From positions 34,164,001 to 34,228,000 of the forward strand of contig OX485809.1 of the NCBI GenBank assembly GCA_950295325.1: 64,000 bases of DNA, written 5' to 3'. This DNA comes from Polytrichum commune (taxonomy: Eukaryota > Streptophyta > Polytrichopsida > Polytrichales > Polytrichaceae). The notes beneath the pieces were generated by a model. The model was not told the DNA's origin. It saw nothing but the letters and a program-made list of their open reading frames with translations, and did not search any database. The position numbers and the translations under genes were made by a program. Below, in pieces: positions 1 through 64,000 of this stretch. Positions within the stretch are counted from its first letter, which is position 1, and each line of letters starts with the position of its first letter.

Positions 1-610
1 TTCCTCCGTGACCATAAGAGGAGAAGACAAATGATCTATTGGTCTGTTTGCATCATGGAATCCTCCAGATCAGTGATCGGGGAGATTTTTGGGCATACTA
101 ATCGGTTGAGATCCTAGTGTTTGCAAGTCCAACCGGTTACATGTTGACATCCTTCAGTTTTCCTTTATTAAATTGGGGTATGTTCTATGAATTCCTCTCA
201 AATGATCGATCATTTTCTTGCAGTCTTGAACTTCAACCAGTTATTTCTCAAACTCAACCGGTTCATCTGTAACCAACTTCCGCTTCTCCCCAATCATAGC
301 TCCAGATGCTGACGATATATAGAGGCGCACAGGGGTGTGTGGTTCGACCACAAGCTTTGTAACTTAGGGTTTATATTTTATGGCAGGAGATGCATTTTGA
401 CACCAAACTCTTTTGTGTGTTCACAACCTGTCCAAGACTGTTAGTCCAAATATCAATGCTCAAATTCAGTTAGGAATGACAAAACCAGTTACATTCCAGG
501 CTACATTAATGATTTACTATACACTTGAAGATTATGACACGTACCCAAGTCTGAACTCATAGAAGACTTCTTACCTCTAACCATAATTTTCTGACTGATT
601 GTACTAGTTA

Positions 611-1260
611 GGGCCGGTTTACACCATGGACCATGAAGTCAGACCATGGAAGATGGCCCTTTTCCATGGTCCGACTTGATGGTCCAACTTTCATGGTCCG
701 ATTTCCTTAAAATTCAAATTTACAAAGTCTTTGGGCCTCTCACTAGGTGTAAACCGAATGTGGACCGAGAGGAGTGACCATATACCAAAAAGTGAATGTG
801 TTGATTTTATTCCATGTATGCCCAAAAAGGGGAAGTTTTGAAAAGAAAAGAAAAAGTTTGACCATTTTCTTGTCTTCTCTTGTTTTCATTTTCTTTTCCC
901 CCAGAAAAATTTCATTTATAAATTATAATAACAGTATTTCTCTGCCATGGGCCCCTACCTTTTTGTATCAGAGCACCTCTTTTGCCTCTCCCATCACAAA
1001 ACTGGTTGGACCATGTCAGTGGATAATATAGGCCTTTAAAATGTGTCTTTTGGGGGACCTCGAACTCCATGATCACTCTGATATTTTTTCTTTGGTGTAA
1101 ACCGAAGTGGTCTTTAGACAAGTAGAATAGCCAATCAAACAATTTACAATGCCTTGGGACATGGTCCATGGTGTAAACCGAAGTGGTCCTCAGACAAGTG
1201 GAATAGCCAATCAAACAATTTACAATGCCTTGGGACATGGTCCATGGTGTAAACAACCCC
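611..1260. mobile_element. Tourist-like MITE (PIF/Harbinger type)
   Basis: The left end GGGCCGGTTTACACCATGG and the reverse complement of the right end, GGGGTTGTTTACACCATGG, match over the inner 14 bases and continue into GACCATG. TTA flanks both sides (608-610 and 1261-1263), the 3-bp target duplication typical of PIF/Harbinger. The interior has no transposase. Its right half holds a 76-bp tandem repeat starting at 1094 and 1170, each copy ending in a further copy of the terminal motif. It lies inside the 71-3762 inverted-repeat unit, so it inserted later. Confidence 0.6.
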
Positions 1261-2314
1261 TTAGGCTAAGTGATTTTGCTAACATGTATATTATTGATTG
1301 AATATAAGGGGGTACATTGTCAAATGTAATTCATCTAAACACTATGTCTAATAATGAATGCATGTCACCATGTCATTGGTTGTAGTAAATCATCCAGTAC
1401 CTATCTTGCCACTACCTCGGTTCAGTAGGTTGGACTTCTACTACAACATGTGGCACGGGCTCCTTGCATCCATTACCTAGTTCTTAATTCCACTGCCGAC
1501 CAAACATTGAGATCTCTTGACAATAAAAGAGTTGTAACGATGCACTGCACATCCATGCCTGAGCCTCATCATTGATGAATGATTCCATGTGCAAAATGTT
1601 GCTAATCTAGGTGCACCATTTATGGTATCAGTGTCACGTGTACATTAATTGCAAAGGGCCTAAACTAGATGCCTAATGGTCTCAAAGTGCTACTTCCGCT
1701 AATTGCCAATATGATGTTATTTGTCAACATAAATAACTATTTTAAGTGAAAGTTGATTACATTATGACATTTAGCGTAGCACATAGGGATACTTGAGATG
1801 GAAGTTTGTGTTTCAATATGCACGGAGAAGATATTATTGAGCGAATGATTGGCAAGTGTCATGTGTTTATGATTCAATGTGCAAGAGAAAAATATTCTTG
1901 AGCACACTAATACCAAGTGTCATGTGTGTACGATTTAGTATACAAGAGGAAGATATTCTTAAGCATACTAATGGCACATGTCATTTGTGTATAGTTTAGT
2001 CAACTTATAGACCATTGTGTAACATAGGCCTACACCTCCTAACGTCATTGAACATACTCATGCCAAGATGTTAGTAAGCGCACTTAAACACCAAGTGTCA
2101 TGAGGTGACACTAATGGCGAACTTGTTGATTAGTAGTGTATAACCTAGCATACGCCTCAAATAGGGTAAGTGACACTATTATGCATGTGACACTGAATAC
2201 CATAAACGGTGTAGAGATCACCTTCATGTGCCAGAAAAATTTGTAGCAAGCTAGTTTTTCTTACAAGAAATTGATCATTGTGTGCAGGCGGCAAATTAGC
2301 TAGGCCCTTCCTGA

Positions 2315-2508
2315 TTAAGTTTTCAGAGAACCTCAATACAGTGGGATCCAAGAAATCCTTACATTTACAAGGACTCGGCTTGTTCGACTTTCAAAGTAAA
2401 TGGCAGTTGTGGTTAAGTTTTCAGAGAACCTCAATACAGTGGGATCCAAGAAATCTTTACATTTACAAGGACTCAGCTTGTTTGACTTTCCAAAGTAAAT
2501 GGCAGTTG
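2315..2508. repeat. 98-bp tandem duplication, two copies
   Basis: The segment beginning TTAAGTTTTCAGAGAACC at 2315 recurs at 2413 with only a few differences, giving two 98-bp head-to-tail copies. No coding sense was recognised. Confidence 0.8.
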
Positions 2509-3762
2509 CGTTGTACGCTTGGGCCACTTGCTCATGAGTGCAAATGGAGCCAATGAGATTCTTGCTCCTCACATTTGAAGCTTGATTTCAGCAATCCAAG
2601 GCCTTTTGGTCCAATCTGCACGATGATGAATGCGCGTGATCCTCTGTTGCGGAAGTCTTCTGCAACTTGATGATGTGTCTGAGTTGCGGAGTGCAATTCT
2701 TTGAATGTTCTCGACATTCTTGTCCATCTTCTCCCTCATGTAACCAATTCATATTCTCGACATTTCTTGTCGACCATTTCCTTCGAGTAGAAAAATGCCT
2801 CATTCTCTGCCAACTTCCATGTTGTTGTGGAGTACTTCTTGACTCTCTTCCCCAATTCGGTGGAGCTAATGTCACCATTTTCAGCTTGAATCATTATCCT
2901 CATTCCAAAACCTTTGGTACCTCCGCTTCGGTTCCATATGGAACTGGAGTAACGAAGAAGTCCGAAAATGTCGTCTGTCTTGGATCCGCATGACCCGTGA
3001 GGTGGGAGGGAATTATTATCACATGCATGTGTGCCTTTCATTTATCCAACTTAAAAAGCCTTGAAACGGTATGCATCCTAGAAGATATTATTTTTACTTG
3101 ATTTGACACCAGAATTTGTTTTGAAGACCCACATTCATTTAGTACAAGTTATTTGTGATAAAATGGCCACAAACCTATAGGTGATTAAGTTTTTATGTTG
3201 GATGGATGAGAGGTATCCTCATATACGATAATTTTCTCCCTCCTGCGAGATGTAAGTATGTGTCCCAAAACTTGCTTGGGTTACATGATGACATGCTTAG
3301 CTTGCGTTGCTCGCTTCCAAAAATTTGAAGCTACGGTTAGTATTGGGACAAAATGACTCTCCATGTTGTGACATGTTTATAGAAGCTGAAGCCTTGTTGG
3401 CATGGTCATCAACCTCTCCTGAAGCTAAACTCACCAATTCGATCAAAAAAAATTTGACATCCATTTGAGGGCTTTGTCGTTTAATCCAACCACTGTTTCC
3501 TCGAGAGTAGGGTGCAATCTTGGAGAATTGTGGTCCAATGATCAGGGAGAACCAGCAGTTAGTTACAGATGAACCGGTTGAGTTTTGAGAAATAATTGGT
3601 TGAAGTTGGAGACTTCAGGAGAATTCCTGATCATTTTAGAGGATTCTGTGGAATATACCTCAAATTAATATAGAAATGTCGAACGATGTCAAATTGTATC
3701 CGGTTGGACTTGCAAACACTAGGATCGAAACCAATTATGCCCAAAAATCTCCCCAATCACTG

Positions 3763-6433
3763 TTGTGGTTTGTGGAGAAATGTGGAAAATTTCCACAGTA
3801 CACCATAGCTCTTCTATAACTTATGGTCCACAATTAGTTAGGTAGACATGTCTTGGATGGATATTTTTCTCTCTGCACCCACTTCTCATGGAATATGAGG
3901 GCCACTTCACGCACGAGCCAAGAGCCGTGACCATGAAATTGTGAGAGCCCAAAAGAAAGTGTCCAAAGGCCGTCCCAAGACATTTCCATAATCATGTAGT
4001 GTGGTCACATGCCCTCAAGTGTAGTGTAAAGTCTTATGTAACCAGACCCTCAACCAAATGCTATTTCAACGAATTTCTATTCATGCGGGTCCTCACACAT
4101 GATGAAATATAATAATTCAATGACTGAGAGATTTTGGAGTGCCATGGTCACCTCCAAGAGGTGGTTTTTGAAGATAGTCCAAGTGACCATGAAACGTGAT
4201 CTATTTGATGCCATGTAGGAATCCATGTAGACTTTACATCCATCTTGCATTCACTTACCCCGTTGGTCCCTCGAGCATAGTGTGAAGCGAACTTGGACTG
4301 GCTCCACTTTTTCCACTAATGAGAGTGCTTGAAGTGCAATGGGCATGGGCCATCAGTCTCGTGCGTGAAATGGCCCTGAAACGCGCAATTAATGTAGGTT
4401 GATTAGCAAATCAAGTTGCGTTTCAAAAAAGTTGGAGCTCGTATGAATATCTTATTCATTTATCAAACTGAAGATTCTTGTGCTCATTAAATTGCCACAT
4501 AAGTCCCTCCCAATCGTGTTGACTATTGAGTCTAGAATAGTTACCATGTTTTGAGCCTGTGTGGTAAATCTCTTTTGAACATGTGTCTTTGTGGTGCCAG
4601 TTCTTAGATCCACACATAACCTCATACCATTCAACATAGGTCTACATATTATTGTTGCGTTCAATTTAGGCATGTCTAGCTTAAGTCCTCAATGTAGCCT
4701 ACCAACAAACAAATCCACAAACTTTCCACATTGAGGAGCGTAATTATTGGCACATCAGTTCAGTGCAATACATTTCACAACACGATCCTATGAACATCAC
4801 ATTACTAAGCAATTGTAGGTTCTGGGAATACAACCATGTGATGTTGGGAGCTAAATTTGTATTTGAGTCTCCATGCGTGGGGTTTGTGCATCCATCCCAT
4901 GGTTATGTTCTCGAGACCCATAGAATGAGCGCACACTACTTAGTAATGTTTTGAAGCAGCTAATGTAAGCTTCAGCTTTTGATCTACAATTATTCTATGA
5001 TATCTTCCTCTTGGTATGCTTACTTAAGACCAACTCAAATCCCATGTGGAAAGTATTGTCTAGCATCCAAAAGTGCATACCAAGAAGCACCTCCTAGTAT
5101 GAGCTCCAATAATAGCACGAGCTTAAAAACAATCAAGCTCATCTTCAAGGTGGATTTCAAGTTTGACCAACAAAAAGCTCCAATGGGGCTCCTCATGCAA
5201 TACTAAAGGTTACTCACTTGACCCACATTGGGTCGTGACGCCTTTGAAGGTGAATAATAGTGGTTCGATGGCAAAGATCATATGTGTCATTTGCCATCAT
5301 GTCATTGGTGGGGTGGATAATGATGTGAGCATCTAGCGTGAGGCGGGGTCCACTTGCACCATTTGTACATTTGTCATGAAGGGGGTGGGATGTAGCATGC
5401 AATCTTGCTTTTAGAGACCGACAAAAGCCAATGGTAGAGTTTGCTTGCGGCTTCGTTAGTAGAGGCACCCTTATGCCTCCTCCCCACCTAACTTTACCAA
5501 ATAACCAAAGTCTTTCCTAAAACCCGGGTAAAGCTCCCTCGCTTACAGGGGAGGCATGTGGCTATCCCAATGCACCTACAAGAACTTGCTCCTGAGATTT
5601 TTGAGTAGGTTTTAGTTAAGTAGCTTTCACACATGTTCATGGTTTTATCTACCAAGCAATGACATGTTGGATAGTTTTTGTCCCATCCCCAAATGCCTTA
5701 CTACTCATCTATCTTACCATCGGTTATTGTAAATGGAGCTCCTTGTGCCCTTATAGCTAAGACTAGAAAGCAACCAATCACAAGGACGGGAGGCAACACT
5801 TTTAAAAGTCCTATATTCTTGCCTCATGCCTAGGTACTGATGGGAGGATCGGTGCATGGGTCACTTTTAAGCCATGCCACATCATTTGCCAACTAAGCTT
5901 GGCACTAGATAATGTCGATGGTGTGGAGGCCGTGTTTTTAGAACCAAGTTTTAGGCTTTGCTAAAGTCAGGTGGGGAGGGGGCATTATGTGTCCCTCTAC
6001 ATTTAGGAATGCCAAGGTCGGGTTGTTCAATAGGTATCAAATGTTTCTAGAATGTGTCTTCAAGCGTTTTTTGTCTCACAAATTGCATAAGAACTCAAAT
6101 ATCACTATTACATAAAGGAATGTAAGGAAGCATAAAAGGAATAAGCTTGGAGAGAAAATTAAGCTGCCTCTTTCCTGAGAGATAAACCAGGTATGAAGTG
6201 TATGATGTTCGAAGGTTTTTAGTTGGCCCAATTCGACAGCCTGACCTTGGAAATGACGATTCCAAAATTCAATCAAGCATTAATTGGCTAGGCGATTGTA
6301 TTTCAGTGAGTGAATGGAATTGACTGAAAATGCAAGTGAGCCACAATTGAAACCTAGGTGTAAGTTACATAATATGGAAGACAAAGTGGCGACTTTTCAA
6401 CAAAAGTGTCCAGCACACAAGTGAGACGACGTG
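3763..6433. other. AT-rich non-coding stretch
   Basis: No gene recognised. A short inverted pair, GGCCACTTCACGCACGAG near 3901 and its near complement near 4350-4375, may mark a decayed MITE. Short open frames here have neither splice-linked neighbours nor known motifs. Confidence 0.5.
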
Positions 6434-6820
6434 TCAAGAATTAGACGAGGTGTACGATTCGCATTCAAACTTGTGTCTAAATCCATTATTACACTCTAAC
6501 CTCCCTATGATCATGCAAGTGGCAACCAAAGTATGCAACGTAATATTACGGAGGTATGTAGTGTTAACATGGATGCACGATAATAGAGAATTAGTGTAGC
6601 ATTTGACATTACGAAATAACACAAAGTCAGCATTGCAATAATGACAATAATTACAGTGATGACAACATGATGCGTGTGAGTGCGTGGTTTCAATTCTTTG
6701 GTGGATTACTTTTAATGTCAAAACCCGTGATACACGGGAGGGAAATGTGATGACAAGGAGGGAGATTTACACTAAGAACATCCATACACTAGGGTTCCTA
6801 GATATCAAAGAAGGAGGGAC
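6434..6820. repeat. Dispersed repeat, copy 1 (inverted relative to 31400-31735)
   Basis: This segment and the one at 31400-31735 are diverged reverse complements. Shared landmarks on opposite strands are a 'caacatgatgc' block, a 'cacaaagtcagcattgcaat' block and a 'tgtcaaaacccgtgat' block, all in the same order. The open frames inside lack known motifs, so I treat them as chance frames in an old transposable-element fragment. Confidence 0.55.
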
Positions 6821-9775
6821 ATTAAGGAGGGCGATATTACAGAGGTTGGGGTGTATTACTTATTTATCTTTCAGCAAAAATTTGTGCACTCGTGACCAAG
6901 AATGTCTCGGGAGCAACAAAAAGCTCCCCTCAACCCATCAATGGCGTCGTCCAAAACACCGTCCAAGTTGGGCCACTTAATCCAATTGATCTCATGTCAA
7001 TCCTTGCTGTTGTGAATGTGCAAACATGCGATGATGCATGTAGAGAGTCCAAGATAGTTGTTGTAGGTAAAGGGTAAGATTGTTGTAAACCAAGGTAAAG
7101 GGTAAGATTGCATACTAGAAACCACAACGTTGAAGTAACAATCAAACTAAAGCAAGCATTCACAGCCACAACCAAGGAGAGAGCCAAAGGAGAAGCATTC
7201 ACAGCCATAGCCAAGGAGAGAACCAGAGGAGAGAGTGAAGCCTTTGAGGTGGAGGGACTAGCTAGGAACTCACGGGAACTCAAGGAACGCCAGGATAGGG
7301 ACTAGGAACGTGTGGAGAAGTGTCCACGGGAGTGGCCACATAATTAGGAGGAAGACATGCGGTAATACAACTTATGGTTATAGGGTAGGCAATGGCATTA
7401 ATGTGAAAAATCTTAATTATACAAGGAAAATAATGGAACATTAATGCCATCATTTTCAAGAAGACATTATGAGGATAACTTAGTCCATGATAATAGAGTA
7501 TAAAGAATATAAGAGTAGTGATTAGCATACAAGGGAATTTTATTGCCAACTCGATTTATTTTGATTGTGTCACCTCAATTATGTCTCAAGTGTCACGGTA
7601 TGCGGCGTCGGCGGCCGCACCTTATCTGTTGGATTTCATCCATTTAGATTTGGATGGATGAATCTTAGATGTGGAGAGGGAGGCTCCTAAGTGAGGAGGC
7701 TCCTCCTTGGCTTGGCATTCTTGCCAAGTGAGAAGGAAGAGAGTCAAACCCTTGCAAGAGCTCTAATTCTCTCTTCAAATGCACACAATGAGTCAAACTA
7801 TCTCTTACTCCACCACGGGAGAATTGTCGAGGTGTGTTGTTTATGTGTGACTTGCTATGTTTTAGTGTTGTTTGTTAGTGGTGGTTGGTACTCGAGCTGC
7901 AGTGACACACGATCGTTATTTACACGACACGAGGATTGGATTAATTCTCAAAAGAATACTTCCACATATGTAACCACCACATAGATATCATGGTTAGAAT
8001 TTAGAATATGAACATATGAGGAGCTTGACGTTTATAACCGTTTGAGAAGGTTCTCATCTACAAATATCATACAAAAGTTAATATCTAGGCAAAAGACGAT
8101 AGCAACCACATGAAGTATAGATTTAAGTCTAAAGTAAAAGACTATATATAGGATGATGTTTTTGGGAGAAACACCTCTTACCATAGCAACGAAGTTATCT
8201 TAAGACTGAGTGTCAAACAACATTTGAGTTTATCTTGTATCTCACCTCCTTCGAAGCATTTTTTTCAATAAAACATATAATTTCTTTATATTCAAGAAGT
8301 GTTAGTTTTCTCTCTCTCAATCCTTTGTGAGTTGTTGGATGTTGTGATACTTAAATGATTTGTCAATTGAGAGGAAAGTAGTCTCTTTTGAGCAAGCACT
8401 CAAAAAAAATGTAAGGGTGAAATTGAAGCAATCAAGACTTTGAAGAATTAATGGGACTTTGAGAAACAAAGTTATGTTGAATCAAACCTCAATTCTCATC
8501 AATGATTTGATAAATCTAAGATCAAGCCTATTCTTATTTTCGTAAAGAAATACTTATAATTGAACCCCTCAACCGGGAGTGTTGAAATTGATTATTATGA
8601 AACAATAGTTTGTGGTTTGTGAAAGTAACGACATACTCATATTTTTTTAATTACGTTACAAAGGAAATGTTTTTATGATGATATATGATTAAGTATAAGA
8701 AGTATTGTATTCATGATTATATCAATGTAGTTAAAGTTGTCACATACATTGTCAATACACTTAGAAGAATCATAATTGTATCTCAAGTAGTAGCATTTGA
8801 GCTAAAAGAAGAAAAACACAAGAACATGTAATTTCTACTTAAACCATTAACATATAGTGCTCACTACTACTATAACGTATAAAGAAAGTGATTGGGTATT
8901 ACACAAGCTAACATATTCTTATAACAACATCAAGAGTTGATTATGTGAATTAATACAAATATCTATATAAATGATTTGACAGAAATCTTAAAAGTGAATT
9001 AAGAGTTTGACCTTCTTCAGAAAACTTGATTAAGACCTCAAATAGTTATTTTTTCATCACTAATTAATAATAATGATTAAAATAACTTAGCAAAATATGA
9101 TTTGGATGAAACTTTAGGATATTCATACACCTTCAAGAATTTGCTATCTCTAATTGTTCTCACTATTAATGAGCCTTACATTGATAGTGAAGACGATTGA
9201 GATTGACATCTTTTAACTCCAAAGCAATCATATTCAAATCATAAGGAGAATGAGAGGTTAACATTTTAACAAAGGTTTTCGACCGAGCACATTAATGAGG
9301 CACGGTATTTCTCAAGCAATTATAAATTCATATGATGTTCCATCGTGAGTCTACCTAGCTTATTGCAAAAGAATGACCCACGGTGTTCATCAGTTGCTGA
9401 CAAATCTTCTTCACAAAAGCTAAGCAATGCGGATATCTAAGGAAATTAGGTTGGCTCCTAGGGGTGGACTCTTTATTTGAAACCTTAATGACATGCGTGG
9501 GTCAATATGAAATTAAACCCCCTATATATGAGAAGTTTATAAAGAAAAACAAATGTATACATACTAACGGCATGCTAGAAAATGGACTCGTGTATTTATA
9601 CTAAGGTTTTCAATTTAATGTGATAAATGCCTCCACTATGTATAGAAAATATAAAAGCATGAATTCAATAGGTCTTTCTTACATATAAAATCTACATTTA
9701 CTTTCCAATGAGAAAAATATTTAACATTATATTTTCATCCATAACATGTAACTCAATGATTGCATCAAACATGCA
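6821..9775. other. Non-coding stretch
   Basis: AT-rich, with a short internal duplication near 7155-7220 (two similar copies of a 'gcattcacagcca...aaggagaga' segment). No protein family, RNA gene or bounded element was recognised. Confidence 0.5.
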
Positions 9776-10095
9776 AGACAAGCCTCGCACAATAACTTAG
9801 CCACAATCCAGAGAGCAAACCTCAAAGGAGCTTAGAAGCACTTTAAGAGCCTCCAATTTGTAAATCCCTAAAACCCAAATGCCAATCCTAATAGAATGGA
9901 CATGGTAGTCATTGAGAACTATTATCATATGACAATAATGTATGAAAATGGAAATCAGACAAAACTAACACATCTATTGTCAAATTTTTGTCTAAATCTT
10001 AGGGGGCCCCTTCGTACATCTGACTTTATTTCAAATTCCTTAATAACCCTTTTAGATGTACACACTAGAGAAAAATAGTACCTCTCCCTTATGTA
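9776..10095 (+). repeat. Dispersed repeat, copy 1 (direct relative to 27783-28095)
   Basis: About 310 bases align in the same orientation with 27783-28095. Shared blocks include 'agccacaatc', 'tttgtaaatccct', 'catggtagtcattgag' and 'cacacactagagaaa' near the right edge. Both copies end near 'cctctcccttatgtaa'. No coding content. Probably fragments of one transposable-element family. Confidence 0.7.
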
Positions 10096-10604
10096 AACAT
10101 GCCACTTGGGCCAAAGGTCCATGTTGGTGGGAGGGTAAGGCTTGCAAATTCTAACTAATTTTAACTAAAACAATTTCTTTGACTTCAATATTGGTTAAGT
10201 ATTGCAACCAAAGTCCACGATTATGTATTATTGATTCCCGTGACCGAACAAAGAGATCATAATGTCAAAACTTGAAGATCAAGAACCAAATCATAATGCT
10301 ATAGATTGAAGAAAATAGGTGGCACTTTGCCTCTATAATGTTCTTTGCATTGCAAACATATATATAATCAAAGAATTTTTTTGAAGGTTGAGAATTAAAT
10401 TAGAGAATTTGAGGAAATCTTAAGACACTTCTCCAAAATGTACGTCCATTTCAGACACCAAAAGAGCATAGTTTGGGTCAAAACCCTAAATATTTGGATG
10501 TGCATATGCTTTCACTTGCAAAATCGAATAGGCAATCAAGTTTATGTCAAGCTCTTTGCTTCTACAAACCAACTATGAAAAGGAGGGCCCAATAGATACA
10601 AAAC

Positions 10605-10648
10605 TATATATTATTATTATTATTATTATTATATATAATAATAATAAC
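10605..10648. repeat. (ATT)n / (TA)n microsatellite
   Basis: A run of TAT/ATT triplets switches to TATA and then to ATA triplets. The tract is therefore self-complementary and could form a hairpin. Confidence 0.9.
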
Positions 10649-10719
10649 CTAGTCAAACACATAAGTAAATGGCAGTGGGCCTTAAAATTTGAAAACAAGG
10701 AACAAGGGCCTATGAAATA

Positions 10720-10877
10720 GTGATGTTTGCCACACTCTGTTGATTACTCCAAGTTGTCTTAAGAGCGTAAAACTTTGAAGTCGTGGGTTCAATTCACATA
10801 ATGAAAGTAACATTCACTTTTGATGGATGCTCAATTACGGTTTGCTTAACCAACCGAAACACCATCAAAAAAAAATT
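10720..10877 (+). mobile_element. Possible tRNA-derived SINE
   Basis: The core 'gtgggttcaattc' resembles an RNA polymerase III B box (GGTTCRANYC). An upstream 'gtcttaagagcgtaaaactttgaa' segment recalls a tRNA D-arm/anticodon region, and an A9 tract lies about 70 bases downstream. Target-site duplications were not identified, so this is weak. Confidence 0.25.
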
Positions 10878-11945
10878 GATAGCATTTTACAAAAATCCTC
10901 TCAAGTTACTCAACAACACTTATTTCTAAGACCTTAGCAAGGGTAGAGTGAGCTTGATTTGCATCCAAATAATCAAAGTTGCATAAGAAGTAATGATAGC
11001 CATAAATACAAAAATGAAGCATAAGAAAAAGATAGTTTATTGCATAGAGTATATATCCGCAATGCTACTGGCATTTCCTCCTTCTAAGGATCCAATACAG
11101 TGGATTTGAGGAAGGGCATCCAACTAAAATATAATAGCTTAAACATGGTCGACTTTGATATTTTATTATCATTTTTGACCTGCAAGGTATTGTTAGACTA
11201 TTGTATAAACTACATATACTTTGAAGTTGGTTTCAAACTTGCCACAATTGATCACATCTTTGCACATCCACGCAAGTGGAGATTGACCATGTTGTTTATA
11301 TCGTACCTCATGCTTGATGGATTGTCCAACATAAATCTTGCCTATGATCTTGGAAGAGCATGGAGAGAGAGTTTCACAATATGAAACACAAATGAAAGGA
11401 GTTAAAGCATTGAGTATTGAAAAGATGTAGAAATATGAACCTTGATATTGGGAAAACATGAAGAGAGAATTCCAAAATATGAATGTAAAACAATAACCAT
11501 CAAGAATATGTGAACATATAGTTCGACAACCATATGCAACATGGATGTGAATCATTGAAGTGGGAAGTTGGAAACTTACGTATATACATTTAAGTGAGGC
11601 ACCCATTTTTTGAACGAGCTTGGCTACTAGGTGTAGTGCTTTAGAAAGCAGTTGTGGTATTTGTGGGTTGCGCCATGGAAGTGGAAGGAGTATGAGCCCA
11701 AAATGAGTGCTCATATTTGTTTTATGTTTAGAATTTAATTAGAATTGCAATTGGAGTGTTATTGAAACAATCAAAAGTATAAAAAGAGTGAGGCTTGGTG
11801 TGGATTTATGTTTAGGCCTTAAGCCATTTTGTGTGGTGAATTAGAAGCTTAGTGACATTAGGGAGTGTTTTGATTAGAGGAGTAGTGCTTGATGAGGCAA
11901 GGGGAAGTGCCTTTGATTTAATTGTTTGAATCAGAACGTGTTCTT
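10878..11945. other. Non-coding stretch
   Basis: A 173-codon frame on the minus strand (11193-11714) and a 94-codon frame on the plus strand overlap here. Neither shows family motifs or splice context. No gene is claimed. Confidence 0.4.
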
Positions 11946-12336
11946 GTTGGTTTAGGGGTTGAAGGGTTAGCTGAGAGGATGAGGTCCTACTAAGGGGGAA
12001 AAGGTTAAGGGGTTGTGATTGGATGCCCTATCTCTCCTCTTCCTCCCTTATCCTCTCTTCTCCTTAAGTTCCCTCTCTTTATCTTTTCTTCTCTCTTCTT
12101 CAAAATCTTCCTCTCTCTCTCAATGCTCTATCTCTTTGTCTTTTCACTCTCACCCCTTCCCTCTCTTGTGTGTAGAGGTGTGTGTGTGGGTTGTGGGTGA
12201 TACCCAAAGGAGCGTTAGTCATTTGATTGTTAGTCTTTAGTTGTTTAGGCTTATAGTTTAATCTAGTTTGATTTAGTTTAGTTTGAATGGTGTTTATGGT
12301 TTTATGGTGGTTTAGCTAAGTTGAGTATTCACATGC

Positions 12337-12602
12337 AAGGCTTAGCCAACCCTTGGACTAAAACGGCAGTTGGGCCGAAGGCTTAGCCAACCCCTGGACG
12401 AGACTGTAGCTGGATTGAAGGCTCAGCCAGCCCCTGGACTAAACGGCAGCTGGGTCGAAGGCTTAGCCAACCCCTGGACGAGACTGCAGCTGGATTGAAG
12501 GCTTAGCCAGCCCCTGGACTAAACGGCAGCTGGGCCGAAGGCTTAGCCAACCCCTGGACGAGACTGCAGCTGGGTTGAAGGCTTAGCCAGCCACCGGACT
12601 GG
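12337..12602 (+). repeat. ~40-bp minisatellite, about 6.5 copies
   Basis: Units begin 'aaggcttagccaacccctgg' and alternate between a form ending 'gacgagactgcagctgg' and one ending 'gactaaacggcagctggg'. The real repeat is therefore a ~80-bp dimer. Confidence 0.85.
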
Positions 12603-13018
12603 GGTTGAGCAGTCCCGGTCACTGCAGCCGGTTGTTGGGTAGCAACCACAATAAGGAGTGGGAGCCATTTGAACTAGGGCTTAGGTAGGAGCTGGGTTAT
12701 GAGTTAAGGGGGGTAGCTAGGTAGAATTTAGGAAGTTAGCGGGGTTAGCATTAGAGTTACAATTAGGAACCCCTTAAGTTGGAGGTTGTTGACGTTAGGG
12801 AGTGAACTTGTGAGTGAATTTAGAAGTGACTTGCAATAGAGGAATGCTAAGATAGTGATAAGAGAGAGAAGTGTTTTTTAACACTTGTATCCTTATCATG
12901 GAATGAATTGATGTGCTAAAATTGATGTAAAGCACCAGGGTGAGTTGTGTGGTTCCCCACAAAGAGGACGGCCTTGGGTGACGATTGCGGATTAAGGCAT
13001 TAGAAATTTAATTGTCAC

Positions 13019-13198
13019 ATGGAGTCCACAAGCCATAGCCTCATGGAGGCTAAGATCACTAATGAGAAGGTCTTGGCTAATGTCAAGGTCTCAAGAGGGA
13101 TATCACTAAGGGCATGTGTAGCCAAGGCCGCGGGGTGGACCCTTGAGAAGGCCAATGCTCTACCAATTCAAGAGACTAACATCAATAAAACATCATGA
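13019..13198 (+). CDS. Short conserved open frame of unit R1
   Basis: ATG at 13019 opens a 59-codon frame. Its product aligns end to end with the one encoded at 26404 in R2. The block from ISLRACVAK to NALPIQE is identical and the N-terminal 28 residues are more variable. No domain is recognised. Conservation could mean selection, or simply that the two copies are not very old. It may be the start of a retroelement gag gene. No signal peptide or membrane segment is visible. Confidence 0.3.
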   Translation: MESTSHSLMEAKITNEKVLANVKVSRGISLRACVAKAAGWTLEKANALPIQETNINKTS

Positions 13199-13218
13199 TT
13201 CTAAGTAAGTTGGGAGTT

Positions 13219-14996
13219 ATGGGGCATTCCCACCTGACATTAGTTAGAAGTAGTTTTAGTCTAAAAGCGAGGATATCGATGCAATGTTTGGGTGATGCTG
13301 TAGAGACGGTGAGGAAGAGGCTGCTGGAGGTAGGGGAAGAGCCAAGAGTCGAAGCGGCAAGTTGTTGCTCCTCTGGACTCTTCCCCAGCCACCCACCTCC
13401 TCCACCACCGAAAGGACACCACACCACAAGATAAAGCTCTGGCGCCCACTCTCCTGCTCACCTCAGTCTTCCCCCAGCAACCCCACAAACTTGCTAGTTC
13501 GTCGTGCTTACCACCAGATGCCCCCTATAAGTGGCTTGCTTACTCATTCGTAGATGCTCATTTCAGTTTCACTCATGAGCACTCAAAGCTGCTCACTATA
13601 GATCTCACAGATCCACAGCGATACAGATCCACATGCTAGTTTGTCTACTCACTCAAGAAACGACCTCCGACGCCCTCTCGAAGCTACAGATCTTTGACGC
13701 CCTGATGTATTGAAGAGTCTACGTCGCTGCTGAATCACGTGATAACCTCCCACTACCGCTTCACTGCTGTTGCTGATACGAGATTGCTGATTCTAGTCTG
13801 CTGCCGAATAGGTTCGATCCTGCCAAGTCTCTCCTGCCCTTCGTCAACACCTCCCCTCCTCCCAAGCTGCAAACAGCACACGGCCACTTACGAAGTCGGC
13901 ACCGAACAAGAGCGGCGCTGCCCGGAATTGATAAATTGTCCGAAGCCACCAAGCTGGAGATCCAATCACTACCTGGTTTGATCCGCCGTCTGGAGATCCG
14001 ATCACTATCCGGAGTCTCGATCGCTGTCTGGAGAGCGATCGTTACCCGAAGTCTGGAGCTCAATCGCGGTCTGAGAATCTAGACCACAGATCACTTACTC
14101 ATCCACAGATAAGATACACTCATGCTCACTCATGTATGCTGATATAGTTTCACCTATTCTAGTCGAAGCTTAGATTTCTTCTTCGAAAACACACAAAGAG
14201 AACTTTAGATCTCATCAGTATTAGTGTTGCTGACGAAAACAGACGCCGAAGATACCCCCTTCCCCCCCTTCTTTTCTCTCTGATAGTCGAAGATCAGATC
14301 TCTTCTTCGAAAACATACAATCGGACCTTAGATCTCACCAGTAAACTCACAATAGTACTACTGACGAAAAAAACCGCCAAAAGATACCCCCTTCCCCCCC
14401 TTCTTTCTTCGAAACTCAGATCTCCGAAAACACACAAGTGAACTTTAGTTCTCACACAGGTATCCCTGAAATCTGTGTTGTCCGAGGAACTACCTAAGGT
14501 CAAGAGTAGAATTATTTTTTGGGTTGTCTACACCGAGAGGAGACTACTCTGTCTCCTCCCTGCTGTCCTGCTGCCGAGACAGTTTGATTGCTGCCAAGAA
14601 AAGTCAAAACTATGAAGATACTACTTGTTGCCTGTGGAGATATTACTTGCTGCCGAGGAGAAAGGGAAAGAAAGCTGTTGCGTTGCTGCCTGGGGTCAAC
14701 TCGAAGCTGTAGGAGGTGGATTCTCTTTAAATTTTGTTGAAGGACATTCACTCTGCTGCCGGGGTGGATTCTCTGCTACCAAGGAGGACTATTTGCTGCC
14801 GAGGAGATAGACAAAGGAGCTTCAAAAGTTGCGGCTTGCTGCCCAACCTTCATCCTCACACTTGACTACTCGATCGTCTCGAAGAACACCAGGTAAACAC
14901 TTGTTTTTTGTTTACAGCTTGCACTTAGGCACACACAATCATAGTATTAGTTAGGCACATAGAATTGTTAGCTATTTGTTTGTGTAGAAGGAAAGA
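13219..14996 (+). promoter_or_regulatory. LINE 5' untranslated/promoter region
   Basis: This leader precedes ORF1 and is more GC-rich than the ORFs. It includes three imperfect ~120-bp repeats (about 14160-14460), each with 'tcttcgaaaacacacaa..ctttagatctca' and a C-rich 'ataccccctt' block. A second set of short repeats of the type 'ttgctgccgaggag' lies at 14570-14815. Repeated 5' leaders often carry internal promoters in LINEs; that role is inferred. Confidence 0.45.
14160..14460 (+). repeat. ~120-bp tandem repeats in the LINE leader
   Basis: Three diverged copies begin near 14163, 14285 and 14408. Each joins a 'cgaa..tcagatctcttcttcgaaaac'-type segment to a 'ctttagatctca' segment. Confidence 0.6.
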
Positions 14997-17054
14997 ATGA
15001 AAGTTGCATATGTAAGCAACCTTGTTCTCATTCTTTGGCTATCTCTAGCCGCCCCATATTGGAAAAGCTCTCATAGTGTCAACTCTCACAACCCATGGGA
15101 ATGTCTTGTACACTTTTGCACACATAGAAATGTAACATTAAACCAAACAGTAGCATGTAACGCAAATAATGTTCACCTTTGTTTTAAATACAAAAACAAA
15201 AGTAAACATTATCAAACACAATGTACCAACAACCATGGAAAAAAACATAATCTCTCTAGCATGTATGCATTCCTCTCCTTCTCTCCTACCAATTATCACA
15301 TAGGCCCACCAATTAAGTGGTGGGAAGATATTGGTAAAGAGGCCCAAAGGAGTAACACTTTAGCTAACACTACAAAAAACACTATGAAAATCTCCTTAAA
15401 AACCTATTCTAAAAACCTTCTCTATGATGCTTTACACAGGTTTTCAAACATGGCGGAAACTAGTTCCACAAAAAATATGGATGTATGTGTGGTTGAAGAA
15501 AACGAAATCATAAATACTTCACAAAAAAGAACCACCTCCCCTCTTCTAACCATCACCCAGAAAAAAGCTAAGAGCAAGAAGAGTCTAGGTCCAAATGGTT
15601 TGTCTTTATGGCTAGGGTTCCCAGCTCTAAACCTCATTAACAAGCAAAAAGAACTACCCAAAGAAACTATAGGAACAACGAGAGAATTAATGAAGAAAGG
15701 TATAGATTTTGATGAAGCAAAGGAAATGCAAGCCGCATTACCCTCATTTCCATTTGTCCCCCAAATGGAATGGCCCTCCAAAAGGGACGATGGAATTGAG
15801 GGACAACACTTCAATCTCACCCAACTCCCATTTGATGTGGAGGTGGATGAGAATGGATTTTCATTCGATTACCAAGTCTCTATCTATTTTGAACTTAAAG
15901 AAATAAAATGGGAAAAAGACGTAATCATGGGCAAAGTTAAAGAAAGACTAGCTACAATGAACATCACAACCGGTGATTTAATTGGGGAACCCATAGCTAT
16001 CATGTGCTATCACAAGTCCACCACATGGAGTGGTACCATTAAACTTCATCTCGATAACCCACTAGTCGATGCAAAAGGTCTCCTCCAGGGCACCAAAGCT
16101 TTCATTCTCACCTTGGATGAAGAAAAACCTTGGAGGGGAAAGGTTTGCAAGTCCTACGATATGCTTGCACTAAATAATCTTCTCTCGGTAAAAATCACTA
16201 GTGAGACACTAATTGGTAAAGAATGGTTCAACATCTTCGAAGAGGTAGTTAATGAAGGATTTGACCGAAGATATGACTATGAAGTGACTAATATCCAAAA
16301 GAAAGAGGAAATGAGTTTTGCATGGGTAGTAGCAACCTCTCCAGAACAAGCAAAAAAGATTAATACATATAAAATCTCACTCCACAACGAAATCATGGAT
16401 GCAAAATTTACATCAAAAAACAAACTCACAGAAGATGACAAGGCACGGAAAAATGCTCTTATCCTCATAATAAGAAACCTTAACAAAGTGAAGAGTATGG
16501 ATGAGATCGAATACGAAATTAAAAAACATATGGGAGAGAAAAATGTAATCAACATTTTCTTTAAAATAGAAAATGGGAAACATGTGGGAAGTTGTAATGT
16601 CCAATGCCTAAATGCGGCCGTATATAGGAAATTTGTAAAAAAGAACACAAAACTCTTGGATAAATACGTAGAGTTTACCCCACACCCGAAGAGTTTGGAC
16701 GGTATCAACGCGTCATCACCAACGGAACTCACCAAACTCGATTTCTCTGATGTCAACACCGCTTTGGCAAGCACGGTTGAGGCTTTAGAAAACGCACCAC
16801 CCAAAGGCTTAACAAGGCAAGAGGTAAAACTAATGCTAGAAGGAGAAAATGCAAAACTACGTGAGGAAATGGCGGAAAGAGAAGAAAACGCATTCCGAAG
16901 AGGCACAACATACACCGACAAGTCCATGAAATCCATCACGGCTCAACTCAAGATCTTCAAGCAGCAATTACTCACAACGGTGGACTATATCGAGAGCGAC
17001 GCCAAAGACTCGGAAGGTACACCCCTTGACAATACCATGGACATGTCAAACTAA
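14997..17054 (+). CDS. LINE ORF1 protein (RNA-binding, RRM-like plus coiled coil)
   Basis: The frame is open for 685 codons from ATG 14997. The likelier start is ATG 15450 (AACATGGCG, 535 residues), because the upstream 151 residues begin with a hydrophobic stretch (LVLILWLSLAA) unlike an RNA-binding protein. The C-terminal half has a region (DNA about 16435-16690) with the spacing of an RRM: an RNP2-like LILIIRNLN and an RNP1-like HVGSCNVQCL. A heptad-rich acidic helix follows around 16800-16920 (LMLEGENAKLREEMAE). In plant LINEs, ORF1 proteins bind element RNA to form the ribonucleoprotein. The frame is intact. It stops at TAATAA, and the ORF2 frame is already open across this stop. Confidence 0.65.
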   Translation: MKVAYVSNLVLILWLSLAAPYWKSSHSVNSHNPWECLVHFCTHRNVTLNQTVACNANNVHLCFKYKNKSKHYQTQCTNNHGKKHNLSSMYAFLSFSPTNYHIGPPIKWWEDIGKEAQRSNTLANTTKNTMKISLKTYSKNLLYDALHRFSNMAETSSTKNMDVCVVEENEIINTSQKRTTSPLLTITQKKAKSKKSLGPNGLSLWLGFPALNLINKQKELPKETIGTTRELMKKGIDFDEAKEMQAALPSFPFVPQMEWPSKRDDGIEGQHFNLTQLPFDVEVDENGFSFDYQVSIYFELKEIKWEKDVIMGKVKERLATMNITTGDLIGEPIAIMCYHKSTTWSGTIKLHLDNPLVDAKGLLQGTKAFILTLDEEKPWRGKVCKSYDMLALNNLLSVKITSETLIGKEWFNIFEEVVNEGFDRRYDYEVTNIQKKEEMSFAWVVATSPEQAKKINTYKISLHNEIMDAKFTSKNKLTEDDKARKNALILIIRNLNKVKSMDEIEYEIKKHMGEKNVINIFFKIENGKHVGSCNVQCLNAAVYRKFVKKNTKLLDKYVEFTPHPKSLDGINASSPTELTKLDFSDVNTALASTVEALENAPPKGLTRQEVKLMLEGENAKLREEMAEREENAFRRGTTYTDKSMKSITAQLKIFKQQLLTTVDYIESDAKDSEGTPLDNTMDMSN

Positions 17055-19447
17055 TAAGGATATACAACGAACCGGCCACGTCGTACAACACTTTAAAAGT
17101 ATATTTTAATATTATACCAAAACACACAAAAAACAATAAGGTATTTATAAGTACCACCACCATAATAGAAACACTTAACTCCAACAAACAAACAATTATT
17201 ACACTTAGAAAACAATACAAATCTAACCTTCGTATATTTAAAATTAAAATCAATCCAAAAGACACAAACCCCAACACACAAAAATACCAAATACAAAAAA
17301 CCTACAAAATATACAAAAACAATATAGCAAAATCATATTGGAATACAAAAACCAATAGTAAACCAAACAAACCCCAAAAATTATTAGTAAAAATTATACA
17401 CAAAAACAAAATAAACACAATCTCCATCAATACTCCAACAAAATTACAAATAAACATCATACAAATAAAATTCACAACAAAACCACTTATCAAATACATC
17501 AAAAATAAAATAATACAACCTACTTGGAATAAACATATAAAATACCCTATCAAACAAAATAAAAAACCCACTATGGGCTCGGCCTACCAGCCTCGCAACA
17601 AAATAGAGCTAATATATATACACCACCACACCTTTAACCCCATCATTAATACAATTACAAAGCCTATACACCCACATACTAAACCCATACATTACCATCC
17701 CAAAAATGCACACAAAACAATACCCGCCCTACCTAATCTATTCACTACCAGTAATTATACAATAATAAAATATTATAAAATGTTCAAGAGAAATCCAAAA
17801 ATAAAACAATATCTTGGATATTACTTCATCAATAAATTAGCCCTACTACAATGTGGAGATATCGAATCCAACCCGGGACCAATGCCAAATATAATACACG
17901 CACACCCAACAACACACAAAAGAACAGCCAATACCTATTTTATCCCTAATACAATAAAACTCCATCCAGAATACCAACACCTTGCAAGCATTTTTTCCCC
18001 TATATTAAAACAAGACCATCCCTTGCACCAACAATCAATCTTGGCATTTCCTCACTTACACCAATATATACAAACGAAAAACCACCCTCCACCTCCCCAT
18101 ATGTTATACGCCATCATTGTAACCATTAACCCCTCAATAAACACATGCAATAATATACTAGCCCAACCTAATGCCTATCACTTTAACATAGAATGGACTA
18201 ATACACTAATTAACAAGTTGGCCCACCTCACCAACCCTCCCGAAAGGCATATCCTCACGATACATCCATACACTAAGTTTATTGAAACCCACCAAGACAT
18301 AATAAACCCTCCAAACTCAATACATAAAGAACTATACACTTATATCCATAAACAAGAAACACCCCCAACTCTAATTGAAATCCAAAATGAATTCCCCTTT
18401 TTACCAAATAAATTAATAACTGAAACACTTAGATGCTTTGAACCAATAAATGAATATGCTCACCCACCCCCACTCCTAAATATACCTACCCAAACATCTA
18501 GAACAAACAACAACACCAACAATGAAACAAACATGATAACTTGGAATGCTTCATCACTTAATACAACCTTACCCAACTTACAAAGTCTCACCACCTACAC
18601 TCAAATAAATACAGCAATTATCACTATCCAAGAAACCAAGCTCACTGCGACAAAATCCACGAAATACATTCAGAACTTATTCCCACAATATAAACTCATT
18701 TTTAACAACACACACGCATTCACGAGGTGTATCCATCAACGAATGCCTTATACATCCGGCAGAGGAGGATTGCTCACACTTATACACAATAAATATGCGT
18801 TCCCCGGTAATATCACCAAAATCCCGACTCCAGTAAATATTTCACCATATCTCCAAATTATACGAATAAATAACCAGCCATTACAACCATGGCTAATCAT
18901 TCATATATACATGCCCACACACGTAGAAGATATTCGATTCATCCCCACCATAGAAGCCACAATCACTAACCAAATCATCGCACATCCAAATCACATAAAC
19001 ATCATGTGTGGAGATTTTAACCGAGATATCGCACTTATAGGTCGACAAAATGACAACCTCCACACACCACCACAAGAAGAAGACATACAATGGAGGACCT
19101 TTACTACATCCCTGAACTTAGAATATATCCCAACAGATTCCACATTCTCAAGACAAGGTGGTAATAACTATACATCAACTAGCTTGATTGATGGTTTCTA
19201 TATCAACTCGCCAGATAATAGTAAATACACTTCTACAACAAACACCCATATAAACCTCAACTCAGACCACTATCCAATTACCCTACACATACCGCACAAT
19301 ACACTACTAGCAAGACCCATATTCTCCAACAACATTACACAATCTAGGATTCTAAACCCAATACCACCCGAAAACCTCGAAAAATTTAACATAAAGTTCT
19401 TTGAAGAAAACACCATACAAATTAATGTTTTTAACCCATCTCCTTGA
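17055..19447 (+). pseudogene. LINE ORF2, segment 1: linker, 2A-like peptide and APE endonuclease
   Basis: The frame is open without a stop from 17030 to 19447, although its first ATG is only at 17573. The 5' part (17055-17570) encodes a Lys/Asn/Ile-rich linker. A 2A-like GDIESNPGP ends at 17881. The APE-type endonuclease follows from about 18535 with all expected motifs: ITWNASSL, IQETKL (catalytic Glu), CGDFNRD (Asp/Asn), LIDGFYI and a terminal NSDHYPI (SDH). This domain nicks target DNA to prime reverse transcription. A frameshift between 19401 and 19447 breaks the link to the reverse transcriptase, which continues in the next frame. The sense strand is strongly A+C rich and poor in G. Confidence 0.85.
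17843..17881 (+). other. 2A-like ribosome-skipping peptide
   Basis: The frame reads LLQCGDIESNPGP, matching the D-x-E-x-N-P-G-P consensus of 2A peptides, with a hydrophobic run just upstream as in functional examples. Skipping would fall between Gly (codon 17876-17878) and Pro (17879-17881), about 102 residues after the first ATG and before the endonuclease. 2A peptides are known in some non-LTR retrotransposons (for example trypanosome L1Tc and sea-urchin elements). Activity here is inferred. Confidence 0.75.
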
Positions 19448-22400
19448 ACATCACGACCATCTCACAAATAACCAATGGAAAAATGCATGCGACTCACTCG
19501 ACATCATAATACAAAAAATTTCACTAACTATAGAAGAAACATGCAGTGCAGCCCCATCACCACACCTTACAAACCGTGCAGCCCAACAAGGCGGCTTCTT
19601 GCCACGCAAACTAGCTAAATCATGGAAAAAACACCTAGCCACATATCACTTAATTAGGAAAACTATAGACATTACCAAAAACGACCCAAACTGGCAAACA
19701 CACCCAATAATAAATGAGATACACAACCACCAATATGTTCACATCCCCAACCCACCCACAACAAACACATCACTAAACGAATGGATAGAAGAAATAGCAA
19801 CCATTGCAAAAACCGCCAAGAAACAAGCTAGAGATATTACTACAAAATATACTAAAGAATGCATATTAAAGGCAATATCAAAATACAGACAACTTTATGA
19901 AAAAAATCCTTAAAATATAAACATGAAAGTCTTCAGAAACTCCGAAACTTCACCCCTAGACTCTATCATTGACAAACAAAATAACATTTTAACTAGTCCC
20001 GAAGACATTGCCAAAGAAATATATATACAACAATCTATTAGCAACCGCCCCACAGTTCCCACTTGTGAACACCAAACAATACACCCCCCACATTGCACGT
20101 GTAACGTACGACAATACCCATGGCATGACCTCGACGGCTTCACCATAGACCAGCGCGGAGAACCCCAAATTCCACTACATACGTATTTTGACACAGAAAC
20201 ATATGACCTTTGCCTCAAAAACCTAGGTAATAACAAAGCCCCTGGTCCAGACAAAATTTCCAATTCAATCCTCAAAAACATGCCACCACGCTTCCACAAA
20301 CTATTGTTTCTATTCTTCAAACACTGTTATAAACAACAAAAAATCCCTACATCATGGAAAACTAGCCTCACAGTTCTATTCTATAAGAAAGGTAATCCAT
20401 CACAACTTACAAACCATAGACCTATTGCTCTAGCAAATACCATATATAAACTTTACACAAGCACCCTGACATCCATCCTCTCGACCTATGGGGAAACCCA
20501 TCAAATACTACACGATAGCCAAGAAGGATTCAGAGCTGAAAGAAACACATCCAGACAACTTCAAGTACTTATTGCTACATTAGAAGACGCAAGATTCACA
20601 AACCAAGACATATACATTTTATACATAGACTTCAAAAATGCCTTTGGCTCCATTGACCACGCTAGACTCCTAGCCATAATGAAGGATCTTGGATACCCGA
20701 ACGACGCTGTAAACCTAGTCGGAAATATATATTCACAATCCACTACTACATTCATTGGAGAACACTTTGGTAAAACACAACCTATTCCCATTCAAAGAGG
20801 AACAATACAAGGAGATACCCTAAGCCCATACCTATTCATCATATTCTTAGAACCCCTCCTTAGATGGTTACAACAAGGAAATAATGGATACACATTTGGT
20901 ACATCCAAAGTAAAAATCTCCTCAGCAGCATACGCCGATGACTTAGCAGCAATTGCCAACATACTAAAATCACTACAAATACAAATCAACAAGCTTGACA
21001 AATTTTGTAAATGGGCGGGCATGGATCTGGGAATCCCCAAATGCGCGATTACTGGATGTCCAAACAAATCCAAAGCGAGCCCCCAAGCATTCAAAAGTCA
21101 AATCCAAGCTACCAATATAAATTACAGAAACGAACCTATACCAGTCCTAAGTCAAAATGAACCATACACATACCTGGGAATAAACCTCGCCCCTTCACTA
21201 AAATGGAAAACGCAAATACACAATACCACCACCAAAGTTATAAAACAATGTAAAGACCTGGTAGCTTGTCCAGCTACTATGAAACAAAAAATTAATATGG
21301 CAGACACAGTTATACGTGCTGGAATCGCATACAGCTTCTACGCTGTACCATACTCTCTTCCCGCCATCAAAAAACTTGACAAAAAGATCATAGCCTTACA
21401 CAAAACAATATGTGGATTACCAAAATGCACGTCAAACATCACCACGCAACTCCCTCATGACTTATTCGGAATAGAAGCCTTCTCACTAAAAAATGCCTAC
21501 TTACGATGCATAGGAGAGCAACTACAACATGCCCTTAATGACACCGGAAGACTTGGTAAAATTTACAACGGACTACTACAATTTATACTTGCAACATTTG
21601 GTGGCGCTAAAGAAATACCTCGTATCAAATATCACCACTGTGTCCGGTCACCTATAACTAGAACACTATTTTTACTAAAGAAAGAAGCCGGAATCCACCT
21701 TAAAAGCACAATGGACAACTTCATATTTAACACCTCCCCTCTTGAAAACGTCTGGATGAAAGAAGCGCAAAACATACATGGCCTAAATCATATAACCTCG
21801 CTAAAACTACTACAAAAACTACTACTGCACAATATAATTGAACTAAGGCAAATCACCTTACCTAATGGCCTTAACATGATGAGCCCAGATGATTTTAAAA
21901 ACTATTATTCCAACCCTACCAAACTGATCAAAAGTGCACTAAACATTGCCCAACAACTATTTTGTCACCCCTCATGCCCCCCACAATGTCAACAACCATG
22001 CCCGCACCATCATCCCCTAAGAACCTTAAAAGACAACTACATTATAATAAACCACAACATCCTCCCCAGACAACCCGATCCTCCCATCCACCCCCCAAAC
22101 CCACCGCACCCACATCACCCATCCCCACCAAGAGAAGTTCTTAAATACCCTACACAATTCCCTATCCACACAATCCTTGACCACAAAAAACGTCAATACA
22201 CTAACTCCAATGGGATAACGAAAAATGACACATCATACCTATGCCAATGGATAGTAAGAAATAATAACATCTATAACAAATGGCGAACCCAAAGGGATCT
22301 TTTCCCTTGGTACGACGCTAACAATTGTACACATAATACCAACATACTTACTCAATACTACACCAAAAGACAACACAAATACTTCTCGAACTTAATAAAC

Positions 22401-23519
22401 GCCCATTTCGCCACAGAACAACAACGTGATACGAGATATGTCACCCCCGCAACAACTATCCCACTGGCACATATTTCTATCAATGAATGCAACCCCGAAA
22501 GTGATATAGAAACCACCATCAATACTATCCAAACACACTTTGATGTTGCCCACATATACGAAGATAATGGAAGGCACCTCACCACTATCCCCAAAACTAG
22601 ACTACATTGGCTATGGCAACAATACCAACTCGCAAAAAACACCCCACATGGACTAGAACCACCCACACAACCATTTGAAACCGAAATAGTATGGTTATAC
22701 CAAAGATACAAATACCGTATTCCTAAAAATGACCCTCTAAAACTAGCCCAATACACAATACCTACCCCAATACTAAATTTTCTCATCACATCATTTAATA
22801 TCAGCCACTCATATTTTTCATCCCCAGTCACATGCCCCACACAACTCAATCAATTTTACTCCCCATTCTCACGAGATAAAATATTTGGCTCCTTAGGGAA
22901 AGCCTTCGACCATAAATGGAAGGGAATAGGCTATGCCCACCCCAATAATGCAACAGACCTACAACAGGCTATACATTGGGCCCGTCTTGCCGCCAAAAAC
23001 GACCCAAGTACCATCACCATACTCATCTCACCTGATACAAACTGGTACCAAAACTTCAATCCACACTCTGGTCCATTTCCACATACACATATTATTGCCC
23101 ACTTTGCTGCAGATACTATCACATATGAAGAACCTATTATACCACCTGAACTTAACATACCTAGGAAAGAACTCTCTACACTACAAATATTCTGCATACA
23201 CCATCAAAATAACTACATAGGAACCTATGAACAACTAAATCAACTCACCCATATTGTAAATAATCTTTCAATACCACAAGCATACATACAAATTGCCACA
23301 TATACCCCTCCGAATACCCCTGTCAACCCTAGCAAAAAGTGGTCCAAACTAACCTATCCCAACATCCTCACACTCAATGAAGCACCTATGCCTCAACCAC
23401 CCGAATACCAAACTAACTTTCCATTAAAATTCCATCCACAATTTAGTTATTACACTGACGGTTCATTTAAAAAACCCAAACTAATTGCCCCTGGAGTATG
23501 GAGAAGAGAAGCAGCATGA
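19401..23519 (+). pseudogene. LINE ORF2, segment 2: reverse transcriptase and start of RNase H
   Basis: In one frame apart from a TAA at 19911-19913. The reverse transcriptase has the finger motif NKAPGPDKIS, motif A YIDFKNAF, motif B IQGDTLSPYLF and motif C AAYADDLA, so the catalytic aspartates are intact. A long thumb/linker of about 700 residues follows. RNase H begins near 23445 with YYTDGS. A TGA at 23517-23519 stops the frame shortly after. Reading through both stops keeps the same frame, so they look like point nonsense mutations. Together with segments 1 and 3 it formed one polyprotein performing target-primed reverse transcription. Confidence 0.85.
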
Positions 23520-24908
23520 TATGGCATTTATAGTCCTAAAGGGCTTAACATAGCCAAACGGCTACATGGCCACCAGAATATCCTACGGGCAGAAATGATT
23601 GCCATCCACAAAACACTACGAATTATCAACGATCAATATCCGAATGAACCCGCATACATATTCACCGATAGCCTAAATGTACTATATCTACTGAACACAC
23701 AAATTAAACATCCCACACTACACAATAGTCACCCCGACCAAGTCACACTTGCCTCCATGGTACAATTGCTCCAAAACCGTTCCCAACCAATCACATTATA
23801 CAAAGTAAGAGCACACGTCAATATCGACGGCAACGAACAAGCAGATAAATTAGCAAAAGAAGGATTGGAGCTTACACATAGAAGAGCCACACATCCATAC
23901 GAACACGCCCATACCACACCGTATTATTACCAAAAAGACGAATGGCCCTCCATGATAGACATGCCAGACAAAGGCCCAGTTAGATTTCTAGAAAAACAAA
24001 TTAAAAAATATGACAGAATAAACAACTTAGAAAATATGGCCATACAAACTCCCAATATATATAAATGGATAAGTAATGAAAACATTGACAAAGAACTTTC
24101 CAATGAATTTTGGGATAACCCTACCATTACGGACAAGCAAAAATCATGCCTTATCAAATTTCGCACCGGAACCTACATGGGCCAAGCCAGAAAACAAACT
24201 TTCTTTGGTAGACAAAGATTCCCTACCATTACATGTCCTATTTGTAATTCATACGAACCTGATACATGGCTACATGTACTACTAACATGTAGGCAACAAC
24301 ATATACATTCACTACACGTCAAAAGACATAACAAAGCAGTCTGGGAAATCAGAAAATTATTAATCTCCTCTGAAAAATCCCGATGTTACACTCTTATGAA
24401 CGCAGGTACCTTTAATGACAACCCCCAAGAAAACACCGTCCCTAACTGGCTATTACCGTGCACATGTGGAACCCAAAGATGCCATTGTAACTCCCGCTTT
24501 AGACCCGACATTCTCTGCGTTAAAGGCTTACCATATCAAAACGAACCCCCCACAAATATAGACGAAACACTTACCATACAATTCATTGAATTCACATACT
24601 GTAATGATAGATTTTCACCAGTAACAATAGAAGCCAAAGCTAACAAATACAAGCCACTCATAGAAAACATTGCTGCTCTAGGGTGGAAAATTGATCCGCT
24701 CATTGTTATTACAGCAGGAGCCAGAGCCGCAACACACATTCCATCAATGAAGTTGCTTGAAGACAAACTTAAAATACCTATGCCATCCATCCGAAATACC
24801 TTCAAAAATATTAATACCATTGCCATACAATACGCCATGTCCATCCTCCTTCACAAACGACGACTAGAAAACCACCAACCCCTACCTCAACTACAAGACC
24901 CCCCTTAG
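23520..24908 (+). pseudogene. LINE ORF2, segment 3: RNase H, zinc knuckle and probable restriction-like endonuclease
   Basis: Same frame as segment 2 past the TGA. RNase H continues with LRAEMIAI (Glu), IFTDSLN (Asp) and NEQADKLAKEG (Asp), completing the catalytic set. A CCHC-type knuckle CPIC...WLHVLLTC follows near 24235. Further on are a Cys/His cluster (CTCGTQRCHC), RPDI (about 24502), an acidic strand FIEFTY and KANKYKPL (about 24640). Order and spacing recall the restriction-like endonuclease (R/K-PD...D/E...KxxKY) of R2-type LINEs. If right, the element has two endonucleases, as in the Dualen/RandI clade. The frame ends at TAG 24906. Confidence 0.65.
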
Positions 24909-25217
24909 CTAAACCAAAGTCATATATGAAAAACGCCCTCTCTCTACAACAATAAGCTCATGACCAGGCACCCCAACTGTGCACAAACACACCTCCTCAT
25001 TAATTAACCCTATTTATACCTCATGAATGGTACTGGCCTCTTTGATGCTGGTTTCTTTTGTTACTGGTTACTTGTGACCATAGTGTCTACTCTCGAAAGG
25101 GGGAAGTAGTTCTTTACTCCTATTCCTATGTCCCGTGGACATAGGTCTAGGGGTGGAACGAGCAGACACTTCATTCACGTCGATCCCCTTGGGGATCGAA
25201 GTTTCTTCTCTTCTCTC
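24909..25217 (+). other. LINE 3' untranslated region
   Basis: A 309-base non-coding tail. It includes a potential hairpin, 'gatccccttggggatc' at about 25183-25198, shortly before the 3' terminus, a plausible reverse-transcriptase recognition structure. It ends in a CT-rich run, not poly(A). Confidence 0.5.
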
Positions 25218-25230
25218 TAAGTTGGGAGTT

Positions 25231-25346
25231 CATTGAGATGGGAGTTACATTCCATGTTACCGCGAATTTTGGTATGACACATGTGATTCTCAAAACCACC
25301 ACCCGGACTAGGACGCTTAAGGGTGGTGGGTTTGGCCTCACATTTA
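25231..25346 (+). repeat. Tandem unit copy 1 (R1), right part after the LINE
   Basis: This continues R1 beyond the LINE and matches 26601-26717 of R2 ('cattgagatgggagttac', 'accacccggactaggacgc', 'gtgggtttggcctcaca'). Confidence 0.75.
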
Positions 25347-25859
25347 GGGGTTGAAGGGTTAGCGGAGAGGATGAGGTCCTACTAAGGGGGAGAAGGTTAA
25401 GGGGTTGTGATTGGATGCCCTATCTCTCCTCTTCCTCCCTTATCCTCTCTTCTCCTTAAGTTCCATCTCTTTACCTTTTCTTCTCTCTTCTTAAAAATCA
25501 TTCTCTTTCTCATTCTCTCTCTCTCCCTCTCCTCTCTAGGATTTTTGAGCTCTTAGAATTAGAGGAAAAGAGTGTGATTAGAAAGGAGGCACGGGGAAGT
25601 GCAAGTTTCTTTGGGGGGAAACCGGTGCCAACCGGTTGTGAGGTTAGTTTTATAGTGCTTAGTTATAGTGTTGGGATTAGTGGCATTTTATAGTGATTAG
25701 CTCATAATATTTAGTTTGTAGTATTTAGTTTGTAGTATTTAGTTTATAGGGCTTAGCTCATAAGATTTAATTTGTAGCATCTAGTTATGATTCTTGGCCG
25801 TGGCATTTAATTCTGGTGCTTGGTCGACTCTCGGGTTCTGAGACTGCAGCAAAGCTACT

Positions 25860-26075
25860 GGACCAGGACTGCAGAGGGTGGTTTCGGCAAGCACAGCAAG
25901 CTGCTGGTTGAGTCTAAGGGGCTACTGGACCGAGACTGCAGAGGGTGGTTTCGGCAAGCCCAGCAGGCTGCTGGTTGAGTCTAAGGGGCTACTGGACCGA
26001 GACTGCAGAGGGTGGTTTCGGCAAGCCCAGCTAGCTACTGGTTGAATCTAAGGGGCTACTGGACCGGGACTGCTG
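25860..26075 (+). repeat. ~69-bp minisatellite, about 3 copies
   Basis: Units contain 'actggaccgagactgcagag', 'ggtggtttcggcaagcccag' and 'gctggttgagtctaaggggc'. They occupy the position of the 40-bp minisatellite in R1 but have a different unit. Only a short 'ggac..gagactgcag' core is shared. Confidence 0.8.
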
Positions 26076-26403
26076 GGGTAAAGGCTGCATCAAAGAGCAG
26101 GGGCTGGGTTAGGAATTAAGTAACTAGATAGGTTAGGATTTAAGAGGTTAGCTGGGTTAGGATTATAGTTATAGTTAGGAAATCCCGTATAGCGGGAAGT
26201 GACACTTGGGAGTGAACTTGTGAGGAGGATGACATGAGAGTGATAAGAGAGAGAAGTGTTTTTCAACACTTGTATTCTCATCATGGAGTAAATTGATGTG
26301 CTAATATTGATGTGAAGCACGAGATTGGGTTGTTGGCCCTACACAAGGAGAATGTCCTTGGGTTGACAATTGGGAATTAAGACACTAGAAACTTAATTGA
26401 ATC

Positions 26404-26610
26404 ATGGAGTCGGCAATCCATAGCCTCACTGAGGTGAAGAGCACTGGTGAGAAAACATTGGCCAAGGCCAAGGTTTTAAGAAGAATATCCTTAAGGGCAT
26501 GTGTGGCCAAGGCCGCAGGGTGGACCCTTGAGAAGGCCAATGCTCTACCTATTCAAGAGGCTAACATCAATAAAAACATCATGATTCTAAGTAAGTTGGG
26601 AGTTCATTGA
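26404..26610 (+). CDS. Short conserved open frame of unit R2
   Basis: A 68-codon frame starts at ATG 26404. It is homologous to the 59-codon product at 13019, with an identical ISLRACVAK...NALPIQE block. A one-base difference in the A run after NINK shifts the C-terminus. No known domain. Possible gag start or chance-conserved frame. Confidence 0.3.
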   Translation: MESAIHSLTEVKSTGEKTLAKAKVLRRISLRACVAKAAGWTLEKANALPIQEANINKNIMILSKLGVH

Positions 26611-26717
26611 GATGGGAGTTACATTCCATGTTACCACAAGTTTGGGTATGACACATGTGATTCTCAAAACCACCACCCGGACTAGGACGCTTAAGGATGG
26701 TGGGTTTGGCCTCACAA

Positions 26718-27402
26718 GGAGGTACATGAACTTGGCCAAGAACTTGGTCGTGATGATCAAGGATTTCCAAGGGGTTGGAGTCTAGGCCCAATTTGCCTTG
26801 CCTGCAATGGTCCAACAAAGCCATTGCTTATTCCACGTTCTTTTTAGGAGGCATGCATTTGAAAAATGACAAGGTTGCCACTAATCTCCTTGCGGATCAT
26901 AGTTTTTGATCTTGAAGTTGATAGTGTGTCCTCATGCTATTTGTAATCGATGCCAAAAACACCCATCATGATTTTTGTGTTGCCTTTATGCATAGCCAAA
27001 AGGAAAACGAACTGAATGATTAAAGGACATGCAAGAGAATTGAATGCGTGTATCGTAAGTGTAAGACTTGTAGTAACATTTTTGATTAATAGATGCATAC
27101 TTGGCTTGCAAATTATTCTACTAAGGTGGAATCCGTATTAGGGTCAAAGTACGTTGATCAAAATTGGACATTGGCTTCTATAGACAACATACTATGATGT
27201 GTGCAAGACATTTGATTATAAAATATTTGTAAGTGAGTCATACCTCATATTAGGAAATATAAAAAATTACTCTAAGGGCCTCTTTTATATACTTCAGTGT
27301 ATGATGTATCTTGCACTTCTGGCTTGCCTAAAACAAGTAGATTGAGAAGGTTGCTCCGTAATTTTGGTATAGGACCACTATAAGATGTAGGGCAACAAGA
27401 GG
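26718..27402. other. Non-coding stretch after R2
   Basis: AT-rich, with no gene or bounded element recognised. A frame just after R2 reads PICLACNGPTKPL but is short and unsupported. Confidence 0.4.
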
Positions 27403-27405
27403 CAC

Positions 27406-27727
27406 CACTACTAGAAAACAATGCAAAAAAGAACCACAATCGTTTTCCCATTGCGGTTCTTTTGACCACCCTGCTCTGCAGTCATTAAACCACTGCATAT
27501 TTGTTTTTTTGATCAACCAACTGAAAGTTTATGAAACGTGGAGCATGTAATATACCGTTGAAAAGGTCTTGAAAATACCTTTCAAACAATATATTACACG
27601 TCCCAAGAATTTTAAAATTACAGTAAAAAAAAAATTAAGTCGTTTAGCGACTACATATCAAGGTGGTCAAACGGAACCGCAATGGGAAAACGAATGTGGC
27701 TCTTTTTCGGATGGTTTTCTACTAGTG
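27406..27727. mobile_element. Non-autonomous CACTA (En/Spm-type) MITE
   Basis: The left end CACTACTAGAAAACAATGC pairs with the reverse complement of the right end, CACTAGTAGAAAACCATCC. The similarity continues for about 65 bases through 'cgttttcccattgcggttc'. CACTA-type termini and a CAC target duplication (27403-27405 and 27728-27730) identify the superfamily. The 322-bp length leaves no room for a transposase. Confidence 0.65.
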
Positions 27728-27782
27728 CACCTTAATCATTTGTTGCTCCCCAACGATTTCCAAGACCATGTTGTCCAAACAT

Positions 27783-28095
27783 AACAATAACTAAGCCACA
27801 ATCTGGAGAGCAAAACTCAAGGAGCCCATGAGCACTCTAGGAGCCTCTTGTTTGTAAATCCCTAGAACCCAAATGCAAATCCTAAAGGAATGAACATGGT
27901 AGTCATTGAGGACTATTAGCATATGATAATAATGGATGAAACATGAATTGGATGAAACTAACGTGACATCTATTCTCAATTTTCCCTCTATACCTTGGGG
28001 CCCTATTTTGTACATCTACCTTCATTTCAAAATCCTTAATAACCATTTTAAATGCACACACTAGAGAAAGATAATACCTCTCCCTTATGTAACTA
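27783..28095 (+). repeat. Dispersed repeat, copy 2 (direct relative to 9776-10095)
   Basis: See the copy at 9776. Same orientation, moderate divergence, non-coding. Confidence 0.7.
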
Positions 28096-28852
28096 TGTAC
28101 ACAAATGCCTCAGATAATACCCCTTCTTACCATCACATTGGTTTGTACGTGGTATGAAGAGTCCACCCCCCAAGACTTTGCCGCTTAGAGCAACAATACT
28201 CGATTGTTTAGCTTCTCACCCAAAGATAGACCTATACCCTAAACCCTAGCAATTGAAGGGACCCCCCCCCCCAATTTACGAGAGAATTCTCTCATCCAAA
28301 TCTTTGTTCTTGTATTTGCCTAGTACATTACTATCACATCTTTCAAATTCTCATAAATCTTCCAAAAGTTATTTTTTGCTGCAACCATGAGTGCATTCAA
28401 GTGAATTTTTGAATTGTCACTTTCAACGTCATGGTGTTGAAATGGACCAAGCTTCGCTCTTGCAATGAATTAACTTCCATTTGTGCCAAATAAGTATTAC
28501 ACAATAAATTTTGACAATCTCAAAGTACTTGAACATACATGGGTAGATTTTACCTCAACTCTATCTTCCAAGCACGGAACCATGCAATTTTCTCTTCAAG
28601 CAACTTTGATTTGATTATGAGATCTCAAGTTTGAGAAATTTGATTGGCATTATGCCTCACTTGTGAGCGTGGATTTATATGGGGATAAGGTGACTCATAA
28701 CATTGAAACTTCCATTATGGAATGAGTTTGCAAGAAGGAGAAACCCAAGTGCAACGATAAGTAGATCAAATGAACACATGGACCTTGATCTTTATATACG
28801 AGTGAATTTGGATAAGCTAGTATGCCCCTATGCACTTTTGATTTAATTGGCT

Positions 28853-28906
28853 TGTGTGTGTTTGTGTGTGTGTTGGGGGGGGGGGGGGGGGGAAAGGGGG
28901 GGGGGT
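28853..28906. repeat. (TG)n followed by a long G homopolymer
   Basis: An alternating GT tract runs into a G run of about 18, then AAA, then another G run of about 10. Such tracts are prone to sequencing error and can form G-quadruplexes. Confidence 0.9.
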
Positions 28907-31399
28907 GTCCACTCTATGTAACTATCTAAAGAGAACTTAGAGAATTGCCAGTTTGACCTCTTAAATTTTTTGCAATTCAACTCAATTTTCAAAGCCTTGA
29001 AATACAAATTTTCCAGTGATTTGGAGATTAGGGACCTTGTAATTCAGGTGTAAATAACTGATATATAGGTAATTCTTGATTATTCATGACTTTGACAATA
29101 AGCAAGCAATCTTTGAAAATGTGAACACTCGTGCTTTAGGTCTAGTTTTTTTCTTTTTTTTACTGGCCATGTAGTCATTGTGTACATGATTGTATATAAA
29201 AAGACCGCATACATCATGTGGGTGGACATTTGGCATCATATAGTGGAGATATTCATGCCGGGGTATGACTACAATTTATTCCGGAATTGGCCAAAAGAAT
29301 CAAAGTTATCTAAGTACGACACTAAATACGATATTGATTGTGATATGGTATTTTATGTCACTTTGGTAACTTTTTGAATGACCCTTTTTAATGATTAAGT
29401 GAACAAGTGTTGTCATGGATGATGCACGAGTTCATCCATTGGCCAAAACCCGACTTTCTCTTGTGAGCAACTTGTGATGAAATATTGCCATGGATGATTG
29501 AAAATTTGGATGTAATTATATCAATATATAATTACAAGGAATCACAAATAGTGTTGGGTTAACATTTAGCATTGGCGACACTACACTGCAGTTTACAATC
29601 AGTATTTAGCAAGACAACTAGAATTTGTGACACTAAATATGATATTTAGTGCAGTCAAATCTTGTCACTGTTGTCGTATTTGATCATGTTATCACTTCCT
29701 CTTTGAAGTAGATTGTGCTAAATATTGAAGAATATTTAATACTTATTGGGGGGTTATAAAAACGATTACTCAGACCATAGAACGTATATATGTGCCTATG
29801 GCAATCCCTTGGCAATCATTGAGATACATCCTATTGATGACAAACTTGCTAATGACATTTTCATTGGAAGGTGAAAGTGGATTGCATGTGTAATAAATGC
29901 CTATTTATTTCATGATGTATATTTAATGTATGTAGTGGAGGCATTTTCTAGCCATTAGTTCGTATACAATTGTTCTTCTCTATAAAAAATTTTTATATAA
30001 GGGGGTTGATCTCATGCACATCATTTAGGTTTCCAATGGGAAGTCCACCCCTTGTCCATGGTTTACTTGCCAACCAACATTTAAATTAGGGGTTGCGAAT
30101 CTTGGATTTAAACTAGTTGCTATCATTTTTCTCTCTATTAAATTGATTATTTAAGTAGAATTGGACTAAGTCCAAGTCCATAGTTATAGCATGATAAATT
30201 CTATCATAGGATCCTACAATAAGATTGTATGGTAGGATCCTTCAAGAGAATTTCTAGAGTTGATAATGAATATGTTATAGCAGTTGTTTTGATGATATTT
30301 TCAATATTCAACATTTAATTTTACATATTTAAAATGAGTTGATTAAATATATATATGTTTGAGTTTTCCACCATATTTGAGTAGCCTAACTTTCAAGTAA
30401 TCACTAGGGATTCACACATCTCCCATAAAATTTAGGTATATCATAAGGGTATCATCAGATCTAGCCATAGAATTGAAGCAAACAACACATCTAAAATTTG
30501 AAAATATGTCAAGATTTACTTGAATACCAGTTACTAGTCTCTACCACATGGACTTAGAGTAGTTTTAGTAGGTTATATTCATTTTAGGCATGAGATTTCA
30601 TTTGCCTTTGATTGCCAAGCAAGTAATTTCTAATCGTTGGCAAGCAACAATTTGAACCTAGAATCTTTATAATGGAAATATATTTGGATCAATTATTTGG
30701 ATAATTATGGGACAATTGCATGTTTACCAATTTTGCTCAGGATGAACAACATTGATGTTATTTGTTTGTTTGTTTCAAACTTGATGATAAATTATGATCA
30801 GTATTATTCAGTTTAACATATTAAATTGAACATAATAGATTCATTTTAACACCCAAAAAACTAATTTAAACATAATTTTTAAAATGTCTTAATGTAGGAA
30901 AACGGATTCATTCTGTGAAAGATCAAAGTGCTTGGACCCAAGGAGGGTTGAACTTATTTTCAAATACTACATGAACTATTCTCCTTCTTTTCTATGTTTG
31001 ATTTTATGGGCGAACTGAACTAAAGTAGAGTGCTTTTTGTAAAGCCTATACTACTTCTTTGATATGATTCTCTTTACACATCGAATTGTTATATGATCAG
31101 AGCCACTTATTTTGAAGATATATGAATGTTACTTAGGGTCTTTCAAAAACTTTTTAGAATGTGGGCCTGGCATGCAAGTTCATTGTAGGCCGTGAGAGCA
31201 ACTTATTACATAATATGCATGTTGAGATCCACTTAGGATCTCTTTCATCCCTCAAGGCTTTGTATTTTTTCTCACCATTGGAGATGGGGTCATAAACACT
31301 TTATGTTTTGTATTGACAAACAAATCAAAGCAAGTTGCCAAAATATTTTAACTATGAATTGTAATAGGAATGTGCACTCTAAACTCCGTAATATCAACC
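28907..31399. other. AT-rich non-coding stretch
   Basis: No gene recognised. Two blocks with 'gacactaaatacgatatt' (29320) and 'gacactaaatatgatattta' (29630) belong to a short family also present near 33362. A block at 29890-29990 resembles the reverse complement of about 9560-9660. Short hairpin at about 30200-30240 ('ataggatcctac...gtaggatcc'). Confidence 0.45.
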
Positions 31400-31735
31400 T
31401 CCTTGATGTTACTCCTTCTCTTATATCCTAAAACTCTATGGAGCGGAGGTTCGCAGTGTAAATCTCACTCCTTGTTGTTGGGTTTCCTTTCCATATATCA
31501 CGGGTTTTGACATTGAAATAAATCACCAGTTTTTTTCAAATGTTCACATGCTCACATGCATCATGTTGTCGTTATTGCAATGTTGACTTTGTGTTATTCA
31601 ATAATGTCACATGCTGCACTAATTCTCTTTTATCATGCATTCATGTTGACACTACCCAACTCCTTAATACCACATGCACTTTGGTTGCCACAAGTGTGAT
31701 ATTATGGAGTTTAGAGTGTACTTGAATCTCCATCA
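31400..31735. repeat. Dispersed repeat, copy 2 (inverted relative to 6434-6820)
   Basis: Diverged reverse complement of 6434-6820, including 'cacgggttttgac', 'catcatgttgtcgttattgc' and 'ttggttgccac' landmarks. Confidence 0.55.
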
Positions 31736-32435
31736 ACAAAGAAAAATGTCCAAATCCAAGGCTACGAGAAACCTTGTTTATGTTAAGTTAGTGCACTACC
31801 ACTTTACTTGGAAAATACGTCAAGAATTTGACATATGGTCGCTAGTTGTCCACCATATGTCTACATGAAGACATGCTTTTGGAGTTCCGGTGGACGATTT
31901 GCAACGATGTTCGTTGAATGTTTAGTAAGTTTTGCCACCCTAGGGATGTGAACTTGAGATAACTAACAACATGTTTGCTTCATAAACGTTTTTGTCTTTC
32001 TAGCTTTGCAACCTTCATTCTATATCACATGAATAACATTTGTTAATATGTGCCAAATGCTTGGATAAGTTAGACATTGGGTTGAAATGTAATGGATATC
32101 CCATACATTCATGTTGAATCTGCATCATGTATGAGCCCCGTGTGATCGTGGGTACACTACACTGAATAGTCATAGTAGTGTGGGCCACAATAATTCTCTA
32201 GAGCCCACATTAAAATCTCATGATAAATATTCATGCGGGCCATTTCAACTTTCAACCCATGTCAACACTATAATGAAAAATTAGTGTGGGGCCATAGTAA
32301 TTGGTTTTGTAGAAATTAGTGTGGATGAAAATTACATTTTATGCTATTATTTTTTAATGTAAAATGAGTATTTTATTTTATGTGAGGTGGTGGTCGGAAG
32401 CCCTAAGAAAGATTGAGGGGACGACCCCGGGTCTT

Positions 32436-32640
32436 GGACCCACATTATTTCCACCCCCACTACATAATTAGAGCAGCCCACACGAACTATTTCCATGCTA
32501 ATTCTCCACCCACACTAACAGGATTATTTAGTGTCCACATGTATGTGCAATTAGGTTGCCGTTACATATAGGTTGCCTCTTTATCCATGCACATTACTTT
32601 GGGTCAAAATCAGATTGTGCAAAAACTTATGACTTTGTTT
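32436..32640 (+). repeat. Dispersed repeat (direct copy at 38596-38795)
   Basis: The same order of blocks occurs in both copies: 'ttccacccccac', 'attatttagtg', 'atgtgcaattaggttgcc', 'ttgggtcaaaat' and 'gcaaaaactt'. The two copies flank the CCGGA-rich retroelement remnant, so that remnant may have landed in or near an older repeat. Confidence 0.6.
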
Positions 32641-33361
32641 ACTCATTCACATTATTTTGAATATTTAATATCACGGTAGCAAAATATAACAATGTTTTTC
32701 TTACTGTGGTTTCTAAACATGAGAATCATAAACAAAGTTATGAATTTTATGCTTTAATTTGGACCCAAGATAATGTGCATGGGTATACTAATGTGGTTTG
32801 GCCTATAGTCACTGGATATTTACAAGGATGACACGTTGCATAACATAGGACGGGACAATGGTCCCACTACCTCATTAAAAACAAAGATAAATTACGGAAC
32901 CGAACAGCCTGTGGGGTTGAACTATAGTATTTCTCGATACATTAAATTATCATTTAATGAAGGAGAGACTATGGATCAAATCAAGGTGTCCTTGGCCTTG
33001 GTTTTTGTGGTTACTAGTTACTCAAAAGACTATTGTTGAGGCGTGACTCCTTCCATTGCAAAACCATAATAGAGAGAGATATTATTGTTGAGCGATGGTT
33101 TCAAGGGAGAGACTGAGCAATTGCATGTACTACATTGAGTGACCCTAATAATCCATCCCTTAACTTAATAAAATCCTAAAACACACTTAAGAAGTTGTTT
33201 TCCATGGGATTATCATTCTAATCTCATTACCAAGTCATTGTGACCTCTCAATTAACCTATTAATGACATCTAGAGTTAAATATGACACTTGTTTAGTCTT
33301 CCATGTGTGGTTTTGTTAATCGAAACCCAAACCAAAAACCTATCTACAAGGATGCAAGCGA

Positions 33362-33592
33362 TTACCGCACTAAATATGATATTTAGTATCACTTACTATT
33401 TGGAGTTATGCAATGCTATGTATATTACTTTGTGTCCCAAATTTCACCAACAAATGTCAAATTGATTGTTTGGACATTATGGCACAGTAACAACTTTACT
33501 TGGTGAAGAGTTACATCAGCAATGGAAAGGTATAGCATTGCATAATGATTCCAAGTAAAAAGTGTCAACAAATATCGCATTAAGTGTAATGT
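33362..33592. mobile_element. Small MITE-like inverted repeat
   Basis: The left end (cgcactaaatatgatattta...ttatgcaatgctat) and the reverse complement of the right end (cacttaatgcgatatttgtt...ttatgcaatgctat) pair imperfectly over about 55 bases around a ~110-base loop. No clear target duplication was found. Confidence 0.4.
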
Positions 33593-34576
33593 TTTTACCT
33601 AAGGAAGACATGTATTAGCCCACGATCGTGTAACCTGACGATTGATCAATTTTTTTTTTAACTCCATGCAAGTTACCGCTAGAGACATTTGTGAATTTTG
33701 AAGAATATTCGTTGGTAGAAATAGGTTTGCTCACAGTAAATGGAAAAACGGTGGCTTGGAAAATGGCTCCGAGGAATGTGCACAAACACATATGAACCTT
33801 GTAGCGCTCCTAGCTAGATTAATGCACCATGATTCAAGGGTAAACGTATTCCCATGTTAGCAATAGACTGTGTCCAAGATGACATGGGTTTGACATGGCC
33901 AAGGCTACCCCACTTCAACTCTAATATTTGTTAGATTGGTTAGAACGGTGTCATCTCAGTGTCATTTTGGTGTCCCCTTGTGTGGGAGTCCAAATTCGAC
34001 GGAAATATGAAAATACGGAAATACGGATTCATTTTCCGTATTTTACCCTGCTTGTATGAGGATAATAGGGTCTCTTAGGATAAATTAATTGTACTAGGAA
34101 ATAAGGCATTCTAAATCCGCCTTGCGCGATAAAAAGGATAAAAAAGAGTATCATTACCGGTCCGTCAAATTGGATTAGGGGGACCGTTTAATCATGGTCC
34201 GAATCGCTGGTCCGGACCAAGTAACGGTTGCGCCAAGATTAACCAACGGTCCGGAAGTGGCGGTTACTACGGACTTATAACGGTTGGGGGAAAACCGTCA
34301 GAAAACGGTTGGCAACCGTTTTCCGTTAAACCCTAACGGTAACAAGGGAAGGAAGAGGGGGGAAGGATATTTAAGGGTCCCTTCCTTCTCCTCCCCACTT
34401 TTTGCAAGGAGAAAAATTATTGAGGGAATGAGTGGTGAGGCTGTGTTTTTTTTTCGAGCCGCCAGCAGTTGGATTGCTGGGACTCCGTAATTTCCAGTCA
34501 CCGGCAGTTGGCTTGTCGGGACTCCGTAGCAGTTGAGCGGAAGAGAGGGTACCCGGAGGAGAGAGAGTTTCCGTAA

Positions 34577-36657
34577 TTGAGACGGAAGCTGAGAGAAGAG
34601 AGGAAGATGCCGGAAACACGGGAAGAGGATCAGAGGGAACCTATCCCGATTCCGCTCAAAGCCCTCGTCCCTGCAATCCCAAGGGAGGACAGGGAGTTGC
34701 AGGAGCTAGCGGAGGATCTCCGGGTTATGGGCTGTGCGGGGTTGCTCGCCAAACCCTGGAACCTCCGGGCGGAAGATACCCTCCGAGAGTTTAAGTTTGA
34801 GAGAGGTAATCAGTGGCTAGGGACCAAGAGGAGGGATCCGGATAATTGGACTCCGGATGTTTGGAACTAGGTCTACGGGTTCCCGAGGGGAATTGCAGAG
34901 GGATGGGCCGGCCGCCGCGATGGCCTGTTCGCCGGAAAATTTAGAGGGGACGCGGATCCGAAGGACGGCTTTCACCCCGGGAACTGCCGGAACCTGAGAG
35001 AGCGGAGGGTGTTAGAGTTCCTCCTGCCCATCCTTAACCCGGACAAGCCGAAGTGGATTAGCCTTACCATGGCTAACACCATGTTTGGTGCTATGTCCGG
35101 AGTCCGGCCAATGAATTGGGGTCTGATAATTCAAGAGATAGTAGGGCGGCCCTCTCCCATATAGGCCGGAAACCCTCCTTCTTCTCCCCCTTCATTCTGC
35201 ACCTTTATCAGCACTTTGACTGTTTTACGGCCGAGGAGGAGGACCTGCTGACGATAGCGGCGGACGAGGTCACCTACAAGCTCCATCCGGAAGCTGGAGA
35301 CCTCGAGACGGAGACTTCCAGCGACCCCATCATTCCGGAAGCACCTCCCTCTTTACCCGGAAGCCCGCCGCCAACCCTCCAAAGGCCAATCTCTCCTCCC
35401 CCTCATCATCATCCGGAACCCGGGCCCAGCCGGGAGACCACTTGGCGGAATGTGAATCTCTCCGCTTGGGACTTTCCGGAAAATCCCTTCAAGCGGGTCC
35501 AAGAGGGGATGGAAGATCTGCAGAACCAGTACTACCGGCTGGAACACATCGTCCGAGGAGCGAACCAGGCCCTGGACGACTGCGGACCCGGAAATATTCT
35601 CCGGGAGTTGGCAAAAATGGCGGGCAGGAAGGAGCTCGAGCAGGCCAAGACGGAGAATGCTCACCTGACCGCGCATGTAGCGGCCATGACTCAGGAGCTG
35701 AGTCAGAAGAGCGAAGAGATCCGGAAGTACCACGCGGAACAGACAGTGGTCTTCAGTCGGATCCGGGAGCTGGTTGGGCATCCGGCAGAGATCGTCAACA
35801 AGGCGCATGTCTACGACCGGATGATGGAGTCCGGAGAACCCGCTTCCACTAGGCAGACTCTCCCCATCCTCGTGAAATATTCACGGACGATGAAGGATCT
35901 CCTGGCGGAAATCCAGAAGGTGGTTCCGCCAAGCGGAACACCCCGGCGGGTACTCTATCCGGGTCCGCCTGGGTCACCAACCGGAACCCTCTACGAGGTG
36001 GTTGGTGAAGTCGCACTGGTCCAGAATCCGCTAACGTCTGCAGGTCCCAGCCAGTAGGGAGGTGGATCTCGGCTTGCTAGTTCCGGGAGAGCTCCGGAAA
36101 GGATCCGTTCTCCGCAGGTGAGGAGGAAGAGCACCGGGTCTGTTAGATCCGGACGAGGGCAGTCCCCTGTTCCGCGGACCTCGGATCGGTCCCGGACTCC
36201 GGACAGGGCTAGGACGCCGATAAGGCACTAGACTTCGGATCGAGAGGCAACTCCAAGTAGGGGTAAGGCCCCAATGACCCAAGCCTCGCCGTCGTCTCCT
36301 CCGGACTGTCAAATGGTTAGCCCCTTTCCTCCGCCACCCTCAAGGGCGGCCTCCAACAGGGATCCGCGGACGGCCTTGATCTCGGGCGGGCAGAATCCAG
36401 AACAGCGCACCGGATGCGATCCTTCCCCGATCCGGAGCGTCCGGAAGGGGAGTACAGTTTTCGGAACACCAGGGACCGGAACACCGCGGACCGAAGGAGC
36501 CGCGGACTCGGAGGATGAGGTTGCCCCATCTCCGAACATGAGGAGGATGCTCACGCGGCTACAGAAGGCATCGCCGGGAGGGGGCTCATCCGCCGTCAGT
36601 GGACTCGGCAGCCATTCGAAGGAGGGAGCAGCTCAGAAAAAGCACCGCTCTTCTTAG
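34577..36657 (+). pseudogene. Gag-like retroelement protein, degenerate
   Basis: The first frame (34577-35162) holds MPETREEDQREP..., then a conserved-looking block (TMANTMFGAMSGVRPMNWGLIIQEIVGR). A frameshift near 35140-35165 leads into IGRKPSFFSPFILHLYQHFDCFTAEEEDLL and an acidic Pro-rich spacer. A coiled coil follows at about 35490-35780 (KELEQAKTENAHLTAHVAAM). The Ser/Pro/Arg-rich C-terminus runs to 36657 in the same frame. In-frame stops at 34868, 36055 and 36229 are all TAG. No protease, reverse transcriptase or integrase follows. The middle block resembles plant retroelement gag/mobile-domain proteins in general layout; this is a family-level impression, not a search result. Confidence 0.5.
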
Positions 36658-37114
36658 CCTAGGATGGTAGTTAGATTAGTTAGGCAGAATAGAGGTAGGA
36701 AGATTGGACTTAGGAGTTTTTGAAGATGAGGAATAAAACTCTCCCTTGGGTTTTGTCAGCGGAAAATCCGGATCTTGATCCGGGAAATCTGGGAGAACGG
36801 ATGCAGTTAGGGTTTTTCCTTAGGGGCGGCCACCTGGGCCGCCGCCCTCAGGTTAGGGATTTTGGACCTCTACTTAAGGCTGAATAAGGAGTTGGGGAAG
36901 GGTTCCTTCTCCATTGTTGTATCCCGGTTGCTCCTACTCCAATAAATTCCTTGATTTCTTACTTCTTGACTTACCTTGCTTGATTTTGTATATGAATGAT
37001 GCGGAGATCGTTAGCGGAGGAGAAAGAAAGCATGAGGAATTGGAGTTCCGGATAGGACGTGGGAGAGGAGACCCGGATCAAGTCTAGTCATTGCCTTGTG
37101 GATCCTCTCTGTGT

Positions 37115-38120
37115 GTAGTGGGAGGGAAACCTCACTGTTCCGGATGGTTGAGTAACGTCTAGGTGGGATAGCCGTTGGGAGGATTGGGTGAACCCCGGAA
37201 AGGATCCAGGCTCGCGATGTCCGAGCTTCTGAAGAGGTCCCACCGCCCTTAGATGGACCAATCCGGAAAGTGGTACGGATCGCCCAGTTAGCTCAGATTG
37301 AGTAGAGTCCAAGGTAGAAATAGCCGGATCGATCCGTCAGAAGGAGGAGGGAATGACCGGAACAGTTAGGATTCCGAGTCGGAGGTTGTCTCCGGAGCGT
37401 AGTGGGAGGGAAACCTCACTGTTCCGGATGTCTGGGTAACGTCCAGGTGAGATAGCCGGGGGGAAGATTGGGCAAAGGTCCGGAAGGGATCCGGACTTGC
37501 GCCAATCTGATCTTCTGAAGCACGGGTAGATCACTTAGTGCATTTTAAAAACGACGTGCGGCATAATATAGAGAGGATTAAAATCATTTGAAATAAAAAT
37601 TATAAAGGAATTCCAAATAATAAAGGGGCCATTAAATGTAGACAATCCCATTATAAGTAAGTTAGATGGACATAAAACGTGGGCCATTATTTTTTTGTAA
37701 AATCAATATAGGGGCTGAAGATAAGGATCCTAGAAGGTATGTTTAGTATGGTATGTAAATGGGTTTAGGACTCACAGGGATGGATGATAATTGGGATTTC
37801 CATCTGTCCAAAATTACTTAAAAGGAATATAGAGTACAAAAAATTGCAATGACTTGGACAATATAAGTAATGGAAGGGTGCAAACAAATGGGCCATTTTT
37901 GAAATTTAAGTAATTATAGGGAGGCTTTAATTCAGCCCTTGAAGGTAAATAGCCCCAAAACAAAAAAAACCCCAGCCGCACGTGGTGCACAAAAATACCT
38001 TAGAGTGATCTGCCCGTGTTCTGAAGAGGTCTCATCGCCGGTGGACGGGACAATCCAGAAAGTGGTACGGGTCACCCACTTATCCCGTCGAGTCATATCG
38101 CCGGTTGAAATCCGGACTAC
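37115..38120 (+). repeat. ~284-bp tandem repeat split by a MITE
   Basis: 'gtagtgggagggaaacctca' starts at 37115 and again at 37399, with the following ~120 bases similar. The segment 'ttctgaagaggtc..tccggaaagtggtacggatc' after copy 1 recurs after the MITE at 38019. The MITE therefore interrupted copy 2. Confidence 0.7.
37521..38018. mobile_element. hAT-type MITE
   Basis: The left terminus CACGGGTAGATCACT and the reverse complement of the right terminus, CACGGGCAGATCACT, continue imperfectly to a shared 'ACGTGCGGC' about 40 bases in. An 8-bp duplication TTCTGAAG flanks it (37513-37520 and 38019-38026), the hAT signature. The interior is AT-rich and non-coding, unlike the GC-rich host element, so it is a foreign insertion. 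Confidence 0.75.
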
Positions 38121-38595
38121 TCTGGTCGTTGTGGTCCTAAGAGATAATCCGGATCTCCCTGTGTGACTTGCCAAGACGGATTTGATCAATCCGGATTGGT
38201 TGTGAGGGAATTTCCGGATTCCAATCTTATAAGGGATGTCTTCACCGGAAGAAACCACCTATTCTAGAGGATAGACATAGAGGGGTGATTAAGCATTATA
38301 ATTAAGACCTAGAGATACAATCCGGAAAGGCCAACTCCGGAAGAAGAAGAAGAGTGTCCAAAAGACCAAAAGTCCGGAAACAGGGGTTTCCGGAAATTTG
38401 GCTGAGGAATAGAAGATAAACAAGTACAGAGAGTTCTAGACCTCCTACACTTCACAGAATCCCTGGACGATACTAGGGTCATCCAGACAAAACCGGATTG
38501 GGCACTTAGAAACGCCAATCCGGATATTTTTGTGTTCGCATGTCCCCACACCTTGACCCACATTTCCTAGTAGTGATTCATGTTGTGGCCGAGGT

Positions 38596-38795
38596 AGACC
38601 CACGTTGTTTTCACCCCCATTCGACAATTAGAGTGGTCCACACTAATTATTTCCACTAGAATTCTTCACCCGCACCAATAAGACTATTTAGTGCACACTG
38701 ATATGTGCAATCAGGTTGCCTTTTTTTACCCATGTAAAACACCTTGGGTCAAAATTAGGTCATGCAAAAACTTCTAACTCCCCATTTTTCAGTTG
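38596..38795 (+). repeat. Dispersed repeat (direct copy at 32436-32640)
   Basis: See 32436-32640. Confidence 0.6.
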
Positions 38796-39106
38796 CATGT
38801 TTGTGTTCCATTCTATATATATCATCTAACATGGGCCTCCACTATCTTACCTTAATGGGAAGAAACTTAAAAAATTAGGAGGAAACTAACGCCGGAACAA
38901 ATAATGATTAACAAATAACAACATGAATAATGCCAATAGGAATATTAAGGATATAATGGATAATGTCAACATTTTCAATGATAGTTCTGCTATGAAGAGT
39001 AATTTCAAGGAGTAATACTAAGATGAACAATGGTTCTTGCGAATTGTACTAGGATGAATAATGATTCATGTGCATAGTGCCAAGAGTATAACTCCATCCA
39101 AATTTT

Positions 39107-40196
39107 GAAGTTCATCATGAATGTATGAATAAAAAATGAGTAATCCCATTTTTTTCGAGGGCCCATGGAATTCAATTGACATAGTCCAGGGTCATGGAAC
39201 CGACCCACGTGGTTGTATAATGTTGTGAGCTACGTGATTGAGTAACTTAAACATATTTGATTAGGTCAATGCCGCAATTGTGATTTCCGTGCAAGGCAGG
39301 TTGCCACAAGCTCTTAAATGTTTTGAAGTTCATCATGAATGTATGAATAATAAATGAATAATCCCGCTTTGTTTGGGGGACCATGGAATTCAATTCACAT
39401 AGTCCAAGGTCATGAAACCCACCCACATGGCTTAATAATGTTGTGAACTACGTGATTGAGTAACTTATACATATTTGATTAGGTCACCGCCGTAGTTGTG
39501 ATTGACATGCAAGGCGGCCTGCCACAAGCTTTTAAATGTTTTGAAGTTCATCATGAATGCATGAATAATAAATGAATAATCCCACTTTCTTTGGGGGGCC
39601 ATGGAATTCAATTCACATAGTCTAGGGTCATGGAATTGAGCCACATGGTTGAATAATGTTGTGAGCTACGTGATTGAGTAATTTATGCATATTTGATTAG
39701 ATCAACGCCGCAATTGTGATTACCGTGCAAGGCGGGCTGCCACAAGCTCTTAATTTTTTTGAAGTTCATCATGAATGTATGAATAATAAATGAATAATCC
39801 TACCTTGTTTGGGGGGCCGTGGAATTCAATTCACATAGTCTAGGGTCATGGAATTGACCCACATGCCTAAATAATGTTGTGAGCTACATGATTGAGTAAG
39901 TTATGCATATTTGATTAAATCAACGCCGCAATTGTGATTACCGTGCAAAGCGGGCTGCCACAAGCTCTTAATTTTTTTGAAGTTCATCATGAATGTATAA
40001 ATAATAAATGAATAATCCCACTTTGTTCGGAGACCCATGGAATTCAATTGACATGGTCCAGGGTCATGAAACCCACCCACCCACATGGCTTAATAATGTT
40101 GTGAATTACGTGATTGAGTAGTAACTTACACATAATTGATTAGGTCAATGACGCAATTGTGGATGCCGTGCGAGGGCCGCCACAAGCTCTTAAAAA
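39107..40196 (+). repeat. 218-bp satellite, five copies
   Basis: 'gaagttcatcatgaatg' recurs at 39107, 39325, 39543, 39761 and 39979, an exact 218-bp period. Each unit holds 'ccatggaattcaatt', 'gtgattgagtaa' and 'gccacaagctctta'. Copies differ by scattered substitutions. No coding sense; the open frames here repeat with the unit. Confidence 0.9.
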
Positions 40197-43100
40197 TTAG
40201 AGTTTAACTGATCATGTTCCCAAGGCACCGAGTGGGGGAACAATTGTCTGCATGCCTAGTTGTAGCCACCTTCCTCCCTTCAACATAAATAGTCCAGAAG
40301 CCCATCTCAAAATGCAAGTGACAACGCTTAGTTGATGTACATGGTGGTGTTGTATCATTTCGTGTTAAACTTGCATTCTCTTGAATTTTGATACTTGCCA
40401 TTGAGAGCATTAGAGTGGGCGGTTCGGTTAAGGTGGTTAGATGAGTTTCATCTTGGTGTAAGGGATGTGGGTGGGGATTATTTAGATCACGATTGTTGCC
40501 GATGTTTTGAAGTATCTAGAAGGTGAAATTGGTACACCTACCATTATCCTGGTTGTGGGAATAGAGGTGATGAACTTTAGGGTATGTAAGGAAAGAGAAA
40601 GAGTGGCACATGTGGATGTTGAAGGTCCATATATGGAGTGGCCTCATCTACCAAGTTTCAACTAAACTAGGTGACACGCCAACTTCATAAATTTAGTCAT
40701 ACTTATCTCTCTATCCAAGAGTGTTGAGCCTTCGAAGCCGGTAGGCTGAACTAATGCGTGAGGCTTAGCCCATACCTATGCCTTTGTCTTCTGCTTCCTT
40801 CAAAGTGAGTTCCTCCCTGCCGTCTCTGATTGATCAGACATTGACCAATTGCATTGCACTTTGAGTTTCACCTCAGGCTCCAACTCTTGCCCTGACGAAG
40901 GCGGACAATTACGATTTATTCTGAAGAACGAGAGGGTCTAGATGTGGTAGATTTGGAGAGGCAGTGAGTGTGAGAACTGCAAGTCTATCAAGAGTTTTTT
41001 GTACCATCAAGTTACAGATCCACTTACGGTGATCCAGCACCAAACGTCCCCAGTTTTGTTAGCCTCATGATTCATGTAAGCTCCTACTTCCTTTCGCATT
41101 ATTTTGGCATTTTGTACAAGGTTGGATGTTGTATAACAACAAAGGTGGATGTCGAGAAGGACTATATGTATTGTGTCATTGTCTTTTATTTGATCAAGAT
41201 CTTTTGGATTGTCGTTGTTTTTGGAGTGACAAGGGTTTCGTTGACGCTCTCATCCTTTATTTTCACACATAGTTCAATCTTTTCTATCTCGCTCTATTTC
41301 AAGAATTTCATTATTTATTTATTTATTTATTTTCTCCAATGGCATGCAATTTTGCAAAAGGTAATAAAAATTCTCTATCTTTCAGTGTGGTTTCCAACCA
41401 AAACTTTGCAAACTGTATCCATGGTTTCAAACCGTGTCTAACCTCACCGTAGAGGTGTTCCTAGATTGTGATTTCAAAAGATTTTTAGAGATTTGATGCT
41501 TAAAGGGGTTGTAATTGTATGCTCTTATGTTGAATGGAATCAATCACATAAATTTGTGGGAGTGCAAATAGGTGTCATAGTACCACGCTACCAACTAGTT
41601 CAATCTCACATGCATTATTAAGGATCTTCAAATGGTTGAAATTTTAGCGTTTGGATATCAATCTAAGTGGTGCCCGTCATTGCTAAGTGGGCAATCATAC
41701 AAATGGAAAGTTCATGTATGTTCTTCAATATGAAACTTGAAGGAATTCATAAACATTTGCTTAAGAGAATGTAGAGCATCAAGATCATGGAACTCCATAA
41801 GAATGTTGCCTGAATGCAACTAACTAGTCGATCTACAACATGATAAGTTATAGTTTTTCTTTGTAGGATTGAACACTAGTCTAAGAGGTAGACTATAAAC
41901 TAAACTATTTTGTCTACGATTGGAAAGACGTAGTTTTATGTGTCGAATTAGCAACTAAACAGTTCTAAGGATGAATATAGTTGTCATGAATCTTCACTAA
42001 TCTAACAAAACTTTTGGCGAGTGTCTACATCGTGTGACATTTGCAAATTTTGAAAAATGCCTAGTTTGTATCCTTGAAAAGCAACCACTCGTAATCCTCA
42101 CCATGCACAATTTTTTAGATTGATATTTGCAAGTCCTAAACGGAAGACGACTAGTTTATGAAGTATGGGATTGGTAGTAATGGTTAGTTGTATATATTAT
42201 CGTGATACACTCTGGTAGTGTACAGTGAAATAGGTGTTAGGTTAGATATGCATGTAGAATTTGAACTTCAATTATTTCCGACTAGACACCAATATTGCTA
42301 ACAAATTGACCGAATTAGAAAATCTAGAAAGTATCTCCGTCTCATAGACACATGGATCTCTTGTACAAAATATGACACAACCTACGTCAAAATTCTTACG
42401 TGGTGTTTTGAGTGAATATGATTTGGTCATATTTGTGGAGCTTCTTGTCTTTTGCTTTTATGCATGACCTTTCCTTTCGGATGTTTGATCGGTTAGCATT
42501 TGCAACTTTGGTGCTAGATCTATACTCTCATCCCCACATCAAGCGTCCAACCTCCACAAAAGTTCATGAGTTACCTTGAAGAATTAGCATTTTGACACCG
42601 AAATGCCTACCTTGCTCATGACCTATGTTATTAAAGTAGCATGTAGCCTACAATTGAAGGATTTTCAACAATTTGGGAGTCAATGATACTTGCATGTATA
42701 TTCTGCATATGAATACATAGTGTAGAACTTGTGTGCTTGATATTGCAGAGCTGCCTAAGAAGACCAAAGAATAACAATCATTTCTTGCATTTTGCTAGAC
42801 CAAACACCTTCAATTGATGTTCTTGAGAAATCTACAACAATAAATTCCATGAACCTTTGAATGAGCAACCACATTCTGCTCAATAGGTAGTTTATGAAAT
42901 TTGCGACTTTTAGGAGTGAGTATATTCAAAAACAACAATTTGTATTGTTGAGGGTAAGGAACATCATACTCTGCTACAAGGATTTTGAAAATGACATGTT
43001 TATGAAAATGTTGTGGCTTTTACGCTTGCATTCAACACCTCTCAATCAAGTCAGTGAGTGTCTGGACAATCAACCTTGTTTTCAAGTTAGGAAGAACGTC

Positions 43101-43874
43101 GGGTTGTAGCGACTTCCTAGAGTATGATAGGAAATTGAACAAGGGCTTCGTAGATGATGAATAGAGAAACAAAATATGAGATTATGCAAATTTCCCAAAT
43201 CCTTTGACTTTTCTTACAATGTGTCAAATATACTAGTGGCCATGTTTGCTCATTGCGATCTTTTTGTTGCATGTGTGTTTAGGTTCACATTGAGCTAAGT
43301 AGACGTGGCGCCAAGACTAATATTTGTTGAGGAGAATATTCAAGAGTACTTCAAGGTGAGCCTACGACCACTTTCATGTTGATGTTGAAGTGGTTTGCAT
43401 GGGTGTTTTGTCACATGGGAGTATGTGAGCTGAGTCCTCTATTGTATTACTCAAACAAAGTCATAGTGATATTTCTATTTGGTTGGTGACAAAATGTCGC
43501 AAAGTATGGTCACATTTTTAAGCCTTATAGTGTGGACAACATGAGTTATCCATGCATCAAGTTTTGTGATCCACAAATCACATATGCCTTACTTTACTCT
43601 TGAATAATCATTTCTTACGTCCTCAATGTGAGGATGTTGGGGCTAAACTCACAAATATTCAATTTATGCTGATTGTAATCGTATCCTCATTTTTAAAAGC
43701 TATGTCTAGTAAAGACAATAGGGTGCCTCATATTATTTAGTGGCATAATACAACGATGGATACAACATTAAAGTAAATTCAATAGTTTCAAAGTAACGCA
43801 GGGTTATAATTATAAGGGGCAAGGACTTTACATATGTTGCGTGGATATAGCATGCTTGATGATTGGGATGCATT
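40197..43874. other. Non-coding stretch left of the MULE-like element
   Basis: AT-rich. A 124-codon frame at 41067 is hydrophobic but lacks motifs or splice context. No gene claimed. Confidence 0.45.
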
Positions 43875-43886
43875 AGTATCGGTTGA

Positions 43887-43973
43887 GGGAAGCTATCTTA
43901 TGAGCGATGAGCAGTGAGCGGTGAGCGGTGAGCAGTAACACATGAGCAATGAGCAGTAACATATGAGCAATGA
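43887..43973 (+). repeat. Left terminal inverted repeat with GAGC-type iterations
   Basis: After GCTATCTTATGAGC the sequence repeats TGAGCRGTGAGC-like words about nine times. Such subterminal iterations commonly bind transposases; that role is inferred. Confidence 0.85.
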
Positions 43974-44059
43974 TTCCAAACTTAGTAAAGACACACGGGT
44001 TTAGGGTACACAACCAAAATTTTGACAAATTAATTGCATATTTTCAATTGTAAATTGCC

Positions 44060-44340
44060 AATATTTTAAATGAAGCACAAGTGAAAGGGCCCTATTTCCA
44101 TGGATCATTTAAAACACTTTCAATTCATTGTTGATTTTTATTATAATAATCCAAACCAATACATGTCATTTATTGACATCCTTATACATGTAGTTACAAC
44201 CAACACTTGCACAACTACTCACATTCCACAACACCAGCAAGTTCAAGTAGGTGCATAACCTCATTATACGTACATGTAGGTGCCATAATTGTGAGCCACT
44301 CAAACTGCTCACGGGTTGAATTAAGGCCCATAATCTACAA
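44060..44340 (-). pseudogene. Duplicated 3' end of the transposase gene
   Basis: This block resembles 44645-44860, the 3' end and downstream region of the transposase gene. It includes 'gatttttattataa.aatccaaacca', 'ccagcaagttcaagtag' and 'acatgtaggtgc' equivalents. It is a diverged, non-functional second copy of the gene's tail, lying between the left terminal repeat and the intact tail. Confidence 0.65.
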
Positions 44341-44389
44341 ATGAGAGGAAATTAGATATTAGAAATAGTCAATATGTAGGTAACTAATA

Positions 44390-44600
44390 GGTTTTGAGAC
44401 ATCCGCCTGTGGATGCGAGTTGTGTAAGAGACTGGTATTAGGTCTGTATCAACCCGGGTTCGAATCCGGTTGGTTACATTGACTGGTGCTATCCCAAATT
44501 GAGCTAGTGATAAAGTAGGAATAATCTATAGGCGGATACCAAGAAGACGTTACTACGCGGATGTACGTAGAATCTTCTCAATTATTTTTTATTTTTAGAA
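44390..44600 (+). mobile_element. tRNA-like / SINE candidate
   Basis: GGGTTCGAATCC at about 44456 is a perfect RNA polymerase III B box. An A-box-like 'tggatgcgagttgtg' lies about 45 bases upstream. The remainder does not fold as a normal tRNA, and the segment separates the two copies of the transposase tail. A SINE insertion is likely, but its ends are unresolved. Confidence 0.4.
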
Positions 44601-44769
44601 ACTTGTTATTATTTATCCATGTCAATCAATCAAACCGCTCACGGTTGGGTCGTACTGAATCATTTGAAATACTTCCAGCCCATTGCTGATTTTTATTATA
44701 AAAATCCAAACCAAAACATGTCATATTTTGACATTCAAATATATGGTACTTAATAGACCATTTGCAATA

Positions 44770-47700
44770 CTACTCACACTCTACGATACCAGCAAGTTCA
44801 AGTAGTCGCATGACCTCGTTATAGGTATATGTAGGTGCATGAATGAACTTATCACTCTCGTAATCCACCTTGCACAAAAATCTAAACACATAATAAAGAT
44901 GTTTACAATACACCCATTTTCCTTTCTTTCCCAATGCATGAGAGGACATTTTCGTGAAATCCGGACATAAGCAATGCGGGATGTCGCCAATTGTGACATG
45001 GTAGGTGATATCCTGCTTGGAGACAATGTTGATTATCACTCCAAAGCCCGGATATGGAATGGCAGTGACCCCAACCACATAGTAACCCTCCATGAGTCCG
45101 GCGCTCTCCCATTTGTTTTTGTGATCCGCTAGCGGTGCTGTTGGATTACGACGCACTGTCTTCCCAAACCTGAATGTAGGGTGGGCGTCCGGGTTTGGTG
45201 GCATAGAAAAATGCGAGCGAGGGATGGGAAGAGTTGCGATTGTTGAAAGCCTACGACGAGGGGACAATGCCTCCCTCTGCTGTAGTTGAAATCCAGCATC
45301 TTCAAGTGCCAAAACCTCCTCTCGCGATAGATTGGTACCTATCTTCACCGGCCACGTGTTGGGTACTGTAGGCCAGTCCAACACATATTTCTTCTTACTG
45401 CCACTCACACAACGTTTGATGTCGTCAGGGCAAAACCAAAATTCATACTCCACATTGTTGGGAGAGCGAAATTCCTTTCTGAGCCCTTTGTATGTTGGAG
45501 CAGGTGTGCCATGTTTCCCAGTCCCGACTTTGGCATTGCACATAGTCCCTGTGATGGCCTGCAGTGCCCAACATCGTTTGGCTGAGTTGGGTGGTAATCT
45601 TGCAATGTGCCAGTTGGAAGCAAGACAATCAGTCTCTAACACGGATGTAGTATGAGCCACACCATGAATTGCAGAACTTAACGATTCCTCTATGCGTTGA
45701 CGAGTTGCTCGGGTGTTCGGACGGGGAATGGAATAGTTCACTTTGTCGGGTCGATGAGAGTCACAATCAGCACCCGGTGGTAGGTTGAGTTTGCGTTTGG
45801 TGGAACCAAAGAGCTCTGATCCTTCCAATGCACAATCTCTAGTGTTGACGTCTTCTGCCCCTGGATAAGACTTCATGGCATCGGCCAACATTTTTGGATC
45901 TCCACACCTTGCAGCCGCTTTGAGTTTCAAGGATGTCGAATCAGGACCTTTACCATCAGACCCCCCTTTCAACCATGTCCGGTAATTTGCAATTTGCATG
46001 AAAGCACGGATCATGTCGTCCACTGTAGCTTCATATAAACAAGTCATGTTGCCGGACTGTTGGAGCCATTTGTTGTGTACAGTCTCTGCAAGGTTGCATG
46101 TTGGCATTTCCGCACGCTCTTCTATTGTCATATCCTATGAACAACACACAAATACAAGGATAAAACAAACATAAGATAGATTATATATTTAGGTTTGGGT
46201 CGTTCAACCCAAAATGGTTGCCATGTTTGGGTCGAACGACCCAAACTGCCTACAAGGTTTGGGTCGAACGACCTAAACTGTTTGCGTAGTTTGGGTTGTT
46301 CGACCCAAAATGGCTGCCACGTTTGGGTCGAACGACCCAAACTGCCTGCCACATTTGGGTCGTTCGACCCAAACTGCATACAAGGTTTGGGTCGAACGAC
46401 CCAAACTATTTGTTGTTTGTTGTGTACAGTCTCTGCAAGGTTGCATGTTGGCATTCCCGTACGCTCTTCTATTGTCATATCCTATGAACAATACAGAAAG
46501 ACAAAGATAAGAAAAACATAAGATATATTACATTGAATAATGAAGTTTGATATGTACTTACAAGTAGCATATGGCCATCCCATTGTCTGTAACGAAAGTG
46601 CCAAAATGCCAACCACTCTGAAAGGCCAAGGATGCCTTCCTCGGAGGCAGCTCCAGATGACAACCACCAAGAACGAATCACATGGTACTTGGTCTCAGCG
46701 TCGTCCATTGTTTTCGCGTCTTTGTAATCCTTGCATATTTGTTTGTGTTGAAATTGCAAGGATGGTTTGATATACTTTTGGGTCACCTTATCCAAGCTTG
46801 CGGACCAATGGAAAAGACATGTACGCTCACGTGCAACCATGGGTAGACTTGGATCACCATCCCCGTAAATCGCCCTCACCGCATTCCAATTAGCTTGAGC
46901 ACCATCAGCCATAAACCCTTTGAAGTTTACGTATGGTACACAATTTTCTGCCATGACAGCATTCAAATTTTCCCAAAAGAGAATTTGTGCTGCACCATCT
47001 TTAGATTGCATGTCACAACACGCAATAGTCAACACTTTACAATATCGACTGTCGTACACATGGCAAGCCATGGTCGTCCAGTCTTTCAAACGTTTGACAT
47101 GGTCAAACATAATCCATGAATTCTCCATATCCCCACCGACTTGCATCCTCTTCACAAGCTCCACACCACTACCTGGAAGGTCTACAGACATCTTGAAAAC
47201 AAACACTTTGTCCTTTGACTGCCCTGGGAACCGACTACCATGGACGAATTTGAAAGCAGAGTGGTTTTTGAGCGCCATAATACTATCCATAGTTCCCATT
47301 CCACTACGCAAAAAACGCTTTGATCCAGATACAAAGTTACGACAATTTGGAGAGGCAAGAGTGCTGAATTTGTCCATGACGACCTCTAGGAATGAACCAA
47401 CCAAGTGATGGCCTTCGACATTTGCGGGAGATTTGAGAAGGTAATCGGCCAAGAATTGTTTGCTCACCGCCATAACTATGGCTGAATTTTTTGCTGTGGG
47501 TGTTTTCAATACTTCATTTGCAATGCATTGGTATGCCATGTCCAATGATTCACGGCATGTGCCATTGGCCACAGGGTGATCATGTACACCAAGATGAATG
47601 CAAGCCCTGGACATTCCAACGGATGTGGAGTGGATGTATATGATTCGAGCATTACACAAAGCAATGCACACAGGTGTGGACCGACATACCTTACACTCGA

Positions 47701-48697
47701 CAGTGGACTTAGTAGGGGGAACAACACCCACAGCAAATGGGATAGGAGTTGAACCGGCCCATTCCGTGTTGTTCCGGAGGCCCCCATTGCGATTCATGTA
47801 ATCACAGTAGTCATTATGACATTGGAGATGACCAGCACAAGTAGAGCGCCGGAAGGACAGTCCAAAGTCATTTTGGATATTCGTGGTTTTGGTGGTGCAC
47901 CAAGGATGACCGTCGCACATTTTGTCCATGCCGTCCATTGAGCGACCATACGTACTTGGAGCTTTGAGTGCCACAGGATGCAAGAGAAACAAAACATCAC
48001 CATTAAAAGAAGATGGTAAGTACTTGACTTTACGAACATCTATACTGTCAAAATCAATGGATGCAAGATCGGACTTTGATCTTTTTCTTGACTTTGTCAG
48101 CTTCAAGGCATCAACCATAGTCAACCCTGTAGATGAAGGTGAAGGGTGTAGTGGAGGACGTTGAGAAGGTGAGATTTGGGGAACCACCTTGTTGTACATA
48201 AGACCGCAAGGGGATTTGGCTACATGTATAGGAAGTTGGGAAGGAGTAGAATGAACATTTCTAAATGGAAATGGCGATGTGTTTGAAAGATCAACAGATG
48301 CACAAATGTCGTCTTCTGAATCTGATAGCACAAACACACTATCATCAAGGGGTTCCACCTTAACAGGTGCGATAGAGGGAATTTGAACTGTGGATGTACC
48401 GGATTCGTTTGTCAAAATGACAGTTGAAACTTGCATCTGAGACTCAGAAAGTCCTATCACCCTAAATGAACCAGGTCCTAAGATCCACATAAAACCAACA
48501 TCAGTTCTATTTTTTGGAACCAAAATCGTTTCATACACCTCTCCATCTGCAGAGTACATCTCATGCTCTAAATACATGGTTCCTATCTGGAGGTTGAATC
48601 TCAAACTAAGTAAATCCTCTGAAACACTCACATGACCATCATCTTGGAGTGGCAAGATGAAGGGAACAAAAGATCCATGAGCTCTAATGGTAGCCAT
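44770..48697 (-). CDS. MULE-like DDE transposase with SWIM zinc finger
   Basis: Two exons fit on the minus strand. Exon 1 is 48697-46562 (712 codons), ending at a GTAAGT donor. Exon 2 is 46134-44770, entered at a TTCATAG acceptor. Together they give about 1166 residues. The N-terminus holds an acidic stretch, then KSRKRSKSD (nuclear-localisation-like). Residues about 261-375 form a Cys/His-rich zinc-binding region. The DDE core has Asp532 (IMFDHV), Asp598 (GFMADGAQ) and the CLFH motif at 627-630. The candidate third acid is in CNLAETVHNKW just after the exon junction. A SWIM finger (HCLCPDF...WVYCKHLYY) lies near 1095-1125. Both exons are open with no stop, so this copy could be functional. 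It should bind the terminal repeats and excise the element. A nearer acceptor at 46482 would instead splice into palindromic repeats and truncate the protein. Confidence 0.8.
46062..46187 (-). repeat. Intron-end/exon-start duplication, copy A
   Basis: About 120 bases, covering the polypyrimidine tract, the acceptor and the first ~22 codons of transposase exon 2, are duplicated at 46411-46530. Array A lies between the copies. This copy leads into the intact exon. Confidence 0.8.
46193..46408. repeat. Palindromic array A (7 units, ~32-bp period)
   Basis: Each unit is a 22-bp palindrome: arm GTTTGGGTCG, two central bases (AA or TT), and the arm's reverse complement. A ~10-base spacer follows. 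Seven units, some with one mismatch. It lies within the transposase transcription unit, between two copies of the same splice acceptor. Confidence 0.9.
46411..46530 (-). repeat. Intron-end/exon-start duplication, copy B
   Basis: Matches 46062-46187 with few differences. It includes a usable TTCATAG acceptor (46482), but its reading frame runs into array A and stops after about 116 codons. Confidence 0.8.
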
Positions 48698-49219
48698 AGA
48701 AAATCAAAAGAACATATGAACAACACATCACAAAAATATGGGGTGAATGTTGGTTTTGTATAGAGTTGTGTGAGGAAATGAATGGAAATGAAAACGTGTG
48801 ATACAATAATGGATGGAGATGAAAGCGTGTGATACATAGCATCTAATAATACAGAAGTGGACATAACACAATAATAGTCAGAGAATATTTACGAGCAAGA
48901 TATACACAAAATGGCGTCAAATACTAAAAGTATTGGTAGAAAACAAAAATATATATGTGTGGACTGACGTAGATGTAGAAAGAATTAAAATTGGTTGGAA
49001 AAATAAATTATTGCTCATTATCAATAGAACAAAGTAGGTGTCAGAAAATTTTGGCGGATATAACAAAAATAAACACATAATGACAAACGCGTCGAAATAT
49101 CTCGCTCATTGAACGCCAATTACAACATGTGATCGTAATATACGCCGGATTTTGTGAGATAGATACATTGGAAGAATAAATGATAGTACCTGATAGAAAA
49201 CATATCATAGACACCAACG
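48698..49219. promoter_or_regulatory. Divergent promoter region of the transposon
   Basis: These 522 bases separate the start codons of the transposase (minus) and the methyltransferase-like gene (plus), so both promoters must lie here unless the internal one at about 51987 is used. AT-rich; no single strong TATA box was assigned. Shared control of the two genes is likely from the layout. Confidence 0.5.
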
Positions 49220-52200
49220 ATGGTGGACGATGTAGAGAGAACACCTGTGAGGCCGAAGAGAAGACGTAGGAAAGCTTTGTATTTCACTTCCGAGAAAAAG
49301 AGGTTCAGACTGAGTGTGGGAAAGAAGAATGCAAATAAGGAAGGGAAAAAAAACTTGTTGAGTACGGTAGAAGAAATTATGAAGACACTGGATTTTGATG
49401 CGATGGAGGATGATGAAGGTGCAAAGAGCAAAGAAGATATAGATGATCGTATATCAGAGTCCGAATTGAAGACGGGTTCAAAGAAGACGACAAACAAAAA
49501 GGTAAGTCAGTTCAACGTTCACATAATTTGATAGTGCATAAGTTGTAAGTTAGGACGGAGAACCTTGTACGTTCACTCACATATCATGTAGTAGCAATTT
49601 ATAGAAGTTATAAATTGGAGAGGAAAAAACCTATACGTTAATGCACATGGTATATAACAGAAATTTAGGAAGGCTAGAAGTCAGGAGGAGAACATTCAGG
49701 GTTTATAAGAGCAACTTAGGAGACAAGAAGTTTGGAGGTAAAACCCTATACGTTAACGCACAAGGTTTATAAGAGCAACTTAGGGAGGCCAAAAGTTGGG
49801 AGCTAAAACCCTGTGCGTTAACGCAGAACATTTGTAATAGCAACTTAGGAAGGCCAAAAGTTGGGAGGAGAAACCCTGTGTGTTAATGCACAGGGTTTGT
49901 AAGAGCAACTTAGGAGGCAAAAAATTGGGAGGAAAAACCATGTACGTTAACGCACAGGGTTTGTAAGAGCAACTTAGGAGGCAAAAAATTGGGAGGAGAA
50001 ACCCTCTGCGTTAACGCACAGGGTTTGCAAGAGCAACTTAGGAGGCAAAAAGTTGGGAGGAGAAACCCTCTGCGTTAACGCACAAGATTTGCAAGAACAA
50101 CTTAGGAGGCAAAAAGTTGGGAGGAGAAACCCTCTGCGTTAACGCACAAGATTTGCAAGAGCAACTTAGGAGGCAAAAAGTTGGGAGGAGAAACCCTGTG
50201 CGTTAACGCACAGGGTTTGCAAGACCAACTTAGGAGGCAAAAAGTTGGGAGGAGAAACCCTGTGCGTTAACGCACAGGGTTTGCAAGACCAACTTAGGAG
50301 GCAAAAAGTTGGGAGGAGAAACCCTGTGCGTTAACGCACAGGGTTTGCAAGACCAACTTAGGAGGCAAAAAGTTGGGAGGAGAAACCATGTGCGTTAACG
50401 CACAGGGTTTGCAAGACCAACTTAGGAGGCAAAAAATTGGGAGGAGAAACCCTCTGCGTTAACGCACAGGGTTTGCAAGAGCAACTTAGGAGGCAAAAAG
50501 TTGGGAGGAGAAACCCTCTGCGTTAACGCACAAGATTTGCAAGAACAACTTAGGAGGCAAAAAGTTGGGAGGAGAAACCCTCTGCGTTAACGCACAAGAT
50601 TTGCAAGAGCAACTTAGGAGGCAAAAAGTTGGGAGGAGAAACCCTGTGCGTTAACGCACAGGGTTTGCAAGACCAACTTAGGAGGCAAAAAGTTGGGAGG
50701 AGAAACCCTGTGCGTTAACGCACAGGGTTTGCAAGACCAACTTAGGAGGCAAAAAATTGGGAGGAGAAACCCTGTGCGTTAACGCACAGGGTTTGCAAGA
50801 GCAACTTAGGAGGCAAAAAATTGGGAGGAGAAACCCTCTGCGTTAACGCACAGGGTTTGCAAGAGCAACTTAGGAGGCAAAAAGTTGGGAGGAGAAACCC
50901 TCTGCGTTAACGCACAAGATTTGCAAGAACAACTTAGGAGGCAAAAAGTTGGGAGGAGAAACCCTCTGCGTTAACGCACAAGATTTGCAAGAGCAACTTA
51001 GGAGGCAAAAAGTTGGGAGGAGAAACCCTGTGCGTTAACGCACAGGGTTTGCAAGACCAACTTAGGAGGCAAAAAGTTGGGAGGAGAAACCCTGTGCGTT
51101 AACGCACAGGGTTTGCAAGACCAACTTAGGAGGCAAAAAGTTGGGAGGAGAAACCCTGTGCGTTAACGCACAGGGTTTGCAAGACCAACTTAGGAGGCAA
51201 AAAGTTGGGAGGAGAAACCATGTGCGTTAACGCACAGGGTTTGCAAGACCAACTTAGGAGGCAAAAAGTTGGGAGGAGAAACCCTGTGTATTAACGCACA
51301 GGGTTTGTAAGAGCAACTTAGGAAGGCCAAAAGTTGGGAGGTAAAACGACTAGGAGAGCCTAAAAGTAAACAAATATTTATTGTATGAATTTAAATCGAT
51401 CTTCAGAGCGTCGGAACAAAAAAACCATTCAAAACGGCGTTAGAATGCAAGAAATGAGAAATATGTCTACTCAAGTATTCATGCAATACGTTATGGGAGA
51501 TAGAAAATGACACAAAATAGCATAATTTTTTTTTTACCCCGAAACCCAAAATCTACGAGGTCGCCCAAAACAAGGAAATAGATAGAAGAATGAGAAAAGA
51601 AAATGATTTCAAACCAAAACAAAATATAAGAAGATTTTGTAGCTACGGAGATTTAGATAATATAGCATATTTTTTATTTATTTTTTGGACCCCATTAGCA
51701 TTTTTTCCAGATTTTACAAGTTTTGGCAAATCTACCAATTCCAGACAAATTCAAGTCTCGGCCCTGTGCGATTAACGCACAGGCCTTATGCGCTAACGCA
51801 CAGTGGCCTCAAAGTTGCCAGCGCAGACCCTGTGCGTTAACGCACGGGGTCTACTTGCCTAGCTAAAGGCTTCACAAAGTTGGGCAAGTAGACCCTGTGC
51901 GTTAACGCACAGGGTCTGCGCTGGCAACTTTCTAGCGGCTATGCGGGGCACGAAGAGCCACGCTAAATATGGCCGCAGGGACGAGTAGTATAAATTGCCA
52001 CACCTTCAAAGCATTCAGTCTTTTTTCTCTCATCTATCGGACCGGAGCTCGTCGCTGCAAGCTCTCTCATCTACAGGTGCAGTACAAGGTTTGTTTGTAC
52101 TTTCGTGATGACTGGGTAATTGCGCATAATTAGGCGTAAATTACGGGCAGTTTGGGTCGGTCGACCCAAACTGTCTGCCTGGTTTGGGTCGCTCGACCCA

Positions 52201-55200
52201 AACTGTCGACCTAGTTTGGGTCGAGCAACCCAAACTGTCGGCCTAGTTTGGGTCGAGCGACCCAAACTGTCGGCCTAGTTTGGGTCGAGCGACCCAAACT
52301 GTCGGCCTAGTTTAGGGTCGGTCGACCCAAACTGTCCGTCTAGTTTGGGTCGGTCGACCCAAACTGTCCGTCTAGTTTAGGGTCGGTCGACCCAAACTGT
52401 CCGTCTAGTTTGGGTCGGTCGACCCAAACTGTCCGTCTAGTTTAGGGTCGGTCGACTCAAACTGTCCGTCTAGTTTGGGTCGGTCGACCCAAACTGTCCG
52501 TCTAGTTTAGGGTCGGTCGACCCAAACTGTCCGTCTAGTTTGGGTCGGTCGACCCAAACTGTCCGTCTAGTTTTAGGTCGGTCGACCCAAACTGTCCGTC
52601 TAGTTTTAGGTCGGTCGACCCAAACTGTCCGTCTAGTTTGGGTCGCTCGACCCAAACTGTGAGCATGGTTTGGGTCGTTCGACCCAAACTGGCTGTAGGC
52701 GGTTTGGGTCGCTCGATCGAAACCGCGTGGACAGTTTGGGTCATTCGACCCAAACCTCGCGCCCAACTTTTGTAGACGTGTAGTTGGACACACAGACCCT
52801 GTGCGTTAACGCACAGGGTCTGCCCTTGTAGTTTTGGGGTGAGCGGCCACCCTTATCGTATAATATTTAAAGGTGCAAATGGTAGTGTCTAGAATCATTT
52901 TTGTTATTCTTCCTTGTGTTCGTGGTATTCTGTTGTTATTGTTGTTGCTATTGCTGTTGTTTTTGTAATGTTATTGCTAATGTGTTTCTACTGGTTTTGA
53001 AATATTTATGAAACTTATTTCATTTGTTTTAGGACCAATCAATGGATTTGGAGAGAACGACTGTTATTTCTACTGGTGATGATTCTACAATGCATTCAAT
53101 TCAAGATCGTCCATCTCAACAAGTTCATGTTCATCAGGACATATCGTCAAATCTTCATAATAAGAAAAAGAAAAAAAATAAATGAATCTCTCGATGATTT
53201 TGACTCGGATGAAGATAATGATGGTGACAATAAAACCTATCAACAGAAAGTCTGGGAGCTTACGGACAAGCGAAAGGTTAATTCCACTTCAACAATTTCT
53301 TCAATCCGTGCTGGACCGAAATCTCGTTTGCGTGTACCTTTATGTCGCATGGTTCCAATGCCTATTGTGCGTCCTGCTTTGAGAGGCGACATCACTAAAT
53401 TGGAGGCTGACTTTTTCAATGGTTTTCGTGATGGTGACCGTGTGTTTTATCTATCGGCTACCGACTCTAAGGGAAATTTTCAATTTGTAGATGACGAGGT
53501 TCATGCATCTTGGAGCCCAAATTGGGCTCAAGTTAATGCGGTGTTTGAAACTGAGTTAAATGCCGATCCTTCATTTACATCATACAAAAACAAGATGTTC
53601 TTCATATGGGATGGTAATCACAGATTTTTTGCTTGGAAAAGTTATATTGACCGCTTGCATACCGAAGATTACGAGCGTCATGTCGTTGTGGATTCCATCA
53701 TTTTGGCGCCCGAGCTTGATGACATTCCAAGTTTGTTGACTGCTATGCACGACATCAACAAGTAATGTTTTTACTTCTTTATTTTCATTTATTTCTGGTT
53801 TGTATTTTGTTATTTGAATTATATCATCCTAAATCCATGAATTCAATATTTTTTCAGGTCAACAGAAAACTCTCACGTTTCTACTAATTTGGTGCATACT
53901 TTGTATCGGATGCAAAGTATTGGCACCATGCCTTTGACTTCTTTTAAAAAACAACTGGATCCTAGAAGTTATAAGCGATGTGAGGAGAAGTCCGTTGAAA
54001 CTTGGTATTCTTTGACGCGGCCAATTTTTCTTGATTATATGTACAGTGTAAGTTTTTCTAGCATTTCCTACTATGTTTTTAATGTTTATTTATCTTTCAT
54101 TTAGATCACATCTATATGTACTTATTAATTTTGGATTTTTTTTTATTTTTCAGCAAGAACTTGCCGAGGCTAGCGATATTGCTCTCAACCTTTACAATGA
54201 AACCCATCCTCTTGAACGAACTTCAGAAGGAGTTTCTAAAGCAATGTCCGCAGCTGTCAACAAAAAACGTGCAATGTTGTCTTCTAGTTTTACAAAACAA
54301 CTAGCAATTGCTGACATCAACCTCACCCCTGCTTTTCTTGAAGAAATTAAGCACCATTGGGGTTCATTTTCGGTGCCTGAAATGTTACAAGAGAAACTTC
54401 ATCGTGTTGCTGTTAGTAATGTGGATCCAAATGTCAAAGTCGGATGGCTCAAGCTTTGGAATGGCAATAGATTTGACAAAGATGCATTGCATTTCCCGAA
54501 ATCACCCCTCTCTGATTCTGCACTTGATGATTGGTTATCAAAGGCTACATATTGGGCACAGTTAGAGAAAAAAGCTATTGAAGAGCTTCAAAGTATTCTT
54601 TCATCTCCTCTTCAATTGCCTGCAGATGTGCCTACTCTCTCCGAATATATCCAAACCTGGAAGTTTGCGGCTTTCAATTCAATATTCTATCGTGAATTCA
54701 AAAGCGGAAAAGTAAAAAAACACAACGTTTGGGATGAGCAACCGAATATTGATCTTGCTATGAAGCGTGTTCTATACAGGTACAACTTATTCTTTACTAT
54801 TTCTTGATATTTTTTCCTTACATTTTACTTTTCATTCAATATTTGGCTCATAATATTTTTGTGTGTAGGTATTTCCGATATGTTTTGATTCCGCACAAAT
54901 GCGTTATAGGAGAACCTCGTTTTTTTCCAAATTGGCGTGACACTGGTGCGGAAGACTCATGCATGTTCACTACTGAGATTTGTTTGGATTGGTCGCTCCC
55001 ACACTATGAGGATTGTGGTTGGTATCTTGATTGTCCTAAGGATGCATGTCCGTCAAGTGAGAAGACAATCCGTCAGATAAATGATGCCAAAAATGTAGAT
55101 CCTCGTGATACTGCAATTTTGCAAGCACAAATTGTGCAGCTTAAACTTAGAGAGCCAGAACCAAAAGAGACAAAACGTCGTAAGAGAAAACATGTTCCTG

Positions 55201-56859
55201 AAACCAAAATATAAGGTCAATCGGAAATTTCACAACATGAAGAATTGCTTGTTCTTTCCAATGATTTGGATAAGAATACACTTGGAGGCGAAAGTTCAAA
55301 ATCCGGGTGCGATGTATTGGAATTTCATTACTCTAGCACCTATGACGCTATTCATCGTGCGCCAACGAATGTTTTGAGAAAAGAGTTATTCATACTGAAG
55401 AACTTTCTTACGCTCTCTTTTGCTCGATCTACTGCTGTCAAGAACAAGTCTGAAGGGGTTGAAGTAAGCCCTCCTGAGTGGATCCAATGGCGGGCATTTC
55501 TTGAAAATGTAAGTAATCTTCATTTTGTATTTTCTGTAATGTTCTTACTTTCATTTGGATTTTATTTTGTGTCTTATATTGTGATATGTTGTGGTATTTC
55601 AGTTAAAAGACAATCGCGAATTTCATGTCATGGGAAGTCCGACTCCATTTGCCGTTGACTTGGTTTTTCTGCAATTTCCGGACGGTTTTGACTTCAACCT
55701 CTCCAATAGACCTGCTGAAATTCCTCTTTGGAATAAATATGACAAGAACTGGATGGTTGCAACAATGTCCTTGTGCAAGTCCATCTTGTCTGATGATGGC
55801 ATCCTCATAGTATTTTCTGCTATCGATATGCAAACCAAGAAGGTTTTGAATTCAACCTTACACAACGGCAACATGAAAGTTCTTAGGACTTTTATTTGCC
55901 TCAATTCGTACATGGTGTTCAAGGATCCGGAGTCTCCAACCTACACCGTAAGTATAACACATCACAATTGTTTCTATTTAATTATTTTGGTGTTATTTGC
56001 ATTGTATATAGTTTTAACACAATTTACATTTTTTTTGTAGACTCCGGCATTTATGGCTCATGTCTTGGTAAGGGATTTTACTACCAAAAAATCCACGAGA
56101 CAACCAAACTCCACTTTTTTCGGCACTGGATTGAAAAGCAAAAACTTGCTTTTCAATTTTGTGGATGAAAAAAACACGCTTCTTCAAAAATCGGGAAGAC
56201 CTTGGAGGGGGCCATATCAAAAATCGCCGCGTTTTTTTCAAGATCTTATTGAATTGTTTACACCATCGAATGGACGCGTTGTTGATTTGACATGTTCCAC
56301 TGGAGCTTCTATCCTAGCAACACGCGCATGTGGCAGACATCTTCTTGCATTTGAGGGTGATAATGACATGTTTGAGCACATATTGAAACCGCTTTTGGAA
56401 AAGGTTTTCAAAGAGGGGTCATCTAAGGAGAATATACAAGATCTCACAAAAGAAGATGATGACCTCTCGGATGAGGAGATGCTTGAATTTGAGTGTGAGT
56501 AAGTTTTGATACAATAAATTTTTATTCAATTCATTCGTTTCATTCAATTCATTGGTTCATTTTTATTTCTTCACATTATTTACATGTTTCATCGATTTGA
56601 TTTCAGGAATACGATTGGAAAGAGGACATGTCTCCCGTTTTGGGCACATAGACAATTCCTACGAAGTCCAAGTCGTAGCCCGCGTCTCCCATCATATGCC
56701 GAGAATGTTGCAATTGCAATGTTGAATCTCGAAGATTCGGATCCAAATGAAGAATCTTGCTATAGTTCCAAAATCAATTCGCAATGCAAAGGTGCTCGAA
56801 TATATATAGATGACGAGGCAAAAGATAGTTTCATGTCTAGTGCTACTACTTATGAATAA
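49220..56859 (+). CDS. ParB-like / DNA-methyltransferase-like protein of the transposon
   Basis: Eight exons fit consensus splice sites and frame: 49220-49501, 53033-53761, 53858-54047, 54154-54779, 54869-55508, 55603-55947, 56041-56498, 56607-56859, about 1173 residues. The N-terminus is basic (RPKRRRRK), then acidic. Around residue 285, FFIWDGNHRFFAW resembles the DGxHR motif of ParB/sulfiredoxin-like domains. The middle is helical with an RKRKH stretch. Residues about 841-900 (AVDLVFLQFPDG... LSDDGILIVFSA) and about 1000-1040 (FFQDLIELFTPSNGRVVDLTCSTGASILATRACGRHLL, shortened here: key part VVDLTCSTGAS) follow the order of beta-class N4/N6 DNA methyltransferases (motif IV, then X/I). DPPY reads QFPD, so activity is doubtful. 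Defects: one extra base in an A run at 53164-53180 and a TAA at 55212. The first exon is joined across 3.5 kb by inference; an alternative start is ATG 53042. Confidence 0.55.
49550..51350. repeat. Palindromic array B (64-bp period, about 27 units)
   Basis: Each 64-bp unit centres on a 22-bp palindrome, arm CCCTGTGCGTT plus its reverse complement, with GTTAAC at the centre. A spacer 'gcaagaccaacttaggaggc' and 'aaaaagttgggaggaga' follow. Unit centres lie at 50009, 50073, 50137, 50201 and so on, exactly 64 apart, to 51289. Outer units are more diverged. Variants (CTCTG, CATGTG, CAAGATT) recur in a fixed order. It lies inside the predicted first intron of the methyltransferase-like gene. Confidence 0.95.
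51760..51925. repeat. Isolated palindromes of the array-B type
   Basis: Three or four copies of the CCCTGTGCG-type palindrome occur outside the array with different spacers ('ggtctacttgcc', 'gtctgcgctggcaac'). One is mutated to GATTAACGC. The last two spacers are themselves inverted copies of each other, so a larger foldback spans 51815-51930. Confidence 0.8.
51950..52080 (+). promoter_or_regulatory. Possible internal promoter and 5' leader
   Basis: TATAAAT at about 51989 is followed 30-40 bases on by a CT-rich leader (cagtcttttttctctcatct) and a possible donor 'ctacag|gtgcag'. This would give a transcript entering at ATG 53042 without the 49220 exon. Inferred only. Confidence 0.3.
52148..52765. 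repeat. Palindromic array C (~32-bp period, about 19 units)
   Basis: Same palindrome as array A (arm GTTTGGGTCG) but with central GT, CT or AG, and spacer mostly 'tgtccgtcta' or 'tgtcggccta'. Many units alternate GTTTGGGTCGG with GTTTAGGGTCGG, giving a ~65-bp dimer. It is still within the predicted first intron of the plus-strand gene. Confidence 0.95.
52795..52822. repeat. Single array-B-type palindrome
   Basis: A perfect copy of the CCCTGTGCGTT palindrome extended by AGA/TCT on its flanks, just after array C. Confidence 0.85.
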
Positions 56860-56987
56860 ATTTTTGGACTTCATGTTGTTTATCCTTCTCAACCCTCTTA
56901 TTACTAAACCCTAAAATCATCATTTTTAAGGCCACAATTCCACGGTTATAGGATATTGGTGGCCCTATTACCAAAATTTTCATCTTC

Positions 56988-57056
56988 CTCACTGCTCATA
57001 AGTTACCGCTCATCGCTCACCGCTCATTGCTCACCGCTCATAAGATAGCACTCCCC
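56988..57056 (-). repeat. Right terminal inverted repeat
   Basis: The reverse complement begins GGGGAGTGCTATCTTATGAGC and continues with TGAGCRRTGAGC words, mirroring the left end. Confidence 0.85.
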
Positions 57057-57068
57057 AGTATCGGTTGA

Positions 57069-58005
57069 TGAATCGTATGAGGCTCATTTAGTAATCCTTA
57101 TGGAAAATTTGTATATACCCCCTACTTTGCATGTTCTTTGGCTCCTCCGCGGTGAAAACCAATCAATTCAATGACTTTTTGTCCATAACCTTGTCTTTGA
57201 ATTAGATGTTTGAATTAATTTTCTTTGAAGTCCCTAAGACATGAACTTTTATTTTCCATTTCCATTTTACTTGATTATTGTACACAAAAGTATAAGAAAA
57301 TGCAACCAAAAATATTACTCTAAGCCGCATGTATAGCAACTTGTTTGCTTCTAGCTTCAAAGGAACTCTATAGTGCATCATTTGTGATAAGAATCAATAA
57401 TGCAATGAGTATTAAAATCAACATGTATGGCTTATTGTTTGAGTTGTTTAAGGTAATCTTTGCATTATGTGCTTGCAAAATACTTGAGTCATGTAACTTC
57501 ACCATGGTAGATGAAAGTATTTAAGTTTCTTGTGTCTTAATACCATGTTTTATCGCTTGTATGTGGAGGTTGCCTATGTTACTTTGTAGATTTCCTATGT
57601 TAGTCATTATTAATGATTAGTGATGAATACAATGAATTTTTGAATTGCATGGGGACCCCCACAAAAATATTTTCCCAAGCAATATAAATGAGCTTACGTT
57701 GGGGGAATTAGAAAGAAAGGAGATTCAATTATGAGCATAATTAGACGAGGAGAACAAATGAAACGTGCTCTTTTAAAGGTTTTTTTTTTGTTGGCGTACT
57801 GTCCATGTCTTTGAAATTTCAGGGCTTCACCTAGTAGATCAAGAATTCTCAATGAGAATGAATTTTACGACTTTGATTTACAGAGGTGTTTAAAACTTTT
57901 TGTTTGTACTAAGTGAAATTGGCAGTGTGGGTTTTGTGTGTGTTTACAAAAGTCATAGAATGAAATGTTGGCAAACTTGATGTAAAATGTAGGTTTTATT
58001 CCGTC
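57069..58005. other. Spacer between the transposon and the receptor gene
   Basis: AT-rich. It probably contains the promoter and leader of the receptor gene. An 'aaaatgtag' acceptor-like site at about 57993 precedes ATG 58006, so a non-coding first exon is possible. No other gene seen. Confidence 0.4.
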
Positions 58006-61000
58006 ATGGCTATCGAGCTTCAACGATTATTGGTGAAGCAACTGTCAATGCTTTGGCGGTTCATCATCACTTGCTTCGCATACTTCTTGACACTTGTTCA
58101 CAAAGAGACACTGCATCGATGTGAGTTTTCGGAATTTTTGCAATGGAAAGAGGAAGAAATGATCAAAATGCAAACTATTCTCCGACGAGATGATCTTTTG
58201 AATAAACGACAATGCACAAGTCTTGTCACCAAGCTTTCTACAACCATGCATAGTATTATTGAGATGATCACATCCATCAAGCAATCCTATGAAGTTAGGA
58301 TGGTGGTGATGGAGTTACATCGTATCATACAAAAAGGGGGAGCATTGGTGAATGAACTTGGTAGTGGAGATTGGTGTTGTGCAGCTCTTTTCCAATTAAA
58401 CAACAAAGAGGCCTTTCGGGAGCTCTTGTTTGATTTGGGGTGTTGTTGGGAGGCAGTGCACGAGATATACTTGACAAACCATCCAAGTCCACAAAACTAC
58501 ACAATGTGTACAGATTTGAATGTGGCTACTTTGAAGGAAGTTGAAGGCGATGAACAAGACTTGCTAAACAAACTTGAAAATGCTCTTGAGGACTCCAAAG
58601 AACACAACTTAGCAAAGCATTTGTGGAAGAGATTGAAATGTGACTTGCAACAAGTGAAAGGCGGAGAATTGGATGCTTTGGAAATACCTAAAGACTTTCC
58701 AAAACCCACACTTGTGAAATTAGTGGGTGCAGGTGCTTTCGGATCAGTTTACGAATCAAAATGGTTGGGATTACCAAGTGCAACAAAAATGTTGGAGGTT
58801 CCAGAGGATTATTATGTTTTTCACAAAGAAGTTGGAATCTTGTCAGGTTTGAGCCACCCAAACCTCATCAAATATTTTTGTTGGGGAATAGACGAAGAAC
58901 ATAACGAGTTGTACTTGGTGATGGAGTTGATGGACATGAGTTTGACAAAAATGTTGGAGAAGCTCAATAAGACACTCTTACCATATGTTGTTGCAATCGA
59001 TGTTATGCTTCAAATTGGAAGTGGCATGTGGTATCTTCACGACATGCATGTTGCCCATCTTCACTTAAAGCCAGATAATGTGCTCTTAAGCTCCATGACC
59101 ATTGATGGAGCAAAAGGATACAAATCCTTACCATTATAATGTCAAATTGATCAATTATGGCACTTCTAAAATGGAAGTTCAAAGCAAACCGCAAAAACAA
59201 AAACATGAATTTACTGTTGGTACACCAAGGTATATGGCACCTGAGCAAAGGGAAATAAACCTTGCTCGCATGGCATGTCCTTTCCAAGCGGATGTATGGT
59301 CTTTTGCTATGACATGTTCAAAGATCCTTTCACGGAAGGTACCGTTTCATCACACACATGATATGAAAGAAATTTTGTTAAAAATAAAGAAGGGTGAAAG
59401 GCCAGAGCTACCTATCAATTGTGGGGAGCTTACCAAATTGATCGAGGAATGTTGGAGGGAGGATCCTTTACAAAGGCCGACGTTCTCAGATATTTGCAAG
59501 AGACTTCTAGGCTTGAAGAAAATGTTCATGAAGGGAACATATTTGAGTGATATGGTTCCACAATTTGATGGAGCTAGGAATCTTTTTCAAAAGATGTCAA
59601 CAATGTTGAAAGGTTGCAAAGAAGAAACGAATCACGGTATTGAGAAGGTAAATGCCACTTTCATTACAATGCGCTCACTATTCAAGTTATTCTCAATTTA
59701 TTTATTGCTTTGATACATTATTGTGGATGTTTGAAGTTGAACATGCATTTTAGGTGGTAAGGTATATTAGTGTTTATTGACATATTTGTGTGTTGTACAT
59801 ATAGGTGTTTGATGGGACAATACTGAACGATCCAACAGTGGTTAGTCTCGAAAACAACCTTGCAAGAGTGAAATATCATCTCAAAGAAGTGAATACCTTG
59901 GGTATTGTTGGTATGGGTGGAATAGGGAAGACCACATTGGCGAAGGCCATATTTGATGATGTGAAGTCCACATATGATGCGTCATGTTTTGTGGGGCAGT
60001 TAAAAAGTAGGAGTTCACTTGATATTCTACGTGAAATTTTATCAAAATTTGGCATGGACAAAGAAGCCGAGGATTTAGTGCATGCGCCTCAGGCATGCGC
60101 ACAAATTGATGGAAGAATTGTTGGACAAAAAGAAAGTCCTTTTGATCTTGGACGATGTTAAGGATGAAGCTCAAGTGGATGACATTATACCAACGGTCAT
60201 CTTAGATCGGAGCAAGGGTACCACACTTATTATAACAACTCGTGATTGGGGTGCGATTAGAAATCGTGTGGGGGCGAGTGGTACAAGATATGATGTGAGC
60301 AAGTTAGATGATGATGCAGCAAAAACTCTCTTCAACATTCATTCTTCTTGGGAAGCATCTCATTTATCACCACAATTCAATGATATACGTGACATAATTG
60401 TGGAAGCTTGCAAGGGCTTGCCTTTGAGTTTGAAGGTCATGGGGGCATACTTACGTGGAAAGGAAAAATTGCGAAGTTGGGAACGTGCATTGCAAAGGAT
60501 GCAAAGGGGAAGAAATTTGGACGGGGAGGATGATAAGATATGGAATACCTTGAGAGTAAGCTTCGATGATGGTTTAACTCAAGAAGAAGAAAAAAATGTT
60601 TTTGGACATAGCTTGCTTCTTCGGTAGAGACATGCATCCTAGTGGCATGTCAAAAGAAAGAGCCCTACGTGTATGGACCGATAACAACATCCCTCCAATT
60701 TCCGCATTGGAGAATTTGGTCCATCGAGCATTGGTTACCGTAGAAATTGATGGTGGCGGTGATGAAATTTTGCAAATGCACGACCAATTGCGTGCCATGG
60801 GACAAACGATTGCTGAGAAAGAGTATGTGGGCACTCGAATTTGGAACACAAATGGACTTACAAATTGCTCGGTATTTTACTAACATTGTCTACATTAAGA
60901 CATTCCCTTGTGTATTATAATTGCAAATGATTTCTTAAAACTTTTGGCTTGATGGAAAACCTTCAATTTAGAATGACATTTTGCATGGATATTTGGTAAA

Positions 61001-62319
61001 TTTTTAGCATGTCATAGATGTTTAGCACAAACTCATGTCATGTACTAGTACTTCAAAAAATTTAGACAAGCACAATATGCTAATACTTTCATATATTCTT
61101 AAAACAGGATGTGGGAAAACTTCAAGGTTGTTCTTACTTTGGCAATGGAATAAGCCACAACCTATCTAAGGTTCGACTAATTCAAGATGGTGGTCTGAGG
61201 TATCTTCGCCTATTGAGTTTTCATAGCGAAGACAAGGAGATTTCACATGTCATCAACAACATAGAGCGCATTTGTTCACTTGTTGCACATGCTTTGAGCT
61301 TAAAATATTTTATGATAGACTTGAAACCATTAAATTGGGGTGAGATGAGGTTGCAGACTTGGGATGACATGAGTTTGGAGACTTGTGGAAATCTATTAAC
61401 AAATGCACATCTTTGGAAATCATTTGTAAAATTACAAGTATTGCAATTGCAAGGATGTTCATTCTTGAATCTAATACCCAAGGAAATGTTTTCAATCACC
61501 ACTCTAATTGAAATAGATCTAAAAGGTTGTTCAAATTTGACAACAATACAAGAAGGATTGGGGAACTTGAGTTCTTTAACAACCCTTCATTTGAGAAGGT
61601 GTACGAGCTTGACAACGTTACCGGAGGGATTGGGGAACTTGAGTTCTTTGACAACCCTTGATTTGAGTTATTGTCAGAGCTTGACAACGTTACCGGAGGG
61701 ATTGGGAAACTTTAGTTCTTTGACAACCCTTGATTTGAGTTATTGTCAGAGCTTGACAACAATACCGGAGGGATTGGGGAACTTGATTTCTTTGTCAACT
61801 CTTCATTTGAGAGAGTGTACGAGCTTGACAACAATACCGGAGGGATTGGGAAACTTGAGTTCTTTGACAACCCTTGATTTGAGTTATTGTCAGAGCTTGA
61901 CAACAATACCGGAGGGATTGGAGAACTTGATTTCTTTGACAACTCTTCATTTGAGAGAGTGTACGAGCTTGACAACAATACCGGAGGGATTGGGAAACTT
62001 GAGTTCTTTGACAACCCTAGATTTGGGCAAGTGTGAGAGCTTGACAATGATACCGGAGGAATTGGGAAACTTGACTCCTTTGACAACTCTAGATTTGGAA
62101 TTGTGTACGAGCTTGACAACGCTACCGGAGGGATTGGGGAACTTGAGTTCTTTGACAACCCTTAATTTGACATCGTGTAGGAGCTTGACAACGCTACCGG
62201 AGGGATTGGGGAACTTGAGTTCTTTGGTAACCCTTGATTTGAAAATGTGTTTAAGCTTGACAACAATACCGGAGGAATTGGGGAACTTAAGTTCTTTGAC
62301 AACCCTAGATTTGAGATAG
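58006..62319 (+). pseudogene. Kinase-like / NB-ARC / LRR receptor (PNL type), frameshifted
   Basis: Exons: 58006-59647, 59805-60871 and 61108-62319, joined at GT-AG sites in frame. Residues 1-225 are helical. A protein-kinase-like domain starts at the glycine loop GAGAFGSVY (241-249), with Lys261 and Glu275. Its catalytic loop reads HLHLKPDN (HRD lost) and INYG replaces DFG; GTPRYMAPE is intact, so it is a pseudokinase. NB-ARC follows with GMGGIGKTT, VLLILDDV, TLIITTRDW, GLPLSLKVMG, a FLDIACFF block and QMHDQ (MHD), then about 14 LRRs of 24 residues. In mosses such kinase-NBS-LRR proteins are putative intracellular immune receptors. Frameshifts lie near 59130, 60075-60085 and 60588-60596. The last is in an A run and could be an assembly error; the first two look mutational. 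Confidence 0.8.
61520..62319 (+). repeat. 72-bp LRR-coding tandem repeat
   Basis: Each 72-base unit encodes one 24-residue LRR (LTTLPEGLGNLSSLTTLDLS then x-C-x-S). Units are nearly identical at the DNA level, synonymous sites included. This implies recent expansion or gene conversion. Confidence 0.9.
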
Positions 62320-62830
62320 TGTATGAGTTTGACAACAATACCAAAGGGATTGGAGAACTTGAGTTCTTTGCAAACCTTGATTTGAGAGGGTGTACATGCT
62401 TCAGAACGATGCCGGAGGGATTGAAGAATTTGAGCTTTTGAAAAACCCTTGATTTGAGATATTGTACGAGCTTAACAATAAGATCGAAGGGATTTGGAAA
62501 CATAAGTTATTTGACAACCCTACATTTGAGTTGGTGTAAGAGCTAGAGACCGATACCGAAGGCATTGGGGAACTTACACTTGCATTTGAGCTTGTGTAAG
62601 AGTTTGACAACAATAACTAAAGGATTGGTAAACTTGAGTTTTTTGACAACCCCTAATTTGAGAATGTGTAAGAGCTTGACAATGATATCAGAGGGATTGG
62701 AGAACTTGGTATATTTGGAAATCCTTGATTTGGAAGGGATTGGGAAACTTGACTTCTTCAACAACCTTGCATTTGATAGTGTATGAGCTTGACAATAATA
62801 CTAAAGGGATTGAGGAACTCGACTTATTTG
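62320..62830 (+). pseudogene. Decayed 3' extension of the LRR array
   Basis: After TAG 62317 the sequence still reads as about seven degenerate LRR units (for example SLTTIPKGLENLSSLQTL), broken by stops and frame changes. The ancestral receptor therefore extended at least to about 62830. Confidence 0.75.
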
Positions 62831-63241
62831 AAAACCCTTTGTAAACCATCCAAACTGCTTGGGATTTGTTTAAGGTTTACAGTCAAGTAAGAAAGGAAAT
62901 GAATTTTTAGGAATTACATTAATATTAACTAGTTAGTATTGTTAAGACAATTAAACAATATACGAAGACCGACACAACGTTGAGCGGATGAAGGCGTGAG
63001 CTGAAGATGGTGTCGAGCGGATGAAAGCATAGGTGGAGGAAGGTGTCGAGCGATGAAAGTAGGGCGGATGAAAGCTGTTGGATTAAAAAGTGGCGAATGA
63101 AAAATAGTAGGATTTAGGAATTTAGAGAATGTTAGCTAGGGTAGAGCTGACCGTCGATGCTAATTGTTAGATGTAGGTACGGCTAGATGCATGGCCGGTA
63201 ACACTATGTCGTTTGGGGGAGGTCCGCGAAGATGAGCTCAT

Positions 63242-63274
<33 letters not shown>

Positions 63275-64000
63275 CTTTCCATATAGGTAGATGTGTAAAG
63301 TTCTTAGATTTATAGAAAGAATGAATGTGGAACAAAATGGTTTCTAAATCCTATTACTATTGAATTATAAAGATTATAAATCTTATTAAATCATTATTCT
63401 ATGTATTTGTATTTAAAGGATCGAATTGTGTGTGCATATATGACTGTTTGTTGTGCAACTCTCCATGAGTAGGGTCCTCAACACTATGGGCACAAAGGGG
63501 ACCCCAAAGTGACACTCATGACTTGTGGTGCCATAGGTTAGAGGGCCCAAGTGTCCTAGTGTGGGTTGAGAATGCCTCCCACCCACAAAGACTAGGAGTC
63601 ACAAGAATAAGTGTCAATATCTTTGCTAACATCCCTTAATTTATCACAACCACTTTGCAACTCTAGCAAGGGTCACGAGTACTAACATGCACATCCTGCA
63701 CCCATGCATGGTTAGCTCCCCATACCGCAGACCTCCAAGCTCATGGCTTGAAAAACAATCCTTCTACACATATATTTTGAACTCTGCCCTTAGTAAATAG
63801 CCAATGGTTAGTTGTGAATTTCCATCAATGAAAGTCCAATCTTGTGTTGATCATTGCGTTGCTGAAGCAACACTATAACAAACCGAAGCATGTAGTAAGT
63901 TTTTGCTCTCAACTAAATAACCCAAAACCCAAGGTACAGAATCTCAAGGACGGCTTAACTAGTGTTTATTACATGCATTTGTCACATTATCATTCATTAA
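62831..64000. other. Non-coding right edge with (TC)n tract
   Basis: Near 62980-63080 a 'gagcggatgaa' word recurs four or five times. A (TC)n microsatellite spans about 63244-63272. No gene recognised. Confidence 0.5.

Follow-up and report, generated by a model that had tools for sequence, protein, structure and literature searches.

A Mutator-like element and its two genes

The window, i.e., the whole 64,000-nucleotide stretch of the Polytrichum commune assembly analyzed here (contig OX485809.1), carries a 13.2-kb transposon (43885-57056) that encloses a gene for a ParB- and methyltransferase (MTase)-like protein and is delimited by inverted repeats and a 10-bp target-site duplication (TSD). 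The left terminal inverted repeat (TIR; 43885-43953, plus strand) contains degenerate TGAGC subrepeats and shows a 62-bp inverted match (89%) to the right end, whereas the right TIR (56988-57056, minus strand) ends with the letters GATAGCACTCCCC and recurs in other copies. The duplicated 10-mer, AGTATCGGTT, stands at 43875-43884 and again, with matching letters, at 57057-57066. In all 12 window-type copies fetched elsewhere in the genome, the same right terminus stands next to a different flank. Long TIRs and a TSD of 8 to 11 bp are hallmarks of Mutator-like elements (MULEs), and the window element has clear TIRs together with its 10-bp TSD. It is a DNA transposon, Mutator-like in structure, and the ParB-MTase-like gene is its companion (accessory) gene. 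An earlier sequence-only reading had placed this gene inside a nuclear transposon, as the TIRs, the TSD, and the terminus common to the copies now confirm.

The second gene of the element encodes the transposase (44770-48703, minus strand). It appears in the open reading frame (ORF) list as a pair of large open frames (48703-46475 and 46134-44770) and is divergent from the companion gene on the opposite strand. The label MULE-like derives from the element termini; DDE-like and SWIM-like stretches were recognized in the frames by eye only. Pfam returned no transposase match for the window frames, and the window was not among the matches to the Pfam MULE family (PF10551) in the 150 of 271 genome candidates scored. 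The L009, L022, L026, and L027 type genes likewise have related frames, some with stops, on their upstream side. The neighbors of the element include kinase, NB-ARC, and LRR frames; this gene class is reported as moss-specific in the available text of PMC3352924, which points to a moss host.

Exon structure, conservation, and origin of the companion gene

The companion gene (49220-56859, plus strand) extends from an ATG at 49220 to a stop codon at 56857-56859. Its eight exons have GT-AG ends and, with splicing deduced from the sequence, are joined in phase apart from a single frame break and a single stop; the predicted product has about 1,170 amino acids. In this gene model, exon 1 (49220-49501) specifies a basic and acidic N terminus, and exon 2 (53033-53761, within the ORF 53001-53765) the ParB/Srx-like domain, assigned by predicted fold and motif, with the peptide FFIWDGNHRFFAW encoded on the plus strand precisely where it had been reported. 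Exon 3 (53858-54047) contains a conserved T-E-x-x-H-V-x-x-N and no known domain; its profile search in PDB yielded nothing at an E value below 0.7 and no helix-turn-helix (HTH). A conserved middle region without a Pfam match occupies exon 4 (54154-54779) and is followed by exon 5 (54869-55508), the MTase-like exons 6 (55603-55947) and 7 (56041-56498), and exon 8 with the stop (56607-56859). The window copy is damaged: its frame is broken within an A run near 53165 (exon 2), and an in-frame TAA interrupts exon 5 at 55212-55214, so the window encodes no single continuous product.

Exons 2 to 8 are open in copies L016, L017, and L018. They follow in the same order, mostly at about 78 to 100% identity, in 12/12 window-type copies, which were fetched as stretches excluding the exon 1 region; frame breaks split some exons in these copies, and L021 falls below this identity in exons 2a and 5. 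In distant subfamilies (about 22 to 62% identity), exon order is kept wherever exons were detected. dN/dS ratios are 0.10 to 0.20 in exons 2 to 5a and climb to 0.35 to 0.62 in exons 5b to 8, and each of three exon searches of the genome retrieved at least about 150 matching exons. The conserved order across copies and the low dN/dS in exons 2 to 5a indicate, at the sequence level, that the exon structure is not a product of chance. The spliced gene proposed earlier stands as eight in-phase exons, with the order of exons 2 to 8 conserved, but not as an intact reading frame in the window.

Matches to phages were weak, the best (E = 8e-4) being obtained with one L027-type MTase sequence as the query. 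Pattern searches returned 12 matches in viral contigs, with no relative among them, and 88 in genome contigs, among which a single relative was found; its contig is assigned to a cyanobacterium. Since the gene on that contig is interrupted in an intron-like manner, the contig is probably mis-binned eukaryotic DNA, and we do not read this relative as a sign of bacterial origin. ParB-N6_N4 MTase fusions are described as frequent in phages in the available text of PMC12704722, and this, together with the broken window copy, would suit a recently captured phage or bacterial gene that is passively carried and functionless for the element. We consider such a passenger highly improbable in view of the introns and exon order kept across subfamilies of such low identity, the dN/dS of 0.1 to 0.2 in exons 2 to 5a, the numerous matches in every exon search, and the weakness of the phage matches. 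Of the two origins first envisaged, an old eukaryotic cargo fits the sequences better than a recent bacterial or phage capture, because introns and exon order are largely common to subfamilies only about 22 to 62% identical, an interrupted relative sits on a contig assigned to another organism, and phage matches are weak.

Exon 2 is predicted to adopt a ParB/Srx fold

An AF2 model of exon 2 built from 33 rows reached a pLDDT of 80.2 and a pTM of 0.74. Each of the top 25 Foldseek rows with this model was Noc, Srx, ParB, or PadC, with an E value of 4.5e-3 at best, and VIA placed it at Z = 7.8 to Noc over 94 to 101 residues, with 29 of 31 VIA rows belonging by name to the ParB/Srx superfamily; there was no Foldseek match at E ≤ 0.001 and no VIA match at Z ≥ 8. 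The G, H, and R of the GxHR motif are invariant in 33/33 rows of the exon 2 alignment. The exon 2 sequence profile found no ParB in PDB, so the ParB assignment rests on predicted fold plus motif, and single ParB exons gave nothing usable against Pfam and PHROGs. We regard a ParB/Srx-type (ParB-CTPase) fold in exon 2, forming a putative NTP-binding domain, as well supported by the model, in agreement with the domain initially suspected.

Exons 6 and 7 resemble a beta-class amino-methyltransferase with a decayed active site

The MTase-like motifs occur in the order IV (exon 6) and then I (exon 7), where profile and fold locate PWRG and a lysine ahead of motif I (VVDLTCSTGASILATRACGRHLLAFEGD). 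Profile A4 matched the adenine MTase M1.HpyAVI (E = 1.7e-6) and CcrM (0.018) in PDB; the same list includes two unrelated rows, mt-SAF13 (0.055) and SpaR (2.4). The structural model of this domain, which is weak (pLDDT 53), retrieved CcrM (3.7e-5) and M.BceJIV (5e-5) with Foldseek and MboIIA (Z = 10.1) and CcrM (Z = 9.6) with VIA, and fold comparison also matched METTL3 and MTA1. One exon-7 sequence used as the query hit a PHROG DNA methyltransferase at 1.3e-5, and Pfam N6_N4_Mtase matched single sequences below the cut-off (E = 0.05). A beta-class N6/N4 amino-methyltransferase-like domain in exons 6 and 7 is thus well supported by profile and predicted fold. Chance resemblance, with neither domain being real, could be argued from the absence of ParB in Pfam and the subthreshold N6_N4_Mtase match, but independent profile and fold evidence for both domains renders it hardly credible at all.

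The catalytic [DNS]PP[YFW] signature (DPPY-type motif IV) was found in 0 of the 18 trimmed exon-6 rows of the A4 alignment. It is replaced by QFPD or QCPD in the window clade (DLVFLQFPDG in the window) and by D-x-[PS]-[ED] (DLIIADLPEG-type) in other subfamilies. Judging from the aligned sequences, the domain retains a SAM-pocket-like motif I and has lost the catalytic DPPY-type motif, i.e., its active site is decayed. The MTase-like domain of the sequence-only reading is upheld by the beta-class profile, the fold, and the order of motifs, though with a degenerate motif IV; its suggestion that the protein marks DNA by methylation finds no support, given the lack of the signature in 18/18 rows. 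An active DNA methyltransferase would be targeted to the element by its ParB-like part and would deposit N6-methyladenine or N4-methylcytosine as a protective or self-recognition mark. The beta-class fold and the retained motif I are compatible with such an enzyme, and the authors of the Ectocarpus transposable element study suggest, in the available text on the algal Sola1 protein, that proteins of this sort attach to the transposon encoding them and modify it (PMC12477816). The replacements at motif IV in every row nevertheless make this alternative quite improbable.

CG-centered palindromes are arrayed in noncoding parts of the elements

Three palindrome arrays lie in the window element. 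One, with TTTGGGTCG-NN-CGACCCAAA, is located between the two transposase frames (46191-46412). The others are in intron 1 of the companion gene: a 64-bp unit repeated 25.7 times, with the CTGTGCGTTAACGCACAG palindrome in some units (49697-51341), and a 32-bp unit again carrying TTTGGGTCG-NN-CGACCCAAA (52149-52755). The palindromes share an architecture of 18 to 24 bp (variable outer half-site, CG-N2/4-CG, half-site). All 25 CG-centered palindromes of the window element fall outside modeled exons, and the window flank (50,808 bp) and 1.08 Mb of shuffled sequence contained none. Exact genome sites numbered 9,731 for TTTGGGTCG-NN-CGACCCAAA, 502 for CTGTGCGTTAACGCACAG, and 1,903 for a third palindrome motif, with no site for any of the reversed controls. 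Among the 50 sites listed (of 502, all on contig C1), 9/10 clusters lie within about 5 kb 5′ of a window-type exon 2; among 50 sites listed for the third motif, 2 or 3 of 5 clusters are near a listed exon 2.

CG-centered palindromes with differing half-sites recur in 6/12 subfamily samples; 4/12 had no perfect palindrome of this kind and 2/12 had one only, the samples L004, L005/6/8, L028, and L029 being without the further upstream part. The palindromes are interposed among the exons of the window gene and of L004, L005, L006, and L028 and lie upstream of exon 2 in L055, L060, and L061, where intron limits were not resolved. Within the two 32-bp arrays, constancy is higher in the half-sites than at the central two bases and in portions of the spacer; in the 64-bp array, the columns of the palindrome vary as much as the other columns do. 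The TTTGGGTCG palindrome is common to the window element and a second element family, L062. The proteins of L062 looked ParB/MTase-like to the eye; profiles gave no significant match, and the resemblance counts only as a lead. Since this family, not detectably related by profile, carries the same palindrome, one palindrome does not equal one protein.

The arrays could instead be bound by the transposase or a host protein, or be hairpin-forming repeats, with the ParB-MTase protein otherwise employed, e.g., as a transposase partner or regulator. Their position between the frames of both element genes and the palindrome shared with the unrelated-looking L062 element speak for this. However, the arrays are often subfamily-specific, central bases vary in several motifs as they do in sites of dimeric DNA-binding proteins, and ParB family proteins are known palindrome binders, so we hold this alternative to be somewhat unlikely.

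A candidate recognition and anti-silencing factor

The identity of the protein is well supported. From the computed domains, element, gene conservation, and arrays, we infer a mechanism involving palindrome binding, dimerization or sliding, and opposition to silencing. Our tentative preference, held at a little less than even confidence, is for a sequence-specific element-recognition and anti-silencing factor that, like VANC, would bind the palindromes of its own family, perhaps as a ParB-type dimer. The protein would combine the putative ParB/Srx-type NTP-binding domain, a middle region without recognized relatives, and the MTase-like domain. Its dimer may recognize the palindromes arrayed in the noncoding parts of its family, introns above all, and might load and slide as an NTP-controlled clamp, by analogy with bacterial ParB at parS. 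Occupancy could then keep the element expressed against host silencing, in a VANC-like manner. Recognition of element DNA, one of the roles entertained beforehand, gains support from the subfamily-specific palindrome arrays.

A more elaborate version, which we rate as unlikely, posits a ParB-parS-like system in a eukaryotic transposon lineage. There, the dead MTase would serve as a DNA-reading or SAM-sensing module, and loading at the subfamily-specific palindromes of the introns, followed by spreading along the element as an NTP-gated clamp, would build a shield against silencing. Site and protein would diversify together, resulting in many mutually exclusive anti-silencing systems per genome, some of them parasitized by unrelated elements with the same site (L062). 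To our knowledge, the ways in which transposons evade silencing sequence-specifically are understood in detail in few systems, VANC among them. If the proteins do bind the adjoining palindromes, each subfamily would supply a ready protein-site pair, and the evolution of DNA-recognition specificity and anti-silencing would become directly testable in a plant. ParB-type clamps would also be at work in eukaryotic chromatin, and the range of the ParB-MTase transposon proteins of algae would widen to land plants.

Comparison with known systems

The companion protein resembles bacterial ParB/Noc with parS in its predicted fold, phosphate-motif region, and palindromic candidate sites. It differs in its exon 2 motif, of the Srx-like [DE]GxHR type instead of the GERR of bacterial ParB, and in extra helices ahead of the ParB-like part of the exon 2 model; no ParA was found in the two genes of the element, and neither HTH nor dimer domains were recognized. 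With beta-class amino-MTases (CcrM, M1.HpyAVI, MboIIA, and M.BceJIV), it shares the motif order IV then I, the predicted fold, and the motif I region, but the catalytic DPPY-type motif is missing in its exon-6 rows.

As the anti-silencing protein VANC is described for Arabidopsis VANDAL elements (MULEs), both systems pair a companion gene of a Mutator-type element with family-specific motif arrays in its own noncoding parts. According to the available text of PMC5735166, the VANC motifs are short, occur in tandem repeats, including introns of the element's own genes, differ between families, and can also be found in an unrelated transposable element. They span 8 to 9 bases, versus the 18- to 24-bp palindromes of the window element families (PMC5735166), and VANDAL TIRs are described as absent or short (PMC6446971), in contrast to the clear TIRs of the window element.

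The judgment that this domain pair would be unusual in a transposon has to be tempered, as accessory proteins joining ParB-like and N4/N6 DNA-MTase domains are already reported in algal transposons, e.g., Sola1-1_Ec32 of Ectocarpus (1104 aa; PMC12477816). That paper also cites green and red algal cases from Iyer 2011 and Petroll 2025 and was, within the accessible open-licence literature, the sole description of such proteins found; the same literature, queried without palindrome as a term, reported no palindrome arrays alongside them. By their description, the algal proteins and the window gene alike unite the two domains on the strand opposite to a DNA-transposon transposase (PMC12477816), whereas the window element stands apart, in this comparison by description only, through its Mutator-like structure, moss host, degenerate motif IV, and palindrome arrays. 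The kind of ParB-MTase transposon protein is thus already known, and what is new here is the probable land-plant host, the wide diversification, the decayed active site, and the subfamily-specific noncoding palindromes.

A transposon-borne gene with ParB/Srx-like and methyltransferase-like domains

The gene under study (49220-56859, plus strand) comprises eight exons with GT-AG borders throughout and matching phases, within a window that corresponds to C7:34164001-34228000 of the 408-Mb assembly. It lies opposite in direction to a transposase gene with two large frames (48703-44770, minus strand), and both are contained in an element of 13,172 bp (43885-57056) whose ends are inverted and which is flanked on both sides by the same 10 bp (AGTATCGGTT). 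In all 12 window-type copies fetched (L010-L021), the right end is identical, ...GATAGCACTCCCC, and is followed by unrelated flank. The terminal inverted repeats and target site duplication are Mutator-like, and the superfamily assignment is structural only because the Pfam MULE model did not match the window transposase. Relatives of this transposase, some with in-frame stops, were present in four of the seven upstream stretches fetched (L009, L022, L026, and L027 types). At its 3′ end (44101-44838), the transposase region contains a duplication whose copies are 555 bp apart, with a tRNA-B-box-like sequence (GGTTCGAATCC) between them, possibly a SINE insertion.

The window copy of the gene is damaged by a frame break within an A run near 53165 and by an in-frame TAA at 55212-55214. 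A sense codon occupies the TAA position in 11 of the 12 window-type copies, L019 having the identical stop, and exons 2 to 8 (the fetched stretches are without exon 1) are open in L016, L017, and L018.

Elsewhere in the window, an ORF pair resembling a non-LTR retrotransposon (17030-23519) matches RVT_1 (E 1.1e-29) and, weakly and under the cut-off, Exo_endo_phos (E 8e-5). The C terminus of its second ORF matches PCIF1_WW above the cut-off (PF12237; E 8.6e-9), a predicted PCIF1-like domain on a retrotransposon; PCIF1 is a cap-methyltransferase family. A 218-bp tandem repeat in five copies occupies 39103-40194. About 0.9 kb from the element, consecutive kinase, NB-ARC, and LRR open frames (57964-62319) form a predicted PK-NBS-LRR (PNL) type gene, a class described as moss-specific (PMC3352924).

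Family size and constraint

Protein searches of the same genome returned at least 154 matches to exon 2, at least 151 to exon 7, and at least 150 to a divergent exon 2, all lower bounds since about 150 of more than 1,300 candidates were scored in each search. At eight more distant loci (L022-L029), the detected exons keep their order at about 22 to 62% identity; exon 3 went undetected in L026, L027, and L029 and exon 7 in L028, L029 yielding exons 2 to 4 alone. Additional introns split exon 4 at these loci, and exon 7 likewise in several. Across 10 to 12 window-type copies, the window included, dN/dS was 0.19, 0.10, 0.20, and 0.16 for exons 2, 3, 4, and 5a, and 0.44, 0.35, 0.61, and 0.62 for exons 5b, 6, 7, and 8, the last values being rough because the 3′ end has also undergone less synonymous change. 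An interrupted, intron-like relative that covers most of the gene, with matches to exons 2, 4, 5, 6, and 7, was found on CADCWO010000058.1, a contig filed under uncultured cyanobacterium that is probably mis-binned eukaryotic DNA.

Relationships of the two domains

The sequence-only reading had likened a FFIWDGNHRFFAW peptide to the DGxHR motif of ParB/Srx domains. The peptide is present, encoded in exon 2, and the exon 2 structure predicted from a 33-row alignment (pLDDT 80.2, pTM 0.74) matches Noc, sulfiredoxin, and ParB. A Foldseek search with this model found 60 matches in the PDB at E≤10 and none at E≤0.001, and its first 25 rows were Noc, sulfiredoxin, ParB, and PadC. VIA-align yielded Z scores of 7.8 for Noc and 7.7 for ParB, with 29 of 31 rows belonging to the ParB/Srx fold by name (SerK and SbnI counted). 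A Z below 8 is by itself weak support for this fold, and the ParB assignment holds because the rows agree with each other and with a G-x-H-R motif invariant in 33/33 exon 2 rows. The model has additional helices N-terminal to this motif.

The expected relation of the C-terminal part to N6_N4 methyltransferases is likewise supported by profile and predicted structure. A 35-row profile of exons 6 and 7 matched the adenine methyltransferase 5hek/5hfj (1.7e-6 and 1.8e-6), the best match spanning the motif I region, followed by CcrM (0.018), a 4mC methyltransferase (0.6), and two unrelated rows (0.055 and 2.4). The structural model, with an in-frame intron retained, is weak (pLDDT 53.1, pTM 0.59); its first-ranking Foldseek matches were CcrM (3.7e-5), M.BceJIV (5e-5), MTA1, M1.HpyAVI, and MboIIA, and VIA gave Z scores of 10.1 and 9.6. 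One exon 7 sequence matched PHROG DNA methyltransferases (1.3e-5 and 2.1e-5). In the window clade, motif IV reads QFPD or QCPD, and in the other subfamilies D-x-[PS]-[ED]. Since none of 18 exon 6 rows has [DNS]PP[YFW] at this position, catalysis is doubtful; SAM binding is possible.

Subfamily-specific palindrome arrays

Intron 1 of the window element and the stretch separating its two transposase frames contain arrays with the perfect palindromes TTTGGGTCG-NN-CGACCCAAA and CTGTGCGTTAACGCACAG. Other subfamily samples carry different palindromes: GTGTCTCG-N4-CGAGACAC (L005/L006/L008), GCATCTCG-N4-CGAGATGC (L055, upstream of L009), AGGCCTCG-N4-CGAGGCCT (L024/L060), ATCCCACG-N4-CGTGGGAT (L026/L061), and CCCTCTCG-N4-CGAGAGGG (L028). 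By one fixed criterion, CG-centred palindromes recurred three or more times in six of the 12 subfamily samples, occurred once in two (L004 and L027), and not at all in four (L022, L023, L025, and L029); admitting shorter or one-off half-sites gave six in L004 and five in the L025 type. The 50,808-bp window flank held no CG-centred palindromes and six palindromes of any kind, and 1.08 Mb of shuffled sequence held no CG-centred ones. Exact genome-wide counts of three motifs were 9,731, 502, and 1,903, with zero for the reversed controls; as tandem duplication inflates such counts, the evidence lies in the number of different motifs rather than of sites. Among the matches listed, nine of ten C1 clusters of the 502-site motif lie 5′ of a window-type exon 2, and two or three of five clusters of the 1,903-site motif lie near a listed exon 2. 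Within the two 32-bp arrays, the two central bases and parts of the spacer vary more than the half-sites do; the 64-bp array shows no such difference. L060 (C1:47959300-47966300) also contains a second palindrome, CCCACGGGTGAACACCCGTGGG, without the central CG pair, amid 40 copies of AGGCCTCGGATCCGAGGCCT.

Three large TTTGGGTCG clusters on C1 are without exon 2 among the matches listed. One of them, L062 (C1:617400-627200), represents a different, abundant element family (at least 150 matches, 20 of those listed with full score) and shares TTTGGGTCGnnCGACCCAAA palindromes with the window element, 21 in number, before and between open frames and some inside one. By eye, its proteins are ParB-like and methyltransferase-like (FWLIDGQHSVEA and GDCIFNVFGGS); against profiles of the ParB-MTase family they gave no significant match. 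Because L062 carries TTTGGGTCG palindromes and proteins without a profile match, the palindrome either serves two proteins or was borrowed. The L062 stretch also carries a NIF-like phosphatase ORF at its end.

Possible function and comparison with known systems

Beyond the domains, the element, the conservation of the gene, and the arrays, all established computationally, we propose that the ParB-MTase protein would bind the palindromes of its own element, may act as a dimer or clamp, and could thereby oppose silencing. Transposon proteins of the ParB plus methyltransferase kind are already known from algae (PMC12477816); in the open-licence papers searched, we found no description of a land-plant (moss-like) host, of an active site decayed across the rows examined, or of subfamily-specific palindromes with such proteins. 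The bacterial ParB site, parS, is palindromic. The ParB fold loads at parS (PMC12704722). The arrangement also resembles that of the VANC anti-silencing proteins of Arabidopsis VANDAL transposons, whose motif arrays occupy noncoding regions, among them introns within the transposon's own genes (PMC5735166). The VANC6 motif is also reported in the unrelated AT9TSD1, an element that VANC6 affects (PMC5735166), a situation similar to the palindrome sharing seen with L062.
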